IMG/VR virus record: IMGVR_UViG_3300032770_000045
Location: 1 to 42,477 of that record
Reading direction: 5' to 3' (one strand)
DNA: 42,477 nucleotides
Source: a virus
Shown here: positions 1 through 42,477 of the stretch, one piece after another
Numbering within the stretch: the stretch's first letter is position 1
Layout: every line of letters begins with the position of its first letter
Made by a program: the position numbers and the translations under genes
Notes under the pieces: model-generated
The model's input: the letters and a program-made list of their open reading frames with translations, nothing else
Told to the model about the DNA's origin: nothing
Database searches by the model: none

Positions 1-126
1 GAAGCGCGTAACACCGCATCCAGAGCTTTATCAAGGCTGATCATCGAGTCGTTTATGTTGATAGGCATAATAGTTAGTTAATAGGCTATTTTACAAATAC
101 ATCCTTGAAGAGATCGCCATAGTTAC
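1..126. repeat. Terminal direct repeat, left copy
   Basis: Bases 1-126 match 42352-42477 except at 115 (c versus a) and 126 (c versus a). The overlap shows that the contig closes into a circle, or comes from a terminally redundant genome. The two differences near the far end may be low-coverage errors or population variants. The repeat covers the start codon of the gene beginning at 42419 and the end of the gene at 86-457. Confidence 0.9.
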
Positions 127-457
127 TTACTACATTCCAAATAGCCGATATGAAAAACGGCCTGGGGGACATTTTGATAGTTCCTAACTCCAGGAATATC
201 CCGTAAAACGCTTCTATATAAACGACCCAACCACCTGGAATCGGCTCTACGGTCACAGAGCTATCCAAATACCCTGTGCGAATAGCCGGGGGGTCTCCTG
301 GGGCACTTGCGGGAGGGAAATACCCCGACCAACTTCCCCGAATGAACTCCCCTGTTTGCTCTGCCAAATCATGATTTACCTGATCCGCGTTTACCCCTAC
401 TTGCGCCATAATCGCTACAAGTCTGCTGGTATTGATATTCACAGAGACATTAGCCAT
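86..457 (-). CDS. HK97 gp10-like tail completion / neck protein
   Basis: This 123-residue protein has the pattern of HK97 gp10-type neck proteins. A GYLDSSV segment near residue 62 is followed by a segment around YGIFLELGT and then the SPRPFFISAIW motif that ends most members of the family. Such proteins sit between the head-closure protein and the tail tube and finish the neck. The gene overlaps the upstream head-closure gene by 8 bases. Across the circular join its stop lies 17 bases before the start of the next tail gene (42419, equivalent to position 68), so order and spacing fit one head-to-tail operon. Confidence 0.75.
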   Translation of the reverse strand: MANVSVNINTSRLVAIMAQVGVNADQVNHDLAEQTGEFIRGSWSGYFPPASAPGDPPAIRTGYLDSSVTVEPIPGGWVVYIEAFYGIFLELGTIKMSPRPFFISAIWNVVSNYGDLFKDVFVK

Positions 458-848
458 TGTTGCCCAGTTGCCCCGCGTTTATCCGTGCTAGATGCACTTG
501 CTTATATATTTGCATACTCTGATCATCGGTTATCTGTACAATGTCATACCAAAAGTTATTATGCAAAGCCTTGAGATCATTGGTAATAGGTGCTGTTATG
601 GGCAAGGTAACTACATAATCCGCAATCAAAGTATTTCGCATGGCCTTTACATCGTCTGTTGGGGCGCGGTAAGGATCGAATCGACAAGCCCCCGACCATA
701 TCACCTGTCGATTAATTGCTGTTCCCCCCACACCGTCTGGGCTATGCACCTGTTGATAAAAACTCACAGTATCCGGCAACAAGACGGAGCTATTGGCATT
801 CTCCAACACTCGCGCCAGATTATTACCAGATAATCCCGTAGGTGGCAT
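450..848 (-). CDS. Head-closure / head-tail joining protein
   Basis: This 132-residue protein lies between the decoration-type gene and the gp10-like gene, the usual place of the head-closure (stopper) protein. The middle (IWSGACRFDPYRAP) and the C-terminal half (VTLPITAPITNDLKAL, FWYDIVQI) resemble the small beta-barrel fold of SPP1 gp16-like stoppers, in which a hydrophilic loop closes the portal channel. Assignment rests mainly on size, order and the beta-rich pattern. The start follows the stop of the upstream gene by one base, suggesting translational coupling. Confidence 0.55.
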   Translation of the reverse strand: MPPTGLSGNNLARVLENANSSVLLPDTVSFYQQVHSPDGVGGTAINRQVIWSGACRFDPYRAPTDDVKAMRNTLIADYVVTLPITAPITNDLKALHNNFWYDIVQITDDQSMQIYKQVHLARINAGQLGNNG

Positions 849-1268
849 TTAGGCGTGAGTGATCCCCGTGACATTCAAGGCGATTTGCAAGGTAGTTGCC
901 GTAGGCGCTTCTCCCAAATGGCTCACATAGTTACCTGTCGTTGTGTCGGCTACTGGGGCAATATTCCCCGAATTAGCGGATAAGTTATAAGAACCTCCCA
1001 CTACAAACGTAGTCCCTATGAACGTTACAAGTCCCCCCGTCGCATAGCGAACAGGTTGACCCGCACCAGGAGCGCTATTAAGTGCAATCCCCACAACAGC
1101 CGCTTGTGCCGCTATGCCTCCCGCCAGGGCTGGGCGTAAATTATTTGAGGTAGAGGCATCCATATACACAGGTTGCCCCGCCGTGATCGCTGCTGCGCTA
1201 GTGCCTGTAGCCGTGAGCGTGGTCGCTGTTGCCTGTACACCCGCCGCCGAAACGGTAATATCCGCCAT
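849..1268 (-). CDS. Capsid decoration-like protein (DUF2190-type)
   Basis: The 139-residue protein is rich in Ala, Gly and Thr and carries the pattern of DUF2190/gpD-like capsid cement proteins: ITAGQPVYMD near residue 30, a conserved segment around AAVVGIALNSAPGAGQPVRY, and later GGSYNLSANSG. These proteins bind the outside of the mature capsid. A second likely decoration gene lies directly upstream of the major capsid gene (4361-4822) and a third candidate lies before the portal (9493-9858), so this may be one of several related surface proteins. It overlaps its upstream neighbour by one base. Confidence 0.6.
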   Translation of the reverse strand: MADITVSAAGVQATATTLTATGTSAAAITAGQPVYMDASTSNNLRPALAGGIAAQAAVVGIALNSAPGAGQPVRYATGGLVTFIGTTFVVGGSYNLSANSGNIAPVADTTTGNYVSHLGEAPTATTLQIALNVTGITHA

Positions 1269-1531
1269 TAGCCAACTCCTTGCTGTTCATCTTGCTTTGA
1301 TCTAGACTCTGTAGTGGGAACTTCAGGCCCAAACGTCGCCAAAAGTTGCTGATGCCCCAACGCTGCCTTGACGGTATCCTGGATAGCCTGTTTAGGATCA
1401 GTATCGGTAGCCCCATATTGATAGCCGTTTAGCCACATTTGGAACGTTACCCGATCTTCACCCACTGACTTAGCCGACCAGCTTTCAGTTTGTGCGGGGA
1501 GAGTAATCCCCTCTACAATAAAAGCGCTCAT
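1268..1531 (-). CDS. Hypothetical protein between connector and decoration genes
   Basis: The product is about 87 residues if it starts at the ATG at 1529-1531, which directly follows the stop of the connector gene and has an AGAATAATCCTTAAA leader with a plausible ribosome site. A longer reading would run into the connector gene. It begins MSAFIVEGITLPAQTESW and ends with a hydrophilic tail. No catalytic motif or membrane segment is visible. Its place within the head-tail operon suggests a virion or assembly role, but I do not recognise the family. Confidence 0.6.
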   Translation of the reverse strand: MSAFIVEGITLPAQTESWSAKSVGEDRVTFQMWLNGYQYGATDTDPKQAIQDTVKAALGHQQLLATFGPEVPTTESRSKQDEQQGVG

Positions 1532-1532
1532 T

Positions 1533-2066
1533 TTAAGGATTATTCTCCCAGGGATAAAGTTTCTGCCCGTCGTCACTTAACCATGTAATGATATGTGGAT
1601 GTATCCGAGCAAACCACTGATCAATTATTGTAGGCCAATTTAAACCCGAACTTGTCGGGCCGGTTGCCGTGAATGCATTAGTATGTACAGGTTTTGTCAT
1701 GATCGAACTGATCATATATAAATACCCGCGCCCCTCTAGCAGCAGGGCTTCCCGCATGGTATCAAAATTTACTTTGGTCTCACTTTCCTGATAATCAACC
1801 AGCTTAAAACTCTGAGACCTCTGCATTTTGAGTTTAGCCGTACAAGCCAATGCGCCCGCGATACAGACCGCCCCAGCCTGCAAGAATATCTTATCCGACC
1901 CCGACCCGGACATAATAGCCGCCCAGGTCGTTACCAGATTCATGATCAGGGCTTCAGCCACGGGAATCAGAGCAACACTATCAAGATCGGCATCAGGCAA
2001 ATCATTCACGGTCACACCCATTTTGGCGCGAATAGCGTTATAGTCCGTCACAATCTGCCCTGCCAT
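1533..2066 (-). CDS. Head-tail connector / adaptor protein
   Basis: This 177-residue protein resembles gp6-like (SPP1 gp15/HK97 gp6) adaptor proteins. It starts MAGQIVTDYNAIRAKMGVTV, followed by a helical hydrophobic segment (LIPVAEALIMNLV), a second helix (FLQAGAVCIAGALACTAKL) and the LLLEGRGYLYMISS stretch. Adaptors form a ring under the portal. Its place downstream of the capsid genes and upstream of the closure and gp10-like genes supports this. Alternative roles in the same neck complex cannot be excluded. Confidence 0.6.
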   Translation of the reverse strand: MAGQIVTDYNAIRAKMGVTVNDLPDADLDSVALIPVAEALIMNLVTTWAAIMSGSGSDKIFLQAGAVCIAGALACTAKLKMQRSQSFKLVDYQESETKVNFDTMREALLLEGRGYLYMISSIMTKPVHTNAFTATGPTSSGLNWPTIIDQWFARIHPHIITWLSDDGQKLYPWENNP

Positions 2067-2076
2067 GTAGGCTACC

Positions 2077-2505
2077 CTAGGCTCCTATATCCGTCTTGGG
2101 TGGCCGACCGGGGCCGCGTTTAGCGGGTTGCCCATTGTCTGAATCATCTGTCACCGGGGTGGGTGTTACAGGCTCATCCGCCAACATGATCAATGGGTGT
2201 TTACCACCTAACATGCTCTGTAAATAGGGCGTATTGGCAACAGGGTAGACCTTACCCGGATGTCGTTTATCCCCACAGATATACGCCCCACCAAAACCTT
2301 TGGGGTTTTCTTTACCTGTACCGATCTGATCCTGTGTTTCGGGGAAAGGAAATTCCCCAGTAATCGGATGAATCCAGCGAGGATCGATACGCCCATGCTG
2401 AATACCCTCTGGACCGAGTTCGGGATCATCCATCTCCCAAAAGGCTACACTCTCCGCTTGATCCGCTTCTGGCGTTGGTTTAACCCAGACTTTAGGATAG
2501 GCCAT
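2077..2505 (-). CDS. Hypothetical head-region protein with an AT-hook-like tail
   Basis: The protein has 142 residues. Its N-terminal part is acidic and aromatic (WVKPTPEADQ, AVAFWEMDDPE-like stretch) and the middle is rich in Pro and Gly. Residues 128-136 read KRGPGRPPK, a classic AT-hook (RGRP core variant GPGRPPK) that binds the minor groove of AT-rich DNA. Such tails also occur in low-complexity phage head proteins, so DNA binding is only suggested. It lies between the connector gene and a low-complexity virion gene. I do not recognise the main domain. Confidence 0.6.
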   Translation of the reverse strand: MAYPKVWVKPTPEADQAESVAFWEMDDPELGPEGIQHGRIDPRWIHPITGEFPFPETQDQIGTGKENPKGFGGAYICGDKRHPGKVYPVANTPYLQSMLGGKHPLIMLADEPVTPTPVTDDSDNGQPAKRGPGRPPKTDIGA

Positions 2506-2529
2506 AATTAGTCCTTTCTATATCTCAGT

Positions 2530-3012
2530 TTAGGCCAATGTAAAGTTAACGTTAGCGATCACGCGCCAATGAAGGTTGAATGCTACCAACCTAATATAAT
2601 TGTTCGCCGCCGCGCTTGCCGTTGCTGTCCCTGACGATCCTTTAGCGTTAAATCCATCGGGGCAGGTAATTTGATGTGCATAGGCAGTTTCACTAAATAC
2701 AACGATCTCTTTACCTTCATCCCCTGCCAGGGGGGTTGCTAAAGTAATCGCCGCCGCGCTGCCTTTTGTTACCCGCACTAAAGCCAAACGATCCGTAGGC
2801 ACGGTAATCGCCCCGTCCCCGCTCAATACCTGGGGTACTACAGGGGAAGCACTAGTTGCTAAGGTAGCCGTTGACGCATTACCCGTCACATTGCCCGCAA
2901 CACCCCCTGTAGCTGTAATAGCCCCGGTGACAGCTAACGTGCCCGCTATGGTCTCATTCCCGGCTACCGTGTTGTTGCCTGACAACACCAGATTATCAAG
3001 ATTAGTTGTCAT
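2530..3012 (-). CDS. Putative virion surface / fibre-like protein
   Basis: The first 60 residues of this 160-residue protein form a regular Asn/Gly/Thr/Ala-rich pattern (NNTVAGNETIAGTLAVTGAI), typical of short phage fibre shafts or head-fibre stalks. The remaining 100 residues look like a compact beta domain (TDRLALVRVTKGSAAAITLA through HWRVIANVNFTLA). It immediately follows the major capsid gene, a common place for head fibre or decoration genes. The function is inferred from composition and place; no enzymatic motif is seen. Confidence 0.55.
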   Translation of the reverse strand: MTTNLDNLVLSGNNTVAGNETIAGTLAVTGAITATGGVAGNVTGNASTATLATSASPVVPQVLSGDGAITVPTDRLALVRVTKGSAAAITLATPLAGDEGKEIVVFSETAYAHQITCPDGFNAKGSSGTATASAAANNYIRLVAFNLHWRVIANVNFTLA

Positions 3013-3047
3013 GCTTATTCACCTTCAACCCTATCTTAATAGCCTGA

Positions 3048-4334
3048 CTAGGCGGTATAGGCCAATGTGCGATTTTGACCTCGGATGGCAATATCCCAAC
3101 CTATATTTTCCGAGAAGACAATCTCGTTGTATTGATTGAGGATTACCTGATCCGTCTGCACAATCTGGCTACCGGATTCCATAAGCATTTCAAGGCTAGC
3201 TGTTGCGTCTATTCCGCAAAGCGTATTGCTGGCGACGGTAGCATTATCCACCACAATGACCCCGTTTTGCAGGGTACGCACAGGAGAGAAAGTGACAGCT
3301 TCAGGGCGGTTGCTCTGGGTGATCACCGCCGGGGCAATATTAGCCGAGCCAGCATTCAGCAAAAACGTATCCACGATGCTGTTAGCTGTTGCCACAATGA
3401 CATTGCAGGTATAGGGTCTTGTCCACAAATAGCGCCATTTCAGGTACATTTTAAGCGTTAGCGCCCCGCCTGAATCGAGCGTGCTACCATTTGTATTGGT
3501 CGCCGCCGTACTGCCGTTACCGTCCCCGTTGATCAGGATGTTCACCGCGCTGAGTTCTTTATCGAGATCAGCTTTTTGGGCGATATAGCCAATACCCCAG
3601 GAGATCAGATCGATCCGCATACGACGCATTTGCTCATAGCTCACCCGCAAACTGTTCGCGTATTTAGTCACGCGAAAGCTGGACTCCCCCGTCGTAAACT
3701 GAAAAATGGCTGGTTCTGCGAATTCTTCAGTACGGGCTAAACGTGCCGCCGTCGCCGCCGCGCTGTCACTGGTTAGGTACAGCGCCGTGAACGTTTCAGA
3801 GTCAATCATCCGAGTACGGGCGATTAGGTACTCCAGAGCGCTAGGCTGTAGCTGCTGATAGCGCAGCATATCCAACACAGCGGGAGGATACAGAGTATAC
3901 GATACCGTTGCATCACCGGGGAAACGTCGCCCGGATTCCATCGCCAACATATTGGAGTTGTCCAGGCGAGTCCGTGCCCCACCTGACTTCCCTGTGATCA
4001 AGCTGTGCCCTAATGCGCGACCTCCAAAGCCTGATCCGACATAAGCCCGCCGCATAAACTCCGCTTTGAGGCTACGCCGTTCGTTGCCGTCTGCCAGCCC
4101 GGATAAATCATCCCATTTATCCCATGTATCCGCCATAACCCCGTAATCCGGGATACTAGCAGTGCGGACATTCAAGCGGGCTAATTGGCGTTCATAGGCG
4201 TCAAGCTCACTTGCTGGATCGGATAACGGGTACTTATTGGTCGGATCAAGCTCCTCCAGTTTAGCACTGAGGGTCTTGTTTTCTTCCCGCGCTTCGTCCA
4301 TGAGGCGGGTAGTCATTGCAAAATCAAAAGGCAT
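3048..4334 (-). CDS. Major capsid protein
   Basis: This 428-residue protein lies directly downstream of the protease and decoration genes, where the HK97-fold major capsid protein is expected. It starts with a charged helical stretch (MDEAREENKTLSAKLEELDP, residues 12-31) resembling a scaffold-like delta domain. A long capsid core follows, with typical features: ESSFRVTKYANSLRVSYEQM near residue 215, repeated aromatic and acidic motifs, and a C-terminal segment ending IAFSENIGWDIAIRGQN-like. Cleavage of the N-terminal part by the protease encoded upstream is expected from the family, but no cleavage site can be assigned by eye. Confidence 0.85.
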   Translation of the reverse strand: MPFDFAMTTRLMDEAREENKTLSAKLEELDPTNKYPLSDPASELDAYERQLARLNVRTASIPDYGVMADTWDKWDDLSGLADGNERRSLKAEFMRRAYVGSGFGGRALGHSLITGKSGGARTRLDNSNMLAMESGRRFPGDATVSYTLYPPAVLDMLRYQQLQPSALEYLIARTRMIDSETFTALYLTSDSAAATAARLARTEEFAEPAIFQFTTGESSFRVTKYANSLRVSYEQMRRMRIDLISWGIGYIAQKADLDKELSAVNILINGDGNGSTAATNTNGSTLDSGGALTLKMYLKWRYLWTRPYTCNVIVATANSIVDTFLLNAGSANIAPAVITQSNRPEAVTFSPVRTLQNGVIVVDNATVASNTLCGIDATASLEMLMESGSQIVQTDQVILNQYNEIVFSENIGWDIAIRGQNRTLAYTA

Positions 4335-4360
4335 GTTAGTTTAATCCCGTCCCATTCTCA

Positions 4361-4822
4361 CTAATAAAGGAACAACCCGACCGGGCCGTTACTGGCTTGC
4401 GAACTGGCATCTACCACGATACCCCGCGAGTTGGCTATATCCTGCTGGGTAGTCTGCACATAGCTCCCGGTTAAGGCTACAGGGTTACGGATATAACCCT
4501 TAGCCGAACTCGGACCCAAACAGCCCACGACTTTTTGTCCAGCTGTCAGAGTCACACTCGACCCGGCAGGCAAGGTCATCCCCCCGGCCACTTGGACAGT
4601 AGCAAAGTTATCCGACCCTACGCGGATCAGCTTGCCCAAAACCGCGTTATTGTCAGCCGCCAACGCCACTGTCTGATCCGCACTGAGTGTTACCGCCATA
4701 CCCACCTGAGAACTACCAGAACTGGCTGTAGCAGAATAGGTGATCGTACTATTATCGATTTTGAATGTCGCATAATCAGGGGCTATGCCCTCGTAGCGTA
4801 CAATGGCGCGTGGATCAGCCAT
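4361..4822 (-). CDS. Capsid decoration-type protein
   Basis: This 153-residue protein is coded between the prohead protease and the major capsid gene, the classical position of a gpD/DUF2190-type cement protein. It is Ser/Thr/Val/Gly-rich with the recurring pattern of that group: GMAVTLSADQTVALAADNN, LGKLIRVGSDNFATVQVAGG and LPAGSSVTLTAGQKVVGCLG. No Asp-box or catalytic motif is present. The gene has 31 bases of leader before it and 26 bases after it, consistent with separate strong translation. Confidence 0.65.
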   Translation of the reverse strand: MADPRAIVRYEGIAPDYATFKIDNSTITYSATASSGSSQVGMAVTLSADQTVALAADNNAVLGKLIRVGSDNFATVQVAGGMTLPAGSSVTLTAGQKVVGCLGPSSAKGYIRNPVALTGSYVQTTQQDIANSRGIVVDASSQASNGPVGLFLY

Positions 4823-4853
4823 GTTTTAAATGCTCCTTGTATTCTCTTCTAAA

Positions 4854-6203
4854 TTACTTGCGCCCCGAACGAAACGCCGTGAGATTGGTAGGGCTTTTCT
4901 TATCCCGTTTGCCATTCTCTGGAGGATCAATCTGATCTTCTGTCCTGAGACCCGCTGCACGGGTCGGGCGATCCGCGCCACCTAATGTTTGCGCTGCAAT
5001 TGCGGAATAGCTTGAAATCTCCCCTTTGATAAATTCAGGATCAGCCGAGCGGGAAAGAAAATCCCGGTATTTGACCTCATCAAATTTGCCCTGACCTACA
5101 GCCCGAACACGCTGCTGCACAGCCTGATCTACTAAATCCTTCACCCAAGCATCTCCCAGAGCTGCACGGGCTGAAAGATCGCTGATTTTACTTTCTAGTG
5201 CCCGGATACCTCCGATCACCCCCGCGACCTGTTCGGATTCATCGGTAGCCGTGCGGATGGTTTCGGCAAAGGGCAAGCCCTTGATCATATCGAAAAACTC
5301 TTTAAAGTCCATACCCCTCACCTCTTTTTTACCTTCTGGCATCACAAAGCCCTGACCTGACATAATCCGGGCTTGATAGGTTTCCTCTAATTGCAATGCA
5401 TCACGCCGAGACAGCTTACCCCGCCTAACCATTCGGATCGCTTTTTCGATCATGGCGTCAGGGGTTGATCCCGCAAAAACTAGACTGCCTTCAACCGCAT
5501 GGGCATTTTGCACCCACCCAAAAGCCCGGCCCAGCTTGCCATAATCGACTCCCGGCATATGGGTGCAGTCTCCCGACCAATCACGCATATCTAGCCCGCA
5601 TACTGAGCATTGCAAGCGGGAATCAGCACCCATAGCAAAACCCACTGAAGCCGATTTGACCGTGCCACCCTCTATGCCCTGAATCACATGATCGGTATTT
5701 ACATCAGACAGGCTCAATCCGCGCTGAATATAGCCATACACGCGCAGGGCTTGACCCCCTGTAGTGGCATAGGTAGCCGTAGCTTCATTGAGCGGAGTCC
5801 CTGAGAGTTTGCCTAGCACAAAACGCCCTATCGGTAATTCAGCATTACCTGAACTCAGGAATCCCGCACCGTCTGTGCGATGGGAATTCATGAGCGGCCT
5901 ACCCTCTGAAAAATCCCCCTGATAGTTCTTCAGAGTGCTGGCACTCATGCGGGTATTATAGCTATCTAGATTTTGGCTTGATAATTGCATTCTAAACAAA
6001 TAGACTTGATCAGAGCTTTGGGGAGTCAGGGCATGTTGTTGGTTAATAATTTCGAGAAGTTGATCATTCGTGGGATCATCATTGGGATCGAACTGGATTC
6101 CAGCGGAGCCGCCCCCTGCTAATACTAGGCGTTGGTTCGCTGAAAAAATCTCTAATTTTGTTGATCCCCGATAGGCAGGGATAGGTTGTTTTTTCTCTGG
6201 CAA
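4854..6203 (-). CDS. Prohead protease with scaffold-like C-terminal region
   Basis: This 449-residue protein precedes the decoration and capsid genes. The N-terminal half holds a candidate His of the prohead-protease fold in MNSHRTDG (His108) and a downstream Ser in TVKSASVGFAMG (Ser184/Ser186), matching the usual His-then-Ser order. An unusual insertion (residues 199-215) contains C199, C202, C213 and H215 and probably binds zinc. From about residue 290 the sequence is helical and charged (EFFDMIKGLPFAE, then long Ala/Glu/Lys helices), like the scaffold often fused to or co-encoded with the protease. It would cut scaffold and capsid precursors during head maturation. Confidence 0.75.
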   Translation of the reverse strand: MPEKKQPIPAYRGSTKLEIFSANQRLVLAGGGSAGIQFDPNDDPTNDQLLEIINQQHALTPQSSDQVYLFRMQLSSQNLDSYNTRMSASTLKNYQGDFSEGRPLMNSHRTDGAGFLSSGNAELPIGRFVLGKLSGTPLNEATATYATTGGQALRVYGYIQRGLSLSDVNTDHVIQGIEGGTVKSASVGFAMGADSRLQCSVCGLDMRDWSGDCTHMPGVDYGKLGRAFGWVQNAHAVEGSLVFAGSTPDAMIEKAIRMVRRGKLSRRDALQLEETYQARIMSGQGFVMPEGKKEVRGMDFKEFFDMIKGLPFAETIRTATDESEQVAGVIGGIRALESKISDLSARAALGDAWVKDLVDQAVQQRVRAVGQGKFDEVKYRDFLSRSADPEFIKGEISSYSAIAAQTLGGADRPTRAAGLRTEDQIDPPENGKRDKKSPTNLTAFRSGRK

Positions 6204-6395
6204 TTATCTTGTTTTACGCTGCTGTTCGCGATATTCGGTATCTCTGGCAGAGTCGGCAGCCCTGTGCATATGTCCCTCACAGGCTGAAACGCTCACCAAA
6301 CGATCCTTATAAATCACACGAAACGTAAACGTTGACGGGCGATCACAATAATTACACTGGTTTTCTGCAATAGCTTTAAATTGGACTTGCAGCAT
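6204..6395 (-). CDS. Small zinc-ribbon protein
   Basis: This 63-residue protein has C14-x2-C17 near the start (QCNYCDRP) and CEGHMH near residue 40, a C2-CH arrangement that suggests one zinc site. The C-terminus is basic and charged. It starts from an ATG just after the tRNA-like element and its stop directly abuts the start of the protease gene, so it is translated from the same message. Function unknown; DNA- or RNA-binding accessory proteins of this size are common in phages. Confidence 0.6.
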   Translation of the reverse strand: MLQVQFKAIAENQCNYCDRPSTFTFRVIYKDRLVSVSACEGHMHRAADSARDTEYREQQRKTR

Positions 6396-6418
6396 ATATC
6401 CTCAAACGAATAATAAAA

Positions 6419-6522
6419 GGGCTTTCAGTAGGATTCGGACCTACATCACTAGCGCGTTATTCTGATTATTATTCAAATAACCAGTCAGCTTCATACTCTA
6501 CCACTTAAGTTTATGAAAACCC
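6419..6522 (-). tRNA. tRNA-like element, degenerate or non-canonical
   Basis: On the minus strand a 7-bp acceptor-like stem pairs GGGTTTT with AAAGCCC (one G-T wobble). A T-arm-like hairpin has stem GTAGG/CCTAC and 7-base loop TCCGAAT. A D-arm-like hairpin (ACTT/GAGT) carries a GG-containing loop. The central arm can form a 7-bp stem with loop TTGAATA, whose middle triplet would be GAA (Phe). However, linkers are too long, total length is 104 bases, the T-loop lacks TTC, and no CCA is encoded. It may be a decayed tRNA, a tRNA mimic or a trapped fragment; the anticodon is not secure. Confidence 0.4.
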
Positions 6523-6587
6523 TAATGACGGGGTATGCGTCAAACACCGTTACCCACATTAAAGCAGGTTGTCCTCCCCACCTAAAA

Positions 6588-6615
6588 GCATGATAACACA
6601 CATTATCGGAATATA
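6588..6615 (-). promoter_or_regulatory. Dyad control motif copy 1 with adjacent -10-like hexamer
   Basis: Plus-strand GATAA (6592-6596), five bases, then ATTATCGGAA (6602-6611). GATAA and TTATC form a dyad. On the minus strand TATATT (6615 down to 6610) abuts and overlaps the motif, so a transcript would start within it and run into the tRNA-like element, the zinc-ribbon gene and the head genes. No convincing -35 element is seen. Confidence 0.55.
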
Positions 6616-6686
6616 CAAATTATTTAATCTCTATGTTCCGTTTTCCAAGATATAGAGCCAATATTCTGTAATTTCCCCTAAAACTA

Positions 6687-6715
6687 TTGACAATAATTGT
6701 TAGAGGCTTTATACT
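6687..6715 (+). promoter_or_regulatory. Consensus sigma70-type promoter of the plus-strand gene
   Basis: TTGACA (6687-6692) and TATACT (6710-6715) are separated by exactly 17 bases. The start codon of the only accepted plus-strand gene lies 41 bases after the -10 box, with GAAAGAGG at 6741-6748 as ribosome site. The sequence CTATTGACAA around the -35 recurs in two other promoters of this genome (24832-24860 and 32595-32623). Confidence 0.85.
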
Positions 6716-6755
6716 GAAGGTATATTGAAGGTAAGTTTAGGAAAGAGGCAAAAAA

Positions 6756-7100
6756 ATGAAATTCTTGGGTGTCACAGACGAAATCACAACGTGTGAGCGA
6801 TGCGGCAAAAATAACCTAAAACGTACTGTTGCTATCGAAACCGAAACAGGGGACGTTGTTTATTATGGTTGTGACTGTGCAGCACGGGCTTTAATGCCCA
6901 CCGTCAAAGGCGTAAATACCCGCGACATAAATAAAATCGCAGACATTATGGCTTATGCCGAAAAATGGCTTAAGGTCTATAGCTTGGATATTGTTTGCAA
7001 TGGTATCTCGAACCGCTATGGTTATTCCGTCGAAGTAAAAGGCGACTGTATCCGCATGAAAACTATGGCAGGGGTTATCGAATTTAGAAAGAAAAACTAG
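6756..7100 (+). CDS. Zinc-binding moron-like protein
   Basis: This 114-residue protein is the only convincing gene on the plus strand. It has C13-x2-C16 (TTCERCGKNN) and C39-x-C41 (YYGCDCAARAL), a four-Cys zinc site within the first 45 residues, then a helical segment and a C-terminal beta segment (YGYSVEVKGDCIRM). Similar small proteins beginning FLGVTDE with this Cys pattern occur in phages and actinobacteria as far as I recall; no function is known to me. It has its own consensus promoter and ribosome site and ends overlapping the convergent portal gene by 4 bases. That arrangement is what is expected of a moron, an autonomously expressed extra gene. Confidence 0.85.
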   Translation: MKFLGVTDEITTCERCGKNNLKRTVAIETETGDVVYYGCDCAARALMPTVKGVNTRDINKIADIMAYAEKWLKVYSLDIVCNGISNRYGYSVEVKGDCIRMKTMAGVIEFRKKN

Positions 7101-9478
7101 CCAGCCCAAACCGCTGAATTATCTCCGGTATTTACCAAATTATTCCCAGTTAGTGCCCAAAAATGAGGACAATTCACATGTGCTGGGAAGTTTTGCAAGG
7201 TCAAGGCTTCCTGCATACTCGGAAATACCCCTTGATCAATAAAATCCTGACATTCATCATCAACCGCTGCCACACGGGGCAATACCCAGGCTTCCCCGTC
7301 AAGTTGATCATTATTGCCCCAAAAATCGGTAATCGCCCGACCAATAGTTGCCATCGTTTCGGTCATGGCGATTTGGGCTTGCTTCCAGGCGTTGCGCAGA
7401 GCTTCCCATTTCATCAGGCTATCCACAATCGCCCATAGAGTTTCATACCCCTGCTGCACAGCATCCCCGATAGCGGAAAACAAATCATCATGGTAAGTAC
7501 TGATAATTTGTTGAGCCGATTTTGTCGCATTATCTCTTATTTTCGCTAATGTATTATCCTGTATAGCCACTGGTTTATGGATTTTCAAGGTAGATAGATT
7601 ATCCTGAATGCTGGCTATATAGGTTCCTTTGTTGCCAACAAGTAAAGCAAACGGCAGCCCTATTTGGTCTTTACCGGATAGGGTCAAGTTTTTTTTTAGC
7701 CAGATGGTCTTTTCGGAGTCCGACATATCCTCCGATTGCTTCAAGGCTTCTGCTTTTGCCGCCTCATAGGTCGGTGTGATTGTCCCCGTTCGCCAATGTG
7801 CATATTCTTTTTGCATAGCTGCCCGCCGGGTTTTAATCCATTCTGGTAATTGCTCGACCGCGCCGGATTCATCGGGCAAGCTGTCTGAAGGCAATGCGGC
7901 ACGATTCCCGCTTACCTGTGCCGCGTTATTAGGTGTAGGCTTTGGCTCTGCTGTGGGCTTGAATGGCAATTGAGGCACTTGTGAGGCGTCTGGATTACCT
8001 GGATCAGTACCAGGAGCTATCGCAGGAGCTGCCGGTTTGACTTCCCCTGTAGCGTCGTGACCAAACAACTCGTTAGCCGCCTCATCCAAATCGATCAAGC
8101 CAGAATCTACCGCAGTCATGTATGTTATGGTATTTAGGTTGAAGGTTTGAGCGTCAAGATACTCATCGCTGGTTTTATGGTCATTAAACGTCAGCACAGC
8201 GTAGCTGTTCCGGCCCTTGACCCTCAAATAGAGGTTCAACGCCCATATCACCAGAATCTTGGCAAGCCGCTGGTAACTCTTGAGATTTTCGATGAATACC
8301 ATCCACTGCACAGTAGCGTGAGTAGTTGTCGCACCTTCATTGAAGCCTAGCAGGATCGGCAACTGTTTAGTCGCCGCTGTGTACTGCTGATTGAGTGCGG
8401 CAAATATCTTGTCTATCGGAAAAGCCACTTGACCAGGGTTAATAAACTGTGCCTCTACCATATCATAGTGTACAAAGGCGTCATCGGGGTTAAGGTTCTC
8501 AATGGTCGTTTGAATATTGGTGATATAGCCATCAATAAACTCTTGCTTGGCTATTTCCTGTCCGGGCAGGTTCAATTGAGGGTACAGGCTATCTATCGTG
8601 TTGCTAACCGCTTCCCCAATCATTTTCACATCAAGCCGAGGTGTGTTGTACATGTGAATGATCGCTTGCAGGTCTTTATAGAACTGCTGCAAGAAAAATA
8701 CAGTATCCAATACAGCTAATAGGGGAGATCGCCCAGCAGGATAATTGGTGCTGGAATCTTTACCGACATAGCGAAAACGCACGGGATCAAGCGGTACAAA
8801 CGGCCCGGAAATCAAAATACCCGGCACAAGGCGGTTATCCTCTGGATTCACCCAGAAGTCTATCAAACCTGGGTCCACCGGGTATACATCTTTAATATCC
8901 AATAAATCATCTGTCAACTCGACTTCACTGGCTGCCGCGCCAAACGTAAACAGGTTGAGCAAGGTCATAGCGATCATGAAGTCTACCCCAGGGAAATCTG
9001 AATCTTTACCCGAAAAACTGGTAAAATCATGTGCCCCGTTATACTCACTATATATCCTGGTGGCAAACTGCTGTACCAGTCTCAATCCTTCTGGGTCGGG
9101 CGTTGGATCATCATTATCCTCTTGCGCAGTGGTGCTTGCAGAAAACTTGCCGCCTGATTTTGTTTTGGTGTTTTTTGAGGCAGAACTCGGCAGCACCTGG
9201 AAAACCTCTAGCTTATAGCCGGGATTCCCCAGAGTGATGATATTCTCTACAGCCTTGCTGATGTAAGGGTCAAAATCTCGCATATCCTGAAGCATGGCAA
9301 ACAAGGTTCTGGAACGACTAGACGACCTTTTACCCATCGCATTCAGGCGTAATTGCAGGGCTTGTGTAGGTGCTGCCTCAAAAGTCGGGCGTTTAGCCGA
9401 CAGGGTTACTTTGCTGCCGTCAGGATTTACTATCGTCTTTGTCTTGCCGTCAGGATTTACAGGATAGCCGAATACCAT
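7097..9478 (-). CDS. Portal protein fused to a MuF-like head morphogenesis domain
   Basis: This 793-residue protein is much longer than typical portals (400-550). Residues 1 to about 480 look like a portal: RDFDPYISKAVENIITLGNP, the FTFGAAASEVELTDD and PVDPGLIDFWVNPE stretches, and a long helical crown region (AFPIDKIFAALNQQY, AATKQLPILLGF). A Pro-rich linker (about 485-545) separates a C-terminal domain ending DDECQDFIDQGVFPS and HVNCPHFWAL, the closing C-x-H signature of Mu gpF-like proteins. Those often follow the portal as a separate gene; here they seem fused. The protein forms the dodecameric packaging vertex. It is preceded by a decoration-like gene and terL lies 1.3 kb upstream. Confidence 0.8.
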   Translation of the reverse strand: MVFGYPVNPDGKTKTIVNPDGSKVTLSAKRPTFEAAPTQALQLRLNAMGKRSSSRSRTLFAMLQDMRDFDPYISKAVENIITLGNPGYKLEVFQVLPSSASKNTKTKSGGKFSASTTAQEDNDDPTPDPEGLRLVQQFATRIYSEYNGAHDFTSFSGKDSDFPGVDFMIAMTLLNLFTFGAAASEVELTDDLLDIKDVYPVDPGLIDFWVNPEDNRLVPGILISGPFVPLDPVRFRYVGKDSSTNYPAGRSPLLAVLDTVFFLQQFYKDLQAIIHMYNTPRLDVKMIGEAVSNTIDSLYPQLNLPGQEIAKQEFIDGYITNIQTTIENLNPDDAFVHYDMVEAQFINPGQVAFPIDKIFAALNQQYTAATKQLPILLGFNEGATTTHATVQWMVFIENLKSYQRLAKILVIWALNLYLRVKGRNSYAVLTFNDHKTSDEYLDAQTFNLNTITYMTAVDSGLIDLDEAANELFGHDATGEVKPAAPAIAPGTDPGNPDASQVPQLPFKPTAEPKPTPNNAAQVSGNRAALPSDSLPDESGAVEQLPEWIKTRRAAMQKEYAHWRTGTITPTYEAAKAEALKQSEDMSDSEKTIWLKKNLTLSGKDQIGLPFALLVGNKGTYIASIQDNLSTLKIHKPVAIQDNTLAKIRDNATKSAQQIISTYHDDLFSAIGDAVQQGYETLWAIVDSLMKWEALRNAWKQAQIAMTETMATIGRAITDFWGNNDQLDGEAWVLPRVAAVDDECQDFIDQGVFPSMQEALTLQNFPAHVNCPHFWALTGNNLVNTGDNSAVWAG

Positions 9479-9492
9479 TTATTTACCTACAC

Positions 9493-9858
9493 CTATTTGC
9501 CTCTATATCGGGCTTCATTCCGTTCTAAAATATATCTAGGATACAGAGACGCCACACCATTTACCACATATTTTAGATCATACCCCAATTCATAGGCTGC
9601 GTTCAAATCCTCTTCCAACTGATCGGAATGAACAATCACCTTATAATACCCATGTCCGGCTTGTGCCGAGTATTTTATCGTTGTGACGCCTTCATAATAA
9701 AAACCTATAGTCACAGGCTGTCCGGCTTTTGCATCTTCCATACATATACCTGCAATATTAAGACCCGTCTCGCCTATATAATAACGGCCCGACGGCTCAT
9801 ACATGTACACTGCTGTACCCGCTTTTATATCCTCACCAGCGATTCCCCGTTCATCCAT
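9493..9858 (-). CDS. DUF2190-like small protein before the portal
   Basis: This 121-residue protein resembles DUF2190-type capsid accessory proteins: GEDIKAGTAVYMYEPSGRYY near residue 8, GICMEDAKAGQPVTIGFYYEG near residue 37 and a segment with GHGYYKVIVHS. It could be a third decoration-type protein, although its place upstream of the portal rather than near the capsid gene is unusual. It overlaps the upstream small gene by 8 bases and ends 14 bases before the portal start. Confidence 0.55.
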   Translation of the reverse strand: MDERGIAGEDIKAGTAVYMYEPSGRYYIGETGLNIAGICMEDAKAGQPVTIGFYYEGVTTIKYSAQAGHGYYKVIVHSDQLEEDLNAAYELGYDLKYVVNGVASLYPRYILERNEARYRGK

Positions 9859-10054
9859 TACTGGTTTTTCTCCCCACTCCCACAGGATATTTAGGACGCC
9901 CCAAAGAATATTTTAGCACACCTATCGGGTTTTCAGGGGTCGGTTGCCTGACTTCAATCAAATAAAGAGGATATATACAAACACCCAACAACCTCAATAA
10001 CTTACAACGAATATCTGTTATAGCCCAACCCAGACGAATACTAAACCCGATCAT
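9851..10054 (-). CDS. Hypothetical small protein
   Basis: This 67-residue frame overlaps its upstream neighbour by 4 bases (ATGA) and its downstream neighbour by 8, a pattern typical of coupled translation. The N-terminal half is hydrophobic (GWAITDIRCKLLRLLGVCIYPLYLI) and the C-terminal half is Pro- and Arg/Lys-rich. It could be a membrane-associated peptide, but no family is recognised. Confidence 0.45.
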   Translation of the reverse strand: MIGFSIRLGWAITDIRCKLLRLLGVCIYPLYLIEVRQPTPENPIGVLKYSLGRPKYPVGVGRKTSNG

Positions 10055-10260
10055 TGTCCATCATCCTCGCCATATTCAAAATCCTCTTTTTCTGATTCAG
10101 GAAGTTCTTTATATAAAATCAGAATAGGATCACCCGTGCGCGGGCAAGTTGCCCAATGTGTGTACACCTCTTCAGGGTTTATTACAACACACCTATCAAA
10201 ACTATGTACCGCTAACCCTTGATGGTTTTTCCCACACCGCGCACAACGCTTTATGTCCAT
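10051..10260 (-). CDS. Small zinc-ribbon protein
   Basis: From the ATG at 10260, which has GAGG five bases upstream, this is a 69-residue protein with C6-x2-C9 (RCARCGKNH) and further Cys in DRCVV and ATCPRTG, enough for one zinc site. The C-terminus is strongly acidic (ESEKEDFEYGEDDG). An upstream ATG at 10302 would read through the dyad motif and is less likely. Function unknown. Confidence 0.6.
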   Translation of the reverse strand: MDIKRCARCGKNHQGLAVHSFDRCVVINPEEVYTHWATCPRTGDPILILYKELPESEKEDFEYGEDDGQ

Positions 10261-10290
10261 ATTTTCCTCGTCATAGTGCCGAAATTTGCA

Positions 10291-10319
10291 GATAATCTGC
10301 ATTATCGGAAGTGATTTTA
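10291..10319 (-). promoter_or_regulatory. Dyad control motif copy 2 with adjacent -10-like hexamer
   Basis: Plus-strand GATAA (10291-10295), TCTGC, then ATTATCGGAA (10301-10310), preceded by TTTGCA. On the minus strand TAAAAT (10319 down to 10314) lies three bases before the motif. A transcript would pass into the zinc-ribbon gene, the DUF2190-like gene and the portal. Confidence 0.5.
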
Positions 10320-10568
10320 GCTATTCCACACCATCCAACAATGGCCGCAATATGCCTTGCCGTCAGACCGTGTTGCTGCGCCTTCTTTGCCACACATAAC
10401 GCATTCTGTTTCATTGGCAAAATCTTGATCAAGGACTGCCAGTTCTTCGGGCGACAACCCAAAGCCACAATCAATCACCTCAGGCAGCTTATCTGCCACC
10501 TCAACCCCTTTTGCTGTCAAGGCCATACGGGCTATGTCCGGGTTATCAGTGATTCGTTTAGGCAGCAT
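10317..10568 (-). CDS. Small protein with C-terminal zinc ribbon
   Basis: This 83-residue protein has a helical N-terminal part (MALTAKGVEVADKLPEVI) and a four-Cys ribbon at the end: C-x2-C in ECVMCGKEG and C-x2-C in AYCGHCWMV. The spacing of about 14 residues between pairs suits one zinc. The gene overlaps the next upstream gene by 11 bases. Function unknown; it is one of several small zinc-ribbon genes. Confidence 0.6.
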   Translation of the reverse strand: MLPKRITDNPDIARMALTAKGVEVADKLPEVIDCGFGLSPEELAVLDQDFANETECVMCGKEGAATRSDGKAYCGHCWMVWNS

Positions 10569-10764
10569 GGCTATCCACCTCGTTCAAAAAGGCTTGAATC
10601 TTGCGGCATACTTCAACGATGCTTTCCATATCTTCGGTGGTCAGAAATTCAAAATGATACCAACCCTCATCAGCCCCGATGACCAACTCCGATGTATCTA
10701 ACTCTCGAATCATCTCAAACAGTTTTTGAATATCGCTCTCATCCATGTTCGTTTTTCTCTTCAT
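10558..10764 (-). CDS. Hypothetical acidic helical protein
   Basis: The frame gives 68 residues from the ATG at 10764 or 62 from an internal ATG at 10746; a GGGG lies two bases before the first and AAGAG about ten bases before the second, so the start is open. The protein is acidic and helical (DIQKLFEMIRELDTSELVIG, MESIVEVCRKIQAFLNEVD). No family recognised. It follows the terminase gene by 60 bases. Confidence 0.5.
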   Translation of the reverse strand: MKRKTNMDESDIQKLFEMIRELDTSELVIGADEGWYHFEFLTTEDMESIVEVCRKIQAFLNEVDSHAA

Positions 10765-10824
10765 AACCCCAAATTGCCTATTCAGTTTATACTAAAAGTT
10801 TGCACAGCGCAAGTCAAATCGGTT

Positions 10825-12384
10825 TTAATAACTTTTGGGTACTTTTGTAACATTCAAACCAGAAGGGTGATTATTGCCCCTATTTTGCTTCTGAGGTACT
10901 CCTATGACCATTTTATTCATTGAAGGGGCTTGCTTGACGTTTTGGGCGGTAAGTTTGTTAAATGCGCCCGCCGTTGCATCCCCCTGATCTCTGTATTTTC
11001 CGTTGGGGATAGCGATCATTTCTTCGATGTACATCCGGTTCCAGTCACCAATTTTTAGCCGGACGTGACCCACCTGAGCTTGGGCAATGAAAGGTTCTAA
11101 TCGTACATCCTTAGAGCCGGTCACTTTATCCGCCTGCACAGTGAAGCCAGCCAAGTTCCTGACCGTATTTTCGGCGGATTCTTTGCCGCCTGATCCCGGC
11201 TCCTGTTCCGTCCAAATTGCCACATTGCCGTAGGCCAGTTGATCACGCCGTGCTGTTTCCAGGATTTTTTGTTCTCTGTCGGCAGCTTGCCATTTACCCA
11301 CTACCGCGTCAAGCACCCAATACCGACCATCGCTATCACGGGACATAAGGATTCCAGCCGTATTACAAGCCCCGTCACTTTCTGATCCCGCTTTATCCCA
11401 GTAACGACAAAATTTTGACAAGGGCTTATCAGGAATGTCAGCCTTAAGCATCTCTCGCTTTATACGTCCCCCCTCATCCGGTCTTGGCACGCCCTGATAT
11501 TCGGCAGCCCAAGCTTCTGTAGAAACTTCACCCTCATCGCGCCGATATTCCAATGTTGCCAATGAAATCACAGCAGGTGATAACGGCTCGCCAGCTTGCC
11601 GACCAACGGGATCAGGTTGCCCTATTTGGTCAAACATACCCAAATATTCGTTATTGCGATCTCGTACCTCCTGTGTTTCTGCAATAGCAGGCAGGCGTAA
11701 TAATGTCCATTGATCACCTGATTCCAACAATAACTGCCCCACTAAATCCGCCTCATGCCAACGAGTCATGATTATAACCGTAGCGGCATTCTCGCGCTTG
11801 CGATTTACGAGGTCGTTTTTATAAAAATTCTCAACTTTTCGGCGCATCGTAGGGCTTTGAGATTCTTCCCAGTTCTTATGAGGGTCATCAATCAGCACTA
11901 ACCCAAAACCGCGCCCCGTAACATCCCCACCAATACCACCCGCCCACATACCGCCTTCGTGCCCTGCTAAGTCCCATTTTCCTACCCCACGAGAACCGGG
12001 GCGTAAGTAGATACCCGGATAGATAGCCTGATACTCCTCAGAGTCCAGAATATCCCTTACCTTGCGAGACTTCGTTTCAGCCAGATCAGCACCATAACTG
12101 ACCACACATACAGGACGATCAGGGTATCGACCTAGCCAATAGGCTGCAAAACTCACACTGGTGAGCAAAGACTTACCATGTTGTGGAGGAGCCGTGATGA
12201 TCAAGCGCTGAATCTCACCGCTTGCCACACGATCCAATGCAGCCGCCATTACCCTGTGTGCCGCATCAATCACATATCCCGGCTGCGTCATAGCCGTGAA
12301 ATGAATAAGAGATCGCCGTGCTAGGGCTAATTCCGCTTCTCGCAAAAAATCACTACGGCTCAGTTCGGTATCAGCTAATTGCAC
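10825..12384 (-). CDS. terL: Terminase large subunit
   Basis: This 519-residue protein has the packaging ATPase and nuclease motifs. The N-terminal ATPase contains a Walker A-like APPQHGKS (residues 65-72), Walker B with LVLIDDP (Asp166, Asp167) and a coupling segment TRWHEADLVG near 208. The C-terminal RNase H-like nuclease shows RYWDKAGSESDG (Asp330), WTEQEPGSGG (Glu393) and RDQGDATAGAFN (Asp469). Length fits large terminases. It pumps DNA through the portal encoded 1.3 kb downstream. It is preceded by a minus-strand -10 box and a dyad motif, and upstream of those by a large palindrome. The subtype and DNA-end type cannot be told from sequence alone. Confidence 0.92.
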   Translation of the reverse strand: MQLADTELSRSDFLREAELALARRSLIHFTAMTQPGYVIDAAHRVMAAALDRVASGEIQRLIITAPPQHGKSLLTSVSFAAYWLGRYPDRPVCVVSYGADLAETKSRKVRDILDSEEYQAIYPGIYLRPGSRGVGKWDLAGHEGGMWAGGIGGDVTGRGFGLVLIDDPHKNWEESQSPTMRRKVENFYKNDLVNRKRENAATVIIMTRWHEADLVGQLLLESGDQWTLLRLPAIAETQEVRDRNNEYLGMFDQIGQPDPVGRQAGEPLSPAVISLATLEYRRDEGEVSTEAWAAEYQGVPRPDEGGRIKREMLKADIPDKPLSKFCRYWDKAGSESDGACNTAGILMSRDSDGRYWVLDAVVGKWQAADREQKILETARRDQLAYGNVAIWTEQEPGSGGKESAENTVRNLAGFTVQADKVTGSKDVRLEPFIAQAQVGHVRLKIGDWNRMYIEEMIAIPNGKYRDQGDATAGAFNKLTAQNVKQAPSMNKMVIGVPQKQNRGNNHPSGLNVTKVPKSY

Positions 12385-12409
12385 AGTTCGCTTACAGCCT
12401 CAAAATAAC

Positions 12410-12440
12410 TTCCGATAATGATACTTATCTGCAAATTATA
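12410..12440 (-). promoter_or_regulatory. terL promoter with dyad control motif copy 3
   Basis: On the minus strand a perfect TATAAT (12440 down to 12435) is followed at once by TTTGCAGATAA, GTATC and ATTATCGGAA (ending at 12410), so the dyad covers the expected start of transcription. No good -35 hexamer lies at 16-18 bases, so activation or a non-standard -35 is possible. Confidence 0.6.
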
Positions 12441-12479
12441 GCACAGCACCAACATAAACACCTAACAGCAGACGCAAGC

Positions 12480-12559
12480 ATTAGAATGTGTTCACTTGCC
12501 TCGCGAGATGTATAAGAACTATATATTACATCTCGCGAGGCAAGTGAACACATTCTAAT
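12480..12559. repeat. Large palindrome A, 33-base perfect arms
   Basis: The arms 12480-12512 and 12527-12559 are perfectly complementary and enclose a 14-base spacer (TAAGAACTATATAT). The inner part of each arm, TTGCCTCGCGAGATGTA, is identical to palindrome B at 24886-24955, while the outer 16 bases are unrelated to it. Each arm contains the self-complementary 8-mer CTCGCGAG. It begins 12 bases after the stop of the double helix-turn-helix gene and lies upstream of the terL promoter. No T-run follows on the minus strand, so it is not an ordinary intrinsic terminator. Confidence 0.95.
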
Positions 12560-12571
12560 AGTCCAGCCTGC

Positions 12572-12946
12572 TTAAGCAAAACTGATACCACAAGCTAGTT
12601 TAGCTTTGCGGATAGTGCTTTTGCTGCATCCATTGATTTCAGCAGCTTCTCGATCCGTAAGCCATTTGCGGGATTCATCAGCCTTAAACCATGCTATAGC
12701 AGCATTCAATTTGCGGGCTGGATAATTTAGCTTCTTTTTAGCCTTTACTGGCAAAGCCATTATTTTTTGATGCCAATAGGAATCTTGTCGTAAAATGCCT
12801 TTAGCTTTGGATGCGATAGATTGACTGCATGAAAAAATACCAGCAATCTGCTCATTGGTAAATTGGAAGCGAGTAATATCTTCTTTGAACCATTTCACAA
12901 TTTCGGGATATAAGATAGTTCTTGTGGTCTGTAGTTTCTCAGCCAT
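12572..12946 (-). CDS. Protein of two tandem helix-turn-helix units
   Basis: From the ATG at 12946 (AAGGAATCGAAGA leader) this 124-residue protein consists of two related units. Both have a Trp (W19, W86) followed exactly 21 residues later by Cys-Ser (C40, C107), within helix-turn-helix patterns FTNEQIAGIFSCSQSIASKA and LTDREAAEINGCSKSTIRKA. The same unit with the same spacing closes the primase (W1127, C1148). It is probably a DNA-binding protein, either a regulator or part of the packaging machinery, given terL next door. Palindrome A starts 12 bases after its stop and is its best candidate target. The start overlaps the upstream gene by 8 bases. Confidence 0.75.
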   Translation of the reverse strand: MAEKLQTTRTILYPEIVKWFKEDITRFQFTNEQIAGIFSCSQSIASKAKGILRQDSYWHQKIMALPVKAKKKLNYPARKLNAAIAWFKADESRKWLTDREAAEINGCSKSTIRKAKLACGISFA

Positions 12947-13130
12947 TCTTCGATTCCTTCTCAATATGCAACGTTAAAAGTTTGGTTAAAGCGCCTTCAA
13001 CCTCACTGGCTATAAAATCTACTTTCTGATCATGCTTGCTGAGTGTTTCGCCGTTCCTCACTCGCAATCCAGAGGCTTTCAAATGATCACGAACCATAGT
13101 CAAGGTTTGGGTTAGCATAGTTTTGTCCAT
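12939..13130 (-). CDS. Hypothetical small helical protein
   Basis: From the ATG at 13130 this is a 63-residue protein (MDKTMLTQTLTMVRDHLKAS...), mostly helical and charged, without Cys or membrane segments. Its leader contains a 17-base sequence spanning the ribosome site and start (13127-13143) that is repeated exactly at the start of the next gene (12943-12959). It overlaps that gene by 8 bases. No family recognised. Confidence 0.6.
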   Translation of the reverse strand: MDKTMLTQTLTMVRDHLKASGLRVRNGETLSKHDQKVDFIASEVEGALTKLLTLHIEKESKNG

Positions 13131-13159
13131 TCTTCGATTCCTTTCTGGCATAAACGCAA

Positions 13160-13178
13160 AGCCGGGTATATCCCGGCT
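13160..13178. other. Small hairpin in the gap after the DUF5681-like gene
   Basis: AGCCGGG (13160-13166) and CCCGGCT (13172-13178) form a 7-bp stem with loop TATAT. On the minus strand it is followed by TTTGCGTTT, a weak T-rich tail, so it may be a weak terminator or a translation hairpin ahead of the next gene. A second short hairpin (ACCCC/GGGGT) lies at about 13205-13219. Confidence 0.4.
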
Positions 13179-13221
13179 AATTTCAACGAAACGATATAGC
13201 CCTGGTATACCCCTACCGGGG

Positions 13222-13569
13222 TCACTCTTTCAGACGCTTTATTAGCGTCTCCAATTGATCCACTGATAACCCGGATAAATCCAGGTGAATTTGTCGAGCG
13301 TCAACTTGCGGCATGGTATCTTCATCGATAATATGCTGGCGTAGGACGGGCGTGCCGATCAGGTAGTCGGCTAAAAATTTCCGGGCAGCAGAGTTACCCT
13401 TTTTGGCGTCTTTTACAGCCCTGATGGTAATATCCGCCCAATCTTCCTCAGTGCATTTTGAGATCATAATATCCAAATATTTGATCTCGGTTTCACGCTT
13501 AGGCCGTCCTGTCGGGTTAGCGATATGCCCTTTTTGAAAAGTGGTAGGGGATTTTACTATTTGCCCCAT
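13222..13569 (-). CDS. DUF5681-like protein, possible small terminase
   Basis: This 115-residue protein opens with FQKGHIANPTGRPKRE (residues 11-26), matching the FKKGQSGNPKGRPKG signature of the DUF5681 family, basic proteins common in phages and prophages next to terminase genes. The rest is helical, with AVKDAKKGNSAARKFLADYL resembling the DNA-binding helices of that family, and a coiled C-terminus (LSVDQLETLIKRLKE). Its place about 0.8 kb upstream of terL, with two small genes between, supports a packaging-initiation role; this is inference. Confidence 0.6.
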   Translation of the reverse strand: MGQIVKSPTTFQKGHIANPTGRPKRETEIKYLDIMISKCTEEDWADITIRAVKDAKKGNSAARKFLADYLIGTPVLRQHIIDEDTMPQVDARQIHLDLSGLSVDQLETLIKRLKE

Positions 13570-13588
13570 CTAATTGATCCTACATTTT

Positions 13589-13795
13589 TCAACGTTTGTA
13601 GATGACATGTGTACCGTTTGTAGAAGGTTCGGGGCAATAATGTGTAATGCCCACTTTGGTGAATTTATGGCAGCGCGAGCATAATACCAGATCATTAGAG
13701 GGAGGATGCTGATCCTGAACGGTAACGCTCTCGATAGCCTCACCTCGTATGGTGAGGAGTTTATTTCCAATATATAAAACCAATTCTTGAGTCAT
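13589..13795 (-). CDS. Small zinc-ribbon protein
   Basis: This 68-residue protein has an N-terminal beta segment (LVLYIGNKLLTIRG, EAIESVTVQ) and a Cys-His set CSRCHKFTKVGITHYC near residues 39-54, suitable for one zinc. Another frame overlaps it out of phase but lacks comparable features. It follows a membrane/coiled-coil gene by 7 bases and precedes the DUF5681-like gene by 19. Function unknown. Confidence 0.55.
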   Translation of the reverse strand: MTQELVLYIGNKLLTIRGEAIESVTVQDQHPPSNDLVLCSRCHKFTKVGITHYCPEPSTNGTHVIYKR

Positions 13796-13802
13796 AGGCT
13801 TA

Positions 13803-14219
13803 TTATTTACTCTCCGAAATATGTGCCAGCAAGATTTTAGCGTCGGAGTGATTCCAGACCGTGCTGGCGACTTCCCGGATAATCTTCTCCGTATTACGGT
13901 TGCTGTTTTCTTGAGTGGCTGTCGTGCTGGCGATAAGTTTGAGCATCTCCTCGTGATCGTTTTGGGCGATCAGGCTGCGCATGGTGATTCGCTCCGCCTC
14001 TAGCGCGTTCAATTCTTTTTGCTGATCCAGTTGCTCTCGAAACAGTCGACTCGTTTCCTGAAAGGTTTTTATAAGTTCTTTATTCTCCGAACTGAAGATC
14101 ACAATAATCATGCGGATCAAGGCCAGGAAGCCGAGCATTAAAAATACGACCATGATCGCCAGAATGAGCAAACCGATCAGGGGGGAATTGATGGCTGCAT
14201 TAATCGCTGTTTGGAGCAT
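13803..14219 (-). CDS. Membrane-anchored coiled-coil protein
   Basis: From the ATG at 14219 the 138-residue product has one strong transmembrane helix (SPLIGLLILAIMVVFLMLGF, residues 12-31) extended by further hydrophobic residues. A long charged coiled-coil follows (SRLFREQLDQQKELNALEAE and onward). The topology would leave the coiled coil on one side of the membrane. A longer reading upstream would cross the inverted repeat at 14224-14258 and is unlikely. It could be a holin/spanin-like or anchoring factor, or a partner of the partition operon upstream; nothing decides this. Confidence 0.65.
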   Translation of the reverse strand: MLQTAINAAINSPLIGLLILAIMVVFLMLGFLALIRMIIVIFSSENKELIKTFQETSRLFREQLDQQKELNALEAERITMRSLIAQNDHEEMLKLIASTTATQENSNRNTEKIIREVASTVWNHSDAKILLAHISESK

Positions 14220-14223
14220 ATGT

Positions 14224-14258
14224 CTAAGCCTAACGGGTGAATAGATAGTTAGGCTTAG
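14224..14258. promoter_or_regulatory. Inverted repeat ahead of the membrane/coiled-coil gene
   Basis: CTAAGCCTAAC (14224-14234) and GTTAGGCTTAG (14248-14258) are perfectly complementary 11-base arms with a 13-base spacer. On the minus strand a TATACT hexamer (14262 down to 14257) overlaps its edge and the start codon lies 5 bases beyond the other arm. It could be an operator or an mRNA hairpin limiting translation of the next gene. There is no T-run. Confidence 0.55.
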
Positions 14259-14289
14259 TATATCACAAAAGCGTAACAGGGAGATCAGC

Positions 14290-14667
14290 TTAGTCGTGCA
14301 ATTCCCATTCTGCTGAATCATCTACAATGGATGAACGGGGGTTTTCGGTAGTATTCCAACTGCGCCAGGTCAGGCTATAGGCTTCCTCATCTTCTCCCAT
14401 GTCGATCACATCAAGAAGCTCCACCCATTGTTTGTTAACAAGTGTCGTATCCGTTGTTCTAATTATCATACCTTTTTTTAGTTGAGGCGTATGCAAGATA
14501 TTACCTGGATGTATTATAGGCTTCTCGATCAGGCTAATTTCTAATCGATAGTTGGATTCCTTGCCCTGGATGTTTAAGAACATCTGTGCCAAACCGGCGA
14601 CTATCACGTTTTGCAGTTCTTCTTCTGGCAGATAATCACCGAGATCGAAACTGAGTTTGATATTCAT
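14290..14667 (-). CDS. Hypothetical protein downstream of the partition genes
   Basis: This 125-residue protein follows the ParR-like gene by 2 bases and may be co-expressed with it. It is mixed alpha/beta (KLSFDLGDYLPEEELQNVIV, GNYRLEISLIEKPIIHPG-like, MIIRTTDTTLVNKQWVELLD) and acidic at the C-terminus. No known domain is recognised. Its stable place in the operon suggests an accessory role in partition or a linked early function; this is inference from position only. Confidence 0.6.
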   Translation of the reverse strand: MNIKLSFDLGDYLPEEELQNVIVAGLAQMFLNIQGKESNYRLEISLIEKPIIHPGNILHTPQLKKGMIIRTTDTTLVNKQWVELLDVIDMGEDEEAYSLTWRSWNTTENPRSSIVDDSAEWELHD

Positions 14668-14669
14668 AG

Positions 14670-15083
14670 CTATCTACGTTTACCTCCACCTTTCATAGTC
14701 GCTTTCATGTTTTCGGCAAAGACCTTGGTATCCTGATCAATCGCCTGGGTAATCTGTTCGGCTTGCTGGTGCGTGATAACTCCCTTAACTGCCATCGTTT
14801 GAATCGTGGTTTCAATGCTGGCAAAATGGGCTTGAATCTGCTCACTCAGTCCTGAAATAGCTTCCAGGACTTGAGTGAGTTCGGCCTGGGCGGGATTCGC
14901 CCCCTGCTCTCCCTGCTCACCCAAACAGAGCAGGGCAGTGACCAATACATTGGTATTGGTCATGGGTAAATCAGGCTTATCGGTATCCGGTCGGGTTTTC
15001 CAGTCCTCAAAAACTCGTCGTGCATCGCGCAAGCGCTGATTTTTGCCAGAGAAGTGAATCGAGACTATATCTTGATTACTCAT
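14670..15083 (-). CDS. ParR-like partition adaptor candidate
   Basis: This 137-residue protein starts with a short beta strand and a basic helix (VSIHFSGKNQRLRDARRVFE), as in the ribbon-helix-helix N-terminus of ParR/StbB adaptors. A flexible middle and a long helix (LTQVLEAISGLSEQIQAHFA) follow, and the C-terminus is very basic (MKGGGKRR). It lies directly downstream of the actin-like gene with an 8-base overlap, the usual parM-parR order. In type II partition, ParR binds a centromere and caps ParM filaments. Family similarity is weak by eye; the call depends on context. Confidence 0.55.
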   Translation of the reverse strand: MSNQDIVSIHFSGKNQRLRDARRVFEDWKTRPDTDKPDLPMTNTNVLVTALLCLGEQGEQGANPAQAELTQVLEAISGLSEQIQAHFASIETTIQTMAVKGVITHQQAEQITQAIDQDTKVFAENMKATMKGGGKRR

Positions 15084-16128
15084 AGGTGATCACCCCGGTA
15101 TCTTCAAACATCTTGAACTGGTTTGCCCCACCCCGCACGTTAGCAAGGTGCGCGAATTTATCGTCTTCTGCTTTATATACCGCTTCTGGGTTGAAATCCA
15201 GGATGGGTAATACATCCTCAAAAATGTCCACATAGCCAGCACCTGTGAGGATAATGCAATCCGACTGCGTACCCGCAAAAGCATATTTGGAATAACCACC
15301 ACTGAAACGATTCAGAAAGCTGGTTTTTTCGAGAGCTACCAAATCACGGCAGTCATAATCAGTACCTTTCAGGTTCAAAAACCCCGTTTTCAGGACACGG
15401 CGCAATCTATCTTGAGAGATACCTGCATTTCCTGCAATCAGCTTGCCAGCATATTCGGTTTCCAGGGCTTGGCGCAGGCGATCATAAACCCCGCTGATCC
15501 CTTCTTTGAGCGAATCCTGAATAGCGGGATCAAGTTTTCCATCGGGGAATAATCCTTGAAAATCCGTAGTCCCTCCGCCAAAATCAATGACCAAAATACG
15601 ACCATGTTGGGCGATATTCTTGCGGAGCGTACCCTCTTTGGTCAGCAGGACGTTCATCGCCCCGCCGACAGGCTCACAGAACATATAAGGGTTATAGTCG
15701 GTGTGGATATGTACCGTGCGGTTCTCCAGGGTAACGGTGTAATCATTCTGGATACTGGATTCCAAAGCATCCGTGAAATCAGCGTTACCTGGAGGATAGG
15801 CCAGATTATAGATCACGTCACAGTCTGTTTTAGACAGTCTGGCGATCATCACCGGGGCAGCAATACCTATGTACTTCTCGCTATATTTGGCTGCCCCTAT
15901 CAATGGTTTTTGAGTGCTGTGCCGTTCGGCGGATTCTCCAACGACATAGTATTTATCGTTGACGATCACATAGTCGGGGCTGAGAGTGTTCCCCCCAATT
16001 TTCTTGGCTTTCTCATAGTTCGATTTGGTGATTTCAACTAGCATATTAGGGATGCTAATTTCAGCATCCCCCAGCTTGCCTTTCCATTCATTATTACCCA
16101 AATCTCCGTGAAATTTCCGTAAGGTCAT
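15076..16128 (-). CDS. parM: ParM-like actin ATPase (type II partition)
   Basis: From the ATG at 16128 (GGGAGTC leader) this 350-residue protein has the actin-fold nucleotide motifs in order. Phosphate-1 is GDLGNNEWKG (residues 8-17), phosphate-2 is VIDFGGGTTDFQ (Asp182) and the adenosine motif is IILTGAGYVDI (residues 292-302). Length fits bacterial ParM/Alp-type filaments, which push replicated plasmid copies apart using ATP. With the ParR-like gene just downstream and an inverted repeat at its own promoter, it forms a plausible ParMRC operon. Phage-borne ParM-like proteins can alternatively centre DNA or form host-cell structures. An upstream ATG at 16233 is unlikely because it lies before the promoter's transcription start. 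Confidence 0.85.
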   Translation of the reverse strand: MTLRKFHGDLGNNEWKGKLGDAEISIPNMLVEITKSNYEKAKKIGGNTLSPDYVIVNDKYYVVGESAERHSTQKPLIGAAKYSEKYIGIAAPVMIARLSKTDCDVIYNLAYPPGNADFTDALESSIQNDYTVTLENRTVHIHTDYNPYMFCEPVGGAMNVLLTKEGTLRKNIAQHGRILVIDFGGGTTDFQGLFPDGKLDPAIQDSLKEGISGVYDRLRQALETEYAGKLIAGNAGISQDRLRRVLKTGFLNLKGTDYDCRDLVALEKTSFLNRFSGGYSKYAFAGTQSDCIILTGAGYVDIFEDVLPILDFNPEAVYKAEDDKFAHLANVRGGANQFKMFEDTGVITYE

Positions 16129-16143
16129 GGTAGATAGACTCCC

Positions 16144-16203
16144 GATTATTCTCAAATAAATAAAGATAGACAACGATATATAGAAGTATACCAGAGAATA
16201 ATC
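16144..16203. repeat. Inverted repeat flanking the parM promoter
   Basis: GATTATTCTC (16144-16153) and GAGAATAATC (16194-16203) are exact inverted 10-mers. One lies inside the promoter spacer and the other near the ribosome site of parM. This is the arrangement expected for an autorepressed centromere/operator bound by the ParR partner, although classical parC sites carry more tandem repeats. Confidence 0.6.
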
Positions 16204-16213
16204 AGGAAAACAA
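16185..16213 (-). promoter_or_regulatory. Promoter of the partition operon
   Basis: On the minus strand a TTGTTT -35 (16213 down to 16208), 17-base spacer and TATACT -10 (16190 down to 16185) with TGG just upstream, which gives an extended -10. It lies between the terminator at 16225-16247 and the parM start and is embedded in an inverted repeat. Confidence 0.65.
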
Positions 16214-16224
16214 ATAGCAATATA

Positions 16225-16247
16225 AAAACCCAAAGTTATTGGGTTTT
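16225..16247 (-). terminator. Intrinsic terminator after the ATP-PPase gene
   Basis: AAAACCCAA and TTGGGTTTT form a 9-bp stem with a 5-base loop. On the minus strand it is followed by TTTTTATATT, and it lies 12 bases after the stop of the ATP-PPase gene, closing the replication region. Confidence 0.85.
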
Positions 16248-16258
16248 GAAAATCTGAT

Positions 16259-17170
16259 TCATGTCATGCAAACGCCTTCATCACATGATTCGTCGGGTGT
16301 TGTATTAAGGTCGGATGCATCAACGTTATCTATAGTTTCTAATGGAACAGGCTTTCCTTTTATTTTCATGATATATAAGCGATCTTTACCCAGTAAAGAT
16401 CGCTTATTATTTATTGTCCGTTCAACATCCACTGTCGCCTTGAACAAATCGGGCTGGCGTTGCTTCTGCATAAGTCGCCGGGCAAAGGGCATAAACGGGC
16501 AAAACCAACAACTCGATTTCGGAGCCGGTGGCAATCCGGCTTCTGCAATAATACGCTCACAGTCTACCCGACTAAGGCGCAAATCGATAAGTGGATACTC
16601 TCGCTTCTTGTTGAAGCCAATTTTAGCGGTTTTCCCGTAGTTATCGTGCCACTGCACATCCCGCGCTCGTCTAAATTCATCGGTAGAGATACCCAACCCA
16701 ACGACACACCAATGGATAACCTTGTAGGACTTTATCAGCTTGTCCAGTACGAGAATCTTGAAGTCCTCCGTGCATGATCTATTGCCTGGTGCGCCACCCG
16801 GCATCCACGCCGGAATATCTACCGACCTATTAGGTCGGTAGATAGCTTGCAGCAGGGTATCCAGTGCCCCACCGCGCAACTTTTTTTGAGCGATAATAAA
16901 CACGATGCCATGCTTTTTACAAAAGGGCAGAATCACATCATTTATATAAATGATAGTATCAGGATTTTCTGAGTCGTCGCCCACATTACAAAACACAAAG
17001 GCGTGGTACGGTTTCGGTAATTTCCCCATTGATTGAAGGACTAAAACCGCTGTCGATTGAACCCCTCCTCCGAAACTGAAAACACGAAATGGGTTATCAG
17101 CGCTTTGTGTAATGCCCAACCATGTTAAAATAACATGCAAAAGGTTGCCTATAGAGCTAATAATCCGCAT
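16259..17170 (-). CDS. PAPS-reductase-like ATP pyrophosphatase
   Basis: From the ATG at 17170 (overlapping the polymerase end by 14 bases) the product is 303 residues. It carries the ATP-PPase P-loop FSFGGGVQSTA near residue 30, a CTEDFK motif in the middle, and a Cys-rich segment SCWFCPFMP, all typical of phage proteins annotated as phosphoadenosine phosphosulfate reductases. The fold is shared by DndC-type and nucleoside-modifying enzymes that activate a substrate by adenylation. The actual substrate is unknown. It lies at the end of the replication operon beside two methylase-like genes, so a DNA- or nucleotide-modifying role is plausible. Confidence 0.75.
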   Translation of the reverse strand: MRIISSIGNLLHVILTWLGITQSADNPFRVFSFGGGVQSTAVLVLQSMGKLPKPYHAFVFCNVGDDSENPDTIIYINDVILPFCKKHGIVFIIAQKKLRGGALDTLLQAIYRPNRSVDIPAWMPGGAPGNRSCTEDFKILVLDKLIKSYKVIHWCVVGLGISTDEFRRARDVQWHDNYGKTAKIGFNKKREYPLIDLRLSRVDCERIIAEAGLPPAPKSSCWFCPFMPFARRLMQKQRQPDLFKATVDVERTINNKRSLLGKDRLYIMKIKGKPVPLETIDNVDASDLNTTPDESCDEGVCMT

Positions 17171-19670
17171 AGCTAGACTCCATTTCATTAACATCTTCGG
17201 AGGAGGAGGGAGAACAGCTTGCAAATATCTGCATACACCATGCTATACGTTTCGGTAGTTTTTCAAGAGTAAAAGATCGTTGTTGATGCACGGAAATTAG
17301 TTGTTCGGCGGAGTAGCCTGTTTTCTCCTTCAGGTCAAAAAATCGGCCTGATTTTTGCCAAGCCAGTAACCACAGTCCGGGAACCCTGCACCATGTTTCC
17401 AGGGGGACTTCGATTTGTTGCGCTATAAGCTGATCCTCTTGCATGACTGGGATCATACTGTGAAACGTTTTATTGAGGGTATCATACAGGGCATTTCCTA
17501 GCCCCAGCATGGCTTGTTTTTCTTCTGGAGTATATTGGCTAGGCTGAATTCCCTTTCGCACGTTTTTTAACTCGTACCGAAAGTTAAGATCAGGAAAAGA
17601 GATAATCTCGGTGGTAGTAGTTGGTACAGCTACCTCAGGTATGTCGATAGGTTCAGGGGGGTCAGCAGGATCAGGCATTTCTATCAAATCCGGGTGATAT
17701 TGCCCTAGCCCCCATTTGTGCGAGTTTTCTTTCGAGTCAGGCTGTGCGATCCATTGGATCGCAGGGGCTGTGCGAGTGTTCATGGACTCTGGCACTACCG
17801 TTTGCATGATTTCACTGGCCAATGAAATAGCCTCCCGCCATTCCTCGTGAGCGACTTCCAAAATCAGGCTATCGTGAATCTCACAGGCTACGCGGGATTT
17901 TAAGCCCAGCTTCTCAAATTCCTCTGAAATCAGTACCATCGCTCGTTTGGTGATTTCTGCTACCCCACCCTGGCAAAGATAATTCCAGGCCGTATAAGAT
18001 CGATGTTTATCGACGGCAATAGGGCGTTTAGTCCACAGGTTGACCACACCTGATTGCTCCGCTTTCAGGCTGGCAGCTTCTTTAGTTTGTTTGATTTTTT
18101 GGAAAGCCTGATCTTTTCGCGCCAGGATGCTATAGGCTTCTTCTAGGGTAATCCCTAAAGACTTGGCGAGTTTTTTAGCGCCCATGCCGTAAGCTGTGCC
18201 GAACGTGATCGTTTTCCCTTTGAATCGCAGCGCCTTAATTGCGCTTTTGTCGCCTGTAGCTACTGTGCTGTGCCAGAGATCACCGAAATACTGCTCTGCC
18301 ATTGCGCTATGGAAATCTTGTGCGGCACAGGCCCGTGCCAGGGCTGAATCACCTGCAATCATGGCGGCTATCCAGTTTTCAGCGTTGCTGTAATCTAGCT
18401 CAAATAGGGTATAGCCATCCTGCCCCGTGAGTATGCCTGATAAGTTACCCGAAGGATCGTTAGATTCATTTACCATCTTGAGGTTTTGCAAGTTCGGCTG
18501 CGAACTGGCTCGCCGACCTGTATCAGTATGAACGCTGATCAAGCTATGAATTTTGCCGTCGTGGTGCGCATGGTCTAACAAGCTATTCAAGGTAGAAAGC
18601 ATGTTATTGACTTGCAGATAGCAGGCCAGAGGCAGCAACTGATCATGGTACTGAGGCTCCAAATCGATCAGCATTTCTACCGCGTCAACGCCAGACGCCA
18701 GATCACTAAGCTCTACTTTGACGCTATAACCGCCATGCGTTTCAGCGTGATAAAACCGTGCGTGCCCTCCTCTCGTGAATAGCGGGCTGTATTGCTCATA
18801 GTCCGGTAGGGGAATCTCAAGTTTCTGGTAGAGCCATGCGACACGAGATTTGGATGACCCCGGCATCGTGAGTCCCGCCTCTTGAAGCTGCGCGGATATT
18901 TCCCGCGCCATATGGGACAAATCGGCTATTCTGAGTTGGGTGTAGTCAAGATTGAGGGTAATCCCCTCACTTGCCATACGGCAATATTGGTGTGTAGCGC
19001 GGGCTTCCCAGTCTGCCAGCATATAGAGGGTTTCAGAGTTGATTAGGCTCTGCTGGGCATAATAGATTTGCAACGTCAAACACGTATCCTGGCAGGCATA
19101 ATCCATGACCCCGCGAATGGGTAAATCACTGATTCGGGCACGGCTGGATTTCATGGTTTTTTGAGATTCTGGGACAGGCAAATTCAGCATTTTAGCGGTA
19201 TCGAGTAAGCTGTACCCGCTATCTAATGTAGGGGTGAGCAGTCTAGCCATCGCCTGAGTATCATAGATATGCTCTGGTAGGTGCGTGTTTCCCGTCCATT
19301 TTGTAATGAGACGCATATCAAAAACAATGTTATGCCCGACGATCACACGGGAGCCTGTAAATAAATTCATCATGAATTCTTCAAAGGCTATGCTGTGCAT
19401 CTGATTCCCATGCACGCACAGTGTGGCAATATGGTCATTATCATGCCCCCAGGCAAACGAGATACACAATATATCAGTGATATAGCTCAACCCAAATTCA
19501 TGTTCGGGGCCGTACCCTGGGTAAGTAGTTTTGGTTTCAATATCCAGGCAGACTACGGGGCTGCTTAGAATATGATGCAACCGTTCAGGATCATAATCGG
19601 GTATCGTATCCTCATGTAAGGTGATCAGGGTATCTTGTGAAGTGCTTTTGGTCATTTTTTTAGGTGACAT
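17157..19670 (-). CDS. polA: DNA polymerase I (family A) with 3'-5' exonuclease and extra C-terminal region
   Basis: This 837-residue protein has exonuclease motifs CLDIETKT (Asp43, Glu45), GHNIVFD (Asn114, Asp118) and YACQD (Tyr191, Asp195). The polymerase part shows TGRRASSQPNLQN (384-396), motif A FELDYSNAE (Asp426, Glu431), motif B RFKGKTITFGTAYG (482-495) and motif C CEIHDSLILE (His599, Asp600). In motif C, Ser601 replaces the Glu usual after Asp. The N-terminal 5' nuclease of cellular Pol I is absent, as in phage enzymes. After about residue 645 an unusual 190-residue extension follows, with a Pro-rich linker (DPADPPEPIDIPEV) and a separate folded-looking segment. It is the replicative polymerase of the phage. 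Confidence 0.92.
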   Translation of the reverse strand: MSPKKMTKSTSQDTLITLHEDTIPDYDPERLHHILSSPVVCLDIETKTTYPGYGPEHEFGLSYITDILCISFAWGHDNDHIATLCVHGNQMHSIAFEEFMMNLFTGSRVIVGHNIVFDMRLITKWTGNTHLPEHIYDTQAMARLLTPTLDSGYSLLDTAKMLNLPVPESQKTMKSSRARISDLPIRGVMDYACQDTCLTLQIYYAQQSLINSETLYMLADWEARATHQYCRMASEGITLNLDYTQLRIADLSHMAREISAQLQEAGLTMPGSSKSRVAWLYQKLEIPLPDYEQYSPLFTRGGHARFYHAETHGGYSVKVELSDLASGVDAVEMLIDLEPQYHDQLLPLACYLQVNNMLSTLNSLLDHAHHDGKIHSLISVHTDTGRRASSQPNLQNLKMVNESNDPSGNLSGILTGQDGYTLFELDYSNAENWIAAMIAGDSALARACAAQDFHSAMAEQYFGDLWHSTVATGDKSAIKALRFKGKTITFGTAYGMGAKKLAKSLGITLEEAYSILARKDQAFQKIKQTKEAASLKAEQSGVVNLWTKRPIAVDKHRSYTAWNYLCQGGVAEITKRAMVLISEEFEKLGLKSRVACEIHDSLILEVAHEEWREAISLASEIMQTVVPESMNTRTAPAIQWIAQPDSKENSHKWGLGQYHPDLIEMPDPADPPEPIDIPEVAVPTTTTEIISFPDLNFRYELKNVRKGIQPSQYTPEEKQAMLGLGNALYDTLNKTFHSMIPVMQEDQLIAQQIEVPLETWCRVPGLWLLAWQKSGRFFDLKEKTGYSAEQLISVHQQRSFTLEKLPKRIAWCMQIFASCSPSSSEDVNEMESSYADY

Positions 19671-19679
19671 GATAGGTAG

Positions 19680-20255
19680 TTATCTCGATTCTTTTTCTAT
19701 AAAACTAGACCATTGGGTTGCCATAGCCCGCGCAATTCCGGGAAACGTGCGGGATCGTTCTGACTTTGATCTGTGTCCGAATTTCGTCCAATTTATATAA
19801 GGATTCGGGCAAAAACTGGTATGCAGCAAAGGAGGTAAGTTCTTCAACCATAGATGAGTGACCTTAGTGACATTATCTCCAAAATAATGAGGCTGTATTA
19901 CCTGGGTAGACTGAACAAACTTGAGAGGATACCCGCGTGGGTTTTCCACACAGATATAGGGTATCTTATGGGTATAAAGCAACCTGAAAAAGAATACCAA
20001 CGCCGCCAATCGTTTAGCATGTCTTTCTGGCTGTGATTTGAACCAGCGTTCGCCCGCATAACTCAAATAAGTGCATTCCGGGTGCGCGATCATCAAATCC
20101 CAACCATCACCCAGGTGATTCAGCACGTCATCTTGGATATGCCAGGAGGGATTACCCTCAGTCGGGATAATGTCGCAAGAGTAAGCCTCATGGCCTAGCT
20201 CTCGAAAGTTTCGAGTCACAATTTGAGAGAATTCACAGGCTACTAAAACGCGCAT
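19680..20255 (-). CDS. Small C5-cytosine-methylase-like protein
   Basis: This 191-residue protein opens MRVLVACEFSQIVTRNFRELG, a Rossmann-type SAM-binding start, and has AHPECTYLS (residues 58-66) resembling the PC motif and VENPRG (102-107) resembling the EN motif of cytosine-5 methyltransferases. It is much shorter than true C5 methylases and lacks an obvious target-recognition domain. Such small forms are common in phages, where they may be compact methylases or inactive relatives. It sits between the zinc-ribbon genes and the polymerase. Confidence 0.65.
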   Translation of the reverse strand: MRVLVACEFSQIVTRNFRELGHEAYSCDIIPTEGNPSWHIQDDVLNHLGDGWDLMIAHPECTYLSYAGERWFKSQPERHAKRLAALVFFFRLLYTHKIPYICVENPRGYPLKFVQSTQVIQPHYFGDNVTKVTHLWLKNLPPLLHTSFCPNPYINWTKFGHRSKSERSRTFPGIARAMATQWSSFIEKESR

Positions 20256-20261
20256 GACAGG

Positions 20262-20672
20262 TTACTTCAATCCTTTCTCAACACGATAATCATGGATAGT
20301 TGCCGGGTGCTGGTGTTCATAGTAAGCCGGATCAAAGTCATATTCACAGATATTGCAAATTTGGCTATCACCCTCAAATAGATCAATAACCCGGCTATCA
20401 CAGCAGCATATACAATAGCGATAGAGTTTATCTGGCCTTGCCCGGGCGGGCTTGTAGGGTTTATGGGTAGATGGCGCGGGCTGCTTGCCGGATTCCTTGT
20501 AGCCCGACTCTTTGTAGGCTAAGCGACGATCTCGCTCTACCTGTTTATGACATTCACGACATAAACTATGTGGCTTGCCATTAGCCGTTATTGCTTTTGG
20601 ACGCTCACAACAGCGCGGGCATATCGGGTTAAAGTCACTACGACGTTTTTTAGGGACAGTGTAATTAGGCAT
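20262..20672 (-). CDS. Protein with two Cys clusters
   Basis: From the ATG at 20672, just after the previous stop, the product is 136 residues. It has one cluster CPRCCERP with CRECHKQ and a second, CICCCDSR with CNICEYD near the C-terminus, sufficient for two zinc sites. The linker is basic and Pro/Ser-rich. Probably a nucleic-acid-binding accessory protein of the replication operon; the family is unknown. Confidence 0.6.
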   Translation of the reverse strand: MPNYTVPKKRRSDFNPICPRCCERPKAITANGKPHSLCRECHKQVERDRRLAYKESGYKESGKQPAPSTHKPYKPARARPDKLYRYCICCCDSRVIDLFEGDSQICNICEYDFDPAYYEHQHPATIHDYRVEKGLK

Positions 20673-20674
20673 GA

Positions 20675-20902
20675 TTACTCGATTAGCCTCAATTGAGTAT
20701 GTTGAGTAGATTTTGAGGTATATCCAGCCCTGTCCACCCAAATCTTGTGGGTAAGTGTTTGGCTTGTATCGCACTGGCGGCAACCATAGCTGGCCCGTGC
20801 TTCCAAGTGTTCAGGTGTTTCTTGTAGGTCGATAAAACCTGTGAAAACCAGTAATTCATTGCAAATGGGACAGTGCATAAGGCCATCCTGCTTTTTAGGC
20901 AT
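20675..20902 (-). CDS. Small zinc-ribbon protein
   Basis: This 75-residue protein has C-x2-C in MHCPICNELL and C-x2-C in YGCRQCDTS, 30 residues apart, a standard zinc-ribbon layout. It ends 2 bases before the next start and begins 4 bases after the helicase stop, so the two are translationally coupled. Function unknown. Confidence 0.6.
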   Translation of the reverse strand: MPKKQDGLMHCPICNELLVFTGFIDLQETPEHLEARASYGCRQCDTSQTLTHKIWVDRAGYTSKSTQHTQLRLIE

Positions 20903-20906
20903 GAGG

Positions 20907-22895
20907 TTATTCCTGGGCTTTCTTAGGTTCGGGTAGAATATCGAGTGTGATAAATCTGGCGACTTCTTTCGTTGCCAGAGTATGCGTGATCATTTGAGCC
21001 GCTTGCCCCTTGCTCACTCCCTCCTCGTAAGTTACCCCCAGGCGTTTCAAATAATTGAGTTGACCAGGGGTAGCCGGGGAATACCGCCATGCCGCGTTTT
21101 TATCAATGGCTTTTTTGCTTTTCGATTCATTGGCTAATTTGACGGCTTCTCGCTCCGCATCAGCCATGAGTCCTGTGAGATCGGAATTGTATTTCAGCAG
21201 CTTAGGCGTGCCAGGGTATTTATATCCATTAGCGTTAGTCTCTTCTGGGACGTAATAGAGAGTGTAATTCTCTATTCTGATTAATTCGCGCATAAGGCTA
21301 TCCATATTACGGGCAAGTTGGGCGCGTTTATCATCAGGAACGCTGGCTACCATAGCCAGTCCAGCTTGCTGCCGTTCGCGAATTCGGTCTGCCTTGTCAG
21401 AATAAGTCGGGGGCATGATCACCAGGGAGCCATTATTGATCCCCGCGCTAGTGCTGTACCAGCCGTCTTTTTTGATAGTATCGGTATACCAAGCGGTGTA
21501 CAGGCTATCAAACAAGCTCCCGATCTCGTCAATGAGATCAGTCCCCTCCCCCCTGGTGTGCATATCTTCAAATAACCTGGGGCCTTTGGGGGCAAGAGGA
21601 TCAAGTTCTAATTCAAGCTCTTCTTCAGAATCAGCAGTCGCTTTGGTGGTATACCCGCACACCGGACAATTTTTAAAACCCTTGTAGAATTCCGCTTGAC
21701 ATTTGGGGTTGCGGCAAGTCACGGTCTTGCCCAGCAGTGTACCTACTTGCAAGGCTTTGGTATCCGCTACCGTGAGATCAACCATTAAACAATCCGTCTT
21801 GCCCGGAAAAGGTCGCAGTCCCCGCCCTATCGCCTGAGTAAGCACAATAGCGCTGCGGGTAGGCCGTGCCCACAGGATTGCCCCAGTCTCAGGAGCGTCA
21901 AAACCTTCTGTCAAGACTGCGTAATTGCTGATAATACGCACTTTCCCGGATTTATAGTCTCGCAGAATACCCCGACGTGTTTGTTTGTCTGTCTTGCCAT
22001 CGATATGTGCTGCTGCAATACCTAATTCCTGGAGTTTTCGAGTAAATAAGATACTCATCTCAACCTGGGGGAAGAATGCTAGGGTCAGGCGTCCTGTGGG
22101 TAATATCTTCTCTTGATAGGCTTTTACGGCTAAATCAATCCAGTTATCCGCTGTCAGCACCTCTACTAGCTGCGCTTTGCTGTAGTCACCTTGTTCTGAT
22201 TTGATTCCTGATATATCAATGTTGGTTTTTTGGATGAGTCGAGTAGGGCTTACTAGATACCCCCAGCGGATACCATCCTGGATAGTGGCTTCATAGGCGA
22301 TAGTGTCAAACAGCACGCCCAGGGCTTTGCCATCCCCACGTTTTGGAGTAGCCGTAAACCCGGCCACCCTCAAAGTAGGGTTAGCGTCTTTCAGGGTTTT
22401 AGCGATTTGCCAGTAAGTGTTATCGGCACTGACATGGTGCGATTCATCGATAATCAGGTAATCAATTTGTCCGTGTTTCATGATCTCGGCTAATCGCGCT
22501 GGGTGCAAACTTTGGCGTGTGCCTACTACAATTCTAGCGTTGCTGGCGTCCTGATTTGCCATGACAATCCCTATACCCGGCTGAAACGTTGGGCCGTAGT
22601 AGTCTTGTAGGCTTGCTCCGAATTGCTGCTGAATACGCTCAAAAAGCTGGTAGATGATCTCCTCGGTGTGAGCGATAACAATAGCGCGTTGAGTAGCCGG
22701 GGATAATACCAGTCTAAGCAATTCTGATAGGATAGTGGTTTTGCCTAGCCCGGTTGCTGCACTCACCAACGGGGTTTTACCCTGGCTCCAAGCCGTCATT
22801 ACCGCCGTGATCGCATCAACCTGATAGGGTCGTAAAACTTGCGCGGTATTGCTTTGGGTTTCTTTGGTGGTAGGGGGGAAGAGAGAAAAAGTCAT
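20907..22895 (-). CDS. SF2 DEAD/DEAH-type helicase with zinc ribbon
   Basis: This 662-residue protein shows SF2 motifs in order: Q-like LRPYQVDAI (21-29), Walker A AATGLGKTT (46-54), DESH (150-153), TAT (181-183) in GFTATPKR, and motif VI QAIGRGLR (354-361). A zinc ribbon follows with C394, C399, C410 and C413. The C-terminal 240 residues are helical and basic (including KSKKAIDKNAAWRYSPATPG) and probably bind DNA or a partner. It resembles type I restriction/UvrB-like SF2 helicases used in phage replication. Confidence 0.85.
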   Translation of the reverse strand: MTFSLFPPTTKETQSNTAQVLRPYQVDAITAVMTAWSQGKTPLVSAATGLGKTTILSELLRLVLSPATQRAIVIAHTEEIIYQLFERIQQQFGASLQDYYGPTFQPGIGIVMANQDASNARIVVGTRQSLHPARLAEIMKHGQIDYLIIDESHHVSADNTYWQIAKTLKDANPTLRVAGFTATPKRGDGKALGVLFDTIAYEATIQDGIRWGYLVSPTRLIQKTNIDISGIKSEQGDYSKAQLVEVLTADNWIDLAVKAYQEKILPTGRLTLAFFPQVEMSILFTRKLQELGIAAAHIDGKTDKQTRRGILRDYKSGKVRIISNYAVLTEGFDAPETGAILWARPTRSAIVLTQAIGRGLRPFPGKTDCLMVDLTVADTKALQVGTLLGKTVTCRNPKCQAEFYKGFKNCPVCGYTTKATADSEEELELELDPLAPKGPRLFEDMHTRGEGTDLIDEIGSLFDSLYTAWYTDTIKKDGWYSTSAGINNGSLVIMPPTYSDKADRIRERQQAGLAMVASVPDDKRAQLARNMDSLMRELIRIENYTLYYVPEETNANGYKYPGTPKLLKYNSDLTGLMADAEREAVKLANESKSKKAIDKNAAWRYSPATPGQLNYLKRLGVTYEEGVSKGQAAQMITHTLATKEVARFITLDILPEPKKAQE

Positions 22896-23167
22896 GTGTG
22901 ATCCTCCTGGAAGTTATGTACTTGTGAGTCCCAGTTCTGCAAGCTAAAACGCCAGTAATCCAGTTGTCGCAGTTCGCCTTCTAGATACAGCCAATTGAAC
23001 TGTTCTATAGGCATTTCAGCGAGTGTATAGTTAGGGTTAAATTTATTAGCTACAAAGGCGCGGGTAATGCCGTTTTTTATGTTGTTCCGGGGTGCATCTA
23101 CTCCTATCACACTGGCAGTAGGGTCAAAGGAATCTAGATCAAGCCATTTGAGTTTTCTTTGCGACAT
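22892..23167 (-). CDS. Hypothetical protein, helicase neighbour
   Basis: This 91-residue protein overlaps the helicase start by 4 bases. It is aromatic-rich in the second half (FNWLYLEGELRQLDYWRFSL) and has no Cys or membrane segment. No known family is recognised. Coupled translation suggests it works with, or is needed at the same time as, the helicase. Confidence 0.55.
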   Translation of the reverse strand: MSQRKLKWLDLDSFDPTASVIGVDAPRNNIKNGITRAFVANKFNPNYTLAEMPIEQFNWLYLEGELRQLDYWRFSLQNWDSQVHNFQEDHT

Positions 23168-23401
23168 TTAGCTATCTCCATAGTCTGATGGATCACCCGG
23201 CATACCTAGCATGTCATAATCATCATAAGCGGGTGTAGCGTGATGAATTTCAAGCGCTTGCTCGGCTGTATAATCGCCTTGATCTACCAGCATTTTTAGC
23301 CAGTGGGGTAGGTAAGTATAGGCGCGTGCAGCAGCTATCTGATCTTCCAAGTCCATATTAGGCTCAAATTCAAAAGGTAATTTGAAAGGCATCGTGATCA
23401 C
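23168..23401 (-). CDS. Hypothetical acidic protein
   Basis: This 77-residue protein begins one base upstream of the next gene's end and is acidic with a repeated helical pattern (MDLEDQIAAARAYTYLPHWL, ADQGDYTAEQALEIHHAT-like). No catalytic motif is visible. Its tight spacing in the replication operon is the only clue to its role. Confidence 0.55.
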   Translation of the reverse strand: MITMPFKLPFEFEPNMDLEDQIAAARAYTYLPHWLKMLVDQGDYTAEQALEIHHATPAYDDYDMLGMPGDPSDYGDS

Positions 23402-23403
23402 CT

Positions 23404-23988
23404 CTAGCGCGTTTTATAGGATACGTTGTTGATCAGATAGCCCCCTACTGGCCTGGGACGCAATTCCAGCAAAAGCGGTATATCTTCTTGATCGTCGTCT
23501 TTGAATATTACTTCTCGGTAGAGATATTTAGGGTTGCGATGCTTATTATATGAACCGCGAACAACATCAGATACTTCTGGGGTAGATAACGCCTTATAGC
23601 CTAATCTCTTCAGGCAAGGACGAACATGTTGTCTCGGCAGTGATACAGCTTCTTGGAAATGTTTTGCTGCCCGTTTTGTGCTGTATATTTCTATTTGAAA
23701 TTTTGAGGTTATTTTTGATCTCATTAACTCGCCGTAGGGCGCTATAGCCAGCTTTAATAACTCGATAGAATCCGAGGTGAATATGTCTTCGTGATGTATT
23801 GTAATAGCATCGTCGTAGTAGTATGCGTGAAAAACAAAATCAAGCTGGGATAGTGTGGATAGCACATTATTCACGAAATAGTGATTGAAGTCTTTGGTGT
23901 GGTCATATTGGATCAGGCACAGCTCGGTGTACTCATCTTCTTCCGTTTTAACAGGATCAATAGTGTATTTGATAAATCCAGTTGTCAT
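23404..23988 (-). CDS. Hypothetical protein
   Basis: This 194-residue protein is beta-rich with many aromatics (IQYDHTKDFNHYFVNNVL, YYYDDAITIHHEDI) and a basic segment (KRAAKHFQEAVSL). No P-loop, zinc set or membrane segment is visible. It lies between the HNH-like gene and a small acidic gene. I do not recognise the family. Confidence 0.55.
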   Translation of the reverse strand: MTTGFIKYTIDPVKTEEDEYTELCLIQYDHTKDFNHYFVNNVLSTLSQLDFVFHAYYYDDAITIHHEDIFTSDSIELLKLAIAPYGELMRSKITSKFQIEIYSTKRAAKHFQEAVSLPRQHVRPCLKRLGYKALSTPEVSDVVRGSYNKHRNPKYLYREVIFKDDDQEDIPLLLELRPRPVGGYLINNVSYKTR

Positions 23989-23993
23989 CTAGG

Positions 23994-24248
23994 TTACTGT
24001 TCGCTTTCTGTATATTGCTTCAGGTTTCTTTTATAGTGTTCTGGGTTTTGAGCGGTTTTCTTACCACCGCGTTGCCCCCATTCCGCCCATTGATTTGCCC
24101 GAACATGCCGCGCTACATGACACTTACGGCATAGGGGGATAGTCTGCGTGCCTCCTTCACACCGAGGAGGCTCATGGTGGTATTGGCGCGCTAGGCGCTT
24201 ACCACAATCCGCGCACATGACTTTAGGCTTGTGTGCTTTGTGTGGCAT
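23994..24248 (-). CDS. HNH-like endonuclease, small
   Basis: This 84-residue protein has CADCGKRL near residue 12, [11 protein letters not shown] near 27 and [10 protein letters not shown] near 40, a pattern close to the HNH fold, in which a double His and the CH..H end form the metal site; the middle Asn is not conserved. HNH proteins often cut DNA in phage packaging or recombination, but this one lies in the replication operon far from the terminase genes. It overlaps the C-terminal coding end of the pentapeptide gene by 26 bases. Confidence 0.65.
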
Positions 24249-24804
24249 ACCACGCCCGCAAGAAAGTCAATGCTGCCAAATATAAATGCCCTTCACCTTT
24301 TTTCTTTAATACTCGTACCTCAAATTGCTCATCTGTCCCCCAAAAACACCCCGCTTTGATCATAAACCCACGATCTCTGACAACTGCATAGAGATCATCA
24401 CCCCGCGAACTCATCCCTGCCGCGCCGATGCGACAAATACCCCTTGCTCCGTTCAGGTTGGTTTCGTTCAGGTTGGCTCCGCTCAGGTTGGCTCCGCTCA
24501 GGGTGGCTCCGCTCAGGTTGGCTCCGCTCAGGTTGGCTCCGCTCAGGTTGGCTCCGCTCAGGTTGGCTCCGCTCAGGTTGGCTCCGCTCAGGTTGGCTCC
24601 GCTCAGGTTGGCTCTGTACAGATCGGCTCCGCTCAGGTTGGCTCCGCTCAGGTTGGCTCCGCTCAGGTTGGCTCCGCTCAGGTTGGCTCCGCTCAGGTTG
24701 GCTCCGCTCAAGGTCGGATTACCGTTTTTTCCCGCATTGTTGATGAAAGCTGTTAATCCCTCTTTTGATAATTTTGCCAAATCTTCACGCATTTTTGTGT
24801 TCAT
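24223..24804 (-). CDS. Pentapeptide-repeat protein with a C-terminal conserved phage domain
   Basis: From an ATG at 24804 (or the internal ATG at 24792, which has better-spaced GAAAGG) the protein has a short leader, about 17 pentapeptides mostly ANLSG with one ADLYR, and a 75-residue C-terminal domain ([34 protein letters not shown]). That C-terminal domain resembles the SRGD-CFxGT-containing end found on other prophage pentapeptide proteins. Pentapeptide solenoids fold into right-handed beta helices and in some cases mimic DNA at gyrase. The 15-base repeat makes the gene prone to length change. It has its own promoter. Confidence 0.8.
24446..24714. repeat. 15-base tandem repeat coding for ANLSG units
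   Basis: The plus-strand unit CTCAGGTTGGCTCCG recurs in near-perfect tandem through the gene, with a few substitutions such as the copy giving ADLYR. The high DNA identity, beyond what the protein requires, indicates recent expansion by slippage or recombination. Confidence 0.9.
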
Positions 24805-24831
24805 CCTTTCACTCAATCTAGTCTGCCTGTA

Positions 24832-24860
24832 ATGGTAGCGTGTAATTATATTCTTGTCAA
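24832..24860 (-). promoter_or_regulatory. Promoter of the pentapeptide-repeat gene
   Basis: On the minus strand a perfect TTGACA (24860 down to 24855), a 17-base spacer and TACCAT (24837 down to 24832). The -35 neighbourhood (TATTGACAAGAAT) is shared with the promoters at 32595-32623 and 6687-6715. It lies just downstream of palindrome B and a small TTCCAT-T-ATGGAA dyad (24874-24886). Confidence 0.7.
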
Positions 24861-24885
24861 TACTTTTAGGTATTTCCATTATGGA

Positions 24886-24955
24886 ACTATCACCATTTGC
24901 CTCGCGAGATGTAATATATAGCTCTTATACATCTCGCGAGGCAAATGGTGATAGT
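24886..24955. repeat. Large palindrome B, 28-base perfect arms
   Basis: The arms 24886-24913 and 24928-24955 are perfectly complementary around a 14-base spacer (ATATATAGCTCTTA). This spacer is the reverse complement of that in palindrome A with one change. The inner 17 bases of each arm equal those in palindrome A and the outer 11 differ. It begins 16 bases after the primase stop and lies upstream of a promoter, in the same layout as palindrome A. There is no T-run. Confidence 0.95.
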
Positions 24956-24971
24956 ACAGCAGTGAACTAGA

Positions 24972-27900
24972 TTAGATTCGGGGATGTATTATGGCTTTGC
25001 GGGCACGTCGCACGGTGGTTAAGCTGCATGTAAATAGAGTAGCGATCTTGCCATCGGCTAGGCTGGCGCGAGTGGGGTCAGCCTCTAGCCAACGGGTGAT
25101 TTTATGTAGAGGGGATTCGTTATCTTGCTTAGAATCCTGTTCAGATTTACCAAAACTGGTAATCGGGCTGTGATTACCGGGTGCAAACCACATACCGGAG
25201 GCTTGAGGGGCATAGATTGCACTAACCCGCTTATAACTATCGAGTGCCGTGCTTTCGGCGCATCCTGTGACTTCCTGGAGGTGTTTCAGGTAATCTATCT
25301 GGATGATCTCCCCTCGTACCTCTATCGCCTGCTTGAATAAATCATGCCCATAGCTATCGAGAGTAAATTGATAGGTAGATATTAAGGTCTCAACATGAGG
25401 TGTCACGGGGAATTCACTCGCACTATAGATGAATTTGGGTTCAGGGCTGGTTTCTGCCCGAATTCTTTCAGCATCTTGCCACATTTCTGATTTTATGCTA
25501 TGCAAATAAATAGCATTCACGCGGGTATCCTGATAACCCTGGTAACGATAAGCACGAGGCTGTTTATCAACCGGATCACGGTAGCCGGGATAGTCAGCCT
25601 CAAGCATAGTTTTTTCAAAACTCACAGGAATAGAATCACACCAATACCAAACTTGCGCCATAATTTGTAGCTCAATAGGGGGGATAAAATGAGTCCCGAT
25701 GGTCAACTCGGCTTGATAATTTTCGAAGTCATTTTTGCCACGCAAACCACCAAACCACTGCACTGCTACCCCTGATAGGCTTTTCGTTGCATCTACCCAC
25801 CTTCTGAGGACTTCTGCGTGTGTTTTATAAGTTACTACTAGCAGGCTATTATTGTGTTTTTGAGCAAGCAATGTGATTAGGCGCTGTGCCATTTGGATTT
25901 TTGCTGGGGTATCCAGGATTGAGAAGCTATCTGGGTCGATCTGTATATCCTCTAATCCTGATGCGAGAGGGATAGGGATCAGTGTCCGGCTAGTTCCTGT
26001 AATAGGTGGGTTAGCTGATTTTTGTTCTGATTCTGGTTTTTTAAAAGACTTGCGAGTATTAAGACTCCCTGCAAATACCGTGACTTGTGAATTCGGTTGT
26101 ATCTCAGCTTGATAGATATATCCCAGTCTAGCACGACCTTGCTTGTCTTCCAGGCTTCTGGCATATTGTATAGGCTGCCCAGTAATCTGATCAAGCAGGG
26201 GTGTAGCATCGTTGATCACCAATTTGGTATCGCGGGTGAATGCGAGTCCTTGCATGGTATACACACGCAAGCCACGCGAATAGGGGATCAGCCTGGAATT
26301 CCAGACCAGGGCTTGATTAACCCAATAGGTCAGGTATTCATGCCTGAAGATTGACCAGAAATCCCAGAGCCAATGAATAAGCAAGGATTCACCAGCTTCT
26401 AGCGAATCACCTTGCAGCGTATCCTCTGATAAAGCCCGAATGAGCGCCGGGTCAAGATCACAGAGTTTTTGAGTAGCTTGGGAATCATTGGCATTAAGCA
26501 GGGCTACCAGGTTTTGCATAAGCCATCTGCCTCCTAGCTTAACGGTTTTTTCGGTAGGGTATTCTCCCGATTTGACAGTAATTACCCCGTTCATGCTGAT
26601 CACACCCTTCAGGCAAGTGCATAATAATTCCAATAATTTGACTTGATCGGGGTATTGATCTTCATATTGGGTTGTCTTGCTCGGTAATACAAAATCTTTG
26701 AGTTCTAGTAATCTGAATTGGGTTAGGATAGGTAATGGTGTCTCATCAATCCCTATATATTTTCTACCCCGAATCACTTCCTCGACTTGCATATGCTGAT
26801 GCCGGTAGATTACCAGGGGTGCTGACCGGGCCAGTTTTTCTTGAGAGAGATAGCCCGACCCCTCACAAGTAGTTTTAAACTTGCAGGTTGTTTTACATAA
26901 GGACCGTTTGACGCTGTAGCCCTTGCTGGCGACTATATCCGCCAGTTTCAGATTTTCGCAGTTGTTTTTATTACGGGACTCAAAAAAATAAACTAGATTT
27001 CGGGGTAGCTTGAAGTGATCAATTAGCGAATCGGCGGAGCCATCATTAAACAATGTGGCATAAGCGACTACGCCCCTATAATCAATATTGTCACCTGAAT
27101 CCTGATTATCTTTGAATTTTTGCCAATGATCGCGGGCAATTTCGATAAGTTCTTGTAACAAAGCATAGGTTTTCCCTGTTCCGGGTGGTGCGGCATTAAG
27201 AAAGTAGGTCGCCATATGGGTTTTATTGGGGTTGGTCAGGTAGGTATGCAGAGCTACCCGCTGTTCTTGTCGGATTTGATCGCGGGTGAGATAATCAGGG
27301 GTAATTGGCTGGGCAATATCTGTCTTTATTTCAGGCGTGATTACATGCGATCTGGCATGGTTCACCCCCTCTTGCCCAGCTTGCCAGTTCGGATTAGCTT
27401 CTCTGGCGTAATAGAACACACTGGCTAAGGTAATCAGGGTGTGCTTAAAAGACGCCCATTTTGCTGCACATTCACCCGGCTTATAGGTATGCCCTCGGCT
27501 TGACCAGGAATCCCAGAGAGCCAACCCTAAATCACCGAGTGAGGTCTTGAGTCCCATGCCAATTTTTAGCCATATATCATATGATGAGTCTGGGTTGATC
27601 TGATCAAGTGCTAATAAGGCTAATGCACTATCTCTATCAAGATTATCCGATAAGCCAACCCCGGAAAAAATATGGCTAGAATCACTGAAATCAGAGGATA
27701 TTGGAGCAACAGCACGGATTTCAGCCAATGAATAAGACTTATCAGAATCATAGATAATCCGGGCTACCGCCCCGGCCCGGTCAGGCTTGCGATTAATAAA
27801 TCCGGGGAGTCTCAGCACGCGGGCAGCTTCAAACACGCTGGAATCAGTTAAGCTAGAAATAGGATGAAATAATGCGGTAACTTGGGCTTTATAATCGCTA

Positions 27901-28469
27901 ACCAGGATGCGATTGGTAAGCTGATAGGGTTCAGAGAGGGTGTAGATAATATGGATACCCCCACCGGAGAATACCAGCAGAGAAGGTGCTAGGGGCAATA
28001 AAGTCAATAGCTGATCTACCCCCTGTTTAAGTGTAATTCCTAGCTTCAAGCAGTCAATTTCAGCCCCAAAAGACCCTGCATTCTTGAGTTCTTCGAGTGT
28101 GCCGCGCGCCTGAAACCGTGTGCGCACTATGGGATCACGACTGGCTATCTGCCAATAAATACTCCCCATACCGGGTAGATGAAAATCCTGGCGGGTATTA
28201 TGGGCATGGATAGGCGCAAAATCAAAGTTGTCCAGGGCGTCATTATAGAGCCATTCCTGGGACATGGTATCCAGCCATGCCTGAGATTTCTTATCGAAGT
28301 ATTCATTTTGGAGAGATAGCCCTACCGTGCTGAATCGGGGTATGGAATCCCAGACCCTGCTGAGAAAATATCGAGGCTGCTCGGCTAGGGGTAAGGTAAT
28401 TCCGTAGCTCTCAGCAAGCGCTATAGCTTCCTGGTTGTAATCGTGGTGATCGGCGGGTAAGGGTGGCAT
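24972..28469 (-). CDS. AEP primase fused to a helicase with Cys cluster and HTH tail
   Basis: This 1165-residue protein combines several domains. The primase-polymerase part has AEIDC (Asp139), FSGGGIHIIY (168-176, His173) and RVLRLPGFINR (218-227). A PriCT-2-like segment follows, ending YKPGECAAKWASF (329-341). Then comes a helicase-type ATPase with Walker A AAPPGTGKT (426-434), four Cys (C504, C525, C529, C535) placed between Walker A and an IDET Walker B (Asp575, Glu576), as in XPD/DinG Fe-S helicases, and a C-terminal remainder. The last 39 residues form a helix-turn-helix (W1127, C1148) like that encoded by 12572-12946. It probably starts and unwinds replication forks. Confidence 0.85.
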   Translation of the reverse strand: MPPLPADHHDYNQEAIALAESYGITLPLAEQPRYFLSRVWDSIPRFSTVGLSLQNEYFDKKSQAWLDTMSQEWLYNDALDNFDFAPIHAHNTRQDFHLPGMGSIYWQIASRDPIVRTRFQARGTLEELKNAGSFGAEIDCLKLGITLKQGVDQLLTLLPLAPSLLVFSGGGIHIIYTLSEPYQLTNRILVSDYKAQVTALFHPISSLTDSSVFEAARVLRLPGFINRKPDRAGAVARIIYDSDKSYSLAEIRAVAPISSDFSDSSHIFSGVGLSDNLDRDSALALLALDQINPDSSYDIWLKIGMGLKTSLGDLGLALWDSWSSRGHTYKPGECAAKWASFKHTLITLASVFYYAREANPNWQAGQEGVNHARSHVITPEIKTDIAQPITPDYLTRDQIRQEQRVALHTYLTNPNKTHMATYFLNAAPPGTGKTYALLQELIEIARDHWQKFKDNQDSGDNIDYRGVVAYATLFNDGSADSLIDHFKLPRNLVYFFESRNKNNCENLKLADIVASKGYSVKRSLCKTTCKFKTTCEGSGYLSQEKLARSAPLVIYRHQHMQVEEVIRGRKYIGIDETPLPILTQFRLLELKDFVLPSKTTQYEDQYPDQVKLLELLCTCLKGVISMNGVITVKSGEYPTEKTVKLGGRWLMQNLVALLNANDSQATQKLCDLDPALIRALSEDTLQGDSLEAGESLLIHWLWDFWSIFRHEYLTYWVNQALVWNSRLIPYSRGLRVYTMQGLAFTRDTKLVINDATPLLDQITGQPIQYARSLEDKQGRARLGYIYQAEIQPNSQVTVFAGSLNTRKSFKKPESEQKSANPPITGTSRTLIPIPLASGLEDIQIDPDSFSILDTPAKIQMAQRLITLLAQKHNNSLLVVTYKTHAEVLRRWVDATKSLSGVAVQWFGGLRGKNDFENYQAELTIGTHFIPPIELQIMAQVWYWCDSIPVSFEKTMLEADYPGYRDPVDKQPRAYRYQGYQDTRVNAIYLHSIKSEMWQDAERIRAETSPEPKFIYSASEFPVTPHVETLISTYQFTLDSYGHDLFKQAIEVRGEIIQIDYLKHLQEVTGCAESTALDSYKRVSAIYAPQASGMWFAPGNHSPITSFGKSEQDSKQDNESPLHKITRWLEADPTRASLADGKIATLFTCSLTTVRRARKAIIHPRI

Positions 28470-28475
28470 GATATA

Positions 28476-29633
28476 TTATAAATCAGTAACTTCAGGCATA
28501 GTAAATAAGCTAGTTTGGGTAGGTATCTGATCTGGGGATAAACAACCTGGACTGAACCATACGCATTCTTTATGCTTGTTCTGATTATTTGGATTTACAT
28601 TCCCATAACCCCCTTGCGCTTTCCAATGATAGGCAGTCCAGTTCGGGGGAAACGGGGGCAAGCTCTGATCATCATAGCCACAATAGGCAATACGTAAATG
28701 GGTATCTGAGCCATGCTCTATAGCCCATTGCTGTACCGTCAAGGCAATATTGGAGTCATCATGGTTATATAAGTCAGAATCCCGGTTACCGTGGGTATAG
28801 GGAGGGTCTAGAAATACCCCGATAGTTCCTTCATATAACTTTAAATTCATAATTCTAGACCAATCCCCGGAGCAGACCTTAACATGCTGTAAGCGAGTTG
28901 AGAGGGCTTGGAAGTAGCTTAATAAATCATCTTGATAGTTTATTATGCCCTGTGCTTTGTAATGCCCTAGCATGGGACGTTTTCGAGTAATCCCCTGGTT
29001 ACCCCCGTCACGCAAATAAGGGATTTGTCGCCAGATACCCTGTGCATTAGGCAATTGGGGACGCTGCGTTGCTATACCTTGATTGGCAGAAATCCGGGGA
29101 AGGTGTTCTTTGATTCCTGAGTCATTTAAATCCTCTGGGATATTTACATTAATTAACTTGCCGTTAATGCTATGCCAGGGGCCGGAAGACCCACAGAATA
29201 AGCCACCTATCCATAGCGCCATGCCCCAGAGCCAGAAACCAGCTATTTTGGGATCATAATAGTCTAGATTACCTTCAAGTCGCTGTACAAGTTCGCTCGA
29301 TTGCGCAGGCTGCACCAACCAACTATGCACAGCATGTAAGTCATTCTCATTGTAGCCATAATAACTGGCGTAGTAACACGTCTTTTCGGGATTGGCTTTA
29401 AGGGATCGCCACGCGTTGCTGATATAGCCGTTTTTATCGTTGACGATTTCTGAGGGGTGAGCATTAATCTCGCTCTGTATAGAGGAGGGTCGTGCCAGCA
29501 AACAAGCGGCGGAGCCTAAGAAGGGTTCCAGATAATGACGAGGATTACCTAAATGTTGCCAAATAATCGGGGCAATAACCGACTTGCCACCGAAATATAC
29601 GAAAGGAGATTTGAGTGGCGATATAGGAATCAT
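28476..29633 (-). CDS. dam: D12-class N6-adenine DNA methyltransferase
   Basis: From the ATG at 29633 the product is 385 residues. It starts SPLKSPFVYFGGKS, the SAM-binding start of D12-class (Dam-like) methylases, followed by LEPFLGSAACLL. The catalytic DPPY motif is in VFLDPPYTHGN in the C-terminal half. At 385 residues it is longer than Dam (about 270); the extra length lies between the SAM motif and DPPY, where target recognition is usually found. The methylated sequence cannot be read from this. It is the first gene of the replication/modification block after the membrane protein and its own leader of about 100 bases. Confidence 0.85.
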   Translation of the reverse strand: MIPISPLKSPFVYFGGKSVIAPIIWQHLGNPRHYLEPFLGSAACLLARPSSIQSEINAHPSEIVNDKNGYISNAWRSLKANPEKTCYYASYYGYNENDLHAVHSWLVQPAQSSELVQRLEGNLDYYDPKIAGFWLWGMALWIGGLFCGSSGPWHSINGKLINVNIPEDLNDSGIKEHLPRISANQGIATQRPQLPNAQGIWRQIPYLRDGGNQGITRKRPMLGHYKAQGIINYQDDLLSYFQALSTRLQHVKVCSGDWSRIMNLKLYEGTIGVFLDPPYTHGNRDSDLYNHDDSNIALTVQQWAIEHGSDTHLRIAYCGYDDQSLPPFPPNWTAYHWKAQGGYGNVNPNNQNKHKECVWFSPGCLSPDQIPTQTSLFTMPEVTDL

Positions 29634-29740
29634 GTTTTTCACCGAATAATTTATGCCCACCAATTATAATGAATGCTTGTGGGATGGCTCGGTGGCAACC
29701 ATCCCCGGAGTAGCTATCCCCGTAAGCATCTATAAGATTA
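29634..29740. other. Leader region of the methylase gene
   Basis: The gap holds a minus-strand hairpin GGGATGG/CCATCCC (about 11-base loop) and a TATAAT-like hexamer shortly before the methylase start, without a clear -35. It may hold a weak promoter. Overlapping frames in this stretch have no recognisable product. Confidence 0.35.
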
Positions 29741-29956
29741 TCATTTTTTAGGAAACCGTGCAAGTTCCAATCGTTTGCCTCGAATCAAGCCATAAAGCAC
29801 GACGGAGAGCAGCCCCGGAAGTCCGCAGTAAACCAGTGCTGGCGCTAGATCCCCAGGGATGAACAACAAGAACATACATAACCCTAGCCATACCAATGCC
29901 GCGATAGCACTCAAAATTTCCAGTCCTAACAAGATTCCTAGCCTCATAGATTGCAT
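29741..29956 (-). CDS. Small membrane protein, two predicted helices
   Basis: From the ATG at 29956 (AAAGGG leader) the product is 71 residues with two hydrophobic helices (IAALVWLGLCMFLLFIPG and PALVYCGLPGLLSVVLYGLI) and a basic end (RGKRLELARFPKK). It lies right after an intrinsic terminator, so expression probably needs readthrough or a nearby promoter. Possible roles include superinfection exclusion or lysis assistance; neither is shown. Confidence 0.6.
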   Translation of the reverse strand: MQSMRLGILLGLEILSAIAALVWLGLCMFLLFIPGDLAPALVYCGLPGLLSVVLYGLIRGKRLELARFPKK

Positions 29957-29984
29957 AGACAAACCCTTTACAGGATATATAAAA

Positions 29985-30021
29985 AGCCTGATCAAGTGTG
30001 GGGGAAATCCTTGATCAGGCT
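29985..30021 (-). terminator. Intrinsic terminator after the SSB-like gene
   Basis: AGCCTGATCAAG (29985-29996) and CTTGATCAGGCT (30010-30021) form a 12-bp stem with a 13-base loop. On the minus strand the stem is followed by TTTTTATATAT. It ends the early block about 50 bases after the 30075 gene. Confidence 0.9.
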
Positions 30022-30074
30022 CTTCAGAGAAAGAACGAACACTAGCTAGTATACACCAGAATCTGAAGAAAACT

Positions 30075-31208
30075 CTAGATCATCGGTTCGTTATCTTCAG
30101 TTGGAGCGGGCGCAGCCGTCTTTTTTGTTTTCATCTTAGTAGGTGAAGTAGCTGGCTCCAATGCCGATCCTTTGTCCAGAGGGTGAGGAGTCTGAGTGAT
30201 CACCGCCTGATCATCGAATTCCGGCTCATTGTCACTGTCACGTGGGATATATGTGGCCTGCCTTGCCAAGTAGTCTTTGGCTTCGTTGGTGCGCTGAATA
30301 GCGCTCTGAAAAGCTGCGTGATCGTCCTCAGAGAATTCAGGGGTGACAGTGTTCAGCAGCCGAGCAGCGGGCACGTTGCCCTTGCCCGCGATTTTATTGG
30401 TCAATTGAATCGGGTGTAAATATACAGGTTGTCCAAGACTTTTCATTTGCTTGCGCAATTCCGCGATGATATTACGACCATCTTGGATACTGCCCTTTTG
30501 CAAGGCAATCTCCCCTACTTGCATAGCCCCCTCATGCAAGAAAGCTACCATGAGATATATTTGTTCGGTACACAGTGGAGGCCGCGATTTACCCGTGATC
30601 GGGTCTTTTGTTTTGCCCCAGTCAAGCATGGGGCAAATCCTCTTAAAGCCCTGTGGAGTGATAATCTGGCAATCAGGTGAAGGCGCGGCATTGGTGTGGA
30701 TGAACATGGCGTTAGGCTTGATTGAATTGTTCGACTTGCAAAGTGGCTGCCGCTCCTCCGCTGGGCGTCCTGTCGGATCGCCGGGACGAAACATGATATT
30801 GGCGAATCGGTAATTGAGCGGAAACACTGAAAAAATTGCCGTAGGCGGAATATATCCCGGCTTGGTCATATCAGGCTGCGCGGATGGAACAAGATCACCT
30901 AACGGCCCGATATATTGCTTTTCCCATTTTCCGGTTGCATCGTTCTTGATAGATTTCAGGGCAAAAAAGCGATCTGACCCCGGATAGAAACGTTCATCGC
31001 GGGCTTGCCCTGCTACGATAGTCCAAATGGGATCATTGGTGCTATAAGCGTTGACCGGGATAATATCCTCAAAGTTATCCGGCAATGCCACTTGCTGCCC
31101 AGTGCTGGTGGTAATGGTGTTACCCATACCGCTTAATTGGCTTGCCAGAGCGTTGAAATCGAAATTAGCCAGGGCGCTAGACGGATTTTCAATAGGCTGA
31201 TCAGACAT
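30075..31208 (-). CDS. Possible ssDNA-binding or recombination accessory protein
   Basis: This 377-residue protein has no P-loop. It has a core with four spread Cys (LCKSN, DCQII, ICPML, LCTEQ) that might bind zinc, and a disordered Pro/Thr/Lys tail ending in the acidic PTEDNEPMI. An acidic C-terminal tip after a flexible tail is a hallmark of ssDNA-binding proteins, and its place at the head of the replication block fits. The core does not look like a clear OB-fold to my eye, so this remains a guess. Its start has AAGGAACC ten bases upstream. Confidence 0.5.
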   Translation of the reverse strand: MSDQPIENPSSALANFDFNALASQLSGMGNTITTSTGQQVALPDNFEDIIPVNAYSTNDPIWTIVAGQARDERFYPGSDRFFALKSIKNDATGKWEKQYIGPLGDLVPSAQPDMTKPGYIPPTAIFSVFPLNYRFANIMFRPGDPTGRPAEERQPLCKSNNSIKPNAMFIHTNAAPSPDCQIITPQGFKRICPMLDWGKTKDPITGKSRPPLCTEQIYLMVAFLHEGAMQVGEIALQKGSIQDGRNIIAELRKQMKSLGQPVYLHPIQLTNKIAGKGNVPAARLLNTVTPEFSEDDHAAFQSAIQRTNEAKDYLARQATYIPRDSDNEPEFDDQAVITQTPHPLDKGSALEPATSPTKMKTKKTAAPAPTEDNEPMI

Positions 31209-31251
31209 GGTTACTAGGTTCCTTATAGATAGATACTAGAAATTACAAGAT

Positions 31252-31782
31252 TTACTTACTCAGCTTTGTGAGCAACCCGGCAATGATTCGAGCGTTCTCT
31301 TGCTCATTCTTGGCATGGATCAGATCGCGCAGCGCATTCTCACGATCACGCACCAGTTCGACCAGGGCGCTATCCTGATTAATTGCATTGGTGATCATCA
31401 GTTCCCGCGCCTTATCATTGCTGGCTGGTTTGTCTGTGCCGGGGAAAGGGGAGGATAGGGCGATCAGGCTGACGGTAGCCAGCCGAGTCTGATAAGCCCG
31501 ATCCGCCATGTCAAAAAGAGTTTGAGATATAGAGATCACGTCGGCACTGGTGAGCAACACCCGCATGATATGCTCTGGCGTAGGCTCTGGATCATCATGT
31601 TCATGTACCGATTCAGCTATAGGTGATAGAGCTACAAGGGCAGGGGATGAATTTGGTACAGCCGTAGTAGTTTCAGGGTGATACTCATGAGTGTAAGGCT
31701 GTTGTGCCTGCGCTGGATTCAATCCCGTGACAATAGCGTGTGCTTGCCCGAAAGGTGATTGAGATGATTCGTTTGTAGTCAT
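31252..31782 (-). CDS. Hypothetical early protein
   Basis: This 176-residue protein has a low-complexity, Pro/Thr-rich N-terminal half and a helical C-terminal half (LFDMADRAYQTRLATVSL, ALVELVRDRENALRDLIHAK-like). Its function is unknown, but it is probably co-expressed with the SSB-like gene it precedes by 43 bases. A GGAGG lies 16 bases before its start. Confidence 0.55.
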   Translation of the reverse strand: MTTNESSQSPFGQAHAIVTGLNPAQAQQPYTHEYHPETTTAVPNSSPALVALSPIAESVHEHDDPEPTPEHIMRVLLTSADVISISQTLFDMADRAYQTRLATVSLIALSSPFPGTDKPASNDKARELMITNAINQDSALVELVRDRENALRDLIHAKNEQENARIIAGLLTKLSK

Positions 31783-31819
31783 AATAGGTTCGTTTGATTC
31801 CTCCAGGTTGATAGATAGG

Positions 31820-32008
31820 TTATTGGTTGTTACAGAAAAATTCTTTGGTCAACTCGGCTGTCATGCCCAGTTGCAATCTAGCCCGCATAATTACCGATAG
31901 CGGGACTTTAAAGCGCTTGGCGTCGGTTTTAAGCGCCTTAAGCATCTCTGGTGTGACAGACCCCTCAAGACGGGCGGTAAAGCGACCTTGTGCCCCGCGT
32001 GCTCCCAT
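31820..32008 (-). CDS. Ribbon-helix-helix-like DNA-binding protein
   Basis: This 62-residue protein has a short beta stretch (RFTARLEGSVTPE) followed by two helices (MLKALKTDAKRFKVPLSVIM and ARLQLGMTAELTK), the outline of Arc/MetJ-type ribbon-helix-helix regulators. It is the best-looking small regulator in the early operon and could bind one of the intergenic dyads, but no direct link is shown. Confidence 0.6.
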   Translation of the reverse strand: MGARGAQGRFTARLEGSVTPEMLKALKTDAKRFKVPLSVIMRARLQLGMTAELTKEFFCNNQ

Positions 32009-32064
32009 ATAAAATCACATCCTTTCAGTTACTTCGTATTATGAGTAATTATTTTAGCACAAGT

Positions 32065-32352
32065 TTACCCAGAAGTCTTGCGGGTTTTGTTAAGCACCTC
32101 CAGGTAGATAGCGATCTCATTCTCGAAATGGGTGATCTGTTCTTGTGCTTCTTTCAGGGCCTTAGCGGATAAATCTGGCATATTTTTCGTCAGCAACTCG
32201 TATAAAGGCTCTGTTCGGGTGTCTGCAATTAGGCGATTAGCCCGATCAATATGCTGCTGTAAGTCCTTGATGTGTTTTTGTAGTTCCTGACGGGTAACTG
32301 TGCCGTTAACTACCCTTTCTATACCCTGTGTAACGCGCTCTTCGTTCGTCAT
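32065..32352 (-). CDS. Hypothetical coiled-coil protein
   Basis: This 95-residue protein is almost wholly helical and charged (LQKHIKDLQQHIDRANRLIA, EAQEQITHFENEIAIYLEVL), a probable coiled coil. The start has a strong GAAGGATAGG leader. The fourth copy of the dyad motif lies between it and the preceding gene, so its expression may be controlled there. Confidence 0.6.
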   Translation of the reverse strand: MTNEERVTQGIERVVNGTVTRQELQKHIKDLQQHIDRANRLIADTRTEPLYELLTKNMPDLSAKALKEAQEQITHFENEIAIYLEVLNKTRKTSG

Positions 32353-32371
32353 TTCCTATCCTTCTTTGACA

Positions 32372-32391
32372 GATAAATCCTATTATCGGAA
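32372..32391. promoter_or_regulatory. Dyad control motif copy 4
   Basis: Plus-strand GATAA (32372-32376), ATCCT, then ATTATCGGAA (32382-32391), preceded by TTTGACA. It lies at the end of the first early gene and 20 bases before the start of the coiled-coil gene. No convincing -10 box adjoins it on the minus strand, unlike the other three copies. Confidence 0.55.
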
Positions 32392-32392
32392 G

Positions 32393-32563
32393 TTATTTCT
32401 TGTTAGTTTTGGGGGTATCTACCCCGCAGCCAACAACAAATTGTTTGGCCCATTCCTGGAATTCTTCCTCGGTCATGGCAATGAGCCAGGAGAGATCGGG
32501 TTGCTTTGCCCCCTCTAGGGCTGCCGCGATGCGTTGACGGGCAAGATAGGCTTCTTTGGTCAT
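32393..32563 (-). CDS. Hypothetical first early gene
   Basis: From the ATG at 32563 the product is 56 residues (MTKEAYLARQRIAAALEG...), ending with a short Lys-rich tail. It lies directly after a consensus promoter, so it is the first gene of the early operon. A longer reading upstream would begin before the expected transcription start. No family recognised. Confidence 0.6.
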   Translation of the reverse strand: MTKEAYLARQRIAAALEGAKQPDLSWLIAMTEEEFQEWAKQFVVGCGVDTPKTNKK

Positions 32564-32594
32564 GATGGTTATTTGGTTCCTTACCTTGAATACC

Positions 32595-32623
32595 AGTATA
32601 AAGGTGATTATAATTCTTGTCAA
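32595..32623 (-). promoter_or_regulatory. Consensus early promoter
   Basis: On the minus strand TTGACA (32623 down to 32618), a 17-base spacer, and TATACT (32600 down to 32595). It lies just after the endolysin terminator and drives the early block. It shares CTATTGACAAGAAT with the promoter of the pentapeptide gene. Confidence 0.88.
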
Positions 32624-32645
32624 TAGTTTTCCTCAAAATAAACAA

Positions 32646-32672
32646 AAACCCGATAGACGCGCTACCGGGTTT
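32646..32672 (-). terminator. Intrinsic terminator after the endolysin gene
   Basis: AAACCCGATAG (32646-32656) and CTACCGGGTTT (32662-32672) pair over 11 bases including one wobble, with a 5-base loop. On the minus strand a T-rich tail (TTTGTTTATTTT) follows. It separates the lysis gene from the early promoter at 32595-32623. Confidence 0.85.
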
Positions 32673-32703
32673 ATTAAGGTATATTGCCGTAAACAGGGGT
32701 ATA

Positions 32704-34554
32704 TTACAGACTTATCACATATTGTTCGTAGGCTGGAAGCACGGCGCTACAATCCGATTGTTTCCAGTTGCAGCACTCCCCTCCTAGACACCACCATGAT
32801 CCCCCGCCGAGGATATACTGCCCGTAGGGTTGCATGATGTCATTGAATTGTTTCATGAGTACCATCGTTTGTGAAACACCCTGAAAATCTGCTTTTCCGT
32901 TGCCAGCCTCACCAAACAAAACTTTTGCTCCTGGTGTTGCTTTCAGCCAGGGCAGCCAGCGTAATTCAAGGTCTAGTACGTCAGGGTACATACTGGCGTC
33001 CCCAGCGGAGGTGTTTTGCGAATACGCATGGTAGTTTAATACATCCCCGTTCGCGGTGATTTTCGCCAAAAGGGAGTCAACATCAGTCGGGTTGCCATGT
33101 CCCATTGCATAATCCATCACGGTAATATGGCGTCTGTTTCTGGCACAAACATCGATTAACCCGGAATAGAATGTCACCTCAGCGGGATCAGGTATATCAC
33201 CAGCAGTAAAATCCTCGTTGCCATATTCATCAAAATCCGCGAGTTCCGATTGCGTAATCGATCCATAGAGTTGATCATACCAGACTTGCGGGTTAGTCCC
33301 TGGCTGTGGGTTGCCACGCTCTGGGCGAAAAACAACTATTGTTCGCGGGGAAAGCGTTTTAATCCGGTCGGCTTTGCCGCCTTCGTTCAGCATCGTGACG
33401 ATAGGCACAAAATGGGGGGTAGAGGCCAACCGTCCGACCATCTGATAAAACGATTCGGGGGTATCGGGGAAGCAAAAGAAACCGACGAAGTTCCGATAGA
33501 CTTGTTTTGTCACAGTGATCACCGGACTCGGCGTGATCACAGGCTTGGTGTCGCTCAAAAACTCCTGATCGATATATCCCCGCGCTGTGCCATCCGAGTT
33601 AACCACTATCGCCCAATTCAGTCCACTCGCGGTAATCGGTGGAAGTGGTAGCACCAAAAGCGCTGCGCCTATTGCCAGTGTATCTATGATTGGCGCTGTA
33701 AGCCCAGCGGCTTGCCGTAGATGTACTTTGTCCTGGTTGGTGTATTTTGTCACGGGGGTAGGGCTTGTGGGGGCAGGAACGGGTATTGCAGCGGGGGCAT
33801 TGGCTTTCCAATAGGCTGCTACATCTCCATTAATGTAATCGGTATCGATGGTATAGCCGCCGATCATCGCTTGCCCAAATTGCCAGAATGCCCATTGGCC
33901 TTTCCATCCTGGGGGTACAGACGGACTTGTTTTGCTGTTCGGGTCGGCTACCCACAGGTTTTCGGCGTAGATCGTATTGAGATCGGCTTGTGCGGCGTTC
34001 GCGCCTGCTTGCCCGATCCAACCTTCGTTCGTGTAGATATTGAGGTGTTGCCCCGTCGCATAACCGAAAGTTTGTCGGAACAATCGGATATAGGCTGCCA
34101 CTTGTGCTATCGTGGGTGCATATAGCCCTTCGAGATCAATGTTGTACAGAAAATCGCCTGTAGGGGGGTAAAGGCTATAAGCCAGCGCAACTTGATCAGG
34201 AATAGATAGCGACCCAACCGGAACAAGTGTAATCCCGATTAATGTTTCCTGGCTATCTGTGATAAACCCCTTGGCTGAAGTATCTAGCGTCAGCCCATCT
34301 AGCCCTCGGATCATCACATACTGGATAGACTGCCCATTGATCCCCCCGGTAAGCAGCGTTTTCAGGTCTAAACCCGCTTGCCCCGCTCCCGATACATCGA
34401 TACCGAGAGGGTAGATCGGCGTGCCAAAAACGGGCGTAGGATAGCAGCACCGCCCTGGCACGACGTACCAGAGACAGGCGGGATCATACTGGCAATCAGA
34501 TTTACCGTGAGATCGGCAGCAAGCCCCCAAAACCACAGCACCATGAGGGCACAT
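32704..34554 (-). CDS. Modular endolysin: GH25 muramidase, SH3-like, second TIM-barrel-like domain
   Basis: In this frame residues 50 to 245 match GH25 muramidases: GIDVSG at 51 (Asp53), NIDLEG with Asp140 and Glu142, IYTNEGWIG, ENLWVADP and WAFWQFGQ. An SH3-like segment follows (KVHLRQAAGLTAPIID to ARGYIDQEFL, about 275-332). From about 350 to 616 comes a second, glycosidase-like region with NYHAYSQN and LFGEAGNG (Glu549 as candidate nucleophile). The first 45 residues in this frame are Cys-rich and do not look coded; the frame with a real ribosome site begins at 34640 (separate entry), so a frameshift near 34440 is likely. It cleaves peptidoglycan at lysis. Confidence 0.8.
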   Translation of the reverse strand: MCPHGAVVLGACCRSHGKSDCQYDPACLWYVVPGRCCYPTPVFGTPIYPLGIDVSGAGQAGLDLKTLLTGGINGQSIQYVMIRGLDGLTLDTSAKGFITDSQETLIGITLVPVGSLSIPDQVALAYSLYPPTGDFLYNIDLEGLYAPTIAQVAAYIRLFRQTFGYATGQHLNIYTNEGWIGQAGANAAQADLNTIYAENLWVADPNSKTSPSVPPGWKGQWAFWQFGQAMIGGYTIDTDYINGDVAAYWKANAPAAIPVPAPTSPTPVTKYTNQDKVHLRQAAGLTAPIIDTLAIGAALLVLPLPPITASGLNWAIVVNSDGTARGYIDQEFLSDTKPVITPSPVITVTKQVYRNFVGFFCFPDTPESFYQMVGRLASTPHFVPIVTMLNEGGKADRIKTLSPRTIVVFRPERGNPQPGTNPQVWYDQLYGSITQSELADFDEYGNEDFTAGDIPDPAEVTFYSGLIDVCARNRRHITVMDYAMGHGNPTDVDSLLAKITANGDVLNYHAYSQNTSAGDASMYPDVLDLELRWLPWLKATPGAKVLFGEAGNGKADFQGVSQTMVLMKQFNDIMQPYGQYILGGGSWWCLGGECCNWKQSDCSAVLPAYEQYVISL

Positions 34555-34640
34555 GCATCAAAGCAATCATCGCGGTAATCATTGGCTGTGATACCCCACT
34601 GATTAATCCATTGGACTATCCACAAAACAATAGGCTGCAT
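34368..34640 (-). CDS. Likely true N-terminal part of the endolysin, in the other frame
   Basis: This frame starts at an ATG with GGGGAT upstream, whereas the frame carrying the GH25 domain has no ribosome site at 34554. Its N-terminus (QWGITANDYRDDCFDACALM) resembles the DCGxAC core of C39-like peptidase modules found at the front of phage lysins, and reads well until about residue 67 (near 34440). Just there the message has G-TTTTT-GG, and a -1 shift, or one missing T in the assembly, would join it to the GH25 frame. The C39 similarity is partial and the domain would be truncated. Confidence 0.5.
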   Translation of the reverse strand: MQPIVLWIVQWINQWGITANDYRDDCFDACALMVLWFWGLAADLTVNLIASMIPPVSGTSCQGGAAILRPFLARRSTLSVSMYRERGKRV

Positions 34641-34661
34641 AAGTCTTATATCCCCATAAAA

Positions 34662-34697
34662 AGACCGTGCCCCGATATATTTATCCAGGCACGGTCT
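34662..34697 (-). terminator. Intrinsic terminator between holin-like gene and endolysin
   Basis: AGACCGTGCC (34662-34671) and GGCACGGTCT (34688-34697) form a 10-bp stem with a 16-base loop. On the minus strand it is followed by TTTTTATGGGGAT, so the T-run touches the ribosome site of the endolysin reading frame that starts at 34640. Endolysin expression would then depend on readthrough, antitermination or a promoter not visible to me. Confidence 0.85.
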
Positions 34698-34725
34698 GGC
34701 TTCTACATCTAGCTATCGGTGAAAA

Positions 34726-35148
34726 TCAGCCCGCGCCAGTTGATGAGGTTTTTGTAACCGCTGTGGCAACAGTCGTTTGGTTGGGAGGCTGGGTAAGCTG
34801 CACGGTGGTTTGTACCTGATTGATAAACTGTTGCAGATATTGATCCCGCTGCACCGTAGATGACATAGACAAAATAGCTAGCAGTGTGAGTGTGATGCTA
34901 TGCACACCTGCGGGTACGCTGTTTCCGAGTTCTTGCCCCAGGGCAATTAGCCCAGGATTATTATCGACAGCCTTCAGGTCATTGGTTGCCGTGATAGCCG
35001 CCGCGTCAATGACGGGTAACGTAGGCTGTGCTTTCCGCAAGGCTATTACCTGAAGCACAAAATAGACCAATAAGGCTATTATAGCCAACACGAAAAACGT
35101 AATGATCACCAGTGACTGAAGATCAGAAAGACTGATATTGCTTGGCAT
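34726..35148 (-). CDS. Holin-like membrane protein candidate
   Basis: This 140-residue protein has one strong N-terminal transmembrane helix (VIITFFVLAIIALLVYFVLQ, residues 13-32), a weaker second hydrophobic stretch (SITLTLLAILSM) and a Thr/Gln-rich tail. Position directly upstream of the endolysin and downstream of the tail genes is where holins sit. One helix plus a large tail is not a classic holin, so a tail-tip anchoring role is an alternative. Confidence 0.5.
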   Translation of the reverse strand: MPSNISLSDLQSLVIITFFVLAIIALLVYFVLQVIALRKAQPTLPVIDAAAITATNDLKAVDNNPGLIALGQELGNSVPAGVHSITLTLLAILSMSSTVQRDQYLQQFINQVQTTVQLTQPPNQTTVATAVTKTSSTGAG

Positions 35149-35179
35149 AGTCGTTAACTCCTCTAATCCAATTATTTAG

Positions 35180-35458
35180 TTACCCCCATAGGGCGATCAC
35201 GGCAACAGCGGGGATATTGGCATTTAAAGCATTCAGTACCTGCGCTAGAACATATTCAGCATCAGCTAAATTGGTGGCATTCATCCCCGCGAACTGACTG
35301 CCATCTAATGCCGCCTGATTAATCGCTGTTTGATAGGCTGGCGTCCCAGCCCAAGCGGAGTTGACTTGCTCAAGTTGAGTTTTTATAGTCAACAATTGAT
35401 TGAGCAAGCTAATAGATTGATTCATGAATTTGGTTTCAGGTTGTACTAAATTTGCCAT
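35180..35458 (-). CDS. Hypothetical small tail-region protein
   Basis: This 92-residue protein is helical with Ala/Asn/Gln-rich composition (SLLNQLLTIKTQLEQVNSAW, LADAEYVLAQVLNALNANIP). It lies between the receptor-binding-like gene and the holin-like gene. It may be a tail-fibre accessory or chaperone; no family recognised. Confidence 0.5.
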   Translation of the reverse strand: MANLVQPETKFMNQSISLLNQLLTIKTQLEQVNSAWAGTPAYQTAINQAALDGSQFAGMNATNLADAEYVLAQVLNALNANIPAVAVIALWG

Positions 35459-35461
35459 TAT

Positions 35462-35962
35462 CTATCCTATCTCCTTGACCGACATGGACATGCCATAGGA
35501 CGTACCATCCCCGTATAGGGTTAATGTCCCAGAATTGGTTTTCCACTTTAATGTGTAGGTATGGCTACCAGGTGTCACCGTAAAAACCCGATGAATAACG
35601 AACGGGTAATTTACCCCCGCTGCCATTGTGTTTGTCGCTGTGGGTACGGGCCACAGCGGTGGCCCGTCTGTGCCGTCCAGGTTGATATATAAATTGGGTA
35701 TGGCGTTGTTGGCACTGTTTTCCAGCACGCCCGACACGATAACCTCTACGCGAGTTCCTGCGCTGGTTAGCGTAAAGGCTAAATTTGTTGCGTCGACGGC
35801 AACGGAACTAGTACTTGTGGTGGTATAGTTGCCCGCCGTGCGGTTATATATCTGTGCCCGTCCAGTCAAAAACCACAGCGCATTCCCGACAACTTCATTA
35901 TTGTATTTGAGGCTAGATAAGTTATCCCCAGGGGATTGATTTACGGGTGTGGTATATGGCAT
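35462..35962 (-). CDS. Putative tail-tip / receptor-binding protein
   Basis: This 166-residue protein has a short N-terminal connector-like start (PVNQSPGDNLSSLKYNNEVV) and a beta-sandwich-like body with Thr/Ser/Asn-rich strands (YTTTSTSSVAVDATNLAFTL, TYTLKWKTNSGTLTLYG). The pattern is typical of small receptor-binding or tail-tip proteins of siphoviruses. It follows the large tail protein by 17 bases. Host target unknown. Confidence 0.5.
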   Translation of the reverse strand: MPYTTPVNQSPGDNLSSLKYNNEVVGNALWFLTGRAQIYNRTAGNYTTTSTSSVAVDATNLAFTLTSAGTRVEVIVSGVLENSANNAIPNLYINLDGTDGPPLWPVPTATNTMAAGVNYPFVIHRVFTVTPGSHTYTLKWKTNSGTLTLYGDGTSYGMSMSVKEIG

Positions 35963-35979
35963 ATATCTCTAGTATACCC

Positions 35980-38586
35980 CTAAATCGAAAAATTACAGGC
36001 AGGATTATCAAATATTCCGTAAGTGGTGTTATCAAATATTCCGTAGGTTTTTGCATCCATGCGGTTTACCGTAAATTCAAGATTATTGCCACCTCCCTGG
36101 GTAAATTTCCAATGTAGTCCTATTACTTCATATTTTTGATTAGTTATACCCAACTGCGGCTCAGTCACTTGAATAATGCTGGTTATATCCAGGCTGTATA
36201 AATCCACTCCGTTGACATAATTCACCCCCTGAAAAGTGATTGTCTTCAACCCGAAATAAGGCGTACCATACTGATAGAGCAAATAGCTGGCATATAGGCC
36301 GGCCAACCCCGGATCGGTCGCTAACGACAACGTAACATCTAAAGGTGTTCTCACCCCATAAGTGGATTGAGAATTGGCATTATCCTGTGTGACGGTTATA
36401 GGGGAGTAGGTGGTAATGCCTATTCCCCGGACTTGCAAGTAGGTGATGTAAATTGGACCTAATGCCTTATTGACAACTGATATATCAACCCCGGATGCAC
36501 TCACGGCAAAGGTAAAGGATAGGTTAGTATTACCTGTGTAGTTAAAGCCTGATCCGTCTTTAGCATCATTAGCCGTCCAGTCTGTGTTAGGCACGAGAGG
36601 TAGGATCAGATTCTTGGCACCTATTTTTTGCCCTGTAGCCGGATCGGTGTAATACAAATGGATAACCGTTGATCCGCCACCGGGATATATGGCTGTGCCG
36701 TTCCAACGACTTGTACCTGACTGCCCTGCTGCTACTATAGGGGTATTTTGTATAGCCACAATACCAGACGCAAGATAAGCTCTGGGCGTCACTGTAACAT
36801 TCACACGGGTATAAAGAAATTTGCTATCTTCAATGGCTTTATACTGAGCAAATTCAATATTGGGCACACCATAGAGCGTTAATGCTACGGGATCAGCAAT
36901 ATGCGTAAATTGAAAACTTCGGCTCTTGTAGGTAAAATGCCCATTCAAGCCCACATAAAACCGCCCTATTTCGGAATTCGTAATGTCTTGCAGTGCCGTC
37001 AAAGCGCTTGTGCCTGGAGAAGACCCTACAGCCTTGCGCCATTGGTCAGCAGCCACATCAAACGTGGCTTTCCCTATATCGTAGTTGAAATAACTGCCCC
37101 CCTCGAAGACCGGGTAATCTACCCCTCCCGATAAGAAACCTGCCCCTAGCGCTATGCTATTGCCGACGGTTCCGCGCAACGTAGCGGTAATAATCGCCCC
37201 AAAAACAACATTTACAGCGTTGTAGAGATTCCCGGCTTGCGTGCTGGTTAGGGCGTAGCTATACACCAACAACTCGTCAAGTGAGCAGGCCAAATAATTA
37301 GTATTGTCGGTAGCTACCAGATTTACCGTAGGCGTGCCTAGCAATAACGCCCAGGCTACATTGAGCGTGACCACGTTATTTTGATAAATAGTCACTATCC
37401 CGGATAAATTACTAATCACCACGAACACCCACGCCCCAGTACCTATAGGGGTGCTGGCTGTCTGAGTGGTTGACCCGTTATCCAATTTAATAGCACCTGC
37501 ACTGGTGAGCAATACAGTGAGTTTATGTCCCCCTGTGCCCGTGTTATCATCAAACTTAATAATCACCCGATCTGCGCCAGGGTAACTGGCTACTTTAATC
37601 CAAAAGGCCAGTGTGTAGCTGTTTCCCGTGAGAAAATTAAACCCGTTTGAGGGCAGAGTAATCTTAGTGTTCGTGCCATTAAACGTTATCGCGGTATCGG
37701 CGTCATTGGAAGATAGCGCACCTGTCACCGAGTAGGTAGGCGTGCCCCCATAGCTGCCCCCGTACCCGTAATATCCCGACAGGTCATTACAGGGCGTCCC
37801 AGATGACTCGTCGAGTCTGTAATAGCGTTGCGGCTTTAATCCCTGAGCGGTCTGATAAAATCCATATGCCAGATCAGCCGTACTGTTAGAGAGCGGTAAT
37901 GAATTATTCCCATACGTTGTACCAGCACCTATATCCCCGTTGCTGGCGGCGATCAGGTTCGCCAGCGTAGCATACACGCTAACACCTATCAAGATTTCAT
38001 TGGCTGCCCCGGATAGGCTGGTTTTATAGGTGTACGTTTGGTTGTCTATAACTTGGGTAGCATTATTGGCGGGCTGCGTACTTAGGTTTATCGTGCCTGA
38101 TGCCGATGGCGAGATGAGACCCTCGTTGACGACTTGCTTGATGAGATAGTCGCTGGTTTTATTAAATTGCACGGGTATAGCGACATTCTCCCCGTCACGC
38201 AAATCCACCAACAGGGTTTCGCATTCGATCATGCAGTGCTTTGCGCCATAGACCCCGGCATCGGGATTTATATTTGAAATGCGCCCCAAAAATATGGTGC
38301 GGGTAATCCCGGTAATATTGTTGGTGACGGTACACTTCACAAGCCGTTTTTCGGTGAAGTTAGGATAATAGGGGCTGCCGGTATAGCCCGGCGAAAAGCG
38401 TTTATCGGTATTGTCCAGGGTAATCTTGCACACCCCTATATCATCCACAAGCTGCAAGGGATCAGATTTACCCAATGTTAGATCAAGCGATTGGCAGTAC
38501 AAGCTAACTGTCTCTCCTGTACCAGAGAAAAAGTTATCGTTGTTCAGGTCGATATAGACGCCTAGTGTGTAGATAGCCATAGCCAT
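35980..38586 (-). CDS. Large tail protein with a LamG/concanavalin-like lectin domain
   Basis: This 868-residue protein lies after the tape measure gene, where the distal tail / tail-tip protein is expected. The N-terminal part (about 1-200) resembles the hub of tail proteins (GKSDPLQLVDDIGVCKITLD, NTDKRFSPGYTGSP). Residues about 255-465 match a LamG/concanavalin-like lectin fold (YYRLDESSGTPCNDLSGYYG, YTLAFWIKVASYPGAD, CSLDELLVYSYALTSTQAGN), which would bind host sugars. The rest is beta-rich tail material. The last 17 residues hold a doubled TYGIFDN. It probably sits at the tail tip and contacts the host surface. Confidence 0.75.
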   Translation of the reverse strand: MAMAIYTLGVYIDLNNDNFFSGTGETVSLYCQSLDLTLGKSDPLQLVDDIGVCKITLDNTDKRFSPGYTGSPYYPNFTEKRLVKCTVTNNITGITRTIFLGRISNINPDAGVYGAKHCMIECETLLVDLRDGENVAIPVQFNKTSDYLIKQVVNEGLISPSASGTINLSTQPANNATQVIDNQTYTYKTSLSGAANEILIGVSVYATLANLIAASNGDIGAGTTYGNNSLPLSNSTADLAYGFYQTAQGLKPQRYYRLDESSGTPCNDLSGYYGYGGSYGGTPTYSVTGALSSNDADTAITFNGTNTKITLPSNGFNFLTGNSYTLAFWIKVASYPGADRVIIKFDDNTGTGGHKLTVLLTSAGAIKLDNGSTTQTASTPIGTGAWVFVVISNLSGIVTIYQNNVVTLNVAWALLLGTPTVNLVATDNTNYLACSLDELLVYSYALTSTQAGNLYNAVNVVFGAIITATLRGTVGNSIALGAGFLSGGVDYPVFEGGSYFNYDIGKATFDVAADQWRKAVGSSPGTSALTALQDITNSEIGRFYVGLNGHFTYKSRSFQFTHIADPVALTLYGVPNIEFAQYKAIEDSKFLYTRVNVTVTPRAYLASGIVAIQNTPIVAAGQSGTSRWNGTAIYPGGGSTVIHLYYTDPATGQKIGAKNLILPLVPNTDWTANDAKDGSGFNYTGNTNLSFTFAVSASGVDISVVNKALGPIYITYLQVRGIGITTYSPITVTQDNANSQSTYGVRTPLDVTLSLATDPGLAGLYASYLLYQYGTPYFGLKTITFQGVNYVNGVDLYSLDITSIIQVTEPQLGITNQKYEVIGLHWKFTQGGGNNLEFTVNRMDAKTYGIFDNTTYGIFDNPACNFSI
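36005..36045. repeat. 24-base tandem repeat at the end of the large tail gene
   Basis: TTATCAAATATTCCGTA occurs at 36005-36021 and again at 36029-36045, giving a 24-base period that encodes two TYGIFDN units at the C-terminus. It looks like a recent local duplication. Confidence 0.85.
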
Positions 38587-38592
38587 AGTTTA

Positions 38593-40932
38593 CTAGCGCC
38601 CTGTATTCCGATCAGATACTTTCTTCAGTTCGCGGGCAAATTGCGCCGGGTCATTGGCATTCACAGAAATTTGAGCATTATTCCAGGTATGCCCTGAATT
38701 ACTGCCTGATCCCCCTAACATCTCACGAGTCGCCCTGGCGCTCATCACCGATCCTCCCCCTCCAGAATCAGAAGGCATCACCAACTCACGACCCCACTCC
38801 CCGGCGATAAACGGGCTATTACCATATTTTCCCCCGATAGCTTTGCCGGGGGTCGTCATGCCTGCGTAGCTTTGCACCGTCGCCAATGTCAGGGCAATTT
38901 GCCCAGCTTGACTGGTTTTTCCCATAGCCACGTCCGCGAACATGATCAGGTTTAGCAAAGCCTCTAGTGGCGGCAGCACATCGCGAATGACGCTTTTCCC
39001 AAAATCTTCTAGCGTCGTGAGCCATTTCCCTACCTGAGTGGCTATACCATCCGTAAATGTCCCCAACATGGTCAGGCCGTCCCCGATGACGTTTTTTAGC
39101 ACTGTGCCCATTTGATTAATTGCATCCCGCACCCCCAGGAAATTCGTGGCATAAGCGGCTACGATAGCCCCAATTACCAATAATGGCAATATCAAGGGGG
39201 TGGCCACAACGAGGATAGCTCCCAACGACGCGGCAATAGCCGATAATCCTGTCACAAGTGCCCCACCAATAGCAATAGCCTGAAGCAAGCCAAGTTCAAT
39301 AACCAGACCGCCGATGACTACCGCCGCGACGATTCCGACAGGGCTAATATTCGCCAGGGCTGTGCCTAATCCCGATTCCAGAGGGGCGATTAGCTTGCCA
39401 ACTTCGCTAGTCAATGCCGGGATTCCCGTCGTTTCCATCCACCCGACACCGGCATTAACACCCTTCGTGAGCATATCCTGAAAGGCTCTGGCAAACTGAG
39501 GGGCAAATGCTTCTATGGCGTCAACCAAATGAGTCAGAAACGGGACATTATTGGAGGTTTGCGCCGCCGCATTCTGCTTTTTAATGCCATCGGCTATCTG
39601 CCCAGATACATGATCAAATACGCTGTCAGGAATCACGGCCTGTTGAGCCGGAAACAAATTCGCCATAAATCCCTGAAAGGCTTGCTGAATTATTACCAGA
39701 TCAGGCTGTATAGTGCCCCAGGCATTAGATACTGCGCTGGCAATACCTAACCAATTCGACTGCCATATGGCATTCACACCCACAATAGCCCCGGCGATTA
39801 ACGTGATCGGAACGACCAGCGCTCCTAGTGGGCTTGCCAGGAGCATTACGGCTGCACCCGCCGCTGCGAATAGAGCCGCTGTTTGTTGGATACCAGGATC
39901 GAGGGTCTCGAAATTGGTTACTAATTGAGTGCCAAAATCCACTATCGCGGTAAGGGCGGGCAAGAATACCCCCCCAATAGTTGCCGCCGCGTCATTGAGT
40001 GTATTATTGAAGATCGCCAATTGCCCCTGAAATGTCCCCCCGATAGCATTGGCTACCCCTCCATAACGGGCCTCAATATCATCCAAGAGAGACTTTTGCG
40101 CACCATAGAGATCGCCAGATAGTTGCAGAGCTTGAATCTTGTCGGTTTCACTCGCCGTAAGCTGGATATTGGCGCGGCGCAGCATTGTCGCCCCTTTGAT
40201 GGGGTCGTCCTCGGCTTTTGCCAACGTTTTAGCCGCGCTGGTAGCATCTATCCCGGTAGCGGCGGCTACATCCAACGTAGCCTGGGTCAGTCCGGGGATA
40301 ATTGATGCGCCTAAATTCTGGTAGGGAAGCATTAAGGCTTCTACGCCCAACACTGAATCGCGCGAATATTCAGTCGTTTTTGATAGAGCACTCGACAAAT
40401 CAATCAGGCTTTGTTCAGTGGGTTTGGCTGCGCCTAGCATGGCATTGGAGCCAGATACCCAATATTTCTGGCCTGCTGTATTCAGCCCCAATTCATCCGT
40501 AAGTTTGCCGATCTGCTGCTGTTCTTGCTGAATGGTGACTTGCAGAGCTGCGTGTGTTCCTTTAGCTTTACTAAGTCGAGCCTCATTATCCGATAACCGG
40601 GCATTTAGCAAATCAAGTTGCTGCCCCCATTTTTCGGCCTTTGCCCCCGTTGCCTCTGTAGTAACGGCCCAATGTCCGACGCTGGTATCGGATTGTGTGG
40701 TCGTAGCGGAGAGATTTTTATAGAGCGCGTCAAGCCGCACCAGGGCAACCTGATGGTTCGCGGCGGCGTCAAGAGAGCCTGTAAATAAATCAGAAAGGGG
40801 AGAGGCAAGACTCATTACCGAGTCTCCGATACCCCCTAGCGCGTCAAGTATACCCTGGGCGACACCCTGGAATTCGGAATCATCGGCGGTGAAAGTAGCT
40901 TGTAGACTGGCAACTTCCTGATCATCAGGCAT
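38593..40932 (-). CDS. Tail tape measure protein
   Basis: This 779-residue protein has the composition of siphovirus tape measure proteins: long helical stretches (TNTKAEKWGQQLDLLNARLS-like, ATIQQEQQQIGKLTDELGL-like), an Ala/Gly/Ile-rich central part with several hydrophobic helices (LLASPLGALVVPITLIAGAI, VVIGGLVIELGLLQAIAIGG), and a Gly/Ser-rich end (GSNSGHTWNNAQ). It lies downstream of the tail chaperone pair. It sets tail length and is ejected into the host membrane. At about 0.15 nm per residue it would imply a tail of roughly 115 nm (family rule, not measured). Confidence 0.85.
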   Translation of the reverse strand: MPDDQEVASLQATFTADDSEFQGVAQGILDALGGIGDSVMSLASPLSDLFTGSLDAAANHQVALVRLDALYKNLSATTTQSDTSVGHWAVTTEATGAKAEKWGQQLDLLNARLSDNEARLSKAKGTHAALQVTIQQEQQQIGKLTDELGLNTAGQKYWVSGSNAMLGAAKPTEQSLIDLSSALSKTTEYSRDSVLGVEALMLPYQNLGASIIPGLTQATLDVAAATGIDATSAAKTLAKAEDDPIKGATMLRRANIQLTASETDKIQALQLSGDLYGAQKSLLDDIEARYGGVANAIGGTFQGQLAIFNNTLNDAAATIGGVFLPALTAIVDFGTQLVTNFETLDPGIQQTAALFAAAGAAVMLLASPLGALVVPITLIAGAIVGVNAIWQSNWLGIASAVSNAWGTIQPDLVIIQQAFQGFMANLFPAQQAVIPDSVFDHVSGQIADGIKKQNAAAQTSNNVPFLTHLVDAIEAFAPQFARAFQDMLTKGVNAGVGWMETTGIPALTSEVGKLIAPLESGLGTALANISPVGIVAAVVIGGLVIELGLLQAIAIGGALVTGLSAIAASLGAILVVATPLILPLLVIGAIVAAYATNFLGVRDAINQMGTVLKNVIGDGLTMLGTFTDGIATQVGKWLTTLEDFGKSVIRDVLPPLEALLNLIMFADVAMGKTSQAGQIALTLATVQSYAGMTTPGKAIGGKYGNSPFIAGEWGRELVMPSDSGGGGSVMSARATREMLGGSGSNSGHTWNNAQISVNANDPAQFARELKKVSDRNTGR

Positions 40933-40946
40933 AAGTTATATCCGAA

Positions 40947-41162
40947 TTACCCGTTTTCCAGCCGAGTTTTAACACTGTTGGCAATCAAAATCGCTTGCCG
41001 CTGCCGGATATTCAAGGTTTCCAGGTAGTCATAGGTATACCCGGTCAGCAAAATCAGCAAGCCATTTTCAAAATCTTCAGAATATTCGGGATCAAGTTGG
41101 GAGTAATTACCCGACTTGATCGCGATATACAGGCTATCGCTTGCTCGATTGAAAGCGGGCAT
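40947..41162 (-). CDS. Second tail-assembly chaperone-like frame
   Basis: This 71-residue frame overlaps the 3' end of the upstream gene by 29 bases and lies directly before the tape measure gene, as the T part of G/GT chaperone pairs. It starts MPAFNRASDSLYIAIKSGNY and is helical. I see no classical slippery heptamer in the overlap, and a weak GAGGTGAG lies about 15 bases before its ATG, so it may be separately translated. Confidence 0.55.
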   Translation of the reverse strand: MPAFNRASDSLYIAIKSGNYSQLDPEYSEDFENGLLILLTGYTYDYLETLNIRQRQAILIANSVKTRLENG

Positions 41163-41484
41163 TAACCGCGTGGCTCACCTCTAAGGCGACTTCCTGATAA
41201 TCTTCCAGGGAGAGATCAAGGTAGCTATCCAAATTTGTCGGGTCAGCGGGAAAACCCCACGATTTCACAACTCCTGTAAGTATTTCTGCCATGCCCAACA
41301 AATCGTCTTTCCGAGCCAGGGCTTGCCAATTAAACAAATCCCGCATACGCCAGGACATAATATCGATCACCAATGGGCTATCATTGGTCGCCAACTTTAA
41401 CTCTGGCATTTCAATGATCTTTACATCGGCATCGACCCCGAACAGGGCATGATAATCCGGCTTAGTAGCATCTTGAATAGGCAT
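41134..41484 (-). CDS. Tail-assembly chaperone (G-like)
   Basis: This 116-residue protein lies between the tail tube gene and the tape measure gene, where the tail chaperone is expected. It is mixed helical with acidic patches (PELKLATNDSPLVIDIMSWR, LDLSLEDYQEVALEVSHAV). In siphoviruses this protein and its frameshifted longer form coat the tape measure during tail assembly. The next frame overlaps by 29 bases. Confidence 0.6.
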   Translation of the reverse strand: MPIQDATKPDYHALFGVDADVKIIEMPELKLATNDSPLVIDIMSWRMRDLFNWQALARKDDLLGMAEILTGVVKSWGFPADPTNLDSYLDLSLEDYQEVALEVSHAVNARFQSSKR

Positions 41485-41489
41485 AATAG

Positions 41490-41939
41490 TTACTGTAAGC
41501 TCCCATCATCATAAGTCATTGCACCGTTTTTGCGGAATTTGATGTCATATTCGACGTTTTTATCAAAGCCCGCCTTTTCTTTCTTGTCTTCTACGATGAA
41601 CGGCCCCGCCCTTTTGGGCTTGCCCGTTGCGGGGCTGCCTTTAGCGTACCATGACAATATCCCCGAAGTGCCCTCAATGGTCGCCGCGTCAGCGCCAGAT
41701 GTCGCGAAGTTCTCCGCCGTGCCAAACAGTGTCAAATCAACAGAGCCTTCTTTGTAAGTTGGGTTGTAAGAGGCGTCCGTATCAGCCGCTGCTGTGCGAT
41801 CTTCGAGTTTGATGGATTTATCGAACTCAAACTTTGTCCAGTCATTTGACAAAATATACAAATTACCGTTACCAGGGCCGGATGTGGGCTGCCAGGTAAT
41901 ATAGTAATTAGCCCCTGTGAATCTCTGAGAAGCACTCAT
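41490..41939 (-). CDS. Major tail tube protein
   Basis: This 149-residue protein is beta-rich and hydrophilic (NYYITWQPTSGPGNGNLYIL, KEGSVDLTLFGTAENFATSG, AGPFIVEDKKEKAGFDKNV-like) and stands between the tail completion gene and the chaperones, as for the tube protein of long non-contractile tails. It would polymerise into hexamer rings around the tape measure. Its start is preceded by GTAACATTA with a weak ribosome site. Confidence 0.7.
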   Translation of the reverse strand: MSASQRFTGANYYITWQPTSGPGNGNLYILSNDWTKFEFDKSIKLEDRTAAADTDASYNPTYKEGSVDLTLFGTAENFATSGADAATIEGTSGILSWYAKGSPATGKPKRAGPFIVEDKKEKAGFDKNVEYDIKFRKNGAMTYDDGSLQ

Positions 41940-41975
41940 TAATGTTACCTACCTGTAGTTAGTTGCATACTCGGT

Positions 41976-42419
41976 TTACCCCGGCTGCAAGCGATCAAAT
42001 CGAATTTCATAGAATTTACCTACTGCCCAATAATTGATTTTTTGGACAGTCATAATCTCTTTATGCCAACGCCCCGGATTGCACCAATAAACATGCCATC
42101 CTGGAATTGCCCAATATTCCCCTGTGGGGGTACTGGTACATAAACATGTTTCTACCAAACTAGACCCCTGTTCGGCTAGCAATTTGCTGGTGCTTACGCA
42201 GACTATCAAATACAGCACTTTTGCCGAGTCTACGGGGCTAGTATTCTCATCCCCACCCGCCATGCATTGCCATAAGATGTAATTATCTATATCGCCTGAA
42301 TCTGCCTGTTTTTCATGTATTTTGCCTTCTGACCATGCCATAATATCGCCTGAAGCGCGTAACACCGCATCCAGAGCTTTATCAAGGCTGATCATCGAGT
42401 CGTTTATGTTGATAGGCAT
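41976..42419 (-). CDS. Tail terminator / completion protein
   Basis: This 147-residue protein starts MPININDSMISLDKALDAVL, followed by a beta/alpha body (VLYLIVCVSTSKLLAEQGSS, WAIPGWHVYWCNPGRWH). Its place between the gp10-like gene (across the circular join) and the tail tube gene matches the tail terminator that caps the tube. The start codon at 42419 corresponds to position 68 of the left end. Confidence 0.6.
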   Translation of the reverse strand: MPININDSMISLDKALDAVLRASGDIMAWSEGKIHEKQADSGDIDNYILWQCMAGGDENTSPVDSAKVLYLIVCVSTSKLLAEQGSSLVETCLCTSTPTGEYWAIPGWHVYWCNPGRWHKEIMTVQKINYWAVGKFYEIRFDRLQPG

Positions 42420-42477
42420 AATAGTTAGTTAATAGGCTATTTTACAAATACATCCTTGAAGAGATAGCCATAGTTAA
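42352..42477. repeat. Terminal direct repeat, right copy
   Basis: This is the right-hand copy of the 126-base overlap with bases 1-126, differing at 42466 and 42477 (both a). It shows that the gene at 41976-42419 follows the gp10-like gene at 86-457 on a closed circle. Confidence 0.9.

Follow-up and report, generated by a model that had tools for sequence, protein, structure and literature searches.

A divergent ParM-like gene pair in an uncultivated tailed phage: a probable partition module and a possible phage-plasmid lifestyle

The actin-like gene and its overlapping neighbor

The minus strand of IMGVR_UViG_3300032770_000045, a 42477-bp viral record in IMG/VR from an uncultivated tailed phage, carries a parM-like gene at positions 15076-16128 whose 350-aa product is a predicted actin-like ATPase. 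The whole record was analyzed and is referred to here as the window. We assigned the gene from PHROG 691, NCBIfam ParM and its predicted fold. The protein matched PHROG 691 ("partition protein") along its length (E=1e-23) and the NCBIfam ParM model PRK13917 over residues 9-333 (E=5e-7, under the model's curated cut-off). The initial annotation of this DNA had described an actin with intact phosphate-1, phosphate-2 and adenosine motifs, and all three are in place (GDLGN, aa 8-12; VIDFGGGTTDF, 180-190; ILTGAGY, 293-299). The gene thereby shares with type II (ParMRC) systems an actin-like motor with intact nucleotide motifs, its ATPase activity being predicted from sequence.

Structural comparison gave a consistent picture. 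In a Foldseek search using an AlphaFold2 model built from four sequences (pLDDT 77, pTM 0.74), the top match was the ParM of pSK41 (E=9e-19). VIA-align placed the model at Z scores of 24-26 to Ta0583, CorM, pSK41 ParM and Alp7A (24 for the last three), and at about 20 to MreB and Hsp70. The protein is clearly actin-like and nearest to the ParM-type branch, but its identity to the ParM proteins used for comparison was no more than 20-26%.

The 3' end of the parM-like gene is overlapped by 8 nt by a second minus-strand gene (14670-15083) encoding a protein of 137 aa, which we treat as a candidate ParR-like adapter. Another gene in the same run, encoding 125 aa with no family (14290-14667, minus strand), begins right after its stop. 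A hairpin with a perfect 11-bp stem, a 13-nt loop and no T-run (14224-14258) lies between this third gene and a membrane-helix gene with a probable true start at about 14219.

The overlap with a downstream gene had been noted before and holds, but the description of that gene as ParR-like found no family or profile match. A family search with the 137-aa protein gave no match and a homologue search found none. Aligning it with hhalign to a profile of adapters neighboring ParM gave no signal, a comparison that a single-sequence query makes uninformative. A sequence search of the PDB returned only chance immunoglobulin matches, which we rejected. The structure prediction proposed earlier was carried out as a single-sequence AlphaFold2 model (mean pLDDT 61, residues 1-18 under 50). 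It contained predicted helices at residues 14-29, 41-56, 64-99 and 105-131, the first two following a possible strand at low confidence, and no strand was modeled; a ribbon-helix-helix (RHH) fold was not established. In RHH proteins the ribbon forms only in the dimer. Foldseek output from this low-confidence model was not interpretable.

Position is thus the main evidence that makes the 137-aa gene the natural adapter candidate. As in type II loci, the motor lies directly upstream of a small gene, a resemblance that covers position and size only. Small genes occupy the same site after ParM, in the same order and with the same spacing, in plasmids of Ligilactobacillus, Secundilactobacillus and Lysinibacillus and in three viral contigs.

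The leader and other DNA elements

Upstream of the parM-like gene is an A+T-rich leader (16129-16215, minus strand) with candidate promoter(s), operator and centromere. The initial annotation had given the operon its own promoter after a terminator. The second part of this claim is borne out by a terminator-like hairpin with a T-run (about 16223-16245, minus strand, z -2.7) that ends the upstream transcription unit and separates the operon from a phosphosulfate-reductase-like gene, but the match to a promoter consensus was no commoner than in shuffled sequence. The upstream gene (16259-17224) is phosphoadenosine phosphosulfate reductase-like (PHROG 424, E=5e-23) and possibly has an auxiliary or DNA-modification role.

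The exact inverted 10-mer reported in the leader is real. Its downstream arm (16140-16153, exact core 16144-16153) is just upstream of, and touches, the parM ribosome-binding region, and its upstream arm spans 16194-16207 (exact core 16194-16203), both on the minus strand. The exact 10-nt pairing extends to 13/14, and such a pair occurred in 1/1000 dinucleotide shuffles of the 92-nt region. Also in the leader is an extended -10, TGGTATACT, preceded by TTGTTT at a distance of 17 nt, giving a second candidate promoter (TTGTTT-17-TATACT with extended TGG). One arm of the inverted pair falls at a candidate -10 and ribosome-binding site and its partner within the spacer of the second candidate promoter, an arrangement that would suit autoregulation of the operon.

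An 8-nt direct repeat, GTCTATCT, occurs in the leader in two copies 32 nt apart. Regular iterons were not above chance (47/300 shuffles), and the centromere is therefore a candidate only; we hypothesize that the leader acts as parC. An Rfam search gave no match.

Two long, near-perfect intergenic hairpins lie elsewhere in the genome, at 12467-12572 and 24886-24955 (-73 and -51 kcal/mol; z -13 and -12). They have a common 48-bp core with one difference, in opposite orientation, and outer stems that differ yet stay complementary. Together they hold all four CTCGCGAG sites of the genome, and they bracket the partition and replication (early) genes. Phage records contained no match to the 48-bp element, and a search of IMG/VR for it as an exact 17-mer was likewise negative. 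An array with a 15-bp period (24386-24770) codes for a pentapeptide-repeat protein.

A closed genome with replication and virion genes

The record ends in direct repeats (1-126 and 42352-42477, unstranded) that are identical at 124 of 126 positions. The IMG/VR entry lists no end repeats, presumably because of the two mismatches. When the map is closed, the gene at 41976-42419 starts 17 nt past the stop of a neck/tail gene (86-457), giving an unbroken tail operon. On the basis of the terminal repeat and this continuity at the junction, we consider the record complete, about 42,351 bp long and, as an assembly, circular. A closed map suits a circular plasmid and, just as well, a linear virion genome with circular permutation; it therefore does not discriminate between lifestyles.

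The minus strand carries nearly all of the genes, which include those for TerL (10825-12384), portal (7097-9478), major head protein (3048-4334), tape measure (38593-40932), a PolA-type polymerase (17157-19670), a helicase (20907-22895), a PriCT-2 primase-like protein (24972-28469) and a GH25-like lysin (32704-34554). Two DNA methyltransferases are also encoded. A weak helix-turn-helix match lies at 12572-12964, and a gap between genes of the minus strand holds a plus-strand ORF of 114 aa with no family match (6756-7100).

The earlier statement that no integrase is visible was upheld, with no match to tyrosine or serine recombinase families (integrase, resolvase) in the complete genome. No HTH_3 (CI-type) repressor was detected there either. 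The recombinase and HTH_3 searches gave matches in 13 to 14 of the 14 genomes used as controls. No Rep initiator family was found among the proteins scanned. With respect to the definition of a phage-plasmid as a tailed temperate phage lacking an integrase, the genome thus has virion genes, no integrase or resolvase match and a closed map, and no HTH_3 repressor.

The phage is a singleton. Searches of viral contigs with ParM, the adapter, portal and PolA confirmed no close relatives. TerL gave relatives in viral contigs at no more than 24-37% identity; those tested had no PHROG 691 match, although most are fragments. The best TerL matches, at about 36% identity, are spread over bacteria and methanogen viruses and point to no particular host. 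A single-protein search of genome contigs found nothing. An alignment-based search of genome contigs recovered three loci, one on a Ligilactobacillus contig (L029) and two (L028, L030) that encode Hsp70-like proteins and were rejected as ParM relatives, their kinship being at the superfamily level only. The viral-contig and genome-contig searches thus turned up neither a host nor an episomal relative.

Possible roles of the module

We favor, at a probability of roughly 55%, a divergent two-gene type II (actin-type) ParMR module that probably maintains an extrachromosomal circular prophage, or phage-plasmid. The ParM-like protein would polymerize with ATP and move the copies of the circular phage genome by pushing or pulling. 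As a dimer, the 137-aa protein would bind the A+T-rich leader with its inverted pair, connect this DNA to filaments of ParM and act as a repressor of the operon. Given that no integrase was detected, such a module would most likely serve to pass on a circular prophage stably outside the chromosome.

Several features fit a plasmid prophage: an actin motor placed ahead of the candidate adapter, a leader that looks autoregulatory, a map that closes and the lack of an integrase. The reading is built on observed features (the actin-like gene with its predicted fold, the motor-first arrangement and gene overlap, the inverted pair in the leader, closure of the map and the lack of a detectable recombinase), from which we infer polymerization, DNA binding by the 137-aa protein, a centromere and a plasmid stage. 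Plasmid prophages commonly have a repressor, a Rep initiator and a resolvase. Against the reading stand the lack of a match to any of these three, of iterons above chance in the leader and of a host or episomal relative in the searches, as well as an adapter whose fold and DNA binding are putative and a lytic-style set of PolA, helicase and primase. The initial annotation's view of circular-plasmid maintenance as the simplest reading is fair, but its wording that the operon "points to" this lifestyle goes beyond the evidence, since no iterated parC, repressor, Rep or resolvase was found.

Known systems offer partial parallels. The ParMRC loci of pSK41 and R1 likewise have an actin-like motor gene first, a small overlapping or adjacent downstream gene, an upstream regulatory leader and a motor fold that the model of the phage protein matches. 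They differ in that identity is about 11-19% in structure alignments, the phage's downstream protein has no recognizable ParR homology and its leader has no iterated parC repeats. CorM/CorR of Anabaena (PDB 9rmi) is a close structural match (Z 24), a likeness that comes from structure only, at about 15% identity. Phage-plasmids are described as usually having no integrase (PMC12977533). The Bacillus phages with ParM and an RHH protein, including IEBH and B83, are established plasmid prophages (PMC8026635); like the phage studied here, these two are tailed and have a ParM-like gene with a small partner. No recombinase is listed for IEBH (PMC8026635), as none was detected here, whereas B83 has Xer recombinases. 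We found no sequence relation between either phage and ours.

A less likely alternative is that the actin-like protein, together with its partner, serves to position or move the phage's DNA while it replicates lytically, in the manner of AlpAC or PhuZ, with no plasmid stage. PhuZ plays a comparable role in jumbo phages. Replication and virion genes dominate the genome and no repressor was found, both of which favor this alternative. It also has an experimental precedent in an actin-like phage protein that serves lytic replication (PMC4446434), and partition genes alone do not ensure a plasmid prophage (PMC8026635). Our phage resembles corynephage CGP3, the source of AlpAC, in having a phage-encoded actin-like protein, a partner gene in the same run (cotranscribed) and candidate sites in the leader. 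However, the adapter precedes the actin in alpAC (PMC4446434) but the actin is first here, as in ParMR loci; no multiple alpS-like repeats turned up in the leader; and CGP3 is an integrated prophage.

It is unlikely that the inverted pair is an operator only and that the real centromere is at another site, such as the two long hairpins with the shared 48-bp core. The leader does have a single inverted pair and no iterons, and if the repeats that encode the pentapeptides are set aside, no repeated DNA sites in the genome are stronger than the hairpins. In known ParMRC systems, however, parC adjoins the operon, and nothing ties the hairpins to the partition proteins. We also think it rather improbable that the locus is a ParM-type module with a new, non-RHH adapter, by which a phage lacking lysogeny genes positions its DNA during infection. 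A remnant or repurposed actin-like gene, with a neighbor that is no adapter and an operon without a segregation role, would suit a 137-aa protein that matches nothing and models at low confidence, but is improbable given the intact nucleotide-binding motifs, the full-length predicted actin fold, and an overlapping gene and palindromic leader that resemble a maintained unit.

If the favored reading of a ParMR module maintaining a circular prophage is true, a highly divergent phage lineage would be added to the phage-plasmids with actin-type partition, so far documented mainly in Bacillus. This would be a modest extension of a known idea and no new mechanism. A partner without recognizable ParR homology could, in addition, broaden the known range of adapters.
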